Of a stretch of 64,000 nucleotides of DNA, positions 1 to 64,000 are shown one piece after another. The DNA lies in the NCBI GenBank assembly GCA_009712185.1, contig WASQ01000136.1, forward strand, positions 79,607 through 143,606, read 5' to 3'. The notes under the pieces were generated by a model. The model worked only from the letters and a program-made list of their open reading frames with translations, had not been told where the DNA came from and searched no databases. The stretch comes from Telmatospirillum sp. GTDB lineage: Bacteria > Pseudomonadota > Alphaproteobacteria > Rhodospirillales > Magnetospirillaceae. The position numbers and the translations under genes are program-made. Numbering within the stretch: position 1 is the stretch's first letter; each line of letters opens with the position of its first letter.

Positions 1-1289
1 AAGGCCTGGTCGGGCGACGTGACGGCGAACGTGAGGGCCTTCGTTCTGAGCCCGGGCAGGGACTGAAATTTTCCCTTCGCCAGATCTGCGGCGTCGAACG
101 CGCCAATCCGTTCGGCCTTGGTGACGGCAACCAGAAGACGCCACGCGTCCTCGTCGGACGATGCGTCCGAAAGCTCGGCATCTATTCCGGGAAGCACCCT
201 GGCAAACGCGTTGGCGTGTCCGAATTTAATGTGTCCGGCCTCAAGGCGATAGTTTTCCTGAAGTCGGCCCAGAAGTTGAGGTGCGTTTTTTATCGACTTG
301 ATAAAATCTGGTGCTGTCGGTGTCGTGTCTATCACCTCTAATGCATACTCATTGAAATGATCTACGACAAAATCCTCCCCATTTTCTTCAATTATTCTGG
401 CAAGAATTTGTGCTGGATTGCTTCTACTATTATATAAGCTATTTTTATTGTTTACCGTTTCCTCCAGGTTTCGTCTCAGCAAGGTCATGAGACGAAGGCG
501 CGACGCCGGCGGGACGTCCTTCAGGATTTCCGGATCTTGCGCGATCAGCTCCGAAATTCGGCGAATGTCCGTTTCGGACGATGACTTCGGGGTAATGACG
601 AAGCGGACCATATGGTTGCGGATCGCGGGATCCTTTTGGTCGGCAAGTCCAAGGAGAAAGAGATGCGCGTTGTCCGCCGTCCCCTCATCCGACCCGTCGA
701 TCAGACGGACCAGTCCCTTGATCAGAAGGGGCGTGGCCGCGGGATCAAGATTTTCGGTTTCCTGCGTCACAATCAGCCTGACGTCCTCCATCCGTTTCGC
801 GGGGAAAAAATTCGGGCCGGAGAGACGGGCGCAGATCTCGTCGACCAGCACGGACGTCTGGCGGATCGGTTGCGAGAGGAATTTGGTGACGGCCTCTGAA
901 AAGACGAAACGGGCCTCCTCGGCGGAGACCCGGTGTCTCGAAGGATGGGCGGCCTTGTTTCTTTGCCGGTTGAGCTGGTGGAGGATATCGGCCTCAAGCT
1001 GGCTGATGATCTGGCCGGCTTTCATCTTGTCGATGAGCGTCTTTTCGAAAACTCTCTGGGCATCGGCTTCCGGTTCGATGATCTCGACGATCGTCTTTGC
1101 CGCCTGGTTCACCGGGGCGACCGCGTTCAGCTTGGCCCGCAATCCCTCAAACAGGGCGATATGCGTCAGGACGACGCAGGCCCGATAGGCGCCGGCCCCA
1201 TAGCAGACAAAGGCTTCGTGCAGATATTCAGCCGTTTCTTTCTCGGGAACTGTAGAAATCAGTTCCTCCATGTCCCGCATGCCGACCAA
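1..1289 (-). CDS. HEPN-like domain protein, 3'-truncated by window edge
   Basis: This minus-strand reading frame stays open from about 1289 to the left edge, so about 429 codons of an incomplete gene are visible. The best start is a TTG at 1287-1289, because GGAGG lies 8 nt upstream at 1298-1302; in-frame ATGs at 1280 and 1271 lack such spacing. The N-terminal part (about residues 20-125) looks helical and carries RNKAAH, which fits the R-x4-6-H motif of HEPN nucleases, preceded by a segment (CYGAGAYRACVVLTHIALFE) like that of DUF4145/HEPN proteins. HEPN proteins are often RNases in toxin-antitoxin or abortive-infection systems, but no antitoxin partner is visible here. The rest has no domain I recognise. 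The HEPN call is an inference from the motif and helix context. Confidence 0.55.
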   Translation of the reverse strand, partial: MVGMRDMEELISTVPEKETAEYLHEAFVCYGAGAYRACVVLTHIALFEGLRAKLNAVAPVNQAAKTIVEIIEPEADAQRVFEKTLIDKMKAGQIISQLEADILHQLNRQRNKAAHPSRHRVSAEEARFVFSEAVTKFLSQPIRQTSVLVDEICARLSGPNFFPAKRMEDVRLIVTQETENLDPAATPLLIKGLVRLIDGSDEGTADNAHLFLLGLADQKDPAIRNHMVRFVITPKSSSETDIRRISELIAQDPEILKDVPPASRLRLMTLLRRNLEETVNNKNSLYNSRSNPAQILARIIEENGEDFVVDHFNEYALEVIDTTPTAPDFIKSIKNAPQLLGRLQENYRLEAGHIKFGHANAFARVLPGIDAELSDASSDEDAWRLLVAVTKAERIGAFDAADLAKGKFQSLPGLRTKALTFAVTSPDQA

Positions 1290-1597
1290 TTGTATTTCCT
1301 CCGAGCCAAATAATTTTTATATTCTCTATGAGAATGGAATGGTCATTCCGATGATGGCATGCCATCGATGGCTTTCCAATCCGGAGTTTCCTTTTCGATC
1401 GGGCGTGTTCCTCCAGTCGGCGCGATGGTTGTCGGTGGACGATGGCGCGGACGGCCCGGTTGCTTTCGGAGGCATTCCCCGGACCCCGCCGTGTTTTTCA
1501 TGGCGCCGCCGCCTGACCGGGGTTATCAGCGTTGGGCGGAGCGGCGCCGGGCGAAAAAAGACCCATGGCCGGATGGCCGTGGCGGGAGACGAAAGCG
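1290..1597. other. Intergenic region between divergent genes
   Basis: This 308-nt gap separates the minus-strand HEPN-like gene from the plus-strand BtuF-like gene. Its left end (about 1305-1335) is AT-rich and may hold promoters. I see no cobalamin riboswitch core, no credible ORF and no long inverted repeat, so the BtuF-like gene at 1598 is not under a recognisable B12 riboswitch. Confidence 0.5.
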
Positions 1598-2371
1598 ATG
1601 CGTGTGGTGAGTCTGGTTCCATCCTGGACTGAAACCCTTCTGGCGGCAGGTGTCGAGGTGATCGGGCGGACCCGCTATTGCATCCATCCCGCCGATCGGG
1701 TCGACCGCATTCCGGTCCTGGGGGGGACCAAGGCCGCCGATTTCGCGGTGCTGGAAGCCATGCGGCCGGACCTGGTGCTGATCGACCGCGAGGAAAACAC
1801 GCGCGAAATGGCGGCGCAGGTCACGGCGCCGCTTCTTGTCACGCATGTCAGGACCGTCCGGGATGCGGCCGACGAGACCGCGCGGCTTGCCCGGGAATTG
1901 CGGTCGGCCCGGCTTTCGGAACAGGCGGAGCGGTGGCGGCGGATCATCGATATGGGGCCGTTCCCGCCGGCCGGCAGCCTTTCCGACCTTCCCGGGGTTC
2001 TGTCCTGGTGGATCCCGGCCGGGGATTCCGATTCCGGGCTGGTCTATCTGATCTGGGGAAAGCCCTGGATGGCGGCCGGTCCGGGGACCTTTATCGGCGA
2101 CATGCTGCGCTGGCTGGGCTATGGCGGCCGGCAGTTGGCGTCCGACAAGGCCTATCCCGAAATCGTCATCGACGATCTTCCCGCCTCAACGGCGCTCCTC
2201 TGTTCGTCGGAACCTTATCCATTCCAGAGATTTGAGGCGCGGATCAGGGACCTGGGGCGCCCCGCCGCCCTGGTCGATGGCGAATGCTATTCCTGGTTCG
2301 GGATTCGCGCGCTCCGGTTTCTTGAGCGATGCCGGGGTCTGGCGGAGGAGAAGAGCGGGGCGGCGCCCTGA
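1598..2371 (+). CDS. Cytosolic BtuF-like cobalamin-binding protein
   Basis: This 257-residue protein has the helical-backbone metal-receptor fold of periplasmic B12-binding proteins. It opens with RVVSLVPSWTETLLAAG, typical of BtuF-like proteins, and continues with the usual vLgGTKAADFAVLEAMRPDLVL segment. No signal peptide or lipobox precedes it, so it should be cytosolic. The ATG at 1598 is preceded by GGGAGA about 10 nt upstream; in-frame starts further upstream add only low-complexity sequence. The gene stands alone and converges with the btuD gene that ends at 2604. Similar orphan proteins are common in proteobacteria; their role (intracellular corrinoid binding or delivery) is inferred and no ligand can be assigned from sequence. 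Confidence 0.75.
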   Translation: MRVVSLVPSWTETLLAAGVEVIGRTRYCIHPADRVDRIPVLGGTKAADFAVLEAMRPDLVLIDREENTREMAAQVTAPLLVTHVRTVRDAADETARLARELRSARLSEQAERWRRIIDMGPFPPAGSLSDLPGVLSWWIPAGDSDSGLVYLIWGKPWMAAGPGTFIGDMLRWLGYGGRQLASDKAYPEIVIDDLPASTALLCSSEPYPFQRFEARIRDLGRPAALVDGECYSWFGIRALRFLERCRGLAEEKSGAAP

Positions 2372-2400
2372 TCGGGCGACCGCTCCGCCAAGGGAGGGAG

Positions 2401-2489
2401 GAGCGGGCGGATGGTTCCGGGGAAAGGGGGACTCCCGGGAACATGCTGCGCTGAAACATCGTGCCGTGAGGGAGGCAATCCGCCCGCTC
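2401..2489. repeat. Inverted repeat between convergent genes
   Basis: A perfect 12-bp inverted repeat, GAGCGGGCGGAT at 2401-2412 and ATCCGCCCGCTC at 2478-2489, encloses a second near-perfect hairpin built from GTTCC and GGGAAC arms. It lies between the convergent btuF-like gene (ends 2371) and btuD (ends 2604). It could terminate transcription from both sides or form a structured RNA; there is no clear U-tract on either strand. Confidence 0.45.
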
Positions 2490-2603
2490 CACAACTGAGG
2501 ATGGTGTGGATTCGAGGTGTAGTCAATAGAGATGTAATTCAACCTTACGGTTTAATCTGTCTGTCGCAAAAGATCCGGACGGGAATCCTGTCGGCTGGTC
2601 CCG

Positions 2604-3401
2604 TCAGGACGGCAGGACGGCGGTTCCCCAGGGTTGCCGGACACGGGTCAGCGGGGCGCCGAACAGAATGTCCAGCCGGGGGGAGTCCATGATCTCTGCG
2701 GTGGTTCCCTCCTGTGCCACCCTTCCCCGGTCGAGCAACACAATGCGGTCGGCGAACCGCGCCGCCAGATTGAGGTCGTGCAGGACCAGAAGACAAGCCG
2801 TCCTGTCGTTCTGTTCCCGGAACCACTCCATCAGGGCGAGTTGATGGCCGATGTCCAGGCTGGCGGTCGGCTCGTCCGCCAGCAGGACCGGCGCCGGCCT
2901 GCCCAGAAAGGCCGCGCAGGCGGCCCGCGCCCGTTCGCCGCCGGACAGGGACTGTAGTCTGCGATTGAGAATCGGTTCCAGCCGAAACCGCTCGATCACG
3001 GTCCTGGTCATCGGATCGTCCAAGGCGGCGGCCGGTCCCGGTGACAGCGGCCTTCCCCGTCTGGAGCCGATGGAGAGAAGTTCGCGCACGGAGAGGTTCC
3101 AATGACTGCTGAAATCCTGGGGCAGATAGGCCACCTGACGGGCACGATCGGCCGGCGTCATCGTGGCCGCGTCGCGTCCCCGCAGCAGGATCCGGCCACG
3201 GTCCGGCAAAAGACCTCCGGCCAGCAGGCGCATCAGCGTGCTTTTCCCGGATCCGTTCGGCCCGACCAGCGCGACCACGGTTCCCGCGTGGAGCGTGACG
3301 GAGACATCCTTAAGCACATCAGCCCGTCCGGGGCGCCTGAACCCGAGCGCGGACGCTTCGAGAGGAATGGACGGCCCGGCGGCCGGAGGTGTCGCCATCA
3401 T
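2604..3401 (-). CDS. btuD: BtuD-type ABC ATPase (importer A)
   Basis: ATP-binding subunit of a vitamin B12/siderophore-family importer, 265 residues, acting on the cytoplasmic face with the BtuC permease encoded just upstream. It has Walker A GPNGSGKST, a signature LSGGERARA, Walker B VLLADEPTASLD and the switch histidine in VLHDLNLAARFADR. The start at 3401 overlaps the stop of btuC by ATGA, indicating translational coupling; an apparent longer reading frame upstream only shadows btuC. It is the last gene of the riboswitch-led unit methyltransferase-receptor-btuF-btuC-btuD. The family also imports iron siderophores and haem; the corrinoid substrate is inferred from the riboswitch at the head of the operon. 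Confidence 0.88.
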   Translation of the reverse strand: MMATPPAAGPSIPLEASALGFRRPGRADVLKDVSVTLHAGTVVALVGPNGSGKSTLMRLLAGGLLPDRGRILLRGRDAATMTPADRARQVAYLPQDFSSHWNLSVRELLSIGSRRGRPLSPGPAAALDDPMTRTVIERFRLEPILNRRLQSLSGGERARAACAAFLGRPAPVLLADEPTASLDIGHQLALMEWFREQNDRTACLLVLHDLNLAARFADRIVLLDRGRVAQEGTTAEIMDSPRLDILFGAPLTRVRQPWGTAVLPS

Positions 3402-4399
3402 CGGTTCTGCTCGCGGATCAGAATGACGATAAAGACCGGGGCGCCGATCATCGCGGTCAACAGCCCCAGGGGGATGTCGGCGGGCGGCATCAGGCTGCGG
3501 GCGAAGGCATCGAGGACGACCGTCGCGGCACCGCCGGCCAAAGCGGCATGAACGCAAAGCGGCCGATGCAATGGTCCGATCCGCCACCGGACCATGTGCG
3601 GGATGACGAGGCCGACGAACGCGACCAGACCGCCCGCGGCGACGGCAACGGCCGTGACCGCCGCCGCCACCAGAATGCCGACGCGTTGAAAGCGCTCCAG
3701 CGGCAGTCCCATGTTGCGGGCGACGTCGTCCCCCAGGCCCAGCAGGTCCAGGCCGGGGGCGAGGTGGCGTCCGGCCATGAGAGCCAGGGCGGTGAGCAGG
3801 GCGAGAAGACCGAGGCCCGGCCAATGGGGGGTGGCGATGCCGCCCAGCGTCCAGGACAGGACCAGTTGCAGGCTGACGCTCTCGTCCGTCAGGGCGAGCA
3901 TCAGAAGGCTGCGGACCGCCGCCAGCACGGCCGAGACGGCGACACCGGCCAGCAGCAGGGTGGCGGCGTCACGGACACCTGCCAGACGGGCCAGGCCGAC
4001 CACCCCCGCGGTGGCACCCCAGGCCCCCGCGAAAGCCAGCAGGGGAATGGCGAGCGGTCCGGGCAGGGGCAGGGGAATCAGCAGGGCGATGGTGGCGCCC
4101 AGCGCGGCGCCGGGGGCCCCGCCCAGCAGGAAGGGCTCCGCCAGGGGGTTGCGGAACAGCCCCTGGAACAGGACGCCGGCGATGCCGAGGCAGGCCCCGA
4201 CGCACCAGGCAGCCAGTACCCGGGGCAACCGCCAGGCGATCAGCAGCCTCAGGCGCGGATCCATCGGATCATCGAAAAGTCCCGCCAACAGGGCGGGATC
4301 GCCTCTCTGGGCGCCCAGCCACAGGCCCAGCAGGACCGCGGCGATGCCGATGCCGATACCGGGCAGGACGGAGTGCGGTCGCTCGACACCGGTCATCAT
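3398..4399 (-). CDS. btuC: BtuC/FecCD-type permease (importer A)
   Basis: Inner-membrane permease of the FecCD/BtuC family, 333 residues, very hydrophobic with about ten membrane segments. It has the family hallmarks LRLLIAWRLPRVLAAWCVGA near the N-terminus, FQGLFRNPLAEP, and the ATPase-contacting region LGLGDDVARNMGLP followed by GLVAFVGLVIPHMVR. The ATG at 4399 overlaps the btuF stop (ATGA) with GGAGG just upstream, and the 3' end overlaps btuD the same way. It would form the channel that passes a corrinoid delivered by the BtuF protein. It is less like the permeases of importers B and D than those two are like each other. Confidence 0.88.
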   Translation of the reverse strand: MMTGVERPHSVLPGIGIGIAAVLLGLWLGAQRGDPALLAGLFDDPMDPRLRLLIAWRLPRVLAAWCVGACLGIAGVLFQGLFRNPLAEPFLLGGAPGAALGATIALLIPLPLPGPLAIPLLAFAGAWGATAGVVGLARLAGVRDAATLLLAGVAVSAVLAAVRSLLMLALTDESVSLQLVLSWTLGGIATPHWPGLGLLALLTALALMAGRHLAPGLDLLGLGDDVARNMGLPLERFQRVGILVAAAVTAVAVAAGGLVAFVGLVIPHMVRWRIGPLHRPLCVHAALAGGAATVVLDAFARSLMPPADIPLGLLTAMIGAPVFIVILIREQNR

Positions 4400-5298
4400 C
4401 GTCCTCCGTTGTCTTGAAATAATCGCGCCAGACGATCAATGCCGTCGACCACCCGGGGACCCGGGATGAGCAGTTCCGCCCTTGGGCACGCATGGACCCG
4501 TCCCGTCCGCACCGCCCTCAACCCATCCCATCCCGGCCGCCCAGCGACATCCGGGAGTGTGGCGGCGGCGACCAGGATGACGTCGGGATCGGCGGCCAGA
4601 ACCGCCTCCCCGCTGACCTGCGACAGGTGGTCCCTGCCGGCGAAAACATTGTCTGCGCCGGCGCGGAGCAGAATGTCGTCGCAATAACTTCCCGGCCGGA
4701 CGCTCTGATAACCGCCATTGCCGTTGTCCCCGGTCTCCAGATAGACCCGGGGACGCGGCCGGCCGGCCACCTGTCGGGCGATCGCCCCCATGCGGGCATC
4801 GAGCCGGCCCCGCAGGTCCGCCGCGACATCCTCGCGGCCGATCAGACGTCCCATCGTCGCGATATTCGCCAGGACCGCTTTGATATCCGGGTGATGAAAA
4901 ACGACCAGCGGAATCCCGACTTCGTCCAGCGGGCGGAGCAACTGATGAACCGCCTGACGGGCGGGCGTCACCACCACCAGATCGGGTGCCAGCCCGACCA
5001 CGGCCTCCGCCGAGAACCCCAGACGACCGCCGATCCTGGGACGTCCCATGACTTCCGGCGGAAATCGGGTCCAGTCCTCGATTCCCACGATCCTGTCCGG
5101 CCCGTCGATGGCGCAGAGGATTTCGACATTGCTGGCGAAAATGGGGAGGATGCGCCGGGGGCGCCGGGGAACGACCACCGTCCGTCCCAACGCGTCGGTG
5201 ACGGTCACCGGAAAGGAGGATGCCGCCAGGACCGGGACGGGCATCAAGCACGCGGCCAGCGCCGCGCCGGCCATCCGGAGCATCCTCCGCCGGTTCAG
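4396..5298 (-). CDS. btuF: BtuF-type substrate-binding protein with Tat-like signal (importer A)
   Basis: Periplasmic binding protein for the importer encoded downstream, about 300 residues. After the signal come the typical TVTDALGRTVVVPRRPRRILP and the GLAPDLVVVTPA half. The N-terminus NRRRMLRMAG before a hydrophobic stretch ending VLAAS matches the twin-arginine consensus (RRxFLK-like). No ATG includes it: the first ATG (5283) would remove the twin arginines, and the next (5274) has GGAGG 9 nt upstream but leaves a bare hydrophobic core. A CTG at 5296-5298 sits in a CTGA overlap with the receptor stop and has AGAGG about 7-9 nt upstream, so I chose it; the exact start is uncertain. Confidence 0.8.
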   Translation of the reverse strand: MNRRRMLRMAGAALAACLMPVPVLAASSFPVTVTDALGRTVVVPRRPRRILPIFASNVEILCAIDGPDRIVGIEDWTRFPPEVMGRPRIGGRLGFSAEAVVGLAPDLVVVTPARQAVHQLLRPLDEVGIPLVVFHHPDIKAVLANIATMGRLIGREDVAADLRGRLDARMGAIARQVAGRPRPRVYLETGDNGNGGYQSVRPGSYCDDILLRAGADNVFAGRDHLSQVSGEAVLAADPDVILVAAATLPDVAGRPGWDGLRAVRTGRVHACPRAELLIPGPRVVDGIDRLARLFQDNGGR

Positions 5299-7442
5299 AA
5301 TGACACCTCTGTCCCGATCAGGAACCTGCGGCCCGGCAGGCTGTTGCCGCAACCACCGTTCGACGCGATGCGGTTGCCGATACAGGGTGTCTGGTCGAGG
5401 GCGATGTATTGCGGATGATAGTTGATGTCGAAGATGTTCGTCACATTGGCGAACAGTTTGAGCTTGTCCAGCACACGGTAGTTTGCCCGCACATTGAAGA
5501 TCCAGGTCGGGTCCTTGCGATGCACATAGGTTGAGTTGGGCTCGCCTTGGGGAATCAGAAGGGTCTCCTCGGTGTCATAGTACATCGGCCCCTGCAGAAC
5601 TCCCTCCACCCGGGCGTCCCAGGACCGCTGCCCGTAAACGACACCGGCGGCCGCCTGATAGCCGTACATGCGCTGCAGGCGGGTCCGGTAGGGGCCCGTC
5701 AGTCGGGGCGAGGCGCCGCGATCCTTCATGTTGAAATTCCAGACGCCGTTGCCGTTGAGCGACAGGCGGTCGTGCCATCCCAGGGCCGCGGCCATGTCAT
5801 ATTCGGCCTGGACCTCGACACCCTGCACGACCGCGTCGCCCGGCGAATTGACGTACTGGCTGCGGCTGGCCGGGAGCGGGACTGTCGTGATGCGGTCCTT
5901 GATCACGTTGCGGAACAGGGCGACGTCGACGAAGCTGTGATCCGGGGCGAGCGTCACGCCGACCTCGTACTGTCGGCTGCTTTCCGGCGACAGGCCGGCG
6001 TTCCCAAGGGTCTGGGTGCCGCCGACGGTCACATAATTGGCTCCAAGTTCCGTCGCGGTCGGCGCGCGGAAGCCCGATGCGAGGCCGGCCCGCAATTTGG
6101 CCCGGGGCAGGGCCTGCCACGCCAGTCCTGTACTGTAGGTGAGGTCGTCGAAGCTGCGGTCCGAGGTTCGCATCAAAGGTTGGTTGGGAGTGGGGCGCAG
6201 CGACAGATCGGTGAAGGTGTAGCGGATCCCGGCGCGCGCGATCACGCTGTTGTCGAAAAAGCGGCGTGTCAGCTCGCCGAAGGTCGCGTAGGTGCTGTCG
6301 TTCTCGTTGTTGTCATAGGGGGCCGTCTGGGTGTTGGCGGCACCCGGCATGGCGGCGCGGACCCGGCTGTTGCGGAGCTTCGAATATTCGAACTCCAGGC
6401 CGGTCAGCAGGTCCGTCGCGCTGTCGATCGCGATGGTCGGCGTGAAATGAACGCCGACCGCGTCCAGATTGCGGACCGAATCATCCTTGTCATATCCCGG
6501 GGCGCCGGAGCCGAGGCGTTCCGATCCCCAGTTCAATTGATCGGCATCGTGGAAAGCATAGGAATGCAGCGCCCAATTGACCCGGCTGCCAAAGGCGTCG
6601 CCGGCCAGAGTGGCGTCGATCGACTGGTTGAAACGGCTGTCGGTGTTGTCGGTATCCCACTGGGATCCCCGGAACCCGGCATCGTAGACGCCATCGCTGC
6701 GGGCGATCACGTCGAGCTTGAGACCATCGCTGAAATCCTGGCCCATGGACAGCAGAGCGCCGCGCCGACGCCATCCGGTGTTGAGTTCGCGCCGTCCGCT
6801 GCCCGTGGTGTAGTCGCCCTGCCTGCCGATCGAGCCGCCGGCATAGAGGTGGGTTCCGTCCATCGCCGTGGCGTAGTGGGCCTCCCCCTCGATCAGGCCG
6901 GCGCTGCCTCCCTGTGCCCGGATCGCGCCCTCGCCGGTGCCGTCCGCAACCCGGCGTCCATCGCGGGTGATAATATTGATGACGCCGCCCATCGCCTGAC
7001 TGCCATAGGCGACGGAGGCCGGGCCGCGGATGATCTCGACATGGTCGACCTCGTCGGGCGACAGCTTCGAAAGGTTGGCGGTTCCTGCGCGCCGTCCGTT
7101 GATCAGGACAGCCACCTCGCTGCGATAATCGCGCCCCTGTCCGTCGGTTGCTCCGCCCCGGATGTTGACGGACGTCTGGCCGGGCGACCAGTTGCTGAGG
7201 AACCCGATCGCATTCCCGGTCAAAAGATCGGTCATCGAACTGGCCGCCGAATCTCGGATCCGGTCCTCAGGAATGATCTGGATGGTGGAGGCCAGATTGG
7301 AGACCGGTTCGGCCCGCCTCGTCGCCGTGACCACCACGGTTCCCAGTTGCAGAACGTCGTCGGCCATGGCCGGCGCCGTCGCGAGCGCGCCGCCACCGGC
7401 CAATGCCGACAGGGTGAGCGCGGATACCCAGGATTTTGTCAT
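5295..7442 (-). CDS. TonB-dependent outer-membrane receptor, BtuB-like (receptor 1)
   Basis: Outer-membrane gated-barrel receptor of 715 residues. The signal peptide ends near APAMA (residues about 1-27), followed by a TonB-box-like VVVTATR, a plug domain with VAVLINGRRAGT and the conserved RGPASVAYGSQAMGGVINII, then a 22-strand-type barrel with FRAPTATELGANY and a terminal phenylalanine (GTEVSF). The ATG at 7442 has GGAAGG about 7 nt upstream. The gene lies behind a cobalamin riboswitch and a methyltransferase gene and is coupled to btuF, so energised corrinoid uptake across the outer membrane is likely. Receptors of this group also carry haem or siderophores, so the ligand is inferred from regulation and neighbours. 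Confidence 0.88.
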   Translation of the reverse strand: MTKSWVSALTLSALAGGGALATAPAMADDVLQLGTVVVTATRRAEPVSNLASTIQIIPEDRIRDSAASSMTDLLTGNAIGFLSNWSPGQTSVNIRGGATDGQGRDYRSEVAVLINGRRAGTANLSKLSPDEVDHVEIIRGPASVAYGSQAMGGVINIITRDGRRVADGTGEGAIRAQGGSAGLIEGEAHYATAMDGTHLYAGGSIGRQGDYTTGSGRRELNTGWRRRGALLSMGQDFSDGLKLDVIARSDGVYDAGFRGSQWDTDNTDSRFNQSIDATLAGDAFGSRVNWALHSYAFHDADQLNWGSERLGSGAPGYDKDDSVRNLDAVGVHFTPTIAIDSATDLLTGLEFEYSKLRNSRVRAAMPGAANTQTAPYDNNENDSTYATFGELTRRFFDNSVIARAGIRYTFTDLSLRPTPNQPLMRTSDRSFDDLTYSTGLAWQALPRAKLRAGLASGFRAPTATELGANYVTVGGTQTLGNAGLSPESSRQYEVGVTLAPDHSFVDVALFRNVIKDRITTVPLPASRSQYVNSPGDAVVQGVEVQAEYDMAAALGWHDRLSLNGNGVWNFNMKDRGASPRLTGPYRTRLQRMYGYQAAAGVVYGQRSWDARVEGVLQGPMYYDTEETLLIPQGEPNSTYVHRKDPTWIFNVRANYRVLDKLKLFANVTNIFDINYHPQYIALDQTPCIGNRIASNGGCGNSLPGRRFLIGTEVSF

Positions 7443-7462
7443 TGATGCCTTCCCACCTTCGT

Positions 7463-8380
7463 CTATTCCTTTTTTTCTGATCGGTAGGGGCCGTTCCGGT
7501 CCCGCGAACCGCGCCAGATCAGGACAGCGCTGACCTTGGGGACGAGTGCCTCCACGCGTCCGTCGGCCCGAGTCCGAAGTCGCCCCTTCAGGGCCTCGTC
7601 CAAATCGCGGATGCCGGGATCGCCGGGCGCCAGCCCCATGCGCCGCCGGACATGCGCGAGGGCTTCGCCGCGATCGCGGAAAATCGCGCGGAAAGTCCAT
7701 GGAACCGTCGTCACACTGTCGGGGGCGCGGTGCGGGCCGAGAGCGGTCAGCGTGAGCGAAAGGCCGGGTGTCTCATCGCCGCCATGCAGATGTGGCGGCA
7801 GCAGGCCGGCCAGGCAGAAGGAGCGGGGGCCCCTTTGCGCCGGAACCACCCAGGCCATGACTGTCCGCCATCGCGGCCGGACCGCATCGTAAAGACGGTC
7901 GGGAAAGTCGGTCAGACCCGGGATATTGGCGGCGAAGACCGCCTCGTGACAGGGCAGGGTGCCAAGGACCCGCTGCCAGCGGGTCGCCAGCAGGGTGAGG
8001 CGAAGCCGGTCGGCGCATCGGGCCGACAGGCGCCGGCCCATCGCGGGTTGCGGCTCGATCGCCGTCAGCATCCCGCCCTGGCGCAACGCCGGGACCGACA
8101 GAATTCCGTCGCCCGCGCCGACATCGATGAGGGACGCAAGATCGCGAAAGCCCGCCGCCTCCAGAAGGGAGCCCACGGTCCGGGCGTAATCGGAGCGTCC
8201 AATGCAGTCGGCGTAGAAATCCGCTTCGCGATCGTCCCATGCCACAGGCGGTATCCGATCCGGTCCAGTCCAGAGGCTGCCGGCATGGGGGCGATGCCTT
8301 GCAAAACCGTTCACCCGCCATGGCGCCGCGATGGCCCCACGCATGAGGCCCGCACGACTCCGACGCCGGAGTGGCGACAT
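7463..8380 (-). CDS. Class I SAM-dependent methyltransferase, riboswitch-linked
   Basis: A 305-residue protein with a Rossmann SAM-binding motif (SLIDVGAGDGILSVPAL, about residues 88-105) and an acidic strand-2 end (LTAIEPQPAMGRRL), typical of class I methyltransferases. It lacks a signal peptide. It is the first gene after the cobalamin riboswitch at 8438-8622 and lies 20 nt before the receptor gene, so it should be made when B12 is scarce. The substrate is unknown. A corrinoid, a quinone-like molecule or a housekeeping target replacing a B12-dependent step are all possible. The start is uncertain: ATG at 8380 (GTG at 8383 next to it) or ATG at 8344, none with a strong ribosome-binding site. 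Confidence 0.62.
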   Translation of the reverse strand: MSPLRRRSRAGLMRGAIAAPWRVNGFARHRPHAGSLWTGPDRIPPVAWDDREADFYADCIGRSDYARTVGSLLEAAGFRDLASLIDVGAGDGILSVPALRQGGMLTAIEPQPAMGRRLSARCADRLRLTLLATRWQRVLGTLPCHEAVFAANIPGLTDFPDRLYDAVRPRWRTVMAWVVPAQRGPRSFCLAGLLPPHLHGGDETPGLSLTLTALGPHRAPDSVTTVPWTFRAIFRDRGEALAHVRRRMGLAPGDPGIRDLDEALKGRLRTRADGRVEALVPKVSAVLIWRGSRDRNGPYRSEKKE

Positions 8381-8437
8381 CACCCATTCGGAAAAATCCG
8401 CACCGCCGGGGCACCCCGCCCGGACCGGTAGGGCGAT

Positions 8438-8622
8438 CGCGTGTGGCAGGTCTCCTGGCTTGCGGCCTTTTTTTCCGCCCCGCCTTCCCGGATTGCTCCA
8501 GTGGCGGATGGGGCGGAGATGCCGCTGACAGTTGCGGGGGCAGCCACGGCTTTGGCTCCCCAAGGAGCCGCACCGTGTTCCCTATTAATCCCTGGCGAAA
8601 CGCCTGATCGGGAACCAGTCAC
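8438..8622 (-). ncRNA. Cobalamin riboswitch RS1
   Basis: On the minus strand the sequence reads GGGAACACGGTG, then GCTGCCCCCGCAACTGT, a CCACTGG/CCGGGAAGG arm and finally AAGCCAGGAGACCTGCC, the conserved series of the cobalamin riboswitch. A promoter-like TTGACA-17-ATAGAT lies upstream. It leads the methyltransferase-receptor-btuFCD operon (8380 down to 2604) and should repress it when cobalamin is bound. Confidence 0.93.
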
Positions 8623-8632
8623 GCAAGATGAA

Positions 8633-8661
8633 ATCTATGTCTTAAGTTACATACCTGTCAA
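8633..8661 (-). promoter_or_regulatory. Sigma-70-like promoter of operon A
   Basis: On the minus strand TTGACA (8656-8661) is followed after 17 nt by ATAGAT (8633-8638), inside an AT-rich stretch just upstream of riboswitch RS1. The position fits transcription into the riboswitch leader. Confidence 0.5.
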
Positions 8662-8880
8662 TAATAACGAATAATTGAACGCCGAAATTCAAATTTACCC
8701 CTTTAATTTTTTGCAAACATCTTCGGTTGATTTGATTGGCCGCTTTTTTTGATCGTGTGGCCGGGGTGGTGGGCGCGATAAGGCGGGCATGCGGATTGGT
8801 GAGGCAGACCTGACTTTGATCTTGGTTCACAGGGAAAATGAGGATAGGTAAGAGATCTCCCCACTCAGAGTTCCTTCCCG

Positions 8881-9768
8881 ATGGCCTCGTGCTCTCCCAC
8901 CGATCGTGCCCTTCGGGCCGACGGTCTTCTTGTCCTGGTGACGGCGCTCGCCGCTGCCGGATGGTTCTTCTCTCTGTTTTCGTTGCGCGGCATGCCGGCG
9001 CAACTTTTCATCGGCGCCCGCTTTCTGCTGGCCGGCATCATCCTATGCCTGTGGGGCTGGAGGCCGGTCAGGCGGCTGGGCCGGCGTCATTTCTGGCGGG
9101 CCGGGGCCACCGGGGTTGCGATGTATGTATCCATCACCCTTTGGACCCTGGGCGTGACCGCGAGCGACAATCTGGGCGTCGGCGCCTTTCTGTGCAGCCT
9201 GGGAAACATCATGGCGCCGGTCATCGGATGGGCGCTGTACCGGATCCGCATCGGCGCCGCCACCTGGATCGCCATCGCGGTGGCGTCGATGGGGCTGGCC
9301 TGCCTGTCGCTGCACAATGGCGCCGGATTTTCGCCGGCCGATCTGCTGTTCATGGCTTCGGCGCTGACGAATTCCCTCTATCTCAACCTCAACAACCGCT
9401 ATGTCCGCGAGATTCCTCCCTTGCCGCTGGCGGCCGTCCAACTGACCGTGGGCGGCGTTTTGTCGCGCGCGGTGTCGCTGGTCTGGGACCGTTGGCCGGA
9501 ATCGGTGGCGCTCGACATCTGGGGCTGGTTTTTCGCCAGTGTCCTGATCGCGACCAGCCTGCGCTATTTTCTTCTGGTCAAGGGACAGGCCGACGCGCCG
9601 ATCAGCCATACCGCTGTGATCATGAATCTGGAGCCCGTCTGGACCGCGATTCTGGCGTCTCTGTGCCTCGGGACGTCGATTGGCGGCATGCAACGGGTGG
9701 GATGCGGCCTGATTTTCCTGGCGCTGCTGCTGCATCATTGTCCCCGTCCGCGCGGGCGCCGGCCGTGA
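8881..9768 (+). CDS. EamA/DMT-family membrane transporter
   Basis: A 295-residue integral membrane protein with about ten hydrophobic segments arranged as two repeats, the layout of the drug/metabolite transporter (EamA) family. Typical features are the RFLLAGIILCLWGW segment in the first repeat and the late NLEPVWTAILASLCLG, which matches the N-L-E-P signature of the second EamA repeat. It would export or import a small metabolite across the inner membrane; the substrate cannot be told. The ATG at 8881 was chosen because the first membrane segment begins soon after it. It is transcribed away from operon A and shows no riboswitch, so a corrinoid link is not supported. Confidence 0.82.
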   Translation: MASCSPTDRALRADGLLVLVTALAAAGWFFSLFSLRGMPAQLFIGARFLLAGIILCLWGWRPVRRLGRRHFWRAGATGVAMYVSITLWTLGVTASDNLGVGAFLCSLGNIMAPVIGWALYRIRIGAATWIAIAVASMGLACLSLHNGAGFSPADLLFMASALTNSLYLNLNNRYVREIPPLPLAAVQLTVGGVLSRAVSLVWDRWPESVALDIWGWFFASVLIATSLRYFLLVKGQADAPISHTAVIMNLEPVWTAILASLCLGTSIGGMQRVGCGLIFLALLLHHCPRPRGRRP

Positions 9769-10094
9769 TCGCCGATGGGGTGATCGTCGATGCCGGGATG
9801 GCTGACGCCGGAACGGTCGATGCCGGGTTAGACGACGCCGGCCGGTCCGGACGGCCGGCGCGCGTTCCGATCGCGCCGGATCCCCGTTCCCTGTCGTCCG
9901 GCTCCGCTCGCCGGGGCCTCAGGATCCCATGATCACAGAAAACTAACAGGAGCCTGTCGCCGGCCGTTCGAGATCACAGAAATGTTACAGGACAGCCGTC
10001 TCTCCGCCGGGCTAAGAAAGTTGTCGATATTGAGGCAATTTCACGGCAGCGGGGAGGGTCGCCAGGGGGCGCGGCATCCCCCGGGGGAAAGACG
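9769..10094. other. Intergenic region with repeats
   Basis: This 326-nt stretch contains no credible gene. Its first part repeats the motif GTCGATGCCGG several times (about 9785-9830). Its second part holds two copies of a 20-nt element (9931-9950 and 9972-9991) described separately. The gene at 10095 begins just after GGGGGAAAGACG. Confidence 0.5.
9931..9991 (+). promoter_or_regulatory. Operator-like pair of direct repeats
   Basis: GATCACAGAAAACTAACAGG (9931-9950) and GATCACAGAAATGTTACAGG (9972-9991) match at 16 of 20 positions and start 41 nt apart, about four helical turns, upstream of the gene at 10095. Same-face spacing is typical of paired response-regulator or activator sites. The binding protein is unknown. 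Confidence 0.4.
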
Positions 10095-10448
10095 ATGACG
10101 ACTGTCCATGACGACGATCCGCAAGACATGCCCGACCGGGATCGCGACGGCTCCGGAGCGAGCGTGCTATGGCTGGTTCTGTCCGTTCTGATCGTGATCG
10201 GCGCGCTGGGATTGTCCATGCCGTCAATGGGGCAGGAAACCCGTCTGCCGCCAGCGCCGCCCCGCAAGGTCCTGCCGACGGCGGAGCCGCAACCCATCCT
10301 GGGCTGCGTCACGGGCGATGATGTCGTCGCTTTCGGCGGCCGCCGGGGAGAGTTCGTCTGCCATCCCGTGCAGGACCGGCGTCCGCATGCGGGTTTGCCG
10401 GCGGGATCCTGGTTTTTTGACGGCGGGCCGGTCAGCCCCCAGAGCTGA
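10095..10448 (+). CDS. Small single-pass membrane protein, unknown function
   Basis: A 117-residue protein I do not recognise. Residues 1-22 are acidic and polar, residues about 23-45 form one hydrophobic membrane segment (SVLWLVLSVLIVIGALGLSM), and the rest is a proline-rich periplasmic or lumenal tail with two cysteines (ILGCVTGDD and EFVCHPV). The ATG is supported by GGGGGAAAG a few bases upstream. It lies between the paired repeats at 9931-9991 and riboswitch RS2, in the same direction as both. The two cysteines may form a disulphide. No function is proposed. Confidence 0.55.
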   Translation: MTTVHDDDPQDMPDRDRDGSGASVLWLVLSVLIVIGALGLSMPSMGQETRLPPAPPRKVLPTAEPQPILGCVTGDDVVAFGGRRGEFVCHPVQDRRPHAGLPAGSWFFDGGPVSPQS

Positions 10449-10625
10449 CGCCCCTTCATCGGACCACGCCTGCCTGCGGCCGGAGCGGGGTTTGCCGCGA
10501 CCCTTATGCCAACGCCGAACCGACGCCTCCGCCCCGGCGCGTTTTCGCGCGTTCAGCCGGCTGCCGTGTCTTTGCCCGGCTTGTCGTCTTGATTTTGCGG
10601 CCCCGCCTTCCGATAATGACCGCAG

Positions 10626-10812
10626 GCCATGGTCTTCGGATGTCTTATCCGGAGCGTAAGAGGGAAATCGGTGCGCCCGCCCGCGCGGCAAAGCCGGTGC
10701 TGCCCCCGCAACTGTGAATGGCGAGTCCCTGTCCAAAACGTCACTGACGCATGGTCGCGTCGGGAAGGCGGACAAGGGGCGGCGACCCATCAGCCAGGAG
10801 ACCTGCCGTGGC
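10626..10812 (+). ncRNA. Cobalamin riboswitch RS2
   Basis: The plus strand reads GAGGGAAATCGGTG, GCTGCCCCCGCAACTGT, CGTCACTGACG, CGGGAAGG and CAGCCAGGAGACCTGCC, the ordered core of a cobalamin riboswitch. It stands upstream of a small protein gene (10994) and an ABC-2 transporter (11376-12841) rather than an import system, which is unusual. Confidence 0.93.
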
Positions 10813-10993
10813 CGCAAGGAACTGAAGGACGGGGCGTCCTGACCGGTTACCTGCCTCAGGCGTCGTCTTCCGTCGTCTGTCCTCGCAAGGTGTCCGCTTC
10901 GGGCCTCCATTTTCGAATGGGGTTGCAGGTGTTGTTTCCGATTGTTCGTGACCATGTTGTCTCACGCGTTCCCGCGGGTGGGAGGCCCTTGCC

Positions 10994-11356
10994 ATGACCG
11001 ACAATGTCGTCCGTCTCAATTTTTCGCGCCGCCGCATGGTGGCGACGCCGGAGACGTCGATTTCCTTCACGCTGAACTCGGACGGCGGCCGATGGTCGCT
11101 GGAAGGGGCGCAGGGGCTGATGACGCCGGCACAGGTTTCCGACGTTGCCGACGCCTTGCGGGAAATCGCCCGCAAGCTGAAGGACGCCTCCCTGATCGCG
11201 CTGGGCAGCGAGGCGGAAACCTGCCTCGGGGAATTCGTTCTGTTCGAGAACGGTGGGGTCGATTATTGGATCTCCCCCGAGACCGATACCCGGGAAAAAC
11301 GCCAGGTTCTGCAACAGGGCTTGCGCAAGGCGTTGAACAGCCTGTCCGCGGGCTGA
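10994..11356 (+). CDS. Small uncharacterised protein, first gene of riboswitch-led ABC-2 unit
   Basis: A 120-residue soluble protein that I do not recognise. It begins MTDNVVRLNFSRRRM and appears to have a mixed strand and helix region (SISFTLNSDGGRWSLEGAQ) followed by an amphipathic helix (VADALREIARKLKDASLIAL) and a strand region with GEFVLFENGGVDYWISP. No signal peptide, membrane segment or metal motif is obvious. GGAGG lies 9 nt before the ATG. It is separated by only 19 nt from the ABC ATPase gene and follows riboswitch RS2, so it is probably co-expressed with the transporter when B12 is low. It might be a regulator or partner of the transporter; nothing stronger can be said. Confidence 0.62.
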   Translation: MTDNVVRLNFSRRRMVATPETSISFTLNSDGGRWSLEGAQGLMTPAQVSDVADALREIARKLKDASLIALGSEAETCLGEFVLFENGGVDYWISPETDTREKRQVLQQGLRKALNSLSAG

Positions 11357-11375
11357 CGCGTTTCGGGGGAACGTC

Positions 11376-12095
11376 ATGATCGAAATCGTCGCGGCGACCA
11401 AGAGTTATGGCGCCGCGAAGGCTCTTTGCGGCGTCGATCTCACGATCGGCGCCGGAGAGGCCTTCGGTTTGCTGGGGCCCAACGGTGCCGGCAAGAGCAC
11501 GCTGGTCCGCCTTTTAGCCACCCTGTCGCGTCCCGACGGCGGGCATCTGCGCGTCGGCGGCCATGACACGGTGCGGGCGGCGTCCCGTGTGAAGCGCCTT
11601 CTGGGCGTGGTGTTCCAGGAAAACAACCTGGACCGCGATCTGTCGGCCCGCCAGAATCTGCTGTTCCATGCCGGTCTTTACGGTCTCGGCCGGGCGGCGG
11701 ACCGGGTGGCGGCCATGATCGGCCGTCTGGGGTTGTCCGGGGCGGCGGACCGCCCGGTCGGACAGTTGTCCGGCGGCCAGCGCCGGCGTCTGGTGATCGG
11801 CCGCGCCCTTCTGCCCGAACCCCGGGTTCTGCTGCTGGACGAGCCGACGACCGGCCTCGATCCCGCCGTCCGGCGCGAGCTGTGGGACCTGATCCGCCAC
11901 ATTCGCGACGGTGGCTGTACCATCGTCCTCACCACCCATTATGTCGAGGAGGCGGAGGCGCTGTGCGGCCGGATCGGCATCATCCGGCAGGGACGCATGG
12001 CGGCTCTCGGAACCCCGGACGAGCTGGTGGCGCGGTTCGGCGGTCCCCGCCTGGAGGATGTGGTGGTCCGCCTGGGCGCCGGGGGCGGGGCATGA
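11376..12095 (+). CDS. ABC-2 type transporter ATPase (DrrA/NodI-like)
   Basis: ATP-binding subunit of 239 residues with Walker A GPNGAGKST, Q-loop FQENNLDRDLSARQNL, signature LSGGQRRRLVIGRALL, Walker B RVLLLDEPTTGLD and the switch histidine in TTHYVEEAEALC. The long Q-loop region and the ending are those of the DrrA/NodI/CcmA group, which power ABC-2 exporters rather than BtuCD importers. GGGGGA lies 5 nt before the ATG, and its stop overlaps the permease start (ATGA, 12092-12095). Together with the permease it should form an export or flippase-like machine in the inner membrane. Its placement behind a cobalamin riboswitch links it to B12 status, but the cargo is unknown. Confidence 0.85.
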   Translation: MIEIVAATKSYGAAKALCGVDLTIGAGEAFGLLGPNGAGKSTLVRLLATLSRPDGGHLRVGGHDTVRAASRVKRLLGVVFQENNLDRDLSARQNLLFHAGLYGLGRAADRVAAMIGRLGLSGAADRPVGQLSGGQRRRLVIGRALLPEPRVLLLDEPTTGLDPAVRRELWDLIRHIRDGGCTIVLTTHYVEEAEALCGRIGIIRQGRMAALGTPDELVARFGGPRLEDVVVRLGAGGGA

Positions 12096-12841
12096 GCCTG
12101 CTGGATGGCGCCGGACCGATCTTCCGGCGCGAGATGCTGCTGTTCCGCATCAAGCTGGCGCGTCCCACCTTCGTCCTGTCGACCATGGTGACGCCGCTGT
12201 TCTACATGGTGGTGTTCGGCCTGGGGCTGGGCCGTCAGGTGCGCATGGCCGACGGATCCTATCTGTCCTTCCTGGTGCCCGGGTTGATGGGAATGGCGGC
12301 GATGCATAACGCCTTCGCCTGGGTGGCCAGCGGGATCAACATCGCGCGCTTCTACCACCGCACCTGGCAGGTGGTCATGCTGGCCCCCCTGTCGCCGGTG
12401 GCGGTCACCGCGGGCACCGTGGCCGCCGGCATGGTGCGCGGGCTGGTCGCCGCCCTGCTGGTCGGGGTCGCCGGGGCGGTCGCCGGCTGGCGTCCGTCGC
12501 CGACCCTGGTCCTGCCCGCCACCCTGCTGCTGGAAACAGCGCTTTTCGCCGCCTTCGGGATGGTGGTCGGGATCAAGACCAAAGGGGCGGAGGAATCGAG
12601 CACCTACACCAATTTCCTGATCACCCCCATGGGTTTCTTCTGCGGAACCTTTTTCCCCCTGTCCAACCTGCCGCCCTGGCTGGCCGCGCCGATGCATCTG
12701 CTGCCCCTGACCCACGCCAATATCGCCCTGCGCGAAAGTGGCCTGTCCCTCCTGGCCCTGACGTCGCTCGCGGTTCTGGCCCTGTTCACCGTCCTTCTCT
12801 GCGGCTGGGCCTGTCACGCGGTTGCCGGTTATCGGGAATAA
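12092..12841 (+). CDS. ABC-2 type transporter permease (NodJ-like)
   Basis: Inner-membrane permease of 249 residues with about six membrane segments and the ABC-2 family pattern: an N-terminal cytoplasmic lead (IFRREMLLFRIKLARPTF), an early segment TPLFYMVVFGLGLG, a central YLSFLVPGLMGMAAM, and the hallmark FLITPMGFFCGTFFPLSNLP near residue 180. NodJ, DrrB and related exporters share this layout. It is translationally coupled to the ATPase by ATGA. Products moved by relatives include lipo-oligosaccharides, antibiotics and polysaccharides, so the substrate here cannot be deduced; riboswitch control makes a corrinoid-related or metal-related cargo worth testing. Confidence 0.85.
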   Translation: MSLLDGAGPIFRREMLLFRIKLARPTFVLSTMVTPLFYMVVFGLGLGRQVRMADGSYLSFLVPGLMGMAAMHNAFAWVASGINIARFYHRTWQVVMLAPLSPVAVTAGTVAAGMVRGLVAALLVGVAGAVAGWRPSPTLVLPATLLLETALFAAFGMVVGIKTKGAEESSTYTNFLITPMGFFCGTFFPLSNLPPWLAAPMHLLPLTHANIALRESGLSLLALTSLAVLALFTVLLCGWACHAVAGYRE

Positions 12842-12867
12842 AGTCCTTTCGGCCGGGCTGTCGGCGA

Positions 12868-12894
12868 TTGACGCCCGCCAACGGATCGTATAAC
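12868..12894 (+). promoter_or_regulatory. Possible promoter before RS3
   Basis: TTGACG (12868-12873) and TATAAC (12889-12894) are separated by 15 nt, immediately upstream of riboswitch RS3. The spacing is short, so this is tentative. Confidence 0.35.
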
Positions 12895-12903
12895 CATTCC
12901 CTT

Positions 12904-13100
12904 AGTGCTGGTTCCCCGGTGGGTGTTTTGCGCCCGGGGATCAAAAGGGAACGCGGTGAACGCGTGAAAAACGCGTAAATCCGTGGCTGCCCCCGCAACT
13001 GTAAGCGGTGAGCACGGGGCCCAAGACGACGCCACTGGGAGACCATCCCGGGAAGGCCGGTCCCGATGCTATGACCCGTGAGCCAGGAGACCTGCCCGCA
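12904..13100 (+). ncRNA. Cobalamin riboswitch RS3 (first of a tandem pair)
   Basis: Conserved elements in order are GGTTCCCC, AAAAGGGAACGCGGTG, GGCTGCCCCCGCAACTGT, GCCACTGGGA with CCCGGGAAGG, and GAGCCAGGAGACCTGCC. It is followed by a platform sequence (13103-13168) shared with RS5 and RS7, then about 250 nt without a gene, then a second riboswitch (RS4) before the receptor gene at 13744. Confidence 0.93.
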
Positions 13101-13102
13101 CT

Positions 13103-13168
13103 GTCGCCCATCCGTCCGAGCGGGGTGTCTCGGTGGTTAAGGAAGATCCTTCCGAACGTGGTGACGAC
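13103..13168 (+). promoter_or_regulatory. Expression-platform-like element after RS3
   Basis: This stretch contains GCGGGGTGTCTCGGTGG, a short hairpin GGAAG-ATC-CTTCC and GAACGTGGTGACGA. Nearly the same sequence follows RS5 (16125-16190), and a diverged version follows RS7 (50699-50762). Conservation directly 3' of the aptamers suggests a shared output structure, possibly an anti-terminator or terminator stem. Confidence 0.55.
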
Positions 13169-13417
13169 AAGGTTCGTGCCGGATGACCGGGATCCATTCC
13201 GGTCGTCGGCGTTCCGCCGCCGGGAGAGGTCTTCCCTGAAGTCCTTCGCCGGCGACGTCCGTGCGAGGTGGGGCGAGGGATGATGCCAGCAAAATCCGGG
13301 CCGATCGGACGCGATCCGTGGCCCTTCGACGTCCCTGGGGGATGCTTCGGGTGTTCCCCGGCGTCCCTCTGCTTCTGTGCCCGGCCGGTCATCAGGCGGA
13401 TCAATCCATCGGAACAT
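13169..13417. other. Gene-free spacer between tandem riboswitches
   Basis: About 250 nt between the RS3 platform and RS4. No ORF with a ribosome-binding site or recognisable product was found on either strand. It could be a transcribed spacer, or the remains of a gene formerly controlled by RS3. Confidence 0.4.
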
Positions 13418-13625
13418 CGGCGGTTTCCCACGGGAAACAAGAGGGAACATCAGGAGCGTGCACGACCGTGCGCGTTCGCTGGGGCTGCCCCCGCAACTGT
13501 GTGCGGCGAGACCGGCGCCATGACGTCACTGGGACAACCAGGAAGACTGGGACAACCAGGAAGACTGGGACAACCGGGAAGACGGCGTCCGGACAATGAC
13601 CCGCCAGCCAGGAGACCTGCCGCCG
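13418..13625 (+). ncRNA. Cobalamin riboswitch RS4 with triplicated hairpin unit
   Basis: The core is present: AGAGGGAACATC, GGGCTGCCCCCGCAACTGT, GTCACTGGGA and CCAGCCAGGAGACCTGCC. Between the CACTGGG arm and the 3' core it carries three copies of an 18-nt unit where other riboswitches in this window have a single CACTGGG...CCCGGGAAG arm. It is the second of two riboswitches before receptor gene 13744, and lacks the platform element shared by RS3, RS5 and RS7. Confidence 0.9.
13529..13582 (+). repeat. 18-nt tandem repeat, three copies, inside RS4
   Basis: CTGGGACAACCAGGAAGA occurs at 13529-13546 and 13547-13564, and with one change (CCGGGAAGA ending) at 13565-13582. Each unit can form a small hairpin (CTGG/CCAG). 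The arrangement appears to be a tandem expansion of one peripheral riboswitch arm. Confidence 0.9.
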
Positions 13626-13743
13626 AGAGTGGTCAGTCACGGACCCATCGACCGGGGGTGTCGAGGGGCCGCGTTTCCGCCCCGTCCGGGGCGGAAGCCG
13701 GAAAGGGGGCGTGCTGACGCCTGGCACAAGGAAAACAAAAGTG

Positions 13744-15723
13744 ATGTCGTTATGGTCCAGGAAGCCGGGGCGACCCCCGGCGGAGTTCTCCGGCGGTCTG
13801 TTCTCGGGGGCAGTCCCCGCGGCGCTGACCCTGCCTTTGGCGGCGCTGTCGGCGGTCTGTCCGCTGTCGGCGGCCGGAGCCGTGGAAATGGCTCAGGGAA
13901 CCGATCAGGTGGTCATCAGCGCGACGCGTCTGCCCACCCCGGTGAGCGAGGTGGCGAGCAGCGTGACCGTGGTGACCGCCGAGGAGATCGAGGCCAGGCA
14001 GGAACGCACCCTGCATGACGTTCTGCAGGACATTCCGGGCCTCGTGAACCCGTCCTACGGAGGTCCGGGGACGCAGGTCTATCTGTTCACCCGCGGCACC
14101 AACGTCAACCACACCAAAATCCTGGTCGACGGAATCGACATGAGCGACCCGTCGCAAAGCGACGGATCGGCCAATCTCGCCACCGTTCTGGCCGGCGATA
14201 TCGAACGGGTCGAAATGCTGCGGGGGCCGCAGAGCGGTCTCTACGGGTCCGACGCCATCGGCGGCGTTCTCAATATCATCACCCGCAAGGGGGAGGGACC
14301 GCTGAAGCTGACCGCCAGCGTCGAGGGCGGGTCCTTCGCGACCTTCAATCAGAACGCCTCCGCCAGCGGATCCGAGGGGCGGTTCCACTACGCCCTGAAC
14401 CTTGCCCATTTCAGCACCCAGGCGGAACGGGTTCAGCCCGACGACGCGGTCAAACCCGGCGCGCGCCGGCTGGACTATACCAATGACAACAAGGCGGCTT
14501 CGGGAAAGTTCGGCGCCGATCTCACCGATAGTCTGGATGTCGGTCTGGTCTTCAAGGCGGCGGCGTCCGGTTTGACCAATCTCTCGGATAACCGGTCCGG
14601 CAAGACCGGGCTCGGTTACATGGGGACCGGGCACAATTATCAGGAAGACCGCCAGTTCATGACGCGGGGAACCCTTCACCAGACCTTGTGGGATGGCGCG
14701 TTCGAACAGACCCTGGGATTGGCCGAGGCGGTGGAGCGCCGCCATTACGCCTATTCCAGCGACCAGAAAAAGACGCCGTCGGTTTATGGCGGCAACCGGA
14801 CCAAGATCGACTGGCAGGGCAATATCCGGGTGATCGATGGTCATGTGATCACCCTTGGCGCCGAACGGGAAATGACGGCGATCAGCGATCTTATCCCGCA
14901 GAAATTCACCACCAATACCGGCAATACCGCCGGATACGCGCAGCTTCAGTCGAAATTCGACCCCCATTTCGTCAATACCGTCAGCATCCGTCATGACGAC
15001 AATGACACCTTCGGAGGCGCCAACACCTACCGGCTGGCGCCGGCGATCCTGCTGCCCGAGACCGACAGCAAGATCAAGGCCAGCATGGGCACCGGTTTTC
15101 ACGCGCCCTCGCTCGACCAGCTCTATCATTCCTATCCGTCGATGAATTTCTTCGCCAATCCAAACCTCCGGCCCGAAAAAAGCCTGGGCTGGGATGCCGG
15201 ATTCGAGCAGGGACTGGTTAACGGCCGCGTGCAGTTCGGCTCGACCTACTTCCACAACAACATCCGCAACATGATCGTGAGCGGGATCAATCCCCTTGGA
15301 GTCTACACTTATTCGAATGTGTCGACGGCGGTGACCAAGGGGCTTGAGAGTTTCATTTCGGTCAATCCGCTGGAGGGCCTGACGCTGCGCGCCGACTACA
15401 CCCGGTTGCTGACCGACAACACCATGACCCGGCGCGCCCTGGTTGAGCGCCCGAAAAACAAGCTGGGTGCAAGCGCGATCTGGCAGGCCGGCGACAATCT
15501 GCGTCTGTCGGTCAATGTCACCGGGATGACCGATTCCTATTCCTATTACTATCTGCGCACGGCGGGCTGGTGGACGGCCGATGTGGCGGCGGACTACCAG
15601 ATCGGTCCGCATCTCTCCGTTTTTGGCCGGATCGATAATATGTTCGACCGGGAATATGCCGAAATGCGGGGATATCTGGCTCCGAGGCGAGGTGTTTTTG
15701 GCGGCATCAAGATAACATATTAG
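13744..15723 (+). CDS. TonB-dependent outer-membrane receptor, BtuB-like (receptor 2)
   Basis: Outer-membrane receptor of about 659 residues. An N-terminal signal ends near PLSAAGAVEMA; a TonB-box-like VVISATR precedes the plug, which has TKILVDGIDMSDPSQ and RGPQSGLYGSDAIGGVLNII. The barrel carries the FHAPSLDQLY and NPNLRPEKS motifs common to BtuB and haem receptors and ends in an aromatic residue (KITY). AAGGA lies about 11 nt before the ATG, or 8 nt before an adjacent in-frame GTG at 13741; the start could be either. Two riboswitches in tandem precede it and another follows it, so it is probably a monocistronic corrinoid receptor gene. FHAP/NPNL motifs alone do not separate haem from corrinoid ligands. 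Confidence 0.88.
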   Translation: MSLWSRKPGRPPAEFSGGLFSGAVPAALTLPLAALSAVCPLSAAGAVEMAQGTDQVVISATRLPTPVSEVASSVTVVTAEEIEARQERTLHDVLQDIPGLVNPSYGGPGTQVYLFTRGTNVNHTKILVDGIDMSDPSQSDGSANLATVLAGDIERVEMLRGPQSGLYGSDAIGGVLNIITRKGEGPLKLTASVEGGSFATFNQNASASGSEGRFHYALNLAHFSTQAERVQPDDAVKPGARRLDYTNDNKAASGKFGADLTDSLDVGLVFKAAASGLTNLSDNRSGKTGLGYMGTGHNYQEDRQFMTRGTLHQTLWDGAFEQTLGLAEAVERRHYAYSSDQKKTPSVYGGNRTKIDWQGNIRVIDGHVITLGAEREMTAISDLIPQKFTTNTGNTAGYAQLQSKFDPHFVNTVSIRHDDNDTFGGANTYRLAPAILLPETDSKIKASMGTGFHAPSLDQLYHSYPSMNFFANPNLRPEKSLGWDAGFEQGLVNGRVQFGSTYFHNNIRNMIVSGINPLGVYTYSNVSTAVTKGLESFISVNPLEGLTLRADYTRLLTDNTMTRRALVERPKNKLGASAIWQAGDNLRLSVNVTGMTDSYSYYYLRTAGWWTADVAADYQIGPHLSVFGRIDNMFDREYAEMRGYLAPRRGVFGGIKITY

Positions 15724-15818
15724 ACCTGGGGAAAGATGACGGAGTGTGCGGGGCAAATGAAATGTTTGCCCTGTCGCTCTATTTTTGTATATTGTGTTTT
15801 ATTTTGTTTGTTTCATTG

Positions 15819-15847
15819 TTGACGATAGTATATTTATTATTTTATAG
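15819..15847 (+). promoter_or_regulatory. Sigma-70-like promoter of the cobN1 operon
   Basis: TTGACG (15819-15824), a 17-nt spacer, and TTATAG (15842-15847) lie in a very AT-rich stretch directly upstream of riboswitch RS5. The position fits the start of the transcript that runs through btuF to the nitrilase gene. Confidence 0.55.
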
Positions 15848-15855
15848 TCTTCATA

Positions 15856-16122
15856 AGCGCCGGTTCCTCTGGGATGAAGTCCAGGGGTGAAAAGGGAACA
15901 TGGTCGGCGGCCCCTTCCGGGCCCCGGATGCCATGGCTGCCCCCGCAACTGTGAGCGGAGAGCGCGGATCCAGGAAGGATGTCGGTCCCCGGCGTCCTTT
16001 CTCCCGAGGTGACGGGCCGTCCGGTCCCGCCGGCGGGAGGGTGCCACTGGGAATTCCGTTGGGATGCCCCGGGAAGGCCGGATCCGACGCTGTGACCCGC
16101 GAGCCAGGAGACCTGCCGTCGC
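15856..16122 (+). ncRNA. Cobalamin riboswitch RS5 (enlarged) controlling the cobN1 operon
   Basis: The core is clear: GGTTCCTCTGGG, AAAAGGGAACATGG, GGCTGCCCCCGCAACTGTG, GCCACTGGGA, CCCGGGAAGG and GAGCCAGGAGACCTGCC. At about 267 nt it is longer than its neighbours because of an extra GC-rich insertion (about 15970-16050) between the CCCCGCAAC core and the CACTGGG arm. It is followed by the platform element shared with RS3 and leads the operon from 16226 to 32562. Confidence 0.93.
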
Positions 16123-16124
16123 CG

Positions 16125-16190
16125 TCGCCCATCCATGCGAGCGGGGTGTCTCGATGGTTCAAGGAAGATGCTTCCGAACGTGGTGACGAG
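16125..16190 (+). promoter_or_regulatory. Expression-platform-like element after RS5
   Basis: Near-copy of 13103-13168: GCGGGGTGTCTCGATGG, then AAGGAAGATGCTTCC and GAACGTGGTGACGA. It lies between the aptamer and the start of btuF at 16226, where a terminator or sequestering structure would act. Confidence 0.55.
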
Positions 16191-16225
16191 CATTCGGCGG
16201 AGCGGAGCGATCCGGTCCGCGGGAC

Positions 16226-17188
16226 ATGATCTGTCGCGGACGAGGGGCAATGGGCGCGCGTGGAGACCAGGGAAACAGGGATTCGATACGATCGGGGCGG
16301 CGCACCTTCGCGCCGGCCGTCCTGCGGTTGGCGGTCGCTCTGGCGTTTCTGACCGGCGCGACCGGATCCGCGGCGGCGGGCATGCGGGTGGCGTCGACGG
16401 CGGTCTGCGCCGACCAGTTTCCGCTGGCGCTGGCGGACCCTGGGGATATTGTCGGAATTTCGGTCCTGGGCCATGACCCGGCCGTGTCGGCGCTGGCGGG
16501 ACGCGCCACGACCATCCCGACCCTGAAGGCGGACGCGGAAACCTATCTGACCGCCGGCGCCGACATGGTGATCGGGGCGGAGCACGGCGATACCAAGACC
16601 ATCGTCATGCTGCAACGGGTGGGTGTCCAGGTTCTGCGGGTCCCGTCGCGAAACGACTTCCCCGAGATGATGGACCAGCTTGCGACGGTCGGCGGCCGCA
16701 TGGGCCTGCCGCAGGCCGGGCGGGCGCTGGCGGACGGAACGGACCGGCGTCTTTCCGCCGTCAGGGCGCGGACTGCCGGCCCGCCGGTGGTGGCGGCCTA
16801 TTATCGTCCCGACGGCGGCAGCGCGGGTCACGGAACCTTCGTCGACGCTGAGATGCGGGCCGGCGGCTATGAAAGCCTTGCCAGCCACCTGGGGCAGTCG
16901 GGCTGGGGACGCCTGGACCTGGAAACCCTGGTGATGCATCCCCCGCAGGCCATGGTGATCGCCTTTTTCGACCGGGCGAGTGTCGGCATATCGCGCCGGT
17001 TCACGGAACATCCGGCCTTCAGGAAGATGCTGTCGGATGTTCCGGTGATCGCCATCCCCGGCGCCGCGACCGCCTGTGGCAACTGGACCCTGGTCGACGG
17101 CGTCGAATTCCTGGCCGCCACCCGTGGCGCTTCGGCTCTGGCCGCGTCCCGTCCGTCGCCGGCACCTGCCGGCGGAGGCGCGCCATGA
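16226..17188 (+). CDS. btuF: BtuF-type substrate-binding protein (importer B)
   Basis: Periplasmic binding protein of 320 residues from the ATG at 16226; an ATG at 16250 with GAGGGG just upstream is an alternative. The hydrophobic signal core LRLAVALAFLTGATGSAAAG follows a long basic lead. The mature N-terminus has the STAVCADQFPLALAD pattern found again in the BtuF of importer D (49550-48654), and the TLVDGVEFLAA end is typical of this subgroup. It is the first gene behind riboswitch RS5 and overlaps the permease gene by ATGA. It should capture a corrinoid in the periplasm and dock on BtuC; ligand identity is inferred from regulation and from cbiZ downstream. Confidence 0.85.
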   Translation: MICRGRGAMGARGDQGNRDSIRSGRRTFAPAVLRLAVALAFLTGATGSAAAGMRVASTAVCADQFPLALADPGDIVGISVLGHDPAVSALAGRATTIPTLKADAETYLTAGADMVIGAEHGDTKTIVMLQRVGVQVLRVPSRNDFPEMMDQLATVGGRMGLPQAGRALADGTDRRLSAVRARTAGPPVVAAYYRPDGGSAGHGTFVDAEMRAGGYESLASHLGQSGWGRLDLETLVMHPPQAMVIAFFDRASVGISRRFTEHPAFRKMLSDVPVIAIPGAATACGNWTLVDGVEFLAATRGASALAASRPSPAPAGGGAP

Positions 17189-18171
17189 CGGGGCGCTGGT
17201 GGGCGGCGCTGAGCGCCGCGCTGCTCCTTGCGGCGTTTCTGTCTCTGCTTGTGGGGTCCGCGAACATTCCGGTCGGGGATGTGATCGGCTGCCTTGCCGG
17301 TCAGGGAGATCCGAAGGCGGTCACGGTAATCCGGGAGATCCGGCTTCCCCGCATGTTGTTGGGGCTCCTGGTCGGTGGCGCCCTCGGCATCTCGGGGGCG
17401 GCGCTTCAGGGGCTGTTGCGCAATCCGCTGGCGGAACCCGGTCTGGTGGGGACGTCGGCCAGTGCCGGCCTGGGGTCCGTGGTCGCCATCTATTTCGGAT
17501 GGGCCGCCGCCCATCCGCTGGCCCTGCCACTGGCCGCGATCGGAACGGGCGCCGTCGGGACGGTTCTGCTTCTGCTGGCGGCGGGCCGGCAGGCCGGCCC
17601 CATGACCCTGATCCTGGCCGGTGTCGCGATTTCAAGCCTTGCGGTCGCACTGACGTCGCTCGCCATGAATCTGTCGCCCAATCCTTATGCGCTGACCGAA
17701 ATGGTGCTGTGGTTGATGGGGTCGTTGAAGGACCGGAGTATGCAGGACGTCGTTCTGGCCGCGCCGTTCGTCGCCCTCGGGGGCGTTCTGCTGTCCCTCA
17801 CCGGCCGAGGGCTGGACGCCCTCAGCCTGGGCGAAGAGGCCGCGGCCAGTCTCGGGGTCGACCTGTCGCGGTTGCGCCACATGATCGTCATCGGTTGCGC
17901 GCTGGCGGTCGGCGGAGCGGTGGCGGCCGCCGGGGCGGTGGGGTTCGTCGGACTGGTGGTGCCGCATCTTTTGCGCCCGCTGGCGCGGCAGCGGCCATCG
18001 CTGCTGCTGCTGCCATCGGCCATGGGCGGGGCGCTGCTGATCACACTGGCCGACGTCACCGCGCGGGTGGTGCCATCCTCCTCCGAGATGATGCTGGGGG
18101 TGCTGACCTCGATCGTGGGCGCGCCCTTCTTCCTGACTTTGCTTCTCAAAATGCGACGGAGCCACGCATGA
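17185..18171 (+). CDS. btuC: BtuC/FecCD-type permease (importer B)
   Basis: Inner-membrane permease of 328 residues with about ten membrane segments and the family marks IREIRLPRMLLGLLVGGALG, LQGLLRNPLAEPGLVG, DALSLGEEAAASLGVDL and AVGFVGLVVPHLLRP. It is strikingly similar along its length to the permease of importer D (48657-47635), which shares NPLAEPGL and LLGSLKDRSM-like segments, so the two systems look like paralogues. It is coupled by ATGA to btuF before it and to btuD after it. It would carry the corrinoid captured by BtuF into the cytoplasm, where the cbiZ and chelatase products of the same operon could act on it. Confidence 0.9.
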   Translation: MTGRWWAALSAALLLAAFLSLLVGSANIPVGDVIGCLAGQGDPKAVTVIREIRLPRMLLGLLVGGALGISGAALQGLLRNPLAEPGLVGTSASAGLGSVVAIYFGWAAAHPLALPLAAIGTGAVGTVLLLLAAGRQAGPMTLILAGVAISSLAVALTSLAMNLSPNPYALTEMVLWLMGSLKDRSMQDVVLAAPFVALGGVLLSLTGRGLDALSLGEEAAASLGVDLSRLRHMIVIGCALAVGGAVAAAGAVGFVGLVVPHLLRPLARQRPSLLLLPSAMGGALLITLADVTARVVPSSSEMMLGVLTSIVGAPFFLTLLLKMRRSHA

Positions 18172-18935
18172 GCATCCTCGAGGCACGCCGTCTTCGCGTC
18201 CGTCTGGGCCGGCGCGACGTGCTGACCGATGTGTCGGTCGGCATCACCCCGGGCGAGGTCCTGGGCCTGCTGGGACCCAATGGCGCCGGAAAGACGACCC
18301 TGTTGAAAGCGCTGGCCGGCCTGTTGCCGGCGGAGGGCTGCTTTCTCGACGACCGGCCGGTGGGAGAGGTTCCCGCCCGCGAGAGGGCGCGGCGGATGGC
18401 CTATCTGCCCCAGACGCCGGGCTCTCACTGGCCGATGAGCGTCCGGGACGTCGTCTCTCTGGGCCGCCTGCCGCATCACCGGGACGCGCGCCGCGAACGG
18501 GACCGGGCGGCTATCGATCGCGCCATCGCCGAAGCCGACATCGGATCGCTGGTATCCCGGCCCATGAACGAACTGTCTGGCGGCGAGCGCGCCAGGGTCC
18601 TGCTGGCGCGGGCGCTGGCGGTCGGCGCGCCGGTCCTGCTGGCCGACGAGCCGGCGGCCTTTCTCGATGCCGCGCACCAGCTTCGCGTTCTGCAACTGCT
18701 GCGCCGGCGGGCCGATCGCGGCGATGCGGTGGTGGTGGTGCTGCACGACCTGTCGGCGGCGCTGCGGTTCTGCGACCGCGTCGCGGTTCTTGGCGGGGGC
18801 CGGCTGGTCGCTCTCGGCACGCCGGCGGCGGTCCTGTCGGACGATGTCCTGGCCCGGATTTTCGGTATCCGGGTGGCGCGGGGAGAACGCGAGGGGACAC
18901 CCTTTTTCCAGCCCTGGCTGCCGGTGGCGTCATGA
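18168..18935 (+). CDS. btuD: BtuD-type ABC ATPase (importer B)
   Basis: ATPase of 255 residues that energises the BtuC permease encoded upstream. It has Walker A GPNGAGKTT, signature LSGGERARVLLARALA, Walker B VLLADEPAAFLD and switch histidine VLHDLSAALRFCDR. The start at 18168 overlaps the btuC stop by ATGA; a longer open frame upstream only shadows btuC. A 10-codon ORF (18932-18964) overlaps the end of btuD by ATGA and fills the gap before cbiZ; it is too short to judge. Like its partners, this ATPase resembles the one from importer D. Confidence 0.9.
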   Translation: MSILEARRLRVRLGRRDVLTDVSVGITPGEVLGLLGPNGAGKTTLLKALAGLLPAEGCFLDDRPVGEVPARERARRMAYLPQTPGSHWPMSVRDVVSLGRLPHHRDARRERDRAAIDRAIAEADIGSLVSRPMNELSGGERARVLLARALAVGAPVLLADEPAAFLDAAHQLRVLQLLRRRADRGDAVVVVLHDLSAALRFCDRVAVLGGGRLVALGTPAAVLSDDVLARIFGIRVARGEREGTPFFQPWLPVAS

Positions 18936-18981
18936 CGAACCCGGCACCGGGCGGAAGGCTGTAAGGCAACGGGGAAAGACC

Positions 18982-20202
18982 ATGCTGCTGAAAACCTATT
19001 TCGACGCCCTGGAACTCCACCGCGACGACAAATTCGTGAGCCTCCGTTTCCTGAGGCCCTTCCGGGTGATCTCGACCTCGCCGGCCAATGGCGGCGTGGT
19101 CGACGATCTGGCGGTGGTGTTCAATCATCAGTGTTGCGAACCCGCCGGCCATCAGATGGAACAATTGATGCGGGCCCATCGCCGGCCCCTGCTCTACAAC
19201 GCCTATCTGCTGGCCGATCACGGTCTGGCCGGCCGGACGGCCGCCGGGCTTGGGACCGCCGCCAATATGAACAATCTCTGCATCGCCGAGGAGCGGTCGC
19301 GCGAACTGCATGTCGTGGCCTTCGCCACCGGCGGGGTGGAGGGCAATGCGGCCCGCGCCGGCGATCCCGCCTCCTATTACGAATATGACGGCCGGTTCGA
19401 GCGCAAGGGGCCGGTGGGCCCCGATACCCCCGGCACCATCAATGTGATGGTGGCGGTCAATACGCCGATGACCGAAGGGGCGCTGGTCCGCGCGGTGATG
19501 ACGGCGACGGAGGCCAAGACTTCGTTGTTGCAGGAACTGTCGGTCCCATCCCGACAATCGGCGTCGATCGCCACCGGAACCGGGACGGACCAGATCGCCG
19601 TCATGGCCCCGGCCGATGGCGCGCCGCCGCTGACCTCGGCCGGGCACCACAGCGTTCTGGGCGAGATGATCGGCAACGCCGTCTATTGCGCGATCAAGGA
19701 CACGCTGGCGCTGCAAAACGGTCTGACCCCGATCCGCCAATGCTCCTGCGGCCATCTGCTGGAACGGTTCGGGGTGGCGCCCGACGCCCTGGTGGAGCAG
19801 GTGGCGGGGCGGCTGCCGGAGGGGGCGGCCGCACTGGCGAGGCGCAACCGTCACGCCCTGGACCGCGATCCCCTGACGGTGGCGGCCACCGCGGCCCTGA
19901 TTCATCTCCACGATCAGGTGTCCTGGGGCGTCCTTCCCGAGACCTGCTGGGAGGAACTGGCGACCCGGCATGGTGCGCAGATCGCCGTGGCCGTGGCCGG
20001 CCGGCCCGACCGCTACGCCGATTACGGGGTGCTGCTGGCCGACGACGACAGCCGCCGGGGACGGACATCGCCGGTTCCGACCGTGGTGTCGGCGCTGTCG
20101 TTGGGGTTCGCAGACAAATGGGAAAGCACGCTCGACCGTCTGGCCGGGGTGATCGCCGCGGTGGAGGAAACGGGAGAGGCCGCATGCCACGACCAGGCTT
20201 AG
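18982..20202 (+). CDS. cbiZ: Adenosylcobinamide amidohydrolase family protein (CbiZ-like)
   Basis: A 406-residue protein of the CbiZ family. CbiZ cleaves the amide to the aminopropanol arm of adenosylcobinamide or pseudocobalamin, yielding adenosylcobyric acid so that corrinoids can be rebuilt with a preferred lower ligand. Family features are NGGVVDDLAVVFNHQCC (about residues 37-53), LGTAANMNNLCI, DTPGTINVMVAVNTPM, ATEAKTSLLQELSVPS and ATGTGTDQIAVMAP. It is longer than minimal CbiZ proteins because of a C-terminal helical extension. GGGGAAAG precedes the ATG. The 3' end overlaps the radical SAM gene by 19 nt. Lying directly after btuFCD and behind RS5, it argues that imported corrinoids are remodelled. 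Confidence 0.85.
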   Translation: MLLKTYFDALELHRDDKFVSLRFLRPFRVISTSPANGGVVDDLAVVFNHQCCEPAGHQMEQLMRAHRRPLLYNAYLLADHGLAGRTAAGLGTAANMNNLCIAEERSRELHVVAFATGGVEGNAARAGDPASYYEYDGRFERKGPVGPDTPGTINVMVAVNTPMTEGALVRAVMTATEAKTSLLQELSVPSRQSASIATGTGTDQIAVMAPADGAPPLTSAGHHSVLGEMIGNAVYCAIKDTLALQNGLTPIRQCSCGHLLERFGVAPDALVEQVAGRLPEGAAALARRNRHALDRDPLTVAATAALIHLHDQVSWGVLPETCWEELATRHGAQIAVAVAGRPDRYADYGVLLADDDSRRGRTSPVPTVVSALSLGFADKWESTLDRLAGVIAAVEETGEAACHDQA

Positions 20203-21260
20203 TTCGCCCGTCCGGTTTGGATCGTCTGTCCGACCCGGATTTGCTGCCCGGCTTGGATTTGCTGCCCGGCTTGAATTTGCTGGTGGTGTGGGTGACCACC
20301 GCCTGCCAGCTCCGATGCCGTTATTGCTCCATGCGGGGCGGCGAGGTGGCCGGCGAAACCCTCGATCCCGGCCTGTTCGCCCGGGCGCTCACCACCCTGG
20401 GGATCGGACCCGGCGCCGAGGTGCAGATCGCGGGCGGCGAGCCGACGCTGGTTCCCGATGTGCTGGCCGAGGTCGTGTCGATCGCCCATGCCGCCGGTGT
20501 CCGGCGGATCGGGGTGCAGACCAACGGCCTTGGCATCGACGACGCCTTCCTGTCCCTGGTCCGCGACTTCCAGGTCGGCGTCGGCGTCAGTCTCGACGGC
20601 CCGGCGGAGGTCAACGACGCAACTCGCGGGCGGACCGTCGAGGTCCTGGCCGGGCTGCGGCGGCTGGAGGAGGCGGGTATTGCCTTCGGCGTCACCACCG
20701 TGCTGACGCGCCAGTCGGTGGGGTCGCTGTCCCGGCTGGCGCTGTTGCTGGCCGGCTTCCGGGGGGCGCGCCGGCTGGGTCTCGACGTTCTGCGTCCGGT
20801 GGGGCGGGGACGCCCGGAGGATCTGCCGTCGCCGGCCGAGGCCACCGCCGCCATCCGGGATCTCTGCCGGACCCTGGAGTGGATCAACGCCCGGCGCGAT
20901 CCGCCGCTGCGTCTGCGCGAGGCGGCGATGGTGGACTGCGTCCGTCCCGCCGCCTATTGCCCGGCGGAGCAGGGCAGGGCCGCCGTCCTGCCCCCGTCGG
21001 GCGCGCTTTACCCCTGTTCCAGTCTGGTCGGACTGCCGGAGCATGCCGCCGGAACCGTTGACCGCCCTGACATGTCCGTGTTGCGGCGGGGACTTCATCC
21101 ACCCGCGGCCGGATGCGCCTCCTGCCGGGTGTCCGGATGCCGGGGGCGCTGCCCGGCCCGCCGGATGGTGTCCGCCACCGCCTCCGCCGTCGATTGCGCG
21201 CTGCGCCATGCCGTTGCATCCGGGCGCCGCGAGGAAGGATATGCCTATGCCGGACGCTGA
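20184..21260 (+). CDS. Radical SAM protein with SPASM-like C-terminus
   Basis: A 358-residue radical SAM enzyme. The CX3CX2C cluster motif is at C41-C45-C48 (TTACQLRCRYCSM), followed by an IAGGEPTLVPDV (GGE) motif and GVSLDGPAEVNDATRG typical of the PqqE/MoaA/SPASM group. The C-terminal third is cysteine-rich (DCVRPAAYC, YPCSSL, GCASCRVSGCRGRC), as expected for auxiliary Fe-S clusters. Residues about 15-30 contain the small repeat LLPGLDLLPGLNLL. GAGAGG precedes the ATG at 20184. It overlaps the cbiZ end and the cobN1 start, so it is part of the same operon. SPASM enzymes usually modify peptides; no precursor peptide is evident here, so a small-molecule or corrin-related reaction is possible. 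Confidence 0.8.
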   Translation: MPRPGLVRPSGLDRLSDPDLLPGLDLLPGLNLLVVWVTTACQLRCRYCSMRGGEVAGETLDPGLFARALTTLGIGPGAEVQIAGGEPTLVPDVLAEVVSIAHAAGVRRIGVQTNGLGIDDAFLSLVRDFQVGVGVSLDGPAEVNDATRGRTVEVLAGLRRLEEAGIAFGVTTVLTRQSVGSLSRLALLLAGFRGARRLGLDVLRPVGRGRPEDLPSPAEATAAIRDLCRTLEWINARRDPPLRLREAAMVDCVRPAAYCPAEQGRAAVLPPSGALYPCSSLVGLPEHAAGTVDRPDMSVLRRGLHPPAAGCASCRVSGCRGRCPARRMVSATASAVDCALRHAVASGRREEGYAYAGR

Positions 21261-24200
21261 TCAGTTTCCAGCCGGCTTTCGTCCGGGCGGGCGCCGGTTC
21301 GTGGTGCTTGACGCCACCGGGTCCACGTTGTCCCTGCTGGGCGGGGCGCTGCGCAAGGCCAATGCCGGACGCGACGTCCCCCTGTCGGTGGTCGGCCGGT
21401 CGCGCGACGATCTGTTCGATGCGCGCCGGATCGAGGACACGGCACGCTTCATCGCCGGGGTGGACGGTGTGATCGTTCTGCCCCATGGCGGGGCCGAGTC
21501 GATCCCGGGGTTCGACCGTCTGATGGAGGCGGCGGCCGGAGTGCCGGTGCATATCCAGGTGTCGGCGGGATCCCCGGAAAGCGTCGAACTGGCGCGCGCC
21601 CTGTCGGCCGACTTCGGGACCGACGCCTTTGGCCGGCGAACCGCTTATCTCGCCCGCGGCGGGGAGGACAATCTGGCCCGGCTGCTCGCCTATCTGGCCT
21701 GGGATCCGGCTTCCGGCGCGCAAGACCCGGGGCCGGCGCGGCCGATGGCGACCGAGGGCATCTTCCATCCCCATTATTCGGGACCGGACGATGTCGAGGT
21801 CTATCTCGACTGGGCGCGGCACCGTCTGGGGCGGGGGACCGACGCGCCGGTGATCGGCCTCTGGTTCTACCGCAGCTTCTGGCTGTCGGGGGACCTGGAG
21901 CCCTATGAGGCCCTGATCGGAGAGATCGAGAGCCAGGGAGGCATTCCGCTTGGCGTGTTCCATCTGCGGCTGGCGGACGCCGACGTCGGCAACCTGCCGG
22001 TGGCGGCGCTGATCGAACGCTATTTCAAGAAGGACGGTCGCGCGCGGGTGGATGCGCTGCTGTCGCCCATGAGCTTTTCTCTGGCCCTGGTCGACGGGCC
22101 CGGGCAGGCGGCTCTGGCCTCCCTCGACGTGCCGGTTCTGCAACTGATCGTGACCGGAAATCCGGTCGCGGTATGGCGCGACGGGGAACAGGCGGTCCCC
22201 CCTATCGAGGTTTCGGTCAGCGTGGCGCAGCCGGAGTTCGACGGTTGCCTGATCGGGACCGTGGTCGCGACGCGGGAGGAAGGCGGGATCGATCCCGACA
22301 CCGGCGCTTCGCTGGCGGTACGAAAGCCGGTTGCGGACCGCTGCCGCCATGTGGTGCGCTGGGCGATGAACTGGAGCCGGCTGCGGCGCACGCCGCCGGC
22401 CAGACGGCGCATCGCCATCCTGTTTCATCATTATCCGCCGAAGAACGACCGCCTGGGTTCGGCGTTCGGCCTGGACAGCTTCGAAAGCGTGAAGCGGCTG
22501 TGCGACCGTCTGGCGGACGAGGGATATGGGCTGGCGAAGCGTTATCCCGACGGCGAATCCCTGGCCTTCGAGATGCTGGACCGGCTCACCAACGACCGCC
22601 GTTATCTGCCGCCCGGCGAGATGATGGCGCGCGCCGCGGCCACCATCGGCACCGATACCGCCCGATCCTGGCACGCCGACCGGGCGGAGCGGATCCGGAC
22701 GGAAATGGACGAAAAATGGGGACCGGTCCCGGGCGTCACCTTCGTCTGCGATGGCAGGATGCTGGTCGGCGGTCTGGTCAACGGCAATGTGTTCATCGGC
22801 ATGCAGCCTCCCCGGGGCCGGATGGAGGAGGGGGACGAGCCGTCGGTCCAGCCGGACGGACGGACGATCCACGATCCCTTCCTGCCGGCCACCCATCACT
22901 ATCTGGGTTATTACCGCTGGTTGCGCGACGTTTTCGGCGCCCAGGCGGTGTTCCACATCGGCACTCACGGAACGCTGGAGTGGCTGCCCGGCAAAAGCGT
23001 CGGCCTGTCGGACGCCTGCTATCCGGACGCGGCCATCGCCGACCTGCCCAATCTCTATCCCTACATCGTCAGCAATCCGGGGGAGGGCACGCAGGCCAAG
23101 CGGCGCAGTTATGCCTGCATCCTGGATCATATGATCCCGCCGCAGACCTCCGCCGGCCTGTCCGAGCCGATGCAGGCGCTGGAGGATCTTCTGGACAAGA
23201 TCGCCATCGCACGGGTGGAGGATCCGCCAAAGCTGCCGCTTTTGATGGATCGCCTATGGGAGGAGGCGGAGCGTCTGCATCTCGACCGCGACACCGGCCT
23301 CGCCCGGGACGCCGCCATGGCGGATCCGGACGGCGTCTGCCGGCGTCTGCATGGCTATCTGAGCGAAGTGGAGATCACCTCGATCAACGACGGCCTCCAT
23401 GTCATGGGCTGTCCGCCCGGGGGTGCCCGGCTTCATGAGACCCTGCTGGCCCTGACCCGCCTGCCGCAGGGAGGCGGCGGAACGAGTGGTGGGGGGCCGT
23501 CGCTGTGGGACGCGGTCGCCGACGCCTTCGGCTATGACGGCGCCGATCTGCGGGACGATCCCGGCGGGCGTCTGCCTTCCGACGGGCGGACCAAGGGGCA
23601 GGTTCTGGCCGGACTCCTGGATGGCCTTCGGGGGGTCTTCGCCGATCTCGACCGGCTGGACTGGACCGCCGACGGGATCGCGCGGGTGGTGGCCGACCGC
23701 TACCGGGGATCGGGACGGGTCGCGGCGGCGCTGACCTTCGTGGCAACGGTCGTGCGCCCCGGCCTGCTGGGCGTCACCGAGGAAATCGACAATGCGGTGC
23801 GGGGCGTGGCCGGCGGCTTCGTGCCCCCCGGCGCGTCGGGCGCTCCCAGCCGGGGGGCGGTGGATGTGCTGCCGACCGGTCGCAATTTCTTTTCCGTCGA
23901 TCCCATGAAGATTCCGACGCCGGAGGCCTGGGAGGTGGGCGTCCGTCTGGGCGATGCCCTGGTGGCCCGCTATCGGGAGGACGAGGGCCGTTATCCCGGA
24001 CAGATCGGCATGGTCCTGTGGGCCAGCCCCACCATGCGGACGCGGGGCGACGACGTTGCCGAGATCCTCTATCTGATGGGCGTGCGCCCGGTCTGGGCGT
24101 CGACCGGACGGGTCACGGGGGTCGAGGTCATTCCCCTGGCGGAGCGCGCCTTCCCCCGGATTGACGTGACGGTCAGGGCCAGCGGGCTTCTGCGCGACAG

Positions 24201-25110
24201 CTTTCCCCATGTGATGGCGATGATCGATGAGGGCGTCAAACTGGTGGCCGCCCTCAATGAACCGCCGGACCTCAATATCCTGGCCCGCAATGTCGGCGTC
24301 GACCGCGAGGAGATGATCCGCGCCGGCGTTCCGCCCGAGGAGGCAGACCGCCGCGCGCGGTTCCGGCTGTTCTCCGACCGGCCGGGATGTTATGGCGCCG
24401 GTGTCGCCGATCTTCTGGAAAGCGGCAAATGGACGGACCCCGGAGAACTGGGCGACATCTACATCCATTGGGGCGGCTACGCCTATGGCGCCGACACCTA
24501 CGGCCGGGCTTCGCAGCAGGACTTCGAGCGCCGCCTGGGGCGGGTGGATCTGACCTGCAAGAACTCCGACACCCGGGAATACGACATCTTCAGCAGCGAT
24601 GACTACAATTCCTACCACGGGGGCATGAACGCCGCCGTCAAACGCGCGTCGGGCGGGCGGGCGCCCCGCAGCTTCACCGGGGATTCCAACGATCCGCGCA
24701 AGCCCCGGGTCCGCGACACGGCCGAGGAGGGACGCTTCGTCTTCCGCACCCGGGTCCTTAATCCGAAATGGATCGAGGGCATGAAGCGGCACGGCTACAA
24801 GGGGGCCGGCGACATGTCGAAGCTGGTGGACTATTGCTACCAGTGGGACGCCACCAGCGGGATCCTGGAGGACTGGCAATATGCCGGGATGGCGGAAACC
24901 TACGCCTTCGATCCGGAAATGCGCGCCTTCTTCGGCCGGCACAATCCCTATGCCCTGCACAACATCGCCGAACGCCTGCTGGAGGCGATCGGGCGCGGCC
25001 TGTGGGAAAACCCCGGTGCCGACAAGGACCGCCTGGAGGCATTGCTGCTGGATGCCGAGGGTGACATCGAGGACAGCCTGATCGGCGCCCCGGGCGCCAG
25101 GGAGAGGTGA
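21241..25110 (+). CDS. cobN: CobN-family chelatase large subunit, canonical (CobN1)
   Basis: A 1,289-residue protein of the CobN/BchH superfamily, whose members bind the tetrapyrrole and insert (or, in HmuS-type relatives, remove) a metal. CobN hallmarks are intact: QPPRG near residue 520, FHIGTHGTLEWLPGKSVGLS (about 576-595), YPYIVSNPGEGTQAKRR, NSDTREYDIFSSDDY with GGMNAA, and LNPKWIEGMKRHGYKGAGDM near the C-terminus. ATG at 21241 or 21247 both suit the upstream GGAAGG; the gene overlaps the radical SAM gene by 20 nt. One nucleotide separates it from cobN2. Motor subunits would be ChlD1 and ChlI1 encoded downstream. Cobalt and hydrogenobyrinate-type substrate are inferred from the family; position in an import and salvage operon leaves other roles open. 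Confidence 0.9.
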   Translation: MPMPDADQFPAGFRPGGRRFVVLDATGSTLSLLGGALRKANAGRDVPLSVVGRSRDDLFDARRIEDTARFIAGVDGVIVLPHGGAESIPGFDRLMEAAAGVPVHIQVSAGSPESVELARALSADFGTDAFGRRTAYLARGGEDNLARLLAYLAWDPASGAQDPGPARPMATEGIFHPHYSGPDDVEVYLDWARHRLGRGTDAPVIGLWFYRSFWLSGDLEPYEALIGEIESQGGIPLGVFHLRLADADVGNLPVAALIERYFKKDGRARVDALLSPMSFSLALVDGPGQAALASLDVPVLQLIVTGNPVAVWRDGEQAVPPIEVSVSVAQPEFDGCLIGTVVATREEGGIDPDTGASLAVRKPVADRCRHVVRWAMNWSRLRRTPPARRRIAILFHHYPPKNDRLGSAFGLDSFESVKRLCDRLADEGYGLAKRYPDGESLAFEMLDRLTNDRRYLPPGEMMARAAATIGTDTARSWHADRAERIRTEMDEKWGPVPGVTFVCDGRMLVGGLVNGNVFIGMQPPRGRMEEGDEPSVQPDGRTIHDPFLPATHHYLGYYRWLRDVFGAQAVFHIGTHGTLEWLPGKSVGLSDACYPDAAIADLPNLYPYIVSNPGEGTQAKRRSYACILDHMIPPQTSAGLSEPMQALEDLLDKIAIARVEDPPKLPLLMDRLWEEAERLHLDRDTGLARDAAMADPDGVCRRLHGYLSEVEITSINDGLHVMGCPPGGARLHETLLALTRLPQGGGGTSGGGPSLWDAVADAFGYDGADLRDDPGGRLPSDGRTKGQVLAGLLDGLRGVFADLDRLDWTADGIARVVADRYRGSGRVAAALTFVATVVRPGLLGVTEEIDNAVRGVAGGFVPPGASGAPSRGAVDVLPTGRNFFSVDPMKIPTPEAWEVGVRLGDALVARYREDEGRYPGQIGMVLWASPTMRTRGDDVAEILYLMGVRPVWASTGRVTGVEVIPLAERAFPRIDVTVRASGLLRDSFPHVMAMIDEGVKLVAALNEPPDLNILARNVGVDREEMIRAGVPPEEADRRARFRLFSDRPGCYGAGVADLLESGKWTDPGELGDIYIHWGGYAYGADTYGRASQQDFERRLGRVDLTCKNSDTREYDIFSSDDYNSYHGGMNAAVKRASGGRAPRSFTGDSNDPRKPRVRDTAEEGRFVFRTRVLNPKWIEGMKRHGYKGAGDMSKLVDYCYQWDATSGILEDWQYAGMAETYAFDPEMRAFFGRHNPYALHNIAERLLEAIGRGLWENPGADKDRLEALLLDAEGDIEDSLIGAPGARER

Positions 25111-25111
25111 T

Positions 25112-28100
25112 ATGACCGCCGTTACCGTTGTTCTGACCCACCCCAGCCTGGATCGCATCTGGGAGGAGGCGCGCCGGCGGCTGTCCGCCGAAGGCATCCT
25201 GCTGGTCGTCGCCCATCAGATGCAGTCCCGCGACTGGGAGGCGTTCGTGGCCCGCGACATGGCGGCGGCCGACGCGGTCTATCTCGACATCACGCGTCAT
25301 TTCGCGAGCTTCGATCTCCTGTTGACGGCCATCCCGGCTGGCGCGCTGGTGATTCCGGCCGGGCTGGAGGCGAAGGCCGCGCTGCCGGACGCCGACGGCA
25401 CGCTGGCGGGAACCGTTCAGGCCTATCTCAAGGAGGGCACGGCGGAGGCTCTGGTGAACGCGGTTCACTGGATGCTGTACCGGGCCGGGCGCCGGCCCGA
25501 TGTGCCCGTTCCGCCCGGAAAACCCGTTCTGGCGGCCATTCATCACCCGGCGGCGGAGGAACTTTGGCGCGACGGAGCGGAATTCCTGGCCTGGGCGGAC
25601 AAGCGCGCCGGGGATGGCGCCCGCCCCGCCGTGGCGGTGATCGGGGATCGCAATGCATGGCTGAACGGCGACCTTGAGGCGATCCATGCCTGCGTCACGG
25701 CGCTGGAGGCGATCGGGGCGGTTGCTGTGCCGATGTTCTGCGACTGGGAGCTGGCCGCGGGCCTCGACGGCCACGCCCATCCCCTGACGCGGCTGATCGG
25801 ATCCCTGGGCGACCGTCTGGGGGCGATCTGGAACAGCTCGGTCGTGCATGGCCGGACGGGACAGGGCGGGGGCGCGGAAGAGGCCGGCCGGCCGGAGGAC
25901 GGGCCCTTCGCCTGCCATGGCGTGCCGGTTCTGCAACTGATCCGCCACTGGTCGGCGACCGAGGCGGAATGGCGGGCCTCCGCCGAAGGTCTCAGCGCCA
26001 TGACGGTGTCTTTCGGGATCACCCGGCCGGAGATGCTGGGCGCCATCGATCCGACGGTGTTCGCGGCCTCGACCCCGCCGGTGACCGGCGCGGACGGCGG
26101 CATGGGCGGCGCCCGCAGACCGGTTCCGATCGGGGACCAGATCCGTCGTCTGGCCGGCCGCACGGCGGCCTGGATGCGACTGCGGCGTCTGGAGAACGGC
26201 CACAAACGGATCGCCATTCTGCTGCATAATCCGCCCTGCAAGGCGCTGGAGGCGACAGTCGGCAATGCCTCGTCGCTGGACGCGCTGGAAAGCACGGTCC
26301 GTCTTCTGTGGCGGCTGAAGACCCTGGGCTATGACGTGGGGGAGCCGCCCGAGGACGGGCGCGCGCTGCTGGCCCAAATCCTGGAACGCAAGGCGCTTTC
26401 AGAGTTCCGTTGGACCAATGTCGAGGAGATCGTCGCCAAGGGGGGCGTTCTGGCCGAAATCGACGAGGCCGCCTACCGCGCCGACTTCGACCGCCTGCCC
26501 GCCGAAATCCGGGACCGGGTCGATGCGGCCTGGGGGCGGTTTCCGGCCCGGTCGATGGTGCGCGACATCGACGGACCGCACCCCCGTCTGGTGATCACCG
26601 GTCTGCGTTTCGGCGCCGTCACGGTGATGACGGAACCGAAGCGCGGCTGCTGGGGCGCGCGGTGCGACGGCGAGGTCTGCCGCATTCTGCATGAACCCGA
26701 CATCGCGCCGCCCCATCATTGGCTGGCGACATTCTTTTATCTTCAGCATTCCGTCGATGCGCTGGTGGTGATGGGGGCGGAAGGGCCGCTGGAATATCTT
26801 CCGGGCAAGCGTGTCGGCCTGTCGGAACGCTGTTTCGGCACCCTGTCGCTGGGTGATCTGCCCGTCATCTATCCCTACGCCATCCACAATGTCGGTGAGG
26901 CGCTGATCGCGCGGCGGCGCGGCCGTGCGGTCCTGGTGGGGCATCTCGGCGCCCCGGTCGCCCGTGTCGGCGACCGGGGGACCCGCTGGGACGGGCTGGA
27001 GGACCTGCACCGCCAGTATTGTCATGCGGCGGAGGAGGGGGGCGCGCGTCGCGCCGCCCTTGCCGCCGGGCTGCAACGGGAAATGGCGTCGCTGGGGCTG
27101 ATCGATGACGAGGCGGACGAGGAGACCCTGACGCTGGCGATCGGGCAGTTGCCCCGCCGTCTGGCGCTGTTGCGCGGCCGGAGCATCGTTGCCGGCGTCC
27201 ATGTCCTGGGGCGGGCGCCGGACGCTGCGGCGGTCGCCCTTTACCGGGACGAGGCCCTGTCCGCGTTGCAAGGCGACGAGGCGGTATTCGAGCGGGCGCT
27301 GGCACGGAGCACCGACGAGATGGAGGCGGTGGTCGGGGCGCTGGCCGGGCGCTTCGTGGCCCCGGGACCCGGGGGGCAGATTTCCCGGCGGGGCGGCGCC
27401 CTTCTGCCCACCGGACGCAATATCCATGGCATCGACCTGTCCCTGTTGCCGACCCGGGCGGCGGCGGAGGTGGGGGCGCGCATGGGCGAGGAGCTGTTGC
27501 GCGCCTATCTGGCCGACGAGGGCGACTTTCCCGAGACCATCGGCATCACCCTGTGGTCCAGCGACGCCTTCCAGTCGGACGGCGAACTGGCCGCCCAGAT
27601 CCTCTGGTTGATGGGATGCACCCCGCGCCACGACCGGACCGGCAAGGTGACGGGCGTGACGGTGGAACCTCTGGACACGCTGACGCTGACCCTGCCGGAC
27701 GGCACCCGTTGGCAGCGCCCGCGCATCGACGTCGTCGTGCAGATGAGCGCGGTGGTGCGCGATGTCCTGCCCGGTTTCTACGCCCTGTTCGATCAGGCGG
27801 TGGCCGCCGTCCGCGACCGCGACGAACCGGCGGACCGCAATTTCGTGCGCGCCCATATCGCGGCCCGGATGGCGGAACTGGCGGGATCGATGGCCGACGC
27901 GGGCGACGCGGCCCTGAAACGGTTAGCCAGTTACCGGTGCTTTTCCTCGGCCGACGGCGCCTATGGCACCGGGATCGGGCTGGCGCTGGACGCCTCCGCC
28001 TGGGAGGACGACGCCGATCTGGCCGAGGTGCTGGTCAACTGGACCGGCCATGCCTATGGCGCCGGCGGCCCCCCGTCCGGTCTTCCACCGTCGGCGGTGC

Positions 28101-28756
28101 TGTCGACCTATGCCGGTCTGGTCCGGCGGATGGACCTGTCCTACCAGCGTGCCAGTTCGGCGGCGGGCGATCTTCTCGCCTATGGCTGCACCGTGGGAAC
28201 GTTGGGGGGAGCGGCGGCGGCCAAGCGCGGCCTGGGCGGCGGCCGCATGCGCCTTTACTGGGGCGACGCCGCCTCAGGCTCGTCTCCGGGCGTGCGATCC
28301 GTGCGCGAGGAACTGGCGCTCAGCCTGGCCGCCAGCCTGCTGAACCGGGACTGGCTCGACAGGGCGAAGGACCGGGGTTATGGGGGGGGCGCCGAAGTGG
28401 GGGAGCGGGCCAACCATCTGTTCGCCTGGTCGGCCACGACCCATGAGGTGCAAAAGGCGCAGTTCGACGCCGTTCACGACATGTATGTCCGTGACGAGGC
28501 CAACCGCGACTGGCTGTCGTCCACCAATCCTTATGCCTTCGAGGAACTGACGCGCCGCCTGCTGGAGGCCAACGCCCGGTCACTGTGGGCGGCCGATCCG
28601 GCGCGTCTGGCGGAATTGCATGCCGCGGTGTTGGCGATCGAGGGGGACATGGAGGACGGCATGGGGCCGGTCCGGGGCGAATTCCAGGGTGCGTCCGTCG
28701 ATATCATGACCCGCCAGCAAGTGAAGGAATGGCACTATGAGTTTCGTGCGAAATAG
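25112..28756 (+). CDS. Divergent CobN-family protein lacking the HxGTHG histidines (CobN2)
   Basis: A 1,214-residue CobN/BchH-superfamily protein in tandem with cobN1. GGAGAGG precedes the ATG. It keeps the overall fold signals (LSEFRWTNVEEIVAKGG, EYLPGKRVGLSER, LLPTGRNIHGIDLSLLPT, STNPYAFEELTRRLLEA). Where CobN1 has FHIGTHGTLEW it has VVMGAEGPLEY (about residues 551-561), so both histidines are replaced (H to V, H to E). The C-terminal GYKGAGDM is also changed to GYGGGAEV. It carries RGCWGARCDGEVC (about 510-522), a C-x4-C-x4-C element shared with CobN3 but absent from CobN1. It may be a non-catalytic partner, a substrate or metal handover subunit, or an enzyme with different chemistry. The frame is intact, which argues against a pseudogene. 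Confidence 0.85.
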   Translation: MTAVTVVLTHPSLDRIWEEARRRLSAEGILLVVAHQMQSRDWEAFVARDMAAADAVYLDITRHFASFDLLLTAIPAGALVIPAGLEAKAALPDADGTLAGTVQAYLKEGTAEALVNAVHWMLYRAGRRPDVPVPPGKPVLAAIHHPAAEELWRDGAEFLAWADKRAGDGARPAVAVIGDRNAWLNGDLEAIHACVTALEAIGAVAVPMFCDWELAAGLDGHAHPLTRLIGSLGDRLGAIWNSSVVHGRTGQGGGAEEAGRPEDGPFACHGVPVLQLIRHWSATEAEWRASAEGLSAMTVSFGITRPEMLGAIDPTVFAASTPPVTGADGGMGGARRPVPIGDQIRRLAGRTAAWMRLRRLENGHKRIAILLHNPPCKALEATVGNASSLDALESTVRLLWRLKTLGYDVGEPPEDGRALLAQILERKALSEFRWTNVEEIVAKGGVLAEIDEAAYRADFDRLPAEIRDRVDAAWGRFPARSMVRDIDGPHPRLVITGLRFGAVTVMTEPKRGCWGARCDGEVCRILHEPDIAPPHHWLATFFYLQHSVDALVVMGAEGPLEYLPGKRVGLSERCFGTLSLGDLPVIYPYAIHNVGEALIARRRGRAVLVGHLGAPVARVGDRGTRWDGLEDLHRQYCHAAEEGGARRAALAAGLQREMASLGLIDDEADEETLTLAIGQLPRRLALLRGRSIVAGVHVLGRAPDAAAVALYRDEALSALQGDEAVFERALARSTDEMEAVVGALAGRFVAPGPGGQISRRGGALLPTGRNIHGIDLSLLPTRAAAEVGARMGEELLRAYLADEGDFPETIGITLWSSDAFQSDGELAAQILWLMGCTPRHDRTGKVTGVTVEPLDTLTLTLPDGTRWQRPRIDVVVQMSAVVRDVLPGFYALFDQAVAAVRDRDEPADRNFVRAHIAARMAELAGSMADAGDAALKRLASYRCFSSADGAYGTGIGLALDASAWEDDADLAEVLVNWTGHAYGAGGPPSGLPPSAVLSTYAGLVRRMDLSYQRASSAAGDLLAYGCTVGTLGGAAAAKRGLGGGRMRLYWGDAASGSSPGVRSVREELALSLAASLLNRDWLDRAKDRGYGGGAEVGERANHLFAWSATTHEVQKAQFDAVHDMYVRDEANRDWLSSTNPYAFEELTRRLLEANARSLWAADPARLAELHAAVLAIEGDMEDGMGPVRGEFQGASVDIMTRQQVKEWHYEFRAK

Positions 28757-30752
28757 CCGTTCCGGACGGCGGGGCTTTCCCTTCACCGCGATCCTGGGGC
28801 AGGAGGCGATGAAGCTGGCCCTGCTGTTGAACGCCGTCAATCCGGCGGTCGGCGGTGTCGTCGTCCGGGGGCAGAAGGGGACGGCCAAATCCACCGCCGC
28901 GCGGGGCTTGGGCACCCTGCTGCCGGCCGCGCCCGGCGGCGGGGTTGCCCCCTTCGTCGATTTCCCGCTGGGGGCGACCGAGGACATGGTCGTCGGCTCC
29001 ATCGACTTCGAGTCCGCGGTCCGCCAGGGGAAAGTGCGGTTTCAGCCGGGATTGCTGGCGCGCGCCCATCAGGGGATCCTTTATGTCGATGAGGTCAATC
29101 TGCTGGACGACCATCTGGTGGACGCCATCCTGGACGCCGCCCAGTCCGGCGTGACCCTCGTGGAGCGCGAAGGGCTCAGTCTCAGCCACCCCTCCCGGTT
29201 CATTCTGGTGGGGACCATGAACCCCGAGGAAGGAGAGTTGAGGCCGCAGCTTCTGGACCGGTTCGGACTGGCGGTCAGTATCGGGGGCGAAAGCGATCCG
29301 TCGATCCGGGTCGAGCTGTTGCGCCGCCGCGAGTTCTTCGATGCGGATCCGGACGGGTTCCTGGACCGTCATCGGGCGGCGGAGGAGGCTCTGGCTCAGC
29401 GTATCCTGGCGGCCCGGGAGCGCCTGGGCGACGTGCGGGTGCCGGCCCATCTGCTGTCCTTCATCGCCGAGATCTGCCAGCGCAATCACGTCGCCGGCCA
29501 CCGCGCCGATATCGTGATGGAGCGCGCGGCCCGGGCGCATGCCGCCTGGAACGACCGTATCGACGTCACCGGCGACGACATCCTGGCGGTGGCGCCCATG
29601 GTCCTGCTGCACCGGATGCGGTCCGCCGCGCCCGATCTGCCTCCCCCGCCCCCGCCACCGCCGCCGCCGCCGCCGTCATCGGCCGGCGAGGACGCCGACA
29701 AGACCGGGGAGCGGCAACCCGACCACGGGAACGACGCCGGGGCGGAGCCGGACCGGCAACCGGCCGGAGAATCACCGCGAACGGATGACGCGCCGTCCGG
29801 AGAGGCGGACGGCAAAGACGGCCGGAAGGCCGACGAGGCCGCGCCGCCGGAACCGGGACCGCCCCCTCCGGAGGGGGATCAGGATCGGGATGGGGAGGTC
29901 CAGGAGATCGGTGCGCCCTTCCGGGTGCGGCGCTTCGACCCGGAGGCGATGGATCAGCGCGCCCGCATCGGATCGGGGCGTCGCACGCGGTCCCGTTCGG
30001 CCGGCAAGCAGGGACGCTATGTGAAAAGCACCCCGCGCCGCCTTCGCGACGATCTGGCGCTGGACGCGACCCTTCGCGCCGCCGCGCCCTACCAGAAGGC
30101 ACGGCGCGCGGCCGACGACCGCGATCTGGCCGTGCTGATCGCCGAGCCCGACATCCGTGAGAAGATCCGCGAGCGCCGGATCGGTAATTTTCTGCTGTTC
30201 GTGGTGGATGGATCGGGATCGATGGGGGCGCGGCGGCGCATGGTGGAGACCAAGGCCGCCATCATGAGTCTGCTGCTGGACGCCTATCAGAAGCGCGACA
30301 AGGTCGCGATGGTCCTGTTCCGGGGGCGCGAGGCCGAGGTCGTGCTGCCGCCCACCGGATCGGTGGACCGTGCCGCCCATCTGCTGGCCGAACTGCCGGT
30401 GGGCGGCCGCACGCCGCTGGTCATGGGGCTGGCGGAGGCGGCCCGCGTGCTGCGACAGGTGCTGCGCAAGGATCCGGGCATGCTGCCCCTGGTCATCGTC
30501 ATGACCGACGGGCGCGCCAATGCCGGTTTCGGCACCCGCCCCCCGCATGAGGAGGCGCTGGTGGCGGCCTCCGCGCTGGGACAGCGCTTCCCCAACGCCC
30601 GTTTCGTCGTCGTCGATACCGAAACCCCCGGAGTCGTCCGTCTGGAGCTGGCGCGCAAACTGGCGGCCGCGCTGGGAGCCGCCTATTTCCGGACCGAAGA
30701 TCTCAGCGCCGACGATCTGGTCAGTCTTGCCAAGGAGCATCAAGCGTGGTGA
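28737..30752 (+). CDS. ChlD/BchD-like chelatase motor subunit with intact AAA+ domain (ChlD1)
   Basis: A 671-residue AAA+/VWA fusion protein of the magnesium-chelatase D type. The AAA+ part has Walker [10 protein letters not shown] (residues 45-53) and Walker [11 protein letters not shown] (about 112-121), both intact, unlike many BchD proteins in which they decay. A run of about twelve prolines (near residues 302-313) and a long acidic linker lead to a VWA domain with the MIDAS motif DGSGSMG (about 490) and [12 protein letters not shown]. It overlaps the cobN2 end by 20 nt and couples to chlI1. It should form a ring with ChlI1 that powers CobN1 and/or CobN2. Here ChlID-type subunits replace CobS/CobT, as in many other bacteria and archaea. 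Confidence 0.88.
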
Positions 30753-31765
30753 ACACCGAGAAAACCGCCTCTCCCCTTTACCCCTTTGTCGCCATCGTGG
30801 GGCAGGAGCGATTGAAGCGGAGCCTGATCCTGAACGTCATCAATCCCTCGCTGTCCGGCGTTCTGATCCGGGGGGAAAAGGGCACCGCCAAATCGACGGC
30901 CGTCCGGGCTTTGGCCGATCTGTTGCCCGATATCGAGGTGGTGGAGGGCGATCCCTTCCAAAGCGATCCCGCCGATCCCCGCTCCATGGCGCCCGAAGTA
31001 CGGGCCCGCCACGACGCCGGGGAACGCCTGCCGGTCAGGCGCCGCAAGGTCCGGGTGGTGGAACTGCCGGTGTCGGCGACCGAGGACCGGGTGGTGGGAA
31101 CGCTGGATCTGGAGCTGGCCCTGAAGGAGGGGCGCAAGAGGATCGAACCCGGCTTGCTGGCCGCCGCCAACCGGGGCATTCTCTATGTCGACGAGGTCAA
31201 TCTGCTCGATGACCATGTCGTCGATGTCCTGCTCGATTCGGCAGCCATGGGGGTCAACACGATCGAGCGCGAGGGCGTCAGTTTTTCACATCCGGCGCGC
31301 TTCACGCTGGTCGGAACCATGAACCCGGAGGAGGGGGATCTGCGTCCGCAGCTTCTGGACCGGTTCGGTCTTTGCGTCCATGTCGAGGGTCTCAACACCC
31401 CGGACCAGCGGGTGGAGGTGGTCAAACGCCGTGCCGCCTTCGAAGCTGATCCGGAGGCGTTCATGAGGCGCTTCGAAGAGGAGACCGCGTCGCTGCGCGA
31501 TACCGTCGCGACGGCGATCCGCCTTTGCCCCCACGTGGCCGCGGCCGATCGCATCCTGTTCAACATCGCCGAACGGTCGCTCACTCTGGGCGTGGACGGA
31601 CACAGGAGCGACATCGTGATGCTGAAAGCGGCCAAGGCCATTGCCGCCTGGGCCGGTCGCGACGAGGTGCTGGACGCCGATGTCGAGGAAGCCGCCGGAC
31701 TGGCCCTGGCGCATCGCATGCGCCGCCGTCCCTTCGAGGATATCCTGGGGCAGGCTCCGGCATGA
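30746..31765 (+). CDS. ChlI/BchI-like AAA+ chelatase subunit (ChlI1)
   Basis: A 339-residue AAA+ ATPase of the ChlI/BchI type with Walker [10 protein letters not shown], Walker [14 protein letters not shown], sensor region [19 protein letters not shown] and arginine-rich sensor 2. Two adjacent GTG codons could start it: 30746, with AAGGAG 8 nt upstream, or 30749, which overlaps the chlD1 stop as GTGA. Its partner is ChlD1, encoded immediately upstream, in the usual hexameric motor that couples ATP hydrolysis to metal insertion by a CobN/BchH subunit. It lacks the cysteine-rich insert found at the same position in ChlI2 (39231-40250). The 3' end overlaps the nitrilase gene by ATGA. Confidence 0.9.
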
Positions 31766-32562
31766 CGGTGGATAAGACCACCGCCCCTGTTGCCGCCCCT
31801 GCCGGACCGATCCGGGTGGCCCTGGCCCATCTGGCCCTCGCGGCCGGGCCGGGGGAACGCAATCTGGACCGTCTGGCGACGGCGGGCGGGGTGGCCGCCG
31901 AGGCTGGGGCCGACTGGGTGATCACCCCGGAAATGGCGGTTCAGGGCTATTTCTGCCTGGAGGAATGCGGTGGTGAGGGCCTGCGGCCGGATGTCGCCCT
32001 GGCGCCGCTGACCGGTCTCGCGGCACGCCACGGCCTGACATTGTTCCTGGGATGCGCGGAACGGGACGCTGGCACGGGCGCGCTTCACAACAGTTGCGTG
32101 GTGTTCGGGCCGGACGGACGCCCGCTCGGCCGGCACCGCAAGACCCGCCGGATCGGGCAGGCCGAATCCTGGGCCACGCCGGGAGAGGCGATCGATCCGG
32201 TCGCCAGTCCGGCCGGCCCGGTGGGGATCCTGGTCTGTGCCGATTCCTGGTGGACCGACAACACCGTCGCTCTGGCCGGGAAGGGGGCGACGGCGATCGT
32301 GGTGCCGGCGGCGTGGCCCCCGGGCAATCATGGTCCCGACGGATGCTGGGAGCGCGGTTCGCAATTGGGGCGAGTTCCCCTTTTCGTTTGCAATCAAACC
32401 GGGTATCATCCGCGCCTTGATTTTCGCGAGGCGGTCAGCATGGTCGCGATCGACGGCGCATCACGAATGGATCATAGCGGTGCTGAGGCGGTGCTTCTGT
32501 TCGACTGGTCTCCCGCAACCGGTGAGATCTTTGGAACGGCGTTCGACCAACGGTTTGTTTGA
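31762..32562 (+). CDS. Carbon-nitrogen hydrolase (nitrilase superfamily)
   Basis: A 266-residue hydrolase with the full nitrilase-superfamily triad: glutamate E57 in [11 protein letters not shown], lysine K127 in GRHRKTR, and cysteine C159 in [10 protein letters not shown]. Members cleave nitriles or amides or transfer amide nitrogen. It starts inside the chlI1 stop (ATGA) and is the last gene of the RS5-led operon. Corrinoids carry six or seven side-chain amides, so hydrolysis of a corrin amide or of an intermediate from CbiZ action is an attractive idea, but no sequence feature fixes the substrate. There is no signal peptide, so it acts in the cytoplasm. Confidence 0.82.
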
Positions 32563-32575
32563 CATTTTTATTTGT

Positions 32576-32595
32576 ATGAAAAAAATAATTTTCAT
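32576..32595 (+). promoter_or_regulatory. AT-rich palindrome before the cobN3 operon, operator-like
   Basis: ATGAAAA (32576-32582) and TTTTCAT (32589-32595) form a perfect 7-bp palindrome around a 6-nt AT core. It lies 13 nt upstream of a candidate -35 box at 32608 and follows the end of the nitrilase gene by 13 nt. It could be an operator for a metal-responsive repressor such as a Fur-family protein, though the sequence is not a textbook Fur box. Confidence 0.4.
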
Positions 32596-32607
32596 CATAA
32601 ACAACTG

Positions 32608-32636
32608 TTGACCCTTGCCTCGACCTTCTCCTAGGG
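32608..32636 (+). promoter_or_regulatory. Candidate promoter of the cobN3 operon
   Basis: TTGACC (32608-32613) and CTAGGG (32631-32636) are 17 nt apart, with a good -35 and a weak -10. The remaining leader to the ATG at 32697 is only about 60 nt, too short for a cobalamin riboswitch, and contains none of its core motifs. Confidence 0.35.
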
Positions 32637-32696
32637 TGGCGTCGTTCGACGAGCCTATGCCTTAAGACATGGGATGCAGCGAGCGGTGGGGGCGTC

Positions 32697-33686
32697 ATGA
32701 TCAACGAAGCGATACGCGCGGCGGTTGTCGTCGTCTTGCTGGCTTTCCAACTGGCCGGCGTGGCGTGGGCGGACCCTGTGACCGTGACCGACAAGTCGGG
32801 CAGGACCGTCACCGTTGAGGCGCCCGTGCGGCGGGCCATCCTTTTCGAAACCTATGAGGTGACATCGGCGCTGGGGGCCTGGGACCGGGGCGTCGGGATC
32901 AGCCGTTATGCCTTTGATAACGATCTGGTCAAGGCCGGCCGGCCCGGACTCCGCGCGGAGGTGGCTGACGGCGGTGCCATGGCCGACGTGAATGTCGAAC
33001 ATCTGCTGGCGCTGAACCCCGATCTGGTGGTGGTCTGGAGCCTCAATCCAGGGCTGGTGTCCTTCCTGGAGGGCAAGGGAATTCCGGTGATCGTCTGCAA
33101 TCCGGAATCGCCGCAGGAGGTGATGGACGCCCTGCGCCTGCAAGGCCGCCTGTTTGACCGCCGGGCGGAGGCGGAGCGGGCGGCGGGCGCGATCCGGGCG
33201 ATGCTGGACAAGGTGGCTGCCCGCACCCGTGACATGGTGCCCGCGGATCGCCGGCATGGTCTTTGGATGCTGGGCAAGCCGACGGTGGTGGGCGCCAGGA
33301 ACTCCGTCGCCGCGCGGATCATGGTGGCCGCCGGGATCGACAATGTGGCGGGCGACATACCGGAGAGCTGGGCCGAGGTGCCGGTGGAGCGCATTCTGGC
33401 CTGGAATCCCGATATCGTTTTCATCTGGGGCTGGGCGCGTTTCGAGGCCGGGGACATCGTCTCCGGCGGGCAATGGCAGAATCTGACGGCGGCGCGTCGC
33501 GGCACGGTCTGGAAGACCCCGCGCTGGTCCACCTGGTCGCCGCGTCTCGCGCCGATGGCGCTCTGGATGGCCTCCAAGGCCTATCCGGACCGGTTCCGCG
33601 ATGTCGATGTCAGGGGCGAAATCGACAGCTTTTTCCGCGCCGTCTACGGTATCCCCTATGACAGGGTGAGCCCGCTTGACCCTTAA
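32697..33686 (+). CDS. BtuF/HmuT-type substrate-binding protein (importer C)
   Basis: Periplasmic binding protein of 329 residues. A short signal (AAVVVVLLAFQLAGVAWA, cleavage about residue 25) precedes PVTVTDKSGRTVTVEAPVRR, typical of the iron-siderophore/haem/B12 binding-protein family. The second half has LNPDLVVVWSLNPG and WNPDIVFIWGWARFEAGDI. It differs from the STAVCADQ-type proteins of importers B and D. It starts the second chelatase operon, which lacks a riboswitch, and its 3' end overlaps the permease gene by 11 nt. The ligand could be a corrinoid, haem or another metal chelate; linkage with cobN3 and a TonB receptor favours a metallo-tetrapyrrole. Confidence 0.82.
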   Translation: MINEAIRAAVVVVLLAFQLAGVAWADPVTVTDKSGRTVTVEAPVRRAILFETYEVTSALGAWDRGVGISRYAFDNDLVKAGRPGLRAEVADGGAMADVNVEHLLALNPDLVVVWSLNPGLVSFLEGKGIPVIVCNPESPQEVMDALRLQGRLFDRRAEAERAAGAIRAMLDKVAARTRDMVPADRRHGLWMLGKPTVVGARNSVAARIMVAAGIDNVAGDIPESWAEVPVERILAWNPDIVFIWGWARFEAGDIVSGGQWQNLTAARRGTVWKTPRWSTWSPRLAPMALWMASKAYPDRFRDVDVRGEIDSFFRAVYGIPYDRVSPLDP

Positions 33687-34650
33687 GGCCGTCCTTATTT
33701 TCGTGGCGCCACTGGTGATCGGTGTCGCCGCCTTGTTCGTGGGCGCCTATGGTCTGGCGCCATCCGACGTCATCGCCGCCCTGCCCGGGGGGCGGAGCGC
33801 CGCCGCGGCTTCGGTGGTTCGCGACGTGCGGCTGCCCCGCGGCATCCTGGCGGGACTGGGCGGCGCCTCGCTGGCCGGGTCGGGCGCGACGCTTCAGGCG
33901 GTGTTCCGCAATCCTCTGGTCGATCCCTTTCTGTTGGGAATTTCCTCGGGCGCCGCCCTGGGATGCGCCATCGGCGTCGGCTTCCTGCCGTTCCTGCCGG
34001 TGCCGCTGCTGGCATTCCTCTTCGGACTGGGAGCGGTGGCCCTGACCTGGGGACTGGGGCGCGGCGTCGGCGGCGACGACCGGCTGTCGATGGTGCTGGC
34101 CGGGGTGGTGGTTTCGGCCCTGTTCACCGCGCTGGTCTCGCTGGTCAAAGTGATGGTCGATCCCCTTCGGCTGCAAAGCATCGTGTTCTGGCTCATGGGC
34201 AGTTTCTCCCTGGCCAACTGGCGCCATGTCGCCATCGCCGGAACCGGTGCCGCCATTGGTCTCGTTCCGATGATCCTGTTCCGGTGGCGTCTCAATATGC
34301 TGTCGCTGGGCGACGAGGAGGCGGCGGGGCTCGGCATCGATGTCCGGCGCATGCGTTTCCTGTTCGTGGCCGCGACCACCCTGGCGGCGGCGACCGCCGT
34401 ATCGGTCTCGGGTGTCGTCGGATGGATCGGCCTCATGGTTCCCCATCTGGTCCGCATGGCGACCGGTCCCGATCATTGCCGGTCGCTGCCCCTGTCGATC
34501 GCGGGCGGCGCGGCTTTCATGATCGCCGCCGACACCCTGGCGCGTTCCCTGGTGTCCTGGGAGGTCCCAGTGGGGATCGTGACGGCGCTGGCCGGGGCGC
34601 CCTTCTTTGCCATGATCATGCGCCGGGGCCGGTCGCGGTGGGCGCCATGA
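33676..34650 (+). CDS. FecCD/BtuC-type permease (importer C)
   Basis: Inner-membrane permease of 324 residues with about ten membrane segments. It has the family marks VRDVRLPRGILAGLGGASLA, LQAVFRNPLVDPFLLG, MLSLGDEEAAGLGIDVRRM and VVGWIGLMVPHLVRMATG. The start is a TTG at 33676, inside the end of the binding-protein gene and preceded by AGGGTGAG; no in-frame ATG precedes the first membrane segment. NPLVDPFLLG is closer to siderophore and haem permeases than the NPLAEPGL of importers B and D. It couples to the ATPase gene by ATGA and should move the ligand of importer C into the cytoplasm where CobN3 resides. Confidence 0.87.
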   Translation: MTLKAVLIFVAPLVIGVAALFVGAYGLAPSDVIAALPGGRSAAAASVVRDVRLPRGILAGLGGASLAGSGATLQAVFRNPLVDPFLLGISSGAALGCAIGVGFLPFLPVPLLAFLFGLGAVALTWGLGRGVGGDDRLSMVLAGVVVSALFTALVSLVKVMVDPLRLQSIVFWLMGSFSLANWRHVAIAGTGAAIGLVPMILFRWRLNMLSLGDEEAAGLGIDVRRMRFLFVAATTLAAATAVSVSGVVGWIGLMVPHLVRMATGPDHCRSLPLSIAGGAAFMIAADTLARSLVSWEVPVGIVTALAGAPFFAMIMRRGRSRWAP

Positions 34651-35423
34651 TCGCCGTCGAAACCCTGACATTCGGGCATCGGGGCGCACCGGCACCGGTG
34701 CTGCGCGATATCGGTTTCACCCTGGCGCCCGGTCAGGTGACGACCCTGCTGGGACCCAACGGGTCGGGCAAAACCTCGCTGTTGCGGTGCGTCGCCGGCC
34801 ATTGGCGGCCCCAAGCCGGACGGGTTCTGCTGGGGGGCGACGATGTCGCGGCCCTGTCGGCACGGGATCGGGCGAAGCGTCTCGCCCTGGTGCCCCAGGA
34901 CCAGGGGGTCGCTTTTTCCTACAGCGTCCGCGATATGGTTCTGATGGGGCGTGGCCCCCATGTCGGGCCCTTCGGCATGCCCGGCGGTGCCGATCGCGAC
35001 ATGGCGCGGCAGGCCCTGGAGGCGGTCGGTATCGCCGCCCTGGCCGACCGCGACATCCGGCGGATTTCCGGGGGGGAACGGCAACTGGCGCTGGTCGCCC
35101 GCGCCCTGGCGCAGGCGACGCCGGCCCTTCTGCTTGACGAGCCAACATCCCATCTCGATCTCCGCAATCAGTTGGCCGTGAGGGCGCGCATCCGCGACAT
35201 CGGCCGGGACCGGGGTCTGACGGTGCTGATGACGCTGCACGACCCCAATCTGGCCCTGATGTTCGCCGACCGGGTTCTCCTGCTGAAGGACGGCCGGGTC
35301 GTGGCCGACGACCGGCCGGACCGGGCGATCACCGAAAGCACCGTCCACGCCGTTTATGGCGTCGCCGCCGATGTGCGGGAAAACGGGGGACGGCGCTGGA
35401 TTGTGCCGAGGGACATGGAATGA
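34647..35423 (+). CDS. BtuD/FecE-type ABC ATPase (importer C)
   Basis: ATPase of 258 residues with Walker A GPNGSGKTS, Q-loop LVPQDQGVAFSYSVRDMVLM, signature ISGGERQLALVARALA, Walker B ALLLDEPTSHLD and the switch histidine in TLHDPNLALMFADR. The order and coupling (ATGA with the permease) are those of an importer operon. The stop overlaps the start of a 26-codon ORF, again as ATGA, which in turn overlaps cobN3, so importer and chelatase genes are knitted into one translational unit. The family spans B12, haem and siderophore importers, so it does not identify the ligand. Confidence 0.88.
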   Translation: MIAVETLTFGHRGAPAPVLRDIGFTLAPGQVTTLLGPNGSGKTSLLRCVAGHWRPQAGRVLLGGDDVAALSARDRAKRLALVPQDQGVAFSYSVRDMVLMGRGPHVGPFGMPGGADRDMARQALEAVGIAALADRDIRRISGGERQLALVARALAQATPALLLDEPTSHLDLRNQLAVRARIRDIGRDRGLTVLMTLHDPNLALMFADRVLLLKDGRVVADDRPDRAITESTVHAVYGVAADVRENGGRRWIVPRDME

Positions 35424-35500
35424 GCGGCAAGACGGGATCGCCTTCCGGCTTTCCGGAGGGTCCCATTTTTCACCCCGGCTGGGAGGCCATGCGCAGATGA
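35420..35500 (+). CDS. 26-residue ORF coupled to both neighbours
   Basis: A very short frame starts with an ATG that overlaps the ATPase stop (ATGA, 35420-35423) and ends with a TGA that overlaps the cobN3 ATG (ATGA, 35497-35500). The 26 residues begin MSGKTGSPSGFPEG and end HPGWEAMRR. Perfect coupling at both ends suggests it is translated, either as a microprotein of the chelatase system or as a device that keeps ribosomes moving into cobN3. GGGAGG inside it (35481-35486) also serves as the cobN3 ribosome-binding site. Confidence 0.5.
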   Translation: MSGKTGSPSGFPEGPIFHPGWEAMRR

Positions 35501-38500
35501 GGATTTTCGCCGTCCTGTGGCCGAACTGGGTGCCCCTGCTGCGGGACGCCTGTTCCCGTGCCGGCATTGAGGCCGAGGTCCATTCGACGCGCCGCATGGC
35601 CGCCGACTGGCCCGCCTTGTCCGCGGGAATGCGCTCGGCCGACGTCATCTTGCTCTATCGCACGAATGACGGCTTCTGGCCGGAGTTCGAACGGCTGATT
35701 CCGGTCGACCGGACCGTGGTCGTCGCCGGGTCGGATCCGGCCTCGTGGCGGATCGCCACCGTGCCGATGCCGGACTGCGCCCGCGTCCATTCCTTCCTGC
35801 AAGCCGGTGGCCGGGAGAATATCGACCGCCTGCTGGCCTTCCTGTCGGGCGACGACAGCGTGATGCCCCGTCCCGAACCGTGGGAGGGGATTTTCCATCC
35901 CTCCCTGGGGCGCGTGTTCGATGACACCGATGGCTATCTCGGCGCCTATCACGCGTGGCTGGGATGGGCGCCGGATCGTCATGTCGGACTGCTGATGTCC
36001 CGGACCAACTGGATCACCGGCAATCTCGCGGTCGAGACGGCCGTGATCGGTGCGCTGGAACAGCGGGGCATCGGCGTGATTCCGGTCTTTCTTTATGCCA
36101 TGCGCGATCAGACTCTCGGCAATCAGGGCGGAATCGAGGTGGTTGACCGGTTCCTGACCCGGGAGGGGCGGTCCCGGGTCGCCGGCCTCGTCAAAATGAC
36201 CGGTTTTCCCCTTGGCGCCGCCGCCGGTCCGACGACGGACCCTGATCCGGTGTCGGGGCCGGCCTTGCTGCGGCGTCTCGGGGTTCCCTTGTTCAATCCG
36301 GCCGTGGTGTCCGGCCAGACCGAGGAGGAATGGCGGGCCAATCCGGCAGGGCTTGGCATGCAGGCGGCCTGGAACATCGCCTTTCCGGAATTCGAGGGCG
36401 CCATCCTGCCCATGGCGGTCGGGGCGCTGGGCAGCGACGAGGATGGGCATACCCTGCCCATCGCCTCCCGCGTGGAGCGCTTCGCCGACCGGCTGGCGGC
36501 CTGGCTGTCGCTGGCCGTGAAGCCCCCGGCATCGCGCAAGGTCGCCTTCATTCTGAACAACAACCCTTGTGTCGGGGCGGAGGCCTCGGTCGGCGGCGGG
36601 GCGCATCTCGATACCCTGGAATCGGTGGTTCGCGTCATGCGGCGGCTTCAGGGACAGGGCTATGCGATCGATCCGCCCGACGACGGCAAGGCCCTGATCG
36701 ACCGGATCCTGGAGCGCAAGGCCCTGTCGGAGTTCCGCTGGACGACGGTGGAGGATATCGTGTCCCATGGCGGGGTGCTGGCCCGGGTCCCCGAACACCG
36801 TTATCGGGACTGGTTCGACGCCTTTCCGTCCGGGGTGCGGTCAGACATGGTCGCGGCCTGGGGCGATCCCCCCGGCCGGCCGCTCGACGGCGTTCCGGCC
36901 GCGATGGTCCACGACGGCGATATCCTGGTGACGGGCCTTGCCTTCGGCAATGCGGTGGTCTGCGTCCAGCCCAAGCGCGGCTGCGCCGGGGCGCGCTGCG
37001 ACGGAACCGTCTGCCGCATCCTGCATGACCCCAAGGTGCCGCCGCCGCATCAGTATCTGGCAACCTATCTGTGGCTGGCGCGTGATTTCGGCGCCGATCT
37101 TCTGGTGCATGTCGGGACGCATGGCAATCTGGAGTTCCTTCCCGGCAAGGGGACCGGGCTGTCCGACGCCTGCTATCCCGACCTCGCCCTTGACCGCATG
37201 GCGCATCTTTACATCTACAATTGCGACAATCCGGCGGAAGGCACGGCGGCCAAACGGCGCGGCCATGCGACGCTGGTCGACCATATGCAGACGATCGTGG
37301 TCCCGGGGGAGCTTTACGGCGATCTGGACGCGCTGGACCGGATGCTGGACGACTATCACGCGCTGGCCGCCACGGAGCCGGGCAAGGCGCACACGGTCGG
37401 TCATCTGATTGTCGACAAAGCCCGGGGCCTTCAGATCCTGGATCACGAGCCCGGGCACGATGGTGTGGCGGCGGCGGTCGCGGAGATCCATAACCGCGTG
37501 ACCCTGCTGAAGGGCACCCGCATTCCGAAAGGCATGCATATTTTCGGCGACATTCCCGAAGGGGAGCGTCTGGCGGAATTCGTCCATGGCATCGCCCGCT
37601 GGGACAACGGGCCGGACAGTTTGCGCGGCCGGATCAGAACGGCGCTGGGCGCCGGTCATCTGCCCTGGGACAGCGATGAGGGCATGCGGGCCGACGCCCT
37701 GGCGCGCGACGCGGTCAAGGCGCTGATCGAACGGGGAGAGGGGCTGGCCGGCACATTGGCGCCGCTGTCGGTCGACGCAGGAGCCCTGGCCGGCATCGAG
37801 GCGGCGCTTCTGGAACTGGCGGAACGGATCCGCGCCAGCGACGAACTGGCCTCCTTCGCCGCGGCCGCCGACGGCGCCTATGTTCCGCCGGGGCCGGCCG
37901 GCCTGATCTCGCGCGGGCATGCCGACGTGCTGCCGACGGGGCGAAACTTCTATTCCATCGATCCCAACAAGGTGCCGACCCCGGCCGGCGCCGAGATCGG
38001 TCGCCTTCTGGCCGAAGCGCTTTTGGAACGGCACCACAGGGAGGAGGGCCGTTATCCCGAAAATGTCGCCATCTATTGGCAGTGCAACGACATCATGTGG
38101 GGCGGCGGCGAGGGGTTGGCCCAGATGCTGCATCTGCTGGGAGTTTGTCCGACCTGGCAGGGAAACGGCCGGATGGGGCCCTTGCGGGTGATTCCGCTGT
38201 CGGAGCTGAAACGGCCCCGGATCGACGTCACCGTGCGGGCGTCGGGCCTCACGCGCGACAATTTTCCGCAGGTGATCGATCTCCTCGACGAGGCGATCCT
38301 GATGGTCGCCGCGCTGGACGAGCCGGCGGATCGCAATTTCGTGCGCCGCCACAGCCTCGAGAAAATCGCGGCCGAGGGGGCCGATCCGGCCGATCCCGAG
38401 GCGTGGCGGCGCGCCAATTACCGGATCTTTTCCGCCATGCCCGGCACCTATGGCGCGGGAGTCAACCTCGCGATCTATGCCTCGGCCTGGGAAACCGACG

Positions 38501-39234
38501 CCGATCTGGCCGAGGTGTTCCTGGCCTGGAATTCCTTCGCCTATGGCAAGGGCGTGGCGGGCGTGGCGGCGCGGCCGTCGCTCACCGGGTCGCTCAAAAG
38601 CGTCGATGCCAGTTTCGGCAAGACCATGACCGACAGCTATGACCTGTTCGGCTGTCCCTGCCAGTTCGCCACCCATGGCGGGCTGATCAAGGCGGCGGAG
38701 GCGGTGTCCGGTCATGCCATCCGGAACTATTTCGGCGACACCCGCGAGCAGGGCGAGGCCAGGGTCGGGACCCTGCGCGACGAGATCCGACGTGTGGCCC
38801 GCGGCAAGCTTTTGAATCCGGTGTGGATCGAAAGCATGAAGGAGCACGGATACAAGGGAGCCGGCGACATGATGAAACGCGTCGGCTACGTCTACGGCTG
38901 GCAGGCGACATCGGGCGAGGTCGACGGCGCCATTTTCGACGACATCGCCCGCACTTTCGTCATGGACGGAGGCAACCGCGCCTTTTTCCAGGACAACAAC
39001 CCCTATGCCCTGGAAGAGATGACGCGCCGCCTGATCGAGGCGCAGGGGCGGGGACTCTGGAGCCCGGCCCCGGATGTCGCGGCCGCCCTCAAATCCCAAT
39101 ACATCGAGATCGAAGGTTGGATCGAGGAACGGATGGCCGACACGGAGGGCGATTTTCAGGGCGGCGCCATCGATGTGCAAAGGCTGGCCGATAGTCCAGG
39201 CTGGCAGAAAGGACTTGGGAGAAAGACGCCATGA
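35497..39234 (+). CDS. CobN/HmuS-superfamily chelatase-like protein (CobN3)
   Basis: A 1,245-residue CobN/BchH-superfamily protein. It retains the histidine motif VHVGTHGNLEFLPGKGTGLS (about residues 537-556), YIYNCDNPAEGTAAKRRGH and HGYKGAGDM, so it looks catalytically competent. It differs from CobN1 in carrying RGCAGARCDGTVC (about 493-505; C-x4-C-x4-C) and LFGCPCQFATHGG where CobN1 has the DSDDY/GGM region. These features are shared, in part, with CobN2. The ATG at 35497 has GGGAGG 10 nt upstream. Genes for an importer precede it and its own ChlI/ChlD pair follows by ATGA overlap. By analogy with HmuS of Bacteroidota hmu loci it may remove metal from an imported chelate; insertion is equally possible. 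Confidence 0.88.
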   Translation: MRIFAVLWPNWVPLLRDACSRAGIEAEVHSTRRMAADWPALSAGMRSADVILLYRTNDGFWPEFERLIPVDRTVVVAGSDPASWRIATVPMPDCARVHSFLQAGGRENIDRLLAFLSGDDSVMPRPEPWEGIFHPSLGRVFDDTDGYLGAYHAWLGWAPDRHVGLLMSRTNWITGNLAVETAVIGALEQRGIGVIPVFLYAMRDQTLGNQGGIEVVDRFLTREGRSRVAGLVKMTGFPLGAAAGPTTDPDPVSGPALLRRLGVPLFNPAVVSGQTEEEWRANPAGLGMQAAWNIAFPEFEGAILPMAVGALGSDEDGHTLPIASRVERFADRLAAWLSLAVKPPASRKVAFILNNNPCVGAEASVGGGAHLDTLESVVRVMRRLQGQGYAIDPPDDGKALIDRILERKALSEFRWTTVEDIVSHGGVLARVPEHRYRDWFDAFPSGVRSDMVAAWGDPPGRPLDGVPAAMVHDGDILVTGLAFGNAVVCVQPKRGCAGARCDGTVCRILHDPKVPPPHQYLATYLWLARDFGADLLVHVGTHGNLEFLPGKGTGLSDACYPDLALDRMAHLYIYNCDNPAEGTAAKRRGHATLVDHMQTIVVPGELYGDLDALDRMLDDYHALAATEPGKAHTVGHLIVDKARGLQILDHEPGHDGVAAAVAEIHNRVTLLKGTRIPKGMHIFGDIPEGERLAEFVHGIARWDNGPDSLRGRIRTALGAGHLPWDSDEGMRADALARDAVKALIERGEGLAGTLAPLSVDAGALAGIEAALLELAERIRASDELASFAAAADGAYVPPGPAGLISRGHADVLPTGRNFYSIDPNKVPTPAGAEIGRLLAEALLERHHREEGRYPENVAIYWQCNDIMWGGGEGLAQMLHLLGVCPTWQGNGRMGPLRVIPLSELKRPRIDVTVRASGLTRDNFPQVIDLLDEAILMVAALDEPADRNFVRRHSLEKIAAEGADPADPEAWRRANYRIFSAMPGTYGAGVNLAIYASAWETDADLAEVFLAWNSFAYGKGVAGVAARPSLTGSLKSVDASFGKTMTDSYDLFGCPCQFATHGGLIKAAEAVSGHAIRNYFGDTREQGEARVGTLRDEIRRVARGKLLNPVWIESMKEHGYKGAGDMMKRVGYVYGWQATSGEVDGAIFDDIARTFVMDGGNRAFFQDNNPYALEEMTRRLIEAQGRGLWSPAPDVAAALKSQYIEIEGWIEERMADTEGDFQGGAIDVQRLADSPGWQKGLGRKTP

Positions 39235-40250
39235 TGTTTCCGTTCACCGCCATCGTCGGGCAGGAAGCGTTGAAGACCGGGCTGATCGTCAATGTGATCG
39301 ATCCGGGTGTCGGCGGGCTTCTGGTCATGGGCGAGAAGGGGACGGCCAAGTCCACCGCCATCCGTTCATTGGCCGATCTGCTGCCCGCCATGACCGCCGT
39401 CGCCGGCTGTCCCTATCGATGCGCGCCACGACCGCAGGGGGATGGGCCGCATTGCGACTGCCCCGCCTGCGCCGATCCCGCCGGGGCAACGGTTCCGGTC
39501 CGGATGCGTGTCGTCGAACTGCCGCTGGGGATCACCGAGGACCGGCTGATCGGCACCATCGATATCGAAGAGGCGCTGCAAAGCGGCCGCAAACGGTTCG
39601 AACGGGGGCTGCTGGCCGAGGCGAACCGCAATTTCCTTTATGTCGACGAGGTCAATCTTCTGGAGGACCATATCGTCGACCTGCTGCTCGATTCCGCCGC
39701 CATGGGGCGTAACACGGTGGAGCGCGAGGGAATTTCGGTCAGCCATCCGGCCCGCTTCATCCTGGTCGGCAGCATGAACCCGGAGGAGGGGGAGCTTCGG
39801 CCGCAGTTCCTGGACCGGTTCGGTCTGGCCGTCCGGGTGGCCGGTCTGTCGGACAAGGAGGGGCGGCTTCAGATCCTGCGCCGGCGCATGGCCTTCGACG
39901 CCGACCCCGCCGGTTTCGCGAAAGGCTGGGAGCGGGAACAGCAGGCTCTGGCGGACCGCATCGCGACGGCCCGCGACCGCCTGCCCGGCGTCACGGTGCC
40001 GGAGGACATTCTGGACCGCATCGTCGCCATCACGGCATCGCTGGCGCTGGACGGCCACCGCGCCGACATCGTCATGGTACGCGCCGCCCGCGCGCTGGCC
40101 GCCTTCCGGGGGATGGCCGAGGCCGGTGTGGAGGAGGTTCGTGACATCGCCGGGTTCGCGCTGATGCACCGGCAGCGGCGCCAGCCGTTCGAGGAAATGG
40201 GGGCCGGCGCGGGCCGCCTGGACCAGATTCTGGCGGACACGCTGACATGA
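39231..40250 (+). CDS. ChlI/BchI-like AAA+ subunit with cysteine-rich insert (ChlI2)
   Basis: A 339-residue ChlI-type AAA+ ATPase. Walker A is GEKGTAKST (about residues 35-43), Walker [14 protein letters not shown], and [19 protein letters not shown] follows. Between the Walker motifs (about residues 62-84) is an insert with five cysteines, GCPYRCAP then HCDCPACAD, absent from ChlI1 and from typical BchI. It could bind zinc or an Fe-S cluster and sense metal or redox state. Similar cysteine inserts occur in some ChlI-like proteins of other bacteria and archaea as far as I recall. It is coupled by ATGA to cobN3 before it and to chlD2 after it. Confidence 0.88.
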   Translation: MMFPFTAIVGQEALKTGLIVNVIDPGVGGLLVMGEKGTAKSTAIRSLADLLPAMTAVAGCPYRCAPRPQGDGPHCDCPACADPAGATVPVRMRVVELPLGITEDRLIGTIDIEEALQSGRKRFERGLLAEANRNFLYVDEVNLLEDHIVDLLLDSAAMGRNTVEREGISVSHPARFILVGSMNPEEGELRPQFLDRFGLAVRVAGLSDKEGRLQILRRRMAFDADPAGFAKGWEREQQALADRIATARDRLPGVTVPEDILDRIVAITASLALDGHRADIVMVRAARALAAFRGMAEAGVEEVRDIAGFALMHRQRRQPFEEMGAGAGRLDQILADTLT

Positions 40251-42067
40251 CCATGCTGGCCGGGAGCGCCGGTCAGGAGGCCGCCTGTCTCGCGGTCCTG
40301 TTGGCGGCCGGGGAGCCGGGGCTGGGCGGCGGGCTGCTGATCGGGGCCGGCGGAACCGGAAAGTCGGCGATCGCGCGCGCCATGGAAGGGGTGCTTCCGG
40401 AGGGAACGCCGTTCGTCACGGTACCCCTTCATGCGGACGGCCCGGCGCTGACCGGAGCGATCGATTGGGAACGCTCTGTGGCGGAGGGGCGGCGCGTGCT
40501 GCGTCCCGGTCTTCTGGAACGCGCCAGGGGGGGCGTTCTGCTGCTCGACGATCTGCATCTGCTGTCCCCTGAGACGGCCGGTCTCCTGTCGCGCGCCGCC
40601 GGCGTCACCCTGGTGGCCACCGCGCGCTCCGCCGAGGGAGATCTGTCCCGCCATCTTCTGGACCGGTTCGGGCTGGTGGCCCCGATGGCGCTTTTGCACC
40701 GGCCCGCCGAACGCCGCGCCGTCCTCATCGCGGCGCTGGCGGGGCCGGATCCCGGTGCCGCCGACCGCGCCGGCCGGCTGGTGGCGGCCGCCCGGAGCCG
40801 TCTGCTCCGCCTGCCCGTTCTGGCGCCCTTGGTGGAGGAGGCGATCGCGATCCTGGCGGAGGAGGCCGATGCCGAGGGGCATCGCGGCGAACTGTTCCTG
40901 GCCCGGGCGGCGCGCGCCCTGGCCGCCTGGGAAGGGGCGCCGGCGGTCACGATCGGCCATGTGGAGCGGATGGCGCCGCTGGTGCTTGAGCATCGGCGCC
41001 GCCAGGAGCGGGCCGGGGAAACCCCGCCGGAGGAACAGAGGGATGAGGCGGGGGATTCCGGAGCATCGCAGGACACCCCCGGCGATGGATCGCCTCCGCC
41101 ACCGGACGGCGCGCAGGACCATTCCGCCGGCGCCGACGCCGGTCCGGACGACCATCCCGGCGATCCCTCCGAAGGGATCGAGCCACCCCGCGATGGCGGG
41201 CGTCCGCGCGAAGAGGTGATGGAAACCGGCGAGTCGTTCCAGGTCCGTCCGATCCGCCCGCCCAAGGACCGGGTCCGGCGCCATTGTCAGGGGCGGCGTA
41301 GCCCGAGCGCGGCGCGCGGGCGCACCGGGCATGTGATCCGGACCGTGGACCGGGGTGAGCCCGGCGACATCGCGTTGATGGCGACCCTGCGGGCGGCGGC
41401 GCCCTTTCAGCGCGCGCGGGGACGCGAGGGGCGGATCCTGATCGTCAAGGACGACCTGCGCTATTGCCGGCGCGAGGGGCATGTCAGTTCGCTGGTCCTG
41501 TTCCTGGTGGACGCCTCCGGCTCGATGGGTGCGGCCCGGCGCATGGTGGCGGTCAAGGGCGCGGTGCGGTCGCTGCTGATGGATTGCTATCAAAAGCGGG
41601 ACCGCGTGGCGTTGGCGGCCTTCCGGCGGGACGACGCCGAACTGGTCCTGCCGCCGACCCGGAGCGTCGAGCGGGCGGAACGGCGTCTGGATGGTCTGCC
41701 GGTGGGGGGGCGGACGCCGCTGGCCGCCGGTTTCGTCGAGGCCGGCCGCGTCATCCGTCAGGAGCAGCGTCGCGATGCCCGTGGCCGGATTCTTCTGGTT
41801 CTGCTGTCGGATGGTCGCGCCAATCAGGCCCTGGCGGGCGGCCAGCCCCTGGACGAATCCCGCAATGCCGCGCGGTTGCTGGCGGGCCGTCCGGGGCTCG
41901 ACATCCTGGTGATCGACACAGAGGACAAACGGTCTTTCCACCGGGCGGATCTGGCCCGGCAACTCGCCGCCGATCTGGCGGCCGATTATGTGACGCTGTC
42001 CGATCTGGCGGCGCCGGATCTCGCCGATCTGGTCCGCGCGACCCGCCGGCGTCTTTCCTTTCATTAA
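40247..42067 (+). CDS. ChlD/BchD-like chelatase motor subunit (ChlD2)
   Basis: A 606-residue AAA+/VWA protein of the chelatase D type. The AAA+ part keeps Walker A GAGGTGKSA but Walker B is VLLLDDLHLL, and the domain is shorter and more diverged than that of ChlD1. A proline- and acid-rich linker (about residues 255-330) leads to the VWA domain with MIDAS DASGSMG (about 425) and LLSDGRANQALAGG. It begins in the chlI2 stop (ATGA). It should assemble with ChlI2 and act on CobN3. The receptor gene follows after 19 nt, so the operon ends with the outer-membrane component. Confidence 0.87.
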   Translation: MTMLAGSAGQEAACLAVLLAAGEPGLGGGLLIGAGGTGKSAIARAMEGVLPEGTPFVTVPLHADGPALTGAIDWERSVAEGRRVLRPGLLERARGGVLLLDDLHLLSPETAGLLSRAAGVTLVATARSAEGDLSRHLLDRFGLVAPMALLHRPAERRAVLIAALAGPDPGAADRAGRLVAAARSRLLRLPVLAPLVEEAIAILAEEADAEGHRGELFLARAARALAAWEGAPAVTIGHVERMAPLVLEHRRRQERAGETPPEEQRDEAGDSGASQDTPGDGSPPPPDGAQDHSAGADAGPDDHPGDPSEGIEPPRDGGRPREEVMETGESFQVRPIRPPKDRVRRHCQGRRSPSAARGRTGHVIRTVDRGEPGDIALMATLRAAAPFQRARGREGRILIVKDDLRYCRREGHVSSLVLFLVDASGSMGAARRMVAVKGAVRSLLMDCYQKRDRVALAAFRRDDAELVLPPTRSVERAERRLDGLPVGGRTPLAAGFVEAGRVIRQEQRRDARGRILLVLLSDGRANQALAGGQPLDESRNAARLLAGRPGLDILVIDTEDKRSFHRADLARQLAADLAADYVTLSDLAAPDLADLVRATRRRLSFH

Positions 42068-42086
42068 TCAGATTTGGATTTCAGAC

Positions 42087-44303
42087 ATGGACGATATTTT
42101 GAAAAAGCGCCGTCATGTTCCGGTCCTGATCCTGCTGGCGGATGTGCTGGCAGCGGGCGGGGCATCGGTCGGTGGGGCATCGGCTGCCGAGACGACGACC
42201 ATGACGGAGTTCGACCCGGTCGTGATCACCGCGACCCGGACGGGAATTCATGCCTCCGATGCGCCGGCGTCGGTCTCCGTGATCACGAGGGACGAGATCG
42301 AGCGCAAGACGGTGGGACGCGTCGGCGACGCGCTGTCGGGAACCACCGGCCTGTTCCTGCGCGGCAGCGCCTTCGGCGATGTCAGTCCGGGTGGCAGCAC
42401 CGGCACTGTCACCATGCGCGGCGTATCGGGGTCGAGCCGTACCCTGATCACGATGGATGGGCAGACCCTGAATTCGCCCTATTCAGGCTCGGTGGACTAT
42501 TCGGCGCTCGACATCGATGAGATCGACCATATCGAAGTCGTTCCCGGGGCCTTTTCGTCGCTCTATGGCGGCAGCGCCTTCGCGGGCGTCGTCAATGCCG
42601 TCACCAAGGCCCCGGACAAGCGGGAGACCATTCTGAAAGCGGGGATCGGCGGGGCGTCCGACCAGTATTTCATGCAGACCGGCAGCGCGCTCTACCGCGA
42701 CCGGATCGGCCGGGTCGGCGTTTCCGTGGGGTTGGCCGGCACCAACAGCAGCGGTTACGAGGACGATTTCGGGACCGGGAAACCGCCGGCCGCGGCGGTG
42801 GGCGGCGCCACCACGATCCCGACCACCACCGGCGGCACCACCAGCCTGCTGGGCCAGAAGGGCAAGAAACCATGGGACCAGGAGCGCGGCCACCTGACCC
42901 TGTTCCTGGACCCGTCGGACGCCACGACCCTGTCGCTTGGCGTCAGCCGCAGCCAGGAACGGGTCGGCTACAGCGCGCCCCGGAGTTATCTCGTGGACCG
43001 GTCCGGCAATCCGGTGTTCAGCACGTCGCTTCTCACCTATACGCCCAGCTCGGAATCCGTGACCCGCGTCTTCCTGCGGTCCGAGACGGATCTGGCGCCA
43101 CAGGTGAAACTGAAGACCGATGCCAGCTATTCGGAATTCGGCTACTGGTATGTCTCGCCCAATCTGACTTACGCCACGGCCAATGGCGGCCGGGGAACCT
43201 TCTTCGACGCGCCCAGCACGCGGATCGACGGGACCCTTCAGGTCGATGCCGGCCTGGGGTCCTGGAATACCCTGACGGTGGGGGTGAACGCCAAGCAGGA
43301 GGATTTCCGCCGGCGCAATTATGACCTGTCCAATTTCCATGACGAGGACAGCAAGGGCGCGAAAAACTATCAGGCCGAGGGGACCTCCAATACGGTCGCC
43401 GGCTTCATCCAGGACCGCATGGACCTGACCAGCCGGCTTGCCGCCTATATCGGCGGCCGTTACGATTATTTCGTGGCGCAGGGCTCGACCCAGCAATGGA
43501 AGACGCCGGAACAGAGCGCCCCGGGCTTCCGCAACAGCTACGGGCCCCGCTGGGACTCGGCCTTCAGTCCCAAGGCGTCGCTGGTCTACAAGCCGGTCGA
43601 CGGCCTGACCCTGAGGGCGTCGGGCGGCACCGCCTTCCGCCCGCCGGGGCTGATCGACATGTACACCAAGCAGGTGACCTCCACGTCGACCACTTCGCCC
43701 GATCCGACGCTGAAGCCCGAAACCGTGACATCCTGGGAGGCGGGCGGCGATCTCCGCCTGCCGACCGAAACGACCGTCAAGGTCACGCTGTTCGAAAACC
43801 ATATGCGGGACCTGATCTATACCCAGACCCTGAGTCCGACGCAGAAGCTGAAGATCAACGCCGGCCGGGCGATGTCGCAGGGTGTCGAAATGGGCGTCGA
43901 ACAACGGGCCTTGCAGGGCCTGACCCTGTTCGCCAACGCGACCTACACCCACTCAAAAATGCAGGAGAACGCCGCGGCGCCCAGCAGCGTCGGCCAGCGG
44001 CTGACCTATGTGCCGCTGTGGATGGCGAATTTCGGGGTCGACGGCGAGATCGACCGCTGGTCCGGCAGCCTCACCGGCCGCTATGTCGGCAAGGTGTTCG
44101 CCACCGACGGCAACACCGACGTGGCCCAGGGGTCCTATGGCATGTACGACCCCTATGTCACCGTCGATGCCAAAATCGCCTATGAGGTGCTGGACGGAAC
44201 CAAGGTCAGCGTCGCGGTCGGCAACCTGTTCGACCATGGCTATTACCAGTATTACCGGATGCCCGGGCGCACCTTCTTCGGCGAATTGTCGGTCAGGTTC
44301 TGA
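42087..44303 (+). CDS. TonB-dependent outer-membrane receptor (receptor 3)
   Basis: Outer-membrane receptor of 738 residues. The signal ends near GGASAAE; VVITATR resembles a TonB box; the plug has TLITMDGQTLNSPYSG and GAFSSLYGGSAFAGVVNAV; the barrel has FRPPGLIDMY and ends LSVRF with a terminal phenylalanine. It is the last gene of the riboswitch-free chelatase operon, 19 nt after chlD2, and is followed by an inverted repeat at 44310-44339. It should bring the ligand of importer C across the outer membrane. Its plug region differs from those of receptors 1, 2 and 4, which are behind cobalamin riboswitches, so a ligand other than cobalamin (for example haem or another metal chelate) is plausible. 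Confidence 0.88.
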   Translation: MDDILKKRRHVPVLILLADVLAAGGASVGGASAAETTTMTEFDPVVITATRTGIHASDAPASVSVITRDEIERKTVGRVGDALSGTTGLFLRGSAFGDVSPGGSTGTVTMRGVSGSSRTLITMDGQTLNSPYSGSVDYSALDIDEIDHIEVVPGAFSSLYGGSAFAGVVNAVTKAPDKRETILKAGIGGASDQYFMQTGSALYRDRIGRVGVSVGLAGTNSSGYEDDFGTGKPPAAAVGGATTIPTTTGGTTSLLGQKGKKPWDQERGHLTLFLDPSDATTLSLGVSRSQERVGYSAPRSYLVDRSGNPVFSTSLLTYTPSSESVTRVFLRSETDLAPQVKLKTDASYSEFGYWYVSPNLTYATANGGRGTFFDAPSTRIDGTLQVDAGLGSWNTLTVGVNAKQEDFRRRNYDLSNFHDEDSKGAKNYQAEGTSNTVAGFIQDRMDLTSRLAAYIGGRYDYFVAQGSTQQWKTPEQSAPGFRNSYGPRWDSAFSPKASLVYKPVDGLTLRASGGTAFRPPGLIDMYTKQVTSTSTTSPDPTLKPETVTSWEAGGDLRLPTETTVKVTLFENHMRDLIYTQTLSPTQKLKINAGRAMSQGVEMGVEQRALQGLTLFANATYTHSKMQENAAAPSSVGQRLTYVPLWMANFGVDGEIDRWSGSLTGRYVGKVFATDGNTDVAQGSYGMYDPYVTVDAKIAYEVLDGTKVSVAVGNLFDHGYYQYYRMPGRTFFGELSVRF

Positions 44304-44309
44304 CGGTTT

Positions 44310-44339
44310 GTCCCGGCGATCGGAGGCGGTCGCCGGGAC
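44310..44339 (+). terminator. Terminator-like inverted repeat after receptor 3
   Basis: GTCCCGGCGA (44310-44319) and TCGCCGGGAC (44330-44339) form a perfect 10-bp stem with a 10-nt loop, 7 nt after the stop of receptor 3. There is no long U-tract, so termination efficiency is uncertain. Confidence 0.5.
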
Positions 44340-44510
44340 GTGGTTGAGGCGATCGCCGGATAGCGACCGTTTCCCGGATGGACCGCTGTGTCGCGGTCTT
44401 GTCGGACGTCGGCATTCGCACGAGGGCTAACTTATTCTTGCTTGTATCGCGGATGGGCTATTATTTATTGATGACATCTATGTGGGCCAAATTATTTATC
44501 GTCGACTGAT

Positions 44511-44547
44511 GCCAACCGGCGATGGGCATGACTCGTCGCCGGTTGGC
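44511..44547. repeat. 12-bp perfect inverted repeat
   Basis: GCCAACCGGCGA (44511-44522) and TCGCCGGTTGGC (44536-44547) can pair around a 13-nt loop. No U-tract follows on either strand. It might be a terminator stem, an operator or a remnant repeat. Confidence 0.5.
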
Positions 44548-44942
44548 TGGCCCGCCCCCCGGTCCCGGGAGTGGATCGCGAGCGCAGGGCCCAGGGGTTT
44601 CGGAGAAACCCGCTCGGGCAGGTTGTGTTGATGTCGGTAAAACGATAAGCGCACCGATTTGACGTCCTGGATTTCGCCGTCGCAATCTCTTTATCCAGCC
44701 TTTGCCGCCTCTTCGTCGGCCTTGCCTGTCGTGGCACGGGGTCCTACCATCGTATCATCAAAGGTCTGGACGTCGGGGATGGTGTCCATGCCTGCCCCCG
44801 GTTTGCGTGACATGAGGACGGCCTTCCATCGAAAGATCGGACTCCGACGCTTTCGGGCGTTAGGTCTGTCGGCAGTGACCTGCGCGCCGACAGCGATCCG
44901 GAATGCCCGCATTATTATTTTGGTCCAGTTGTGAAAATCTGA

Positions 44943-46118
44943 ATGCCCGAAACCTTCGACATCCGAACCATGGTTTTCATCTATGTCGGCATCCGTATCG
45001 GGCAGGCTGTTGTTCTGATTTATTTGTGGAGTATTCAGAGAAATTATCCGCCGGCCAAGGATTGGGCCTCGGGGGCCCTGCTGTCCGCCGCCGGCCTTTT
45101 TCTGCTTGCCCTTCGCAACTGGGCGCCCATCTGGCTGGCCGAGGTTTTCTCCAATGTCCTCCTGATTCCCGGCTGGATGATCTTCAATTACGGAATCGTC
45201 AGGGCCGCGGGACGGCGACCGCCGATGATGCCGGGCATTCTGCTTTGCGTTGTCGCCATTGGATTGCTGGCTTGGTTCACCCTCGTGACGCCCGATTACC
45301 GACCGCAGGTTCTGACGCAAAATACCGTCTTCGCTGTTTTTGACCTGTCCGCCGCCTATGCCTGTTTGAGAGTCCGCGAGGCGGGTGTGGCACGCACATT
45401 CCGGCTGATCGGGATCTTGCTCGTCATTTTGGGGACGCTTTGCATTTGGCGGATGGCAGGCGGCGTTTTCGGCTTGACCTTGCCTTTTTTTCCTTTGTCT
45501 CCACGGATCCTGCTGGTCTCTGCGTCCATTTTCATTTTCCCGATGATCACCATGCTGCTTGCCCTTCAGACCTCTCAGCGGCTCCAGGAGGAAATCAACG
45601 ATCAGGCGCTGCACGATATGTTGACGGGCGCCTTCAACCGCCGGGCCTTTGACGACGCCATCAACAGGGAATGGTCCCGGTCGACCCGTCACAAGACTTC
45701 CCTTGCCGTGCTGACGCTCGATATCGATCACTTCAAGATGTTCAATGACCGGCACGGGCACCAGACCGGAGACGCGGCCCTCGTCCAGGTGTCGAATTCT
45801 GCGCAGGCCGCGTTGCGGTCGAGCGATATCTGGTGCCGATATGGCGGGGAGGAGTTCGTTGCCGTTCTTCCCGACACGCCCCTTCATCTCGCGATGGAGA
45901 TCGCCGAACGTCTCCGGTTATCGGTTGAAATGGCTCCGGTCGAGACGCCGGACGGCGTGCGGACCGTGTCGGTCAGTATTGGCGTGGCGGAACGTTCTCC
46001 CGTCCAGTCGCATTGGACCGAGACGATAGCCCAGTCGGATGCCGCGCTTTACGTCGCGAAATCCTCAGGCCGAAACCGGGTCGTCGCCGCCGAAGGGGCG
46101 GTCCGGACCGCGGAGTGA
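44943..46118 (+). CDS. Membrane-anchored diguanylate cyclase (GGDEF)
   Basis: A 391-residue protein with about six to seven N-terminal membrane segments (residues 10-215) followed by a GGDEF domain. It should make cyclic di-GMP at the inner membrane in response to an unknown cue. The active-site loop is YGGEEF, preceded at the usual distance by RSSD, the product-binding inhibitory I-site (RxxD), so feedback inhibition is expected. DxD/N-type motif LDIDHFKMFNDRHGH is intact and the domain ends SDAALYVAKSSGRNRV. It stands alone after a long gene-free stretch and has no visible link with the corrinoid genes. The ATG at 44943 was chosen because it directly precedes the first membrane segment. Confidence 0.88.
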   Translation: MPETFDIRTMVFIYVGIRIGQAVVLIYLWSIQRNYPPAKDWASGALLSAAGLFLLALRNWAPIWLAEVFSNVLLIPGWMIFNYGIVRAAGRRPPMMPGILLCVVAIGLLAWFTLVTPDYRPQVLTQNTVFAVFDLSAAYACLRVREAGVARTFRLIGILLVILGTLCIWRMAGGVFGLTLPFFPLSPRILLVSASIFIFPMITMLLALQTSQRLQEEINDQALHDMLTGAFNRRAFDDAINREWSRSTRHKTSLAVLTLDIDHFKMFNDRHGHQTGDAALVQVSNSAQAALRSSDIWCRYGGEEFVAVLPDTPLHLAMEIAERLRLSVEMAPVETPDGVRTVSVSIGVAERSPVQSHWTETIAQSDAALYVAKSSGRNRVVAAEGAVRTAE

Positions 46119-46193
46119 TACCAGCCTGCGCTGACCGGCCCCGGCCACCGTCGGTTGATGGAAGGGGGCCGGTGTCCGTCGGCCTGTCCCTGT

Positions 46194-46826
46194 TCAGTCG
46201 ACGGAGCGGCCCAGGGCGTTGATCGCGGCGGCGGCGAGCGCGCTGCCGCCGCGCCGGCCCCGCAATGCCAGATAGGGAATTCCGAGATCGGCGTCGATCA
46301 GGGCCTCCTTCGATTCGGCGGCGCCGACGAAGCCGATGGGAAAGCCCAGGATGGCGGCCGGACGCGGGCCGTCCTTGGCCTCCATCAGGATTTCCAGAAG
46401 GCGGAACAGGGCGGTGGGGGCATTGCCGATGGCGATGACGGCTCCGTCCATTTTTTCGCCCCAGAGGTCGACGGCGGCGGCGGAGCGGGTGTTGCCGATC
46501 CGCTTCGCATGATCGGGAATGCCGTCGTCGTAGAGGGAACAAATCACCGGATTGCCGGCGGGCAGGCGCCTTGAGATGATGCCCTCTGACACCATGCGGG
46601 TGTCGGTCAGGATCGGCGCCCCTTTTTCGAGTGCGGATTTCGCGGCGGCCGCGAAATCCGGGGTCCAGGCCAGATCGGCGACGATTCCCGGCGTCGCGGC
46701 GGCATGGACGATGCGGATCACCACCTCGGCCAGATCGTCGGGAACGCGGGAAAGGTCGGTCTCCGCGCGGATGATGGCGAAAGACTGACGGTAGATTTCC
46801 GCGGGGTCGCGCACATAGTCGAGCAT
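46194..46826 (-). CDS. cobH: Precorrin-8X methylmutase
   Basis: CobH/CbiC moves a methyl group from C11 to C12 of precorrin-8X to give hydrogenobyrinate (or the cobalt form). The 210-residue protein shows the family pattern, with the probable catalytic histidine H41 in RIVHAAATPG, the TDTRMVSEGI segment, GNAPTALFRLLEI and GFPIGFVGAAESK. AAGGAT precedes the ATG at 46826. It is the last gene of the minus-strand operon btuF-btuC-btuD-cobH behind riboswitch RS6; btuD ends 8 nt upstream. No other corrin-ring biosynthesis enzyme is in this window, so the remaining cob genes must be elsewhere, or cobH here is a stray copy linked to uptake. Confidence 0.93.
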   Translation of the reverse strand: MLDYVRDPAEIYRQSFAIIRAETDLSRVPDDLAEVVIRIVHAAATPGIVADLAWTPDFAAAAKSALEKGAPILTDTRMVSEGIISRRLPAGNPVICSLYDDGIPDHAKRIGNTRSAAAVDLWGEKMDGAVIAIGNAPTALFRLLEILMEAKDGPRPAAILGFPIGFVGAAESKEALIDADLGIPYLALRGRRGGSALAAAAINALGRSVD

Positions 46827-46834
46827 GATGATCC

Positions 46835-47634
<800 letters not shown>

Positions 47635-47638
<4 letters not shown>

Positions 47639-48657
47639 TGCATCACCTTGCGCGTCTTGAAGACCAGAACCAGGAAAAAGGGGGCGCCCACCAGGGCGGT
47701 CAGCACCCCCAGCTTCAGTTCCAGTTGCGTCGGAATCAGCCGCACGCCGATGTCGGCGGCCAGCAACAGGATCATGCCTCCCAGCAGGCTGGCGGGCAGC
47801 AGGCGGCGCGGCTGATAGCCGACGAAGGGCCGCAGGATGTGAGGCACCACGAGGCCGACGAAACTGATCGACCCCGCGACCGCGACCCCCGACCCGACGG
47901 CGAGGGCGGTGCCCGCCCCCAGGAAGCACCGCACGCGCGCCAGATCGAATCCCAGCGTGCGCGCCGTGTCCTCACCCAAGGTCAGGGCATCGAGGGCGGC
48001 GCCCGATGACAGCAGCAGGAGGATCCCGGCCGCCATGAAGGGCAGGGCCAGATAGAAATGATCCATGCTGCGGTCCTTCAGCGACCCCAGCAGCCAGAAC
48101 ACGATTTCCGCCGCCGAATGCGGGTTGGGCGCCAGATTGATGGCCAGCGAGATGACCGATCCGGCCAGCGAGCTGCCGGCGATGCCGGCCAGGATCAGCG
48201 TCATCGCCCCCGGATTGCGGCCGGCGAACAGATAGAGGAGGGCGACGGCGGCCAGCGCCCCGGTGATGGCGGCGATGGGCAGAGCGAGCGGGAAGACCGC
48301 GTACAGCCCGAAATAGAGCACGAGAACCGCCCCCAGGGCCGCCGACGAGGATGCGCCGATCAGTCCGGGCTCGGCCAGCGGATTGCGCAGCAGACCCTGC
48401 AAGGCGGCGCCCGACAGGCCCAGCGTGCCGCCCACCGCAATGGCGAGGAGGGCCCGGGGCAGCCGGAGTTCCTGCATGATGATGGCCGCCGGGCTGTCGC
48501 CGCTTTCGATCAATCCGGACAGCGGGACCGGCGCGGGGCCGACGGCCAGCGACAGACCTGTCAGCAGGACGACCGCCAGGGCCAGCAGAACAAGGAGGGG
48601 AGCGTCTTTGAGGATCGCCAGTCTTGCCGGCGTTCCCGACGCGGGGATCGCCGTCAT
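47635..48657 (-). CDS. btuC: BtuC/FecCD-type permease (importer D)
   Basis: Inner-membrane permease of 340 residues with about ten membrane segments. Family marks are MQELRLPRALLAIAVGGTLG, LQGLLRNPLAEPGLIG, DALTLGEDTARTLGFDL and SISFVGLVVPHILRP. Its similarity to the permease of importer B (17185-18171) extends through the loops, including GSLKDRSM, so the two systems probably arose by duplication. ATG at 48657 overlaps the btuF stop and the 3' end overlaps btuD, both as ATGA. Confidence 0.9.
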
Positions 48658-49550
48658 GGCAGTCTCCCCGGGGCTTGGCCCCTTGTCCGGACGAGGCCGG
48701 AAAGCGAATCGATCGCAAGCGGCACGGTGGCACCGCCGCACAGCCAGTAAGCCATGGGAAACTGGATCCGGGCGACGTCCGGCAGCGCGCGGCGCAACGC
48801 CGGATGGGCCAGCATATCGGTGGCGATCCGGGGAGAGCGAAGGTCGCGGGCCTGATCGTCCAGCAGGATTGCCGGACGGGCGGTAATCAGGGCTTCCATC
48901 TCGACCGTGCCGGCGCGTTTCTGCCCCAGCCGGGCGATGACATTGTCGATGCCGGCGGTCGTCATCAGCGAATCCACCAGTGTGTCGCTGCCATAGGCAT
49001 AGCCGCCGCCCCGGTAGACCACACCGGTCAGATGTTGCGACGCCGGTCGCCCGGCGGCGTCGGCCAACTGGCGGTCGATCTGGCCGGCGATGGTCTGCCC
49101 CCGGTCCTCGTGGCCCAGCATTCTTGCGACATCAGTGATCTGACGCCGCGCCGAGGCGATGGCGCGGGGGGCGTCCAGCCGGACGATGCGGATGCCGAAC
49201 CGTTTGGCGAGGGCGGCGGTCATCTCGCTCCAGGGCCCGGACAAAAGGATGTCGGGCCGTTCGGCAATGATTTCCTCGACCGTCCGGTGGTTACGGGGAA
49301 TTCCCTCCGACCGCTCCATGAGGAACGGCAGCGTCGTCTCGTCACCGCCCTTGACCAGCGACAGGATCTGATCGCGATCGGCCAGGGCCAGGAGGTACTG
49401 ATTGGCGCATTGGTCGATCGACATCACGCGGGGCGGTGGCGGGCTGACGTCGGCCTGGGCCGGCGGCGAAGCGGCGGCGGTCGCGGCGGTCATCAGGGTG
49501 GCGAAAATCCGGCCTGTTACGCGCAGGCGGGCGTCTCCGGTGCGATCCAT
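48654..49550 (-). CDS. btuF: BtuF-type substrate-binding protein (importer D)
   Basis: Periplasmic binding protein of 298 residues. A signal-like N-terminus (VTGRIFATLMTAATAAASPPAQA) precedes PRVMSIDQCANQYLLALAD, the counterpart of STAVCADQFPLALAD in importer B, with the same conserved cysteine. RPDILLSGPWSEM and GYAYGSDTLVDSLMTTAGIDNV are typical of this subgroup. AAAGGGA lies 5 nt before the ATG. It is the first gene after riboswitch RS6 on the minus strand and should bind a corrinoid for importer D. Confidence 0.87.
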   Translation of the reverse strand: MDRTGDARLRVTGRIFATLMTAATAAASPPAQADVSPPPPRVMSIDQCANQYLLALADRDQILSLVKGGDETTLPFLMERSEGIPRNHRTVEEIIAERPDILLSGPWSEMTAALAKRFGIRIVRLDAPRAIASARRQITDVARMLGHEDRGQTIAGQIDRQLADAAGRPASQHLTGVVYRGGGYAYGSDTLVDSLMTTAGIDNVIARLGQKRAGTVEMEALITARPAILLDDQARDLRSPRIATDMLAHPALRRALPDVARIQFPMAYWLCGGATVPLAIDSLSGLVRTRGQAPGRLP

Positions 49551-49683
49551 CGGTCCCTTTCCTTTGCGGGCATTCCCGCGGAAACGACAGACCCGGAGTT
49601 CATTCCATCCGTGGCCCAGAAGCTTTTTGCGCGAAAGCCCACCTTGACCGGGCGCGTCCGCAAGGCAGGCGCGGCCACCATGT

Positions 49684-49872
49684 CTCCGGCAGGTATTCGG
49701 ACTTGGGGGCGGGGGGCCTTCCCGGCCCCGATCCTACAGCCACAGCTTGCCGGTCGTTCCGACCGGTGCCCGGCGGTCATCCCGCCTGTGGCCTTCGTTC
49801 CCCCATACCGCTGCGCGACAGTCCCGGCCTCTCACCGGGTTCCCTCTTTTCGGTCCGCCAGCCCGCCCCGGG
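49684..49872 (-). ncRNA. Cobalamin riboswitch RS6 (variant core)
   Basis: On the minus strand: AGAGGGAACCCGGTGAGAG, CCGGGACTGTCGCGCAGCGG, then a long arm and AAGTCCGAATACCTGCCGG. This is the variant cobalamin riboswitch form in which CCCCGCAAC is replaced by CGCGCA and AGCCAGGAGACCTGCC by AGTCCGAATACCTGCC. It leads btuF-btuC-btuD-cobH. The other six riboswitches here have the CCCCGCAAC form. Confidence 0.85.
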
Positions 49873-50029
49873 CCAGAAGGCCGGGATCCGGATTGGCGAA
49901 CACCGCAGACGGGCCAACCTTGAGCAAGATCGGCACCATGGTCAAGAACCTTGTGCACCGGCCTTATGCTCCGGCTTAGTGCTCCGGCTTTGTGCTCTGG
50001 GGCCTGTGATGATGACGACAACGCCGTTC

Positions 50030-50296
50030 TCAGTCGGGGGCCGGTTCCCTGAACAGGGCGCTGACCGGCAGGTTCAGTGCCTGTGCCAGCAGGGGCAGAA
50101 GCATCGCCGGCGGACGATCCTGCCCGTTCTCATAGCGGGCCAGCCGGTCGGGCGGCATGTTCAGCATACCGGCGAGATCCGGGCCGGACAGGCCCGCCGC
50201 GGTGCGATGCCGGCGGATCTGTGATCCGACCAGGATGGCGAAACGGTCCTTGCGGTCGGGCGGATCATCCCATCTGTCTGTGCGGGGACTGAACAT
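50030..50296 (-). CDS. XRE-family HTH regulator
   Basis: An 88-residue DNA-binding protein consisting almost only of a helix-turn-helix of the XRE/Cro type: GSQIRRHRTAAGLSGPDLAGML followed by MPPDRLARYENGQDRPPAMLLPLLAQALNLPVSALF. Such small proteins bind palindromic operators as dimers. The ATG at 50296 is supported by weak GAGA upstream. It lies between the minus-strand RS6 operon and the divergent RS7-led receptor gene, so it could regulate either, but no direct evidence is visible. It is the only dedicated transcription regulator inside the corrinoid region. Confidence 0.8.
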   Translation of the reverse strand: MFSPRTDRWDDPPDRKDRFAILVGSQIRRHRTAAGLSGPDLAGMLNMPPDRLARYENGQDRPPAMLLPLLAQALNLPVSALFREPAPD

Positions 50297-50457
50297 TGTC
50301 TTGTCTCTGATGCGGGTCAGGACGGTCCGGCAGCCTCGGGCCGCAGACCGGACGTCCTGATTATCACAAAATGTTTTTAATGATAATGACGAATTGGCGG
50401 ATAAATGCGTCCGTGGCGAGGTTTGGTATGGCTTTGACCATTGAATTTTTATGGTTG

Positions 50458-50486
50458 TTGACAGAAAAATATTAATTCGTTAATCC
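50458..50486 (+). promoter_or_regulatory. Sigma-70-like promoter before RS7
   Basis: TTGACA (50458-50463), a 17-nt spacer, and TAATCC (50481-50486) lie in an AT-rich stretch ending at the 5' side of riboswitch RS7. Confidence 0.5.
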
Positions 50487-50496
50487 TTAGTATATC

Positions 50497-50694
50497 TGTG
50501 ATGGTTCCTTTTTCTCTTAAGTAGAAAAGAGGGATTAAAAGGGAACACAGTGGGGTTGCGCCTGCGCAACCGAAGCTGTGGCTGCCCCCGCAACTGTAAG
50601 CGGTGAGCGTGCGCCCGACGATGTCACTGGGAGTTATATCCCGGGAAGACAGGGCGTTTTCGCGATGAACCGCGAGCCAGGAGACCTGCCTCAC
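50497..50694 (+). ncRNA. Cobalamin riboswitch RS7
   Basis: Core elements in order: GATGGTTCC, AAAAGGGAACACAGTG, GGCTGCCCCCGCAACTGT, GTCACTGGGA with CCCGGGAAG, and GAGCCAGGAGACCTGCC. It is followed by a platform resembling those of RS3 and RS5 and leads receptor gene 50908. Confidence 0.93.
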
Positions 50695-50698
50695 AGCG

Positions 50699-50762
50699 TC
50701 GCCTATCCGTCCTGGCGGGGTTGCCTGGCGGTTTGGAAGTCCTTTCCAAAAGCGGTGACGAT
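50699..50762 (+). promoter_or_regulatory. Expression-platform-like element after RS7
   Basis: A diverged copy of the element after RS3 and RS5: GGCGGGGTTGCCTGGCGG, then a hairpin GGAAGTCCTTTCC and AAGCGGTGACGA. The stem is kept although several bases differ, which suggests that the structure matters. Confidence 0.45.
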
Positions 50763-50907
50763 ATTTGCCGTCCTTGGCGAGCAGGGGAATTTTTCCTGTT
50801 GGCCAGGGACAGTTCTGATTTTTCTCCGCCGGACAGGTCCATTTGATCTGTCCGGATGGCGGATTTATTGACGGGACAGGCGGATCTGTCCGTTTGGGGG
50901 GAAGCGA

Positions 50908-52866
50908 ATGCGATCAGGATTTCTGTTGTCAACCTTGTCCGCGGTGGCGTTGGTCGCCGGAATGCCGGAGAGGGGGTGGGCCGCGCCCGCGCCGGTCACG
51001 ATCGACGAAGTGGTGATCACAAGTCCGTCGGTGGAAACGACGACCACGGCGGAACTGGCGAAATTCGGCAGCAAGACGGAAGTGATCACCCGCGACGAGA
51101 TCGAAAAGGCCGGTCCCAGCGCGGATATCACCCGTGTGCTCGAGATGTATGTCCCGGGGCTTTTCGTTGCGCCCAAAAGCGGGCCTTTCGACTATGGAAC
51201 CTATTCGCTGCTGGGCGGACGGGCGGGCGACATCCTGATCATGATGGACGGCGTCCGCCTCAACAACCGGCTCTATGGCGGGCTCTATATCGACACCATT
51301 CCCACCGTGGCGGTGGAACGGATCGAGGTTCTGAAAGGGGGACAGAGCCTGTTCTTCGGAACGGAGGCGGTGTCGGGCGTCATCAATATCGTCACCCGGC
51401 ACGCCCAGTCGGACCAGCCGTCCGGTGCGGTCTCCGTCGGGCTCGACAGTTGGGGCGGTTTCGACGGCGACGCCCGTGTCGAACGGCGGATCGCCAACGG
51501 CGCCGGCCATCTGGAGATGTTGGGGTTCGCTTCCGAGAATGTGTCGCGCGGCTATAAACCCTTCCATGACAAGGATCTGCGCCAGCCCAACACCGACCCC
51601 TGGCGGTCCTACGACGTCACCACGGTGGGCGGCAAGGCGGCGCAGACCTTCGATGAAAGGGACGCCCGGCTGGAACTTTTCTATCAGGTGTCCAGAGCGA
51701 AACTGGATTTCGTCTATCCGGCCTACAACCGCGATACCTACAACGACCGGCTTCAGCAGATCGCGGCCGCCACCTTCGAACAGCAGCTCACCGACGGATT
51801 CCGCTATTTCATCAAGAGCCACGTCAATTCCTGGGACACCAATTACACGCGGAAGCTGAACGGGACGGATGGCAGTGTCATTGTCAGAAACGACAAAAAC
51901 TACTGGGGATTCCTGGATTATGGCGTGCAAGGGCAGGGCGAGGTGACCTTGCCCGGCGGCCATGCCCTGGTGATGGGGGTCGACAGCCAGTGGTATGAAG
52001 GTCGCGACGAGGTTCTGACGATCGCATCCAATACCGCCGAGGCTTATGGCGTCTATGCGCAGATCCGGCCGGTGCTGCCCTGGCTGCCCGATTGGCATCC
52101 GGCCGCCGGCGTCCGTCATGAGACCGTGAGCGGCGGCGGGCAGGCCACCGTATGGAACGTGAGCAATCGCTATGACGTGACGCCGGCGCTGTCCCTCAGA
52201 GGTCAGGCCGGGACCTCCTTCCGTCTGCCGACGGCGGAGGAGCTGTTTGCCAATGAGCCCGACGACATCGGCAATCCCAAACTGAAGCCGGAAAAGAGCA
52301 CCAATTACGAGGCCGGGGTGGATGTGAAGCAGACCGTCCTGTCGAGGCCGGTGCGTCTTTCCGCGACTTTTTATCAGCGGGAAATCTCCAGTCTGATTTC
52401 CCAGGACTCCTCCTTCCGTTATGTCAACGGGACGGGGCAGGTTGAAACCAGGGGGATCGACGTCGATACGCATCTGCAACTGAACGAAAGCTGGCATGCC
52501 GGCGCCGACGCCGGGCGGTTCACCCAGTCGACGGAAAACGCCGGGCGGATCCTCAATATTCCGCAATCGACGGCGCGTGCCCGGCTTGGTTACGACTCTC
52601 CCGACCGGCGATGGGGGGCGGAAGTCTCCGGGCGCTATGTCGGGACCGTCCGGACATCGTCGGGGGTGAATTACGGCGGCTATGCCGTGTTCGATGGCAA
52701 CGCCTATGTCTTCATCGACGAGGCAAAATCGCAGAAGGTCACGGTTCTGCTCGAAAATCTGTTCAATCGCGGCTACGCCACGTCGCAGACCACCAATGGC
52801 CTCGCGAGGGTGCCGATCCTCGGTCGCCCCCTGACGGCCGAACTGCGCTACGGAATCCAGTTCTGA
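50908..52866 (+). CDS. TonB-dependent outer-membrane receptor, BtuB-like (receptor 4)
   Basis: Outer-membrane receptor of 652 residues. The signal peptide ends near ERGWAAPA, the TonB-box-like DEVVITSPS follows, and the plug shows ILIMMDGVRLNNRLYGG and GGQSLFFGTEAVSGVINIV. The barrel has FRLPTAEELFANEP with NPKLKPEKS and ends RYGIQF with a terminal phenylalanine. GGGGGGAAG lies just before the ATG. It is alone behind riboswitch RS7, so corrinoid uptake is likely. A perfect 12-bp inverted repeat (52932-52971) follows as a probable terminator. Confidence 0.88.
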   Translation: MRSGFLLSTLSAVALVAGMPERGWAAPAPVTIDEVVITSPSVETTTTAELAKFGSKTEVITRDEIEKAGPSADITRVLEMYVPGLFVAPKSGPFDYGTYSLLGGRAGDILIMMDGVRLNNRLYGGLYIDTIPTVAVERIEVLKGGQSLFFGTEAVSGVINIVTRHAQSDQPSGAVSVGLDSWGGFDGDARVERRIANGAGHLEMLGFASENVSRGYKPFHDKDLRQPNTDPWRSYDVTTVGGKAAQTFDERDARLELFYQVSRAKLDFVYPAYNRDTYNDRLQQIAAATFEQQLTDGFRYFIKSHVNSWDTNYTRKLNGTDGSVIVRNDKNYWGFLDYGVQGQGEVTLPGGHALVMGVDSQWYEGRDEVLTIASNTAEAYGVYAQIRPVLPWLPDWHPAAGVRHETVSGGGQATVWNVSNRYDVTPALSLRGQAGTSFRLPTAEELFANEPDDIGNPKLKPEKSTNYEAGVDVKQTVLSRPVRLSATFYQREISSLISQDSSFRYVNGTGQVETRGIDVDTHLQLNESWHAGADAGRFTQSTENAGRILNIPQSTARARLGYDSPDRRWGAEVSGRYVGTVRTSSGVNYGGYAVFDGNAYVFIDEAKSQKVTVLLENLFNRGYATSQTTNGLARVPILGRPLTAELRYGIQF

Positions 52867-52931
52867 TCCTCTTCCGCGCGGGTTCGACCCGCAGGGACCG
52901 GTTTCAATGACCGCTCCCCGGGGCCAGGGAT

Positions 52932-52971
52932 CGCCGGTCCGGTTGCTGCTGTCACAGTGACCGGACCGGCG
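52932..52971 (+). terminator. Terminator-like inverted repeat after receptor 4
   Basis: CGCCGGTCCGGT (52932-52943) and ACCGGACCGGCG (52960-52971) form a perfect 12-bp stem with a 16-nt loop, 66 nt after the receptor stop. No U-tract follows. Confidence 0.5.
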
Positions 52972-53077
52972 GTCCCGGAGGAAAAGTGGCGGTCCGCCTT
53001 GCCGCGGGTGGGCTGTTCGGAAGGACTATGACCAAATTTTTTAAAGATCTTTGCGAAATCGCTGGCGAAATACGAAA

Positions 53078-53230
53078 CTAGACGGTATCGTTTTCGAAGA
53101 GGGGCAAATTGTCGTAGTCATCCCAGCGCGACCGGTGGGGGCCGGGGCGTATCGGGTAGTAAAGGACGCGAGAAAGAGTTGACGCCCACTGTTCCATTCC
53201 GGTTCCGGTCCCCGCATGTGGCATCCCCAT
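53078..53230 (-). CDS. Possible small protein of about 50 residues
   Basis: A short minus-strand frame begins MGMPHAGTGTGMEQWAS and ends SRWDDYDNLPLFENDTV. GGGAGAG lies 3 nt before the first ATG (53230) and 9 nt before the second (53224). The acidic, aromatic C-terminal tail looks more like real protein than the arginine/proline-rich shadows of GC-rich DNA. No family is recognised and translation is unproven. Confidence 0.28.
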   Translation of the reverse strand: MGMPHAGTGTGMEQWASTLSRVLYYPIRPGPHRSRWDDYDNLPLFENDTV

Positions 53231-53322
53231 CCGCTCTCCCACATGCATTCCGGACCGGCGGTCCGACCCCGGTCGTGAGCCCCTGTTCATCCGCATGTGC
53301 CGGGGTCGGACCCTCCTCCAAG

Positions 53323-53904
53323 ATGTCCTTGAAAACGGCGGAACCCCATGGCGACGGTTTCCGGATGCCATGGCCGGTCCTTTTGTCCCTGGCGCTGGGC
53401 GTGTCTCTGCCGCCGGCAGCCGCTGCCTGGGAGACACCCCAAACTCCGACCATCCTGCGCGACGGGCCGGGACAACTGGATCTGGGGCTGGGCGCCTTCA
53501 ATGTTCAGGCGCATGGGACATCCGCGGACGCCGAGGCGCAACTGGAATACCGTGACGGCCATACCTTCCATGGCCTGGGGCCGGTGGTCGGACTGGTGAG
53601 TGAGACCCGGGGAGGTGTGGTGGGATATGGCGGCGTCTATGCCGATATCGCCTGGCGCGATGTCGTCGCGACCCCGCTTGCCGCCATCGCCGGCTATCAC
53701 CGCGGCGGCGCACCGGACCTGGGGCAGACACTTCAGTTCCGCCTGGGACTGACGGTGGCTTATCGAATATCCGACGATAGTCGTATCGGTGTGCGATTCG
53801 CCCATGTGTCGAATGCGGGTTACAGTCACACCAATCCAGGTGAGAACGAGCTTCTCGTAAGCTATAGCGTTCCTCTCCGGGATATTGTTGAGAGATGGCA
53901 ATAG
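53323..53904 (+). CDS. PagL-like lipid A 3-O-deacylase (acyloxyacyl hydrolase family)
   Basis: An outer-membrane beta-barrel enzyme of about 190 residues that removes the 3-O acyl chain from lipid A. The hallmark is FAHVSNAGYSHTNPGENEL, with the His-x-Ser-Asn motif of PagL and a nearby glutamate, followed by a last strand LLVSYSVPL. A signal peptide (WPVLLSLALGVSLPPAAAA) follows the start. The start is uncertain: ATG 53323 gives an n-region of 15 residues, ATG 53365 a short one; neither has a good ribosome-binding site. No link with the corrinoid genes is evident. Confidence 0.75.
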   Translation: MSLKTAEPHGDGFRMPWPVLLSLALGVSLPPAAAAWETPQTPTILRDGPGQLDLGLGAFNVQAHGTSADAEAQLEYRDGHTFHGLGPVVGLVSETRGGVVGYGGVYADIAWRDVVATPLAAIAGYHRGGAPDLGQTLQFRLGLTVAYRISDDSRIGVRFAHVSNAGYSHTNPGENELLVSYSVPLRDIVERWQ

Positions 53905-54099
53905 CTATCAATGCAACTTTGTGTTGATGGCTGTTTTTTGTCTGCTCTGAAATGGCTCCCGATCTGACCCGTCAATAGAGTGCTCTCACCGCGGCCGGCC
54001 ACGGCGTCATTCCGATTCCCCCAGAGGAACCGGACCGATGCGGCCTGCGCCGCCCTTGATCCCATCCCCCACTCCCCCTGCCGAGGCGATCATTGCGAG

Positions 54100-55428
54100 A
54101 TGACGAAACCCAGACTTCTGATCATTCAGCCGTCCCATTACCGGTCACCCGGCCATCGGGCCGTTTTCAAGACCAGACGGCGTGCGGTGGTGCCGCTGAC
54201 ATTGCCCTATCTGGCTGCCCTCACGCCCCGCGACTGGGCCGTGACCCTTGCCGACGAACAACTGGAGGAGATCGATGTCGATTCTCCGGTCGATCTTGTC
54301 GCCATCACCACCTGGACACTTCATTCGCTGCGCGCCTATGACATCGCGGCGCTTTTCCGGAAACGGGGGGTTCCCGTGGTGATGGGGGGGCCGCATATCT
54401 ATTTTCATCCCGAGGAGGCCCTGGCCCATTGCGACGCCATCGCGATCGGGGAGGCGGAGCCGATCTGGCGGCGGATTTTGGCTGACGCCGCCGCCGGCCG
54501 GCTGGAACGGATCTACCGCGCCGATCCTCTCGACACTCTCGCAGGCCTGCCGGCACCGCGCTACGATCTTCTCGATCTGCGGCGTTTCGGCCCGTTTCGG
54601 GCCTTTGCCTTGCAAACATCGCGCGGCTGCCCCTTCGTCTGTGATTTCTGTTCGGAACGTCTTTATTTGGGCGGCCGTTTCCGGTGGCGGCCCGCGACCG
54701 AAGTGGCTGAGGAAATCCGGGCTTGCGGCGGTCGCAATCTTTTTTTCGGCGAAAGCAATTTCGGCGGCAACAAGGCCCGCGCCATGGAATTGATGGAGGC
54801 GCTGGTCCCGCTTAAGGTGCGGTGGTCGACCCTTTGGTCGTCACAGCTCTGTCTGGACGGGGAATTCCTGGATCTGGCGGTCAGGGCCGGCATTCTGCAT
54901 GTCAATATCGGGATCGAAAGTATCGACGCCAGGGCGCTGGCGGGCATGAACAAGCGCCAGAACAAGGTGACACGCTATGCCGAGATGCTCGCCAATCTCA
55001 GGAACCGGGGGATCAGCTATTCGCTGAATTTCATTTTCGGCTGGGACAGCGAGACCCCCGACGTCTATCGGGCGACCCTGGACTTCCTGCGCCAAAACAA
55101 GGTTCCGGCGGCCTATTTCAACATTCTGACGCCAACCCGGGGAACCCGCCTTTATGATCGATTGAAATCCGAGGGGCGGATCCTGCATGAGGAAGTGATC
55201 GACCGGTGGCCCGGTCAGTTCTGCCATATCCGGCCGTTGCGCGGATCGCCGGCCGATCTCGAAAAGGTCATCCAGACCATGTATCGGGAATTTTATAGCC
55301 TCCCGTCCATATTGAGGCGCTTGCCCTTGCCGAAGAGTCAGGCTGATATGGCGTCGTGGGTCATCAATTTGTCGGAGCGGCGCATGCATGGCGCCGCCCA
55401 GGCGAACAACGACTTCGATGGCTATTGA
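54100..55428 (+). CDS. B12-binding-type radical SAM protein
   Basis: A 442-residue radical SAM enzyme of the class with an N-terminal B12-binding-like Rossmann domain (residues about 1-150, with VDLVAITTWTLHSLRAYDI and VVMGGPHIYFHPEEALAH). The Fe-S motif is RGCPFVCDFC (CX3CX2C) near residue 172. HVNIGIESIDARALAGMNK and YSLNFIFGWDSETPDVY are typical of the HpnJ/BchE-like group, often methyltransferases or cyclases acting on lipids or tetrapyrroles. A classic DxHxxG cobalamin loop is not obvious, so true B12 dependence is uncertain. It is 25 nt upstream of a CDP-alcohol phosphotransferase gene, suggesting a lipid-related role. Confidence 0.78.
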   Translation: MTKPRLLIIQPSHYRSPGHRAVFKTRRRAVVPLTLPYLAALTPRDWAVTLADEQLEEIDVDSPVDLVAITTWTLHSLRAYDIAALFRKRGVPVVMGGPHIYFHPEEALAHCDAIAIGEAEPIWRRILADAAAGRLERIYRADPLDTLAGLPAPRYDLLDLRRFGPFRAFALQTSRGCPFVCDFCSERLYLGGRFRWRPATEVAEEIRACGGRNLFFGESNFGGNKARAMELMEALVPLKVRWSTLWSSQLCLDGEFLDLAVRAGILHVNIGIESIDARALAGMNKRQNKVTRYAEMLANLRNRGISYSLNFIFGWDSETPDVYRATLDFLRQNKVPAAYFNILTPTRGTRLYDRLKSEGRILHEEVIDRWPGQFCHIRPLRGSPADLEKVIQTMYREFYSLPSILRRLPLPKSQADMASWVINLSERRMHGAAQANNDFDGY

Positions 55429-55453
55429 GGGTCTGGGCAGTTCAGGAGACATA

Positions 55454-56107
55454 ATGTCAGGGGGGTCTTGGAGCCATCGGCTGGTTCGCCCGATGGTGCG
55501 TCCCTTGGTGGGGACAGGGGTTACACCCAATCATTTGACCACATTGAGGCTGGTGACGGGTTTGGGGGCCTGCGCCGCGCTGATGGTGGGGTCGGCGCTC
55601 TGGAACGGGTGGGGCGGGATCCTTTGGATCCTGTCGCTGCTGCTCGATTATGCGGACGGGGAACTGGCGCGGATCGGGAAAATGGCGACGCCCGGAGGAC
55701 ATCGTTACGACTATGTCGTCGACAACCTCGTGACGTCCCTGTTCTTCGTCGCGATCGGTGTCGGGCTGCGCCAGTCGGTGCTGGGGGAATGGACCGTGCT
55801 TCTCGGCGTCCTCGCCGGGGTGTCGGTTTATCTGTGCGGCGTGCTGGCCGAAGCGCTCGACAGGCGGCTGCCGGCCGGCGACAAGGCCCTGTCCGGCGCG
55901 TTCGGCTTCAATCCCGAGGACGTCCTTTATCTGGCGGCGCCGCTTGCCTGGTGCGACTGGCTGCTGCCGCTGCTGGTCGGGGCGGCCGTCGGCGCGCCGG
56001 TGGCCATGGCAGTCATCGGCCTCAATCTGCTGCGCCACCGCAAATCCGTCACAACCGATCCGTCTTTGCCGGGCGTGATTGTCGGAGCGGCCAAAAGACA
56101 GGGATGA
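55454..56107 (+). CDS. CDP-alcohol phosphatidyltransferase family protein
   Basis: A 217-residue integral membrane protein with the family motif DG-x2-AR-x8-G-x3-D-x3-D spanning ADGELARIGKMATPGGHRYD and ending YVVD (about residues 62-85). Such enzymes swap CMP of a CDP-alcohol for another alcohol to form phospholipids. ATG at 55454 is preferred because AGGAGA is 6 nt upstream; an ATG at 55418 overlapping the radical SAM gene is less well supported. Pairing with the radical SAM gene suggests a short pathway for an unusual polar lipid; which alcohol is used cannot be told. Confidence 0.83.
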   Translation: MSGGSWSHRLVRPMVRPLVGTGVTPNHLTTLRLVTGLGACAALMVGSALWNGWGGILWILSLLLDYADGELARIGKMATPGGHRYDYVVDNLVTSLFFVAIGVGLRQSVLGEWTVLLGVLAGVSVYLCGVLAEALDRRLPAGDKALSGAFGFNPEDVLYLAAPLAWCDWLLPLLVGAAVGAPVAMAVIGLNLLRHRKSVTTDPSLPGVIVGAAKRQG

Positions 56108-56478
56108 CCGCCCCGGAACGACAGGACCGGCCGGCCGATACCGGCCTTGCGCTGATCGGTACCGGTCAGCGCAAGGCTCCGTGCGGCGTTGATCCAGGTT
56201 TCTCCGGAAGCCCTGGCTGCGCGCGCTTCGGCTCGCGGGCCCGCCGGCCCTGGCCCGGTCCCTTCCGGTATCACGCTCCAGTCACATTTTGCCACGCTTT
56301 TGCGCGTGACATTCATGTCGGGGCGGATCCTGTTGACATCGCGCGGCTAGAATCGAGCAATACCTGATCCAATATTATCCATAGTGTTATCAGTGTTTTA
56401 TGGGCTGGCATCGAACGTTTTCCGGTGCGGCCGGTTGAAATTACGTTAATCCCGATGACGATCCGGAAGGACGAGACC
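56108..56478. other. Intergenic region before aspA
   Basis: This 371-nt gap holds a perfect 11-bp inverted repeat (56145-56176), probably the terminator of the preceding gene, then a TTGACA at about 56333 and an AT-rich stretch (56360-56400) likely to contain the aspA promoter. No riboswitch or credible ORF was found. Confidence 0.5.
56145..56176 (+). terminator. Terminator-like inverted repeat
   Basis: CCTTGCGCTGA (56145-56155) and TCAGCGCAAGG (56166-56176) pair perfectly around a 10-nt loop, 38 nt after the CDP-alcohol phosphotransferase stop. No clear U-tract follows. Confidence 0.5.
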
Positions 56479-57882
<1,404 letters not shown>

Positions 57883-57893
57883 ATCCCCTTATG

Positions 57894-57931
57894 CCAGCCC
57901 GCGCCGGTCGGTTCCGATCAGCGCAGGCCGG
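57894..57931. terminator. Probable bidirectional terminator
   Basis: An imperfect palindrome of 38 nt (18 pairs with three mismatches and one G-T wobble, TT tip) runs from CCAGCCC to GCCGG between convergent aspA (ends 57882) and the response regulator gene (ends 57934). Its inner part resembles the repeat at 56145-56176 upstream of aspA. Confidence 0.55.
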
Positions 57932-57933
57932 CT

Positions 57934-58632
57934 TTACTTCACATCGCCGGCAAAAACATACCCGCTGCCGTGCACCGTCACGATCAGCTTCGGGGTCTTC
58001 GGATCGTCTTCGATGACCCGGCGCAGGCGGCCGATCAGGGTGTCGATGGTGCGGTCAAGGGAATCGCTCTTGCGCCGCGTGGTGACTTCCAGGATGTAGT
58101 CGCGGGTCATGACCCGCCCCGGATTGGTGACGAGGATGGCTAAAACCTCGAATTCGGCGGTGGTCAGGCGGACGTCGGTCTGATCGGCCCCAACCAGACG
58201 GCGCCTGTCGAGATAAAGGGTCCAGGGTCCGAATTCCTTTTTGCGGTCGTCGGCTTCGGGGCGGACGGCCTGGATGCGGCGGATCAGATTGCGGGTCCGC
58301 GCTCTGACCTCCCGGGGCTCCAACGGCTTGGTGATATAGTCATCGGCCCCCAGTTCCAGACCGATGATCCGGTCCAGCCGGTCCGTCCGGCTGGTGATCA
58401 GGATAATGCCCACGTCGGACACGGCCCGCAGTTCGCGCGTGATCGTGAGACCGTCCTTGCCGGGAAGACGGATGTCGAGAAGGACCACATCAACCTTGTT
58501 TTCGGCAAGATGCTGAGACAGATCATCGCCGTTGCGCGCGAGAAGGACGTTGAATCCCTCATCGTCGAAATAGGCCTTCAGGGTTTCCCGCGTAACAGAG
58601 TCGTCGTCGACGACCACAATGGTGTCGGTCAT
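57934..58632 (-). CDS. OmpR-family response regulator (TorR-like)
   Basis: A 232-residue two-component regulator: receiver domain (residues 1-118) with acidic pair VVDDD, phospho-acceptor in LLDIRLPGKDG (about D53) and lysine in YITKPLEPRE, then a winged-helix DNA-binding domain (about 130-230) with RLTTAEFEVLAILVTNPGRV and VHGSGYVFAGD. The composition is close to TorR/ArcA. It is transcribed divergently from a TorS-like hybrid kinase gene across a 605-nt AT-rich gap, so they probably form a pair. ATG at 58632 was chosen; an upstream in-frame start (58659) is less likely. Targets are unknown and no TMAO reductase genes are in the window. Confidence 0.87.
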   Translation of the reverse strand: MTDTIVVVDDDSVTRETLKAYFDDEGFNVLLARNGDDLSQHLAENKVDVVLLDIRLPGKDGLTITRELRAVSDVGIILITSRTDRLDRIIGLELGADDYITKPLEPREVRARTRNLIRRIQAVRPEADDRKKEFGPWTLYLDRRRLVGADQTDVRLTTAEFEVLAILVTNPGRVMTRDYILEVTTRRKSDSLDRTIDTLIGRLRRVIEDDPKTPKLIVTVHGSGYVFAGDVK

Positions 58633-59237
58633 GATTTTTCCGGGCCGGAGCGGGCGCACGCGATCGTAAAGTCATCGCATTGCGCGGGGATCTCTGTCAA
58701 TGTCGATGTTAAATTTCACCAATTTGGATATTTACTATTAAATATTTCGAATAATATTCGTTCATTTAAAGAGTGAATGTGGAAATGTATATTCTTGTAT
58801 CATCGTCTTAAGCCTAAAATATCGTATTTTTTCTATAAATTACAAAGTGTAATTTTTAAATTTTTCAAATTTACATTGATTGTGTTTTTTCATTTGCTAT
58901 ATTTTTTGTATGGAAACATATGCCCCGCTGTCATGGCAGAATGCCGGGGTTCGATGAACGATATTCGGCGGAAAGATGAATGAGGCCGTGCAAGCTGTGA
59001 CAATTTATGGCGCCGCTGAGACCCGTTTCCGGACCGGAGGTGGCACGCGATGCCGTGAATCCGCCGTTTGCCATGACGCCGATGGACGGCCCCGGCGATA
59101 CACCGTCGTGGCTGGTCATATTTTTGCACAAATCATTGACAGGCCTGACGGGGGCGCCCGATTGCCCCCGTCGCGTCATGGCGTGACAGCCCTGGGATGA
59201 TGTCGCCCGCGAGGGGGCGAAGGAGGCACGGCGGAGC
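58633..59237. other. Long AT-rich intergenic region between regulator and kinase
   Basis: 605 nt between the divergent response regulator and kinase genes. The middle (about 58690-58925) is extremely AT-rich for this genome and includes an inverted repeat AATTACA-AAG-TGTAATT near 58838-58854. It probably holds both promoters and operators; an apparent 68-codon frame at 58777-58983 has no ribosome-binding site and a composition set by AT richness. Confidence 0.5.
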
Positions 59238-62200
59238 ATGAACAGGATGGCAGCCCGGTTGACCTCGGGGGTGGGGGGCAGACTTTTCGTCGTATTGGTG
59301 CTGAACGCTCTGGTCGCCTTCACAATCGGCCTTGTGGCCTATGATGCGTTCGGAATCCTTCATGGCGGCATCACCGAGGTGACGTCCCGGCTGTTTCCCA
59401 GTGTCGTGGCATCGGCAAAGCTCGAACGTCAGCATCAGCGGATCATGCGGACCATCGAAAATCTGGCGAGGGTGTCGGACACCCTTGAGCAGGAGACCGT
59501 TGACCAGGGGCTCGCCGATCAACTGGAAGGCTATGATCTGCTGCTCCAGGAGTTGGAAGCCAACGGCGGCCGGGCCGGAGCCCAGATTCGTCTGCTGAAG
59601 GACCAGCGTGACGAAATCCTGCGGATACGCGACAAGATCGACCAGCAGGTGTCGATCCGTATCGAGGCCAGACAGGCGCTGATCGAACGGGACAGGGACC
59701 TGCGGCATCTGTCCGATTCCCTGGCCGATGGTCACTGGCGGGGATCCAACCCGGCCGTCGGGGCCTGGTTCGACAAAGTTTCGCGCCTGCTGTTCCTGTC
59801 GGCTTCGGTCCAGGGGATCGAGAATGTGCACGCCCTTGCCACTGCTCAGGATCTGGCACTGCGGGAAATGGCGGAATCCCAGGCTTTGTTCCGGGCCCTG
59901 CCGGGCCCGGTGCGGCCCGCCGCCCGGGACTACCAGACCGCGCTCGGCGATATCGTCGCGGGCGCTCATTCCGTGTTTCGCGACCGTCAGACCCAGTTGA
60001 TCGCCACGCAGAACATCACCGGCCTTCTCAGTCATGCCAACGAAATTTCTCTGCTCAATACCGGTCTCAATACCGGTTCGTTTACCGAACAGACGTCGCT
60101 TGCCGAGGAACGCCGCCAGCAGATCATCCGGTCCACCGAGATCTATTCCCGGGTGTTCTTCCTCTCGATCGGCATCGTCATCGTGGGTCTTGGCCTGACG
60201 CTGTTCTTCGTTCAGCGGCGGGTCGTTGCGCGCCTGACCGCCGTTTGTCAGGCGATCCGCGACAAGATCGATGGCGTGGCGGTGGAAATTCCGGTCGATG
60301 GGAATGACGAAATCAGCGAGCTTGCGAACGCGCTTCAGTTCTTCATCCACGAGACCGAGGTCAAAAGCGAAAAACTGCGCGAAAACGAACATTGGCTGCG
60401 CGCCGTCCTCGACGGATCGCCGTCCCCGCTGATGATCTCCGGGCGCTATGACGGGAAGATCCGCTTCATCAACGGCCGGGCCGCCGCCATGTTCGGTGTG
60501 TCCGACCGCGAGAGCGTGATCGGCCGGCCGGCCGGCGACTTCTGGGAATATCCGGAGGATCGGCTGACCTTCGCCGATTCGCTGGTGGCATCGGGCGGCT
60601 TGTGGGACATCGAGACTCCGTTGACGACCGAGCAGGGGGAGCGGTTCTGGGGACTGTTGTCGGGAACCTTTTTCCAGTATCAGGGCGAGGATGTGCTGCT
60701 GATCTCGCAGGTCGACATCACGCGGCGCAAACAGGCCGAGGAGGCCCTGCGCCGGACGCAGGCCTTCCTGGACGCGGTGATCGAAAATGTTCCGAACGCC
60801 CTTTATGTGGTTGAAGGGCGGTCCGGTCAGGTGGTCCTGTGGAACCGCGCCGCGGAACTCGCCTTTTCACGGAAGCGTGAGGATGTGGTCGGCCGCCGTT
60901 TGTCGGGCGCACTGGGCTATGCCGTGGGCGGATTGTTGCAGCAGGCCGACGACCGTGTCTTCGAGCAGACGGGAGAGTTGTCCTCGGAAGAGGTTCTCGT
61001 CGGGGAGGATGGAGCCTCGAAGGTGTTCGCCTTCCACCGCCACCGGTTCGACTGGACGGAGGAGGGCATCGCCCATCTGATCTGCATCGCGAGCGATATC
61101 TCCGCCGCCAGGAAGGCGGCGGAGGATCTTCGGATCGCCAAGGAGCAGGCGGAAAGGGCCGATGCCGCCAAGACCGATTTCCTGGCGACGATGAGCCACG
61201 AGATGCGCACGCCCCTCAACGGCATCCTGGGGCTGGGGCGCCTGCTTCTGTCGGGGCGTCTCAGCCGCACCGAACGGCGCCACGCCGAATCGATCATGCG
61301 GTGCGGACGGACGCTGTTGCGACAACTGAACGACATTCTGGATCTGCGCAAGATCGAGGACGGGAAACTGGAACTGGATCTGGCGCCCTGGGCGGTCCAG
61401 AGCCTGCTGGAGGACGTGCGGGCGATGATGGCCGGGCTGGCCGCGGAGAAAAATATCGCCCTTGAGATTTCGATCGGGCCCGATGTTCCCGCCACCATCG
61501 TTTGCGACCAGCAGAGGCTGCGGCAGATCCTGCTCAATCTTCTGAGCAATGCGGTGAAGTTCACCGAAAGCGGCGCCGTAAGGGTCCGGGTCGCGGTCGA
61601 GGGCGACGGCGGCGCCGAACGATTGGTGGTGGGCGTCTCGGATACCGGCATCGGCATTCCGGCCCGGCGCCATGAGGCCATCTTCAACAAATTGGAGCAG
61701 GCGGATTCCAGCATCGCCCGCCGCTATGGCGGAACCGGACTGGGCTTAGCCATCGTCAAGCGGCTGGTTGACGTGATGAATGGCACGATTGACGTGGAGA
61801 GTGTCGAGGGCGTCGGCAGCACCTTCACCTTCCGCGTCCCGCTGGTCCGTTGTGTCGAGGCGCCCTCCGTCGACCGTGCGCAGGCCCCGGCCCCGGCCGA
61901 GATCGGCGCCCTGTCCCTGCTTCTGGTCGAGGATCAACTGATCAATCGCGAGGTGGCGATCGGTCTGTTCGAGGGGCAGGGGCACCGGCTGACCCTTGCC
62001 GAGACCGGACAGGAGGCCCTGTCCCTGGCGGCCGCGGATCGGTTCGATGCCATTCTTCTCGACATCCGGCTTCCCGACATCGATGGGGTGGAGGTCGCTC
62101 GGCGTATCAGGGCCATGGAAGATCCGGCGCGGGCCTGCGTGCCCATCATCGCGTTGACGGCGGATGTTTTTGCCGGCGCCTACAGCCGCTATCTGGAGGC

Positions 62201-62729
62201 CGGCATGAACGCCGTAATCGAAAAACCCCTGGATCCGGACCGGCTGTTCGCGCTGTTGGCGGACATCACCCGGGAGCGCGACCCCGTGGGCGGCGGCCCC
62301 ATCCGGGCGACCGGCGGTGGAGGCGTCCTCTCCGGCCGTGATATGCCGGCCGACGACGATGTCGCGCCGGGCGCGGTCCTCGACGAAGGGGCGATCGGTC
62401 GTTATCGCGACGATCTGGGAGAGGTCCGTTTCGATCGGATCCTGGCCCTGCTCGACGAGACCGCCGCGACCGATCTGCCAAGGCTGACATCGGCCGACGC
62501 CACTGACGCCGCCGTGGCGGATCTCGCGCACCGGCTGGCCGGGGCCGCCAGTCACTTCGGCCTCGATCAGTTCGTCTCGCTGATGCGGAGGATCGAGCGG
62601 ATGGTGTGCGACGGACGTCGCGACGAGGCGGCGCCATGGCTGTCCGACGCCTCGCCCGCCTTCTCGCGGGCCCGGTCCGCCCTCGGCATATGGCAAAAGC
62701 GGACCCCCGGGCGGGGGAAGACGGCCTGA
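59238..62729 (+). CDS. Hybrid sensor histidine kinase (TorS-like) with HAMP, PAS, REC and Hpt domains
   Basis: A 1,163-residue phosphorelay kinase. Order: membrane segment (about 15-35), helical periplasmic sensor region (40-305), second membrane segment (IGIVIVGLGLTLFFV, about 312-327), HAMP, two PAS domains (about 385-620), HisKA with MSHEMRTPLNGILGLGRLL (H near 655), HATPase with NLLSNAVKFTESG and GTGLGLAIVKRL, receiver with LLDIRLPDIDG (D near 941), and a C-terminal Hpt with LAHRLAGAASHFG (H near 1098). This architecture is that of TorS/ArcB-type tripartite kinases. It is divergent from the TorR-like regulator gene. The start ATG 59238 could be 59247, which has GGAG 10 nt upstream. The signal sensed is unknown. 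Confidence 0.87.
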   Translation: MNRMAARLTSGVGGRLFVVLVLNALVAFTIGLVAYDAFGILHGGITEVTSRLFPSVVASAKLERQHQRIMRTIENLARVSDTLEQETVDQGLADQLEGYDLLLQELEANGGRAGAQIRLLKDQRDEILRIRDKIDQQVSIRIEARQALIERDRDLRHLSDSLADGHWRGSNPAVGAWFDKVSRLLFLSASVQGIENVHALATAQDLALREMAESQALFRALPGPVRPAARDYQTALGDIVAGAHSVFRDRQTQLIATQNITGLLSHANEISLLNTGLNTGSFTEQTSLAEERRQQIIRSTEIYSRVFFLSIGIVIVGLGLTLFFVQRRVVARLTAVCQAIRDKIDGVAVEIPVDGNDEISELANALQFFIHETEVKSEKLRENEHWLRAVLDGSPSPLMISGRYDGKIRFINGRAAAMFGVSDRESVIGRPAGDFWEYPEDRLTFADSLVASGGLWDIETPLTTEQGERFWGLLSGTFFQYQGEDVLLISQVDITRRKQAEEALRRTQAFLDAVIENVPNALYVVEGRSGQVVLWNRAAELAFSRKREDVVGRRLSGALGYAVGGLLQQADDRVFEQTGELSSEEVLVGEDGASKVFAFHRHRFDWTEEGIAHLICIASDISAARKAAEDLRIAKEQAERADAAKTDFLATMSHEMRTPLNGILGLGRLLLSGRLSRTERRHAESIMRCGRTLLRQLNDILDLRKIEDGKLELDLAPWAVQSLLEDVRAMMAGLAAEKNIALEISIGPDVPATIVCDQQRLRQILLNLLSNAVKFTESGAVRVRVAVEGDGGAERLVVGVSDTGIGIPARRHEAIFNKLEQADSSIARRYGGTGLGLAIVKRLVDVMNGTIDVESVEGVGSTFTFRVPLVRCVEAPSVDRAQAPAPAEIGALSLLLVEDQLINREVAIGLFEGQGHRLTLAETGQEALSLAAADRFDAILLDIRLPDIDGVEVARRIRAMEDPARACVPIIALTADVFAGAYSRYLEAGMNAVIEKPLDPDRLFALLADITRERDPVGGGPIRATGGGGVLSGRDMPADDDVAPGAVLDEGAIGRYRDDLGEVRFDRILALLDETAATDLPRLTSADATDAAVADLAHRLAGAASHFGLDQFVSLMRRIERMVCDGRRDEAAPWLSDASPAFSRARSALGIWQKRTPGRGKTA

Positions 62730-63015
62730 CGGTGATCGCGCGACGGGAAACTCCGTCTTTGCCGAGGGGAGGGCCGGTTCCGACGGGCGCCTGTTCATAA
62801 ATTTTCAACTTATTGATTAATGTATTGTCATCCCATTCATATTCTGTTCGCCATACCCCAATACCATGTCGGCTCAAACGAGATCGGACAGCGTCTGTTG
62901 CCTTTCCGCTGGAGGTGTTTTCCTCCATTTCTGGAAATATTTCCGACTCTTTTGAAAATAAAAATGATTATGAATGTTTGTCCGAATGATGCCGTTGTGC
63001 GGTCGGGGGTGGCGC
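62730..63015. other. Intergenic region before the dCache sensor gene
   Basis: 286 nt, with an AT-rich part (about 62798-62870 and 62930-62990) likely to contain the promoter of the next gene. No terminator with a U-tract or other gene was found. Confidence 0.4.
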
Positions 63016-64000
63016 ATGAAGAAAAGTTTTTTATACAGGACGATTGCGATCGTTGCGTCATTCGTTTTTGTTTCCATTGGCTGTCTTGGATTATTTATTT
63101 TTATTTCATCCAGTGAAACTGTTTCCGAACAGATCGATGGGCAACTGGCGCTGACCGGAGGCGCCGCCGCCGACGGAATTCAGAAATGGCTGACCGGCCG
63201 TCAGTTGCTGGTGGAAAGCCTGGCCGAGAATATCGCCCGACAAGGGGATGAGGCGGCCCGGAGCCTGATCGATCGGCCGATCCTCTCCGAGACGTTCCAG
63301 CCGGTCTATTATGGGCGGCAAAGCGGCGAATTCCTGCGCCAGCCGGTGATCACGATGCCCGCCGATTATGATCCCCGGAGCCGGTCCTGGTACCAGGCCG
63401 CCGTCACCCAGAAACGGGTGATCATGACCCGGCCCTATATCAGCGCCTCGACCGGAAAGCTGGTGATGACGATTGCCGCGCCGGTCCTGCGCGACGGCGT
63501 CCTGGCGGGCGTTGTCGGCGCGGATCTGGATCTGGAGGTCATCAAGGGATTCCTGAAATCGTTCGCGGCCGACGGCGCCGCCTCCGTCTTCCTGGTCGAT
63601 GGGGACGACACCTTGCTGGTGCATCCCGAGTCTCAGAAAATTCTGACAAAAATGGACGGCGGACTCCGCCCGTCCGATCCACGGAATGCCCGGATAGCCG
63701 GGGCGGCCGGCAAGACCTTCACGGTGTTCCACAAGATTGAGGGGCTGCCGGCGATTCAATGGTCGGTCGGCGTTTCGATCGATCGCGACCGTGCATTGGC
63801 CCCGGTATCCTCGTTGCGGACGTTGCTGCTGGTGGCGCTGCTGGTGGCCGTCGTCGCCACCGTCCTGGTGCTGGGGGCGGTTCTGCAACGGCTGGTCGCC
63901 CGCCCGATCGCCGGGATGACCCGCGCGATGACCGCGATCAGCGAGGGGGGGCTTGAGATCGATATTCCCGGGTTGGAGCGCACCGACGAGATCGGCGCCA
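63016..64000 (+). CDS. dCache sensor membrane protein, probably a chemoreceptor, truncated by window edge
   Basis: The first 328 residues of a membrane sensor. A membrane segment (IAIVASFVFVSIGCLGLFIF) is followed by a large periplasmic dCache_1-type domain with the ligand-pocket signature DPRSRSWYQAA and PYISASTGKLVMTIAAPV, then a second membrane segment (LRTLLLVALLVAVVATVLVL) and the beginning of a HAMP domain (RPIAGMTRAMTAISEGG). The DPRxRxWY motif is common in receptors for amino acids and related ligands. The output domain lies beyond the window: methyl-accepting chemotaxis domain is most likely, kinase or cyclase possible. GGGGGTGG precedes the ATG at 63016. Confidence 0.82.
   Translation, partial: MKKSFLYRTIAIVASFVFVSIGCLGLFIFISSSETVSEQIDGQLALTGGAAADGIQKWLTGRQLLVESLAENIARQGDEAARSLIDRPILSETFQPVYYGRQSGEFLRQPVITMPADYDPRSRSWYQAAVTQKRVIMTRPYISASTGKLVMTIAAPVLRDGVLAGVVGADLDLEVIKGFLKSFAADGAASVFLVDGDDTLLVHPESQKILTKMDGGLRPSDPRNARIAGAAGKTFTVFHKIEGLPAIQWSVGVSIDRDRALAPVSSLRTLLLVALLVAVVATVLVLGAVLQRLVARPIAGMTRAMTAISEGGLEIDIPGLERTDEIGA

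Follow-up and report, generated by a model that had tools for sequence, protein, structure and literature searches.

What ligand would a bacterium handle with an operon that joins an importer and an outer-membrane receptor to a class I chelatase with its own motor subunits? The question is raised by the window analysed here (the whole 64,000-nt stretch of DNA), in which open reading frames and domain searches delineate a seven-gene operon of binding protein, FecCD permease, ATPase, CobN3, ChlI, ChlD and TonB receptor. A sequence-only reading had proposed that these genes form one system, and that this system might be kin to the haem hmu loci; reading frames, domains and gaps agree on the former, whilst the latter is contradicted by phylogeny, motifs, receptor and neighbourhood.

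Layout of the operon and its leader

The features of the operon are:
32563..32696, + strand: leader, no riboswitch, with an AT palindrome and a sigma70-like promoter
32697..33686, + strand: PBP3, binding protein (Peripla_BP_2) with a signal-peptide-like N-terminus
33676..34650, + strand: FecCD/BtuC-type permease (domain match)
34647..35423, + strand: ATPase of the ABC importer (domain match)
35356..39234 (likely start 35497), + strand: CobN3, class I chelatase large subunit (PF02514, 1120 bits)
39231..40250, + strand: ChlI3, AAA+ motor subunit, with Walker A GEKGTAKST (by eye) and Walker B FLYVDE
40247..42067, + strand: ChlD3, AAA/VWA subunit, with AAA lid, VWA and the MIDAS motif DASGS
42087..44303, + strand: TBDR3, TonB-dependent receptor (domain match)

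The longest CobN3 frame opens at 35356, but translation more probably begins with the ATG at 35497 (residue 48), because kin align only from about residues 37-48 onwards: for the two with a single unbroken match the alignment begins at residues 37 and 46, for the other four at 44-48. With this start, the intergenic gaps are, in operon order, -11, -4, +73, -4, -4 and +19 nt.

The leader had been described as lacking a cobalamin riboswitch and holding an AT palindrome, and this stands. No Rfam family was found at E<=1 within 32400-32800, and the seven cobalamin riboswitches of the window all lie elsewhere. The palindrome, ATGAAAAAAATAATTTTCAT, occupies 32576-32595 (one found against 0.03 expected, at <=2 mismatches) and is overlapped by a sigma70-like TTGACA-16-AAAAAT at 32559-32586. 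It looks unlikely as a regulon site: its perfect core occurs at only three places in the 6.1 Mb genome, and nothing metal-related was recognised by eye in the open reading frames flanking the other two. A riboswitch-led operon carrying CbiZ, BtuFCD-like genes and two further CobN ends only 134 nt before PBP3, and no terminator-like site was found in this gap, so that read-through from the upstream operon is possible.

CobN3 and its cysteine signature

CobN3 falls below the cut-offs of both classical families, scoring 698 bits against 822 for canonical CobN (TIGR02257) and 697 against 829 for BchH/ChlH (TIGR02025); a canonical CobN is encoded on contig C30 of the same genome (1621 bits on TIGR02257). 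Its best model is NF004646 (PRK05989.2-4), at 1395 bits and thus 73 short of the cut-off of 1468, which the two distant kin tested pass (2036 and 2053 bits); the name of this group, cobaltochelatase subunit CobN, is an annotation of function only. In the tree, CobN3 sits in a separate clade with CobN2 of the same window, CobN2 forming the sister clade. Nesting with canonical CobN (and CobN1) is rejected (AU p 6.5e-4), as is placement with BchH (AU p 7.6e-4), and a phylogeny asked for at the outset thereby places CobN3 outside canonical CobN.

By its sequence, CobN3 is a distinct chelatase type marked by four unusual cysteines (C405, C543, C548 and C553, numbered from 35356). All four are present in the 17 aligned rows of the CobN2/CobN3 clade, a group defined in this analysis (7/7 CobN3 and 10/10 CobN2), and in 0/33 other chelatases. 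The catalytic His is kept in CobN3 as H589, in the motif VHVGTHG, and is absent from all ten CobN2 rows. A further loop of CobN3 reads Cys-x-Cys (C1100, C1102) where nearly all other rows have Asp or His. Structure models were too poor for fold searches, with a mean pLDDT of 49.8 for CobN3 and 43 for PBP3.

Comparison with haem loci

Could the operon be a dechelatase locus for haem (or a Zn/Mg porphyrin), an alphaproteobacterial relative of hmuYRSTUV? The likeness is real as far as it goes: receptor, importer and a CobN-superfamily protein occur together in the hmu operon of HmuS/BtuS, and the GTHG histidine is common to both. Indeed, VHVGTHG with H589 corresponds to the HFG(T/A)HG motif and catalytic His-538 of HmuS, although this feature is superfamily-wide. 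TBDR3 also scores higher on a haem-receptor model (194 bits) than on a B12 model (153 bits), both far below cut-off.

The more specific evidence runs the other way. Holding the CobN3 clade together with the HmuS-like clade is rejected (AU p 8.7e-5), this clade consisting of three stand-ins rather than HmuS itself: for one of them the best solved relative is HmuS (497 bits), and the other two group with that protein. Among Bacteroidota, 31 of 118 genomes gave a family match, and none of the matches checked was recognised as HmuS. When HmuS positions were mapped via a paralog and a partial printed alignment, using the features given in the accessible text of PMC12583661, neither haem-site residue, Met-79 or His-254 (HGR), appeared in the aligned head and neck segments of CobN3. 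The motif LSLDHxxEFMGG, from the same text, is absent as well; CobN3 carries DLFGCPCQFATHGG at that position, where CobN and BchH rows align ungapped. CobN3 shows no strongly hydrophobic N-terminal segment that could serve as a membrane anchor: its top 19-residue hydropathy within the first 160 residues is 0.79, against 1.83 and 1.87 in two HmuS-like rows, a rough measure given that CobN2 scores 1.79 there as well. HmuS carries a methionine-rich insertion; in CobN3, the only one of the two for which Met was counted, any 60 residues contain at most four. According to the available portions of the two reports, HmuS is membrane-bound and NADH-dependent (PMC12583661) and BtuS of B. fragilis is, by prediction, an exported protein attached to the membrane (PMC6460266); recombinant HmuS, moreover, is described as converting ferrohaem on its own (PMC12583661), whereas CobN3 comes with its own ChlID, another active-site loop and another clade. 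Together with the receptor, which has no His between its FRAP- and NPNL-equivalent segments and so offers no haem-ligand His there, and with the B12 context in kin, this makes a haem locus very improbable, and we reject the proposed hmu kinship.

Receptor and binding protein

Among solved structures, PBP3 comes closest to 4ls3 and 4ino (117 and 116 bits), whose entries name a nickel and an iron periplasmic binding protein, against 38-39 bits for BtuF entries and 22 bits for the haem-binding 2r7a. The nearest plasmid-borne relative of TBDR3 is a receptor on pGLOV01 of Trichlorobacter (Geobacter) lovleyi (37% over 94%, E 2e-110; next-best 8e-32, among the 20 records listed of 537), which lies downstream of tandem cobalamin riboswitches and has cob genes around it. 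The cobN-exbBD-tonB cluster to which it belongs (pSZ77/pGLOV01) is comparable to our locus through this riboswitch-led receptor's relationship to TBDR3, but its CobN falls in the HmuS-like clade (60% to a paralog in genome G847), and neither ChlI nor ChlD is annotated within the 38 kb stretch inspected.

Distribution and a conserved exporter

No ortholog of CobN3 above 39% identity was found among 99 relatives, and only the source genome itself, which these sets include, was recovered from 385 class genomes (E<=1e-170) and 398 phylum genomes (E<=1e-185), two overlapping samples. A Cys4-domain profile likewise returned the source genome alone from the 385 class genomes (E<=1e-80); CobN2 is present in three relatives, seen by other means. 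An exact-peptide scan of the named genome contigs gave two loci. Against plasmids, the Cys4 segment matched 159 records, the best of the eight listed being 39% identical, and called CobN where annotated. In our searches of the open-access literature, none of the papers listed dealt with a Cys4 CobN or with an exporter accompanying such chelatases.

Six genomes, all from one small and distant phylum, have the same gene set, and there an ABC-2 exporter (ATPase and permease) belongs to it in 6/6 loci. Its ortholog in the window, overlooked in the sequence-only reading, lies apart from the operon:
10613..10824, + strand: cobalamin riboswitch ahead of the exporter (riboswitch search)
11376..12095, + strand: ATPase of the ABC-2 exporter, orthologous to that in each of the six distant CobN3 loci
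12092..12841, + strand: ABC-2 exporter permease (ABC2_membrane)

Whilst the operon itself has no B12 riboswitch in its leader, the exporter does have one. In genome G037, an exporter 78/80% identical to that of the window adjoins the PBP3 importer, in an operon whose leader shows no riboswitch on the operon strand.

Binding protein, FecCD permease, importer ATPase and receptor occur in five of the six distant loci, the exception being L071, where the 1.4 kb separating CobN3 from the end of the contig shows no importer gene. ChlI and ChlD are likewise seen in 5/6, the remaining locus (L068) ending 259 nt past CobN. In L070 the order is AdoCbl riboswitch, CbiM, receptor, CobN3, ChlID; in L067, AdoCbl riboswitches precede a receptor, which shares the pGLOV01 receptor as best plasmid-borne relative, and DUF2162, and a CbiX-CbiC gene is present too. 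Riboswitches exceed the threshold in only these 2/6 loci, and neither of those in L067 directly precedes CobN3. Identity of PBP3 to its distant counterparts is only 22-27% in four cases, and the fifth gave no match at 1e-5. ChlI3 fails to group specifically with the distant ChlI, and its co-inheritance with CobN3 is not supported.

Two known arrangements invite comparison. The double-CobN operon of Chlorobia (rSAM-CobN1-ChlD-ChlI-CobN2, with TonB receptors) is syntenic with the upstream operon of the window, and its CobN2 belongs to the clade that is sister to CobN3 and has the four cysteines as well; unlike that CobN2, which has lost the His in 10/10 rows, CobN3 keeps it and has no CobN1 in its own operon. 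The other is pCALNI01 of Calditerrivibrio nitroreducens. Of 72,556 plasmid records, it alone yielded a relative of the window's exporter permease (E<=1e-5); a FecCD importer and a cobaltochelatase lie beside that relative, as does a cobalamin riboswitch. However, this permease is only about 30% identical to that of the window, the chelatase is annotated as sirohydrochlorin type, and no CobN or receptor is annotated within the 36 kb stretch inspected.

Discussion

The operon seems to belong with B12/cobalt machinery rather than with haem use: regulatory and neighbourhood evidence in its kin, namely the conserved set, the riboswitches on parts of it and the cob/cbi neighbours, points to B12/cobalt, and the cysteine signature (17/17 against 0/33) adds to this. 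Against it stand the two leaders without a riboswitch, the few distant loci with riboswitches above threshold, the importer-less L071, the low identity of PBP3 and the lack of a specific ChlI3 grouping. We posit, at somewhat less than an even chance, that operon and exporter form a B12/cobalt-regulon system which imports a metal-bearing tetrapyrrole-type ligand and handles its metal inside the cell. TBDR3 would carry the metal-ligand complex across the outer membrane, and PBP3, FecCD and ATPase would carry it across the inner one; CobN3, powered by its own ChlI/ChlD motor, could then move the metal within a cleft flanked by H589 and the Cys-x-Cys loop, whilst the Cys4 site (a metal or Fe-S site, perhaps), in loops of the same domain, might supply electrons or hold metal. 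The ABC-2 exporter would return the empty ligand, as in a siderophore cycle.

Would the metal, presumably cobalt, be released or inserted? Release appears the likeliest direction, the emptied ligand being sent back out, because conservation of importer and chelatase extends to the exporter. A salvage cobaltochelatase, to which the importer would bring metal-free or wrongly metallated corrinoids and in which CobN3-ChlID would insert cobalt, is conceivable, if doubtful. Once a corrin is finished, its cobalt comes out only with great difficulty, and to our knowledge the ATP-driven class I chelatases, and the known partners driven by ChlID, insert metal; the retained His of CobN3, the upstream CbiZ, BtuFCD-like genes and two more CobN, and CbiM as first gene after the riboswitch in L070 fit this too. 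Cobalt insertion into acquired cobalamin is also speculated upon for receptor-adjoining chelatases of Chlorobaculum in the part of PMC8620254 available. Yet insertion leaves the exporter that travels with the set without an obvious role, the cell already has its canonical CobN, and the active-site loop of CobN3 is unlike those of the aligned CobN rows. Acquisition of zinc or nickel via a metallophore, on the pattern of the Zur-controlled PA1922-PA1925 operon with its CobN-like gene, is improbable: the nickel and iron entries nearest to PBP3 and a leader with a palindrome instead of a riboswitch would suit it, but we know of no Zur site resembling that palindrome, and both the cobalamin riboswitches, on the window exporter and on kin of receptor and operon, and the Cob/Cbi neighbours in kin speak against it. 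What the P. aeruginosa case does offer, in the accessible text of PMC8531726, is a precedent for a receptor and a cobN-like gene under Zur.

Taken furthest, the preferred reading of metal release becomes a tetrapyrrole-based cobalt-scavenging cycle, an unlikely proposal: under B12 shortage, metal-free ligand would leave via the ABC-2 exporter, and the loaded form would come back in via TBDR3 and PBP3/FecCD. The cobalt would then be extracted by a class I chelatase that is driven by ATP and has both its own Cys4 site, possibly iron-sulphur, and a Cys-x-Cys active loop. We know of no ATP-driven metal extraction elsewhere in the CobN/ChlH superfamily; if such a cycle exists, CobN3 would be the first case.

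A comparison of more than 10,000 CobN/ChlH/HmuS-type sequences could, according to the accessible text of PMC12583661, assign function to few clusters, most others not being reliably annotatable. The Cys4 clade, with one branch lacking the catalytic His and one keeping it, and accompanied in the B12 regulon by importers, receptors and an exporter, offers a testable entry into the role of such extra chelatases, which may supply cobalt, salvage corrinoids that lack a metal, or extract metal. Should metal extraction prove right, ATP-driven class I chelatases would run in reverse, too.

Operon structure and genomic setting

The sequence-only reading had taken an importer, a CobN-family protein, its own ChlI/ChlD pair and a receptor for one coupled operon, and a compact run of seven plus-strand genes bears this out.

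CobN3 operon, ABC-2 exporter and upstream operon (window coordinates)
32697-44303, plus strand: PBP3 (binding protein), FecCD permease, ATPase, CobN3, ChlI3 and ChlD3 (AAA+ motor subunits), TBDR3 (TonB receptor)
11376-12095, plus strand: exporter ATPase, behind cobalamin riboswitch 10613-10824
12092-12841, plus strand: exporter permease, behind the same riboswitch
Behind riboswitch 15844-16134: BtuFCD-like proteins, CbiZ, radical SAM protein, CobN1, CobN2, ChlD, ChlI, carbon-nitrogen hydrolase

The leader, described in that reading as riboswitch-free and holding an AT palindrome, is just so: no Rfam family matched it even at E<=1, and a single perfect AT palindrome overlies a sigma70-like promoter. 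The rest of the window has seven cobalamin riboswitches; the one at 15844-16134 heads the long operon upstream, separated from the CobN3 operon by a gap of 134 nt in which no terminator-like site was found. The last gene of this upstream operon (31525-32562) encodes the carbon-nitrogen hydrolase, which together with CbiZ and the radical SAM protein could form a corrinoid side-chain remodelling set. An additional riboswitch-led operon of receptor, PBP, FecCD and ATPase occupies the minus strand at 2604-8634, and a 288-aa ORF with no Pfam match lies 3' of the CobN3 operon (46949-47815).

The genome encodes five CobN/BchH-type proteins (six matches, two being pieces of CobN2). Since these include a canonical CobN on another contig (TIGR02257, 1621 bits against a cut-off of 822) and a BchH on a third (NF009942, 2032 against 1166), CobN3 should be dispensable for ordinary cobalt insertion and for making bacteriochlorophyll.

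Phylogeny and distribution

In three trees of 46, 46 and 34 rows, made by a quick method and uneven in composition, CobN3 and its distant relatives form one clade (SH-aLRT 100). Its sister group (99) comprises the CobN2 proteins of the window and of Chlorobia, joined in the third tree by those of three relatives. Canonical CobN with CobN1 branches apart from this pair, as do BchH and an HmuS-like group. The kinship with haem HmuS put forward from sequence alone does not survive: in AU tests on 34 of 50 rows (the other 16 dropped to save time or to avoid long branches), a grouping of the CobN3 clade with the HmuS-like group was rejected (p 8.7e-5), HmuS being represented by relatives, for one of which it is the best solved relative (497 bits). 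The comparison proposed in the same reading also places CobN3 outside canonical CobN with CobN1 (p 6.5e-4) and outside BchH (p 7.6e-4).

The HmuS-like clade holds a Geobacter lovleyi plasmid CobN (L128, 21736-25836) and a paralog adjoining the operon of another genome, G847 (L116, 11893-16011); both have a hydrophobic N-terminal segment, yet are located in B12 loci, and are possibly non-haem HmuS relatives. Five Chlorobia loci (L073-L077) carry CobN1-ChlD-ChlI-CobN2 with TonB receptors, syntenic with window 19686-31762, and a radical SAM gene is present in L074-L076, L073 and L077 being cut stretches.

Among 99 relatives, the window's own genome counted, no CobN3 match above 39% identity was seen outside that genome, and at stricter thresholds it was the sole match among 385 genomes sampled from the class and 398 from the phylum. 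The nearest relatives come from six genomes of a small phylum (19 genomes, reached through L008), with 45-49% identity over nearly full length; a seventh genome, G839, holds a 64-65% identical fragment at a contig end.

The six distant loci echo the operon. TonB receptor (partly truncated at contig ends), PBP, FecCD and importer ATPase occur in five of six, no importer being seen in L071 despite 1.4 kb from CobN to the contig end; ChlI and ChlD likewise occur in five, and are missing from L068 because it ends 259 nt past its CobN. An ABC-2 exporter (ATPase and permease) is found in all six. On one strand, L070 reads AdoCbl riboswitch, CbiM, receptor, CobN3, ChlID, PBP, exporter, FecCD, ATPase, TonB, DUF2162, whilst L067 has two AdoCbl riboswitches, one ahead of a receptor and one ahead of DUF2162, with a CbiX-CbiC gene upstream; no riboswitch reached threshold in the remaining four. 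PBP3 shares 22-27% identity with four of its distant counterparts and had no match in a fifth, and ChlI3 does not track CobN3. PBP3 orthologs (E<=1e-35) occur in only two of 55 family genomes, the window's own and G037, so the set is patchy.

Active site and cysteines

CobN3 keeps the superfamily His (H589 in GTHG, at the position of HmuS H538). In CobN2 (25112-28756), as in its Chlorobia orthologs and those of three relatives, Ser or Glu replaces it (10 of 10 rows); judged by these residues, CobN2 is likely a non-catalytic partner of CobN1. The loop opposite H589 reads DLFGCPCQFATHGG in CobN3, DSDDYYQFEGG in CobN, DIDHYYEYLGG in BchH and, as given in PMC12583661, LSLDHxxEFMGG in HmuS.

Rows of one lineage are not independent in the following counts. 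Cys occupies the C1100 position in 7/7 CobN3-clade, 6/10 CobN2 and 6/33 other rows, and the C1102 position in 6/7, 9/10 and 0/33, the others having Asp or His there in 32 of 33. A further set of four cysteines (Cys4), C405 plus C543/C548/C553 of KRGCxGARCDGxVCRILH, is complete in 7/7 CobN3-clade and 10/10 CobN2-clade rows, and in none of 33 others.

In a weak structural model of CobN3 (mean pLDDT 49.8), strands 302-306, 439-443 and 488-492 (CobN3 numbering is model + 94) stop just ahead of C405, C543 and H589; the blocks where they start score 62, 85 and 70, and the cysteine loop 543-553 falls mostly in blocks scoring 31-48. These strand ends put C405, the C543-C553 loop and H589 in post-strand loops of one domain, where they may meet in space. 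Papers cited in PMC7242693 describe iron-sulphur clusters in a BchH and in the small chelatase CbiX, so a cluster at the Cys4 site would not be without precedent; we found no report of this site in the open-access literature searched.

Receptor and exporter

TBDR3 has its closest plasmid-borne relative on Trichlorobacter (Geobacter) lovleyi pGLOV01, a receptor 37% identical over 94% (E 2e-110; second-best E 8e-32 among the best 20 of 537 records). That receptor, encoded directly behind a pair of cobalamin riboswitches in a region of cobalamin and cobalt genes, is likewise the best relative of the L067 receptor (37%, 4e-123). Haem receptors carry a ligand His between their FRAP and NPNL segments; none lies between the corresponding segments of TBDR3, the three distant receptors aligned or the pGLOV01 receptor. 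On the other side, the haem-receptor model scores TBDR3 above the B12-receptor model (194 against 153 bits, both far under cut-off).

The exporter links the CobN3 operon to the B12 regulon within the window; one small ORF (10994-11356, 120 aa) separates it from its riboswitch. In BLAST pieces, its ATPase matches that of G037, of the same family, at 78% identity and those of the six distant loci at 46-51%, the next ATPases compared reaching <=40%; the permease gives 80% and 39-45%. Multiple-alignment identities (ATPase/permease) are 77/74% for G037 and 46-49/34-40% for the distant exporters. G037 has orthologs of PBP3, FecCD and ATPase (47, 68 and 56% identity) ahead of its exporter, in a set divergent from a riboswitch-led rSAM-CobN1-CobN2-ChlD-ChlI operon, and no CobN3 was seen in that genome. 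A search of 72,556 plasmid records with the permease gave a single relative, encoded on Calditerrivibrio nitroreducens pCALNI01. Next to it lie a cobalamin riboswitch and genes for a FecCD importer, a sirohydrochlorin cobaltochelatase and the corrin pathway.

Proposed function

We propose that a metal-bearing tetrapyrrole-type ligand would be imported, that CobN3-ChlID would handle its metal in the cytoplasm, and that the ABC-2 pump would export something. As importer, receptor and exporter together follow the logic of a siderophore cycle, we favour a scheme in which the metal is released and the ligand sent back, tentatively and at slightly less than an even chance. Against release stand the hard chemistry of cobalt removal and the class I motors, which, to our knowledge, insert metal where their action is known; the lack of a riboswitch on the CobN3 operon itself, the weak similarity of PBP3 to its counterparts and the failure of ChlI3 to track CobN3 also weigh against our reading as a whole. 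The main rival, insertion of cobalt into acquired corrinoids, was once speculated for Chlorobaculum (PMC8620254), and we consider it less probable than release with return. Haem use is, in our view, very unlikely.

Receptor-chelatase clusters near B12 genes have been noted earlier (PMC3403914, PMC8620254), and PMC6460266, citing Rodionov 2003, counts BtuS as a third type of CobN-like protein. As far as open-access literature searches reach, what is new comprises the Cys4 clade, the fact that one of its branches lost the catalytic His while the other kept it, the Cys-x-Cys loop, and the exporter as a conserved partner. The exporter, and kin of the operon and of the receptor, stand behind riboswitches, which suggests expression of the system under B12 shortage; the CbiM gene adjoining the L070 operon suggests a need for cobalt.
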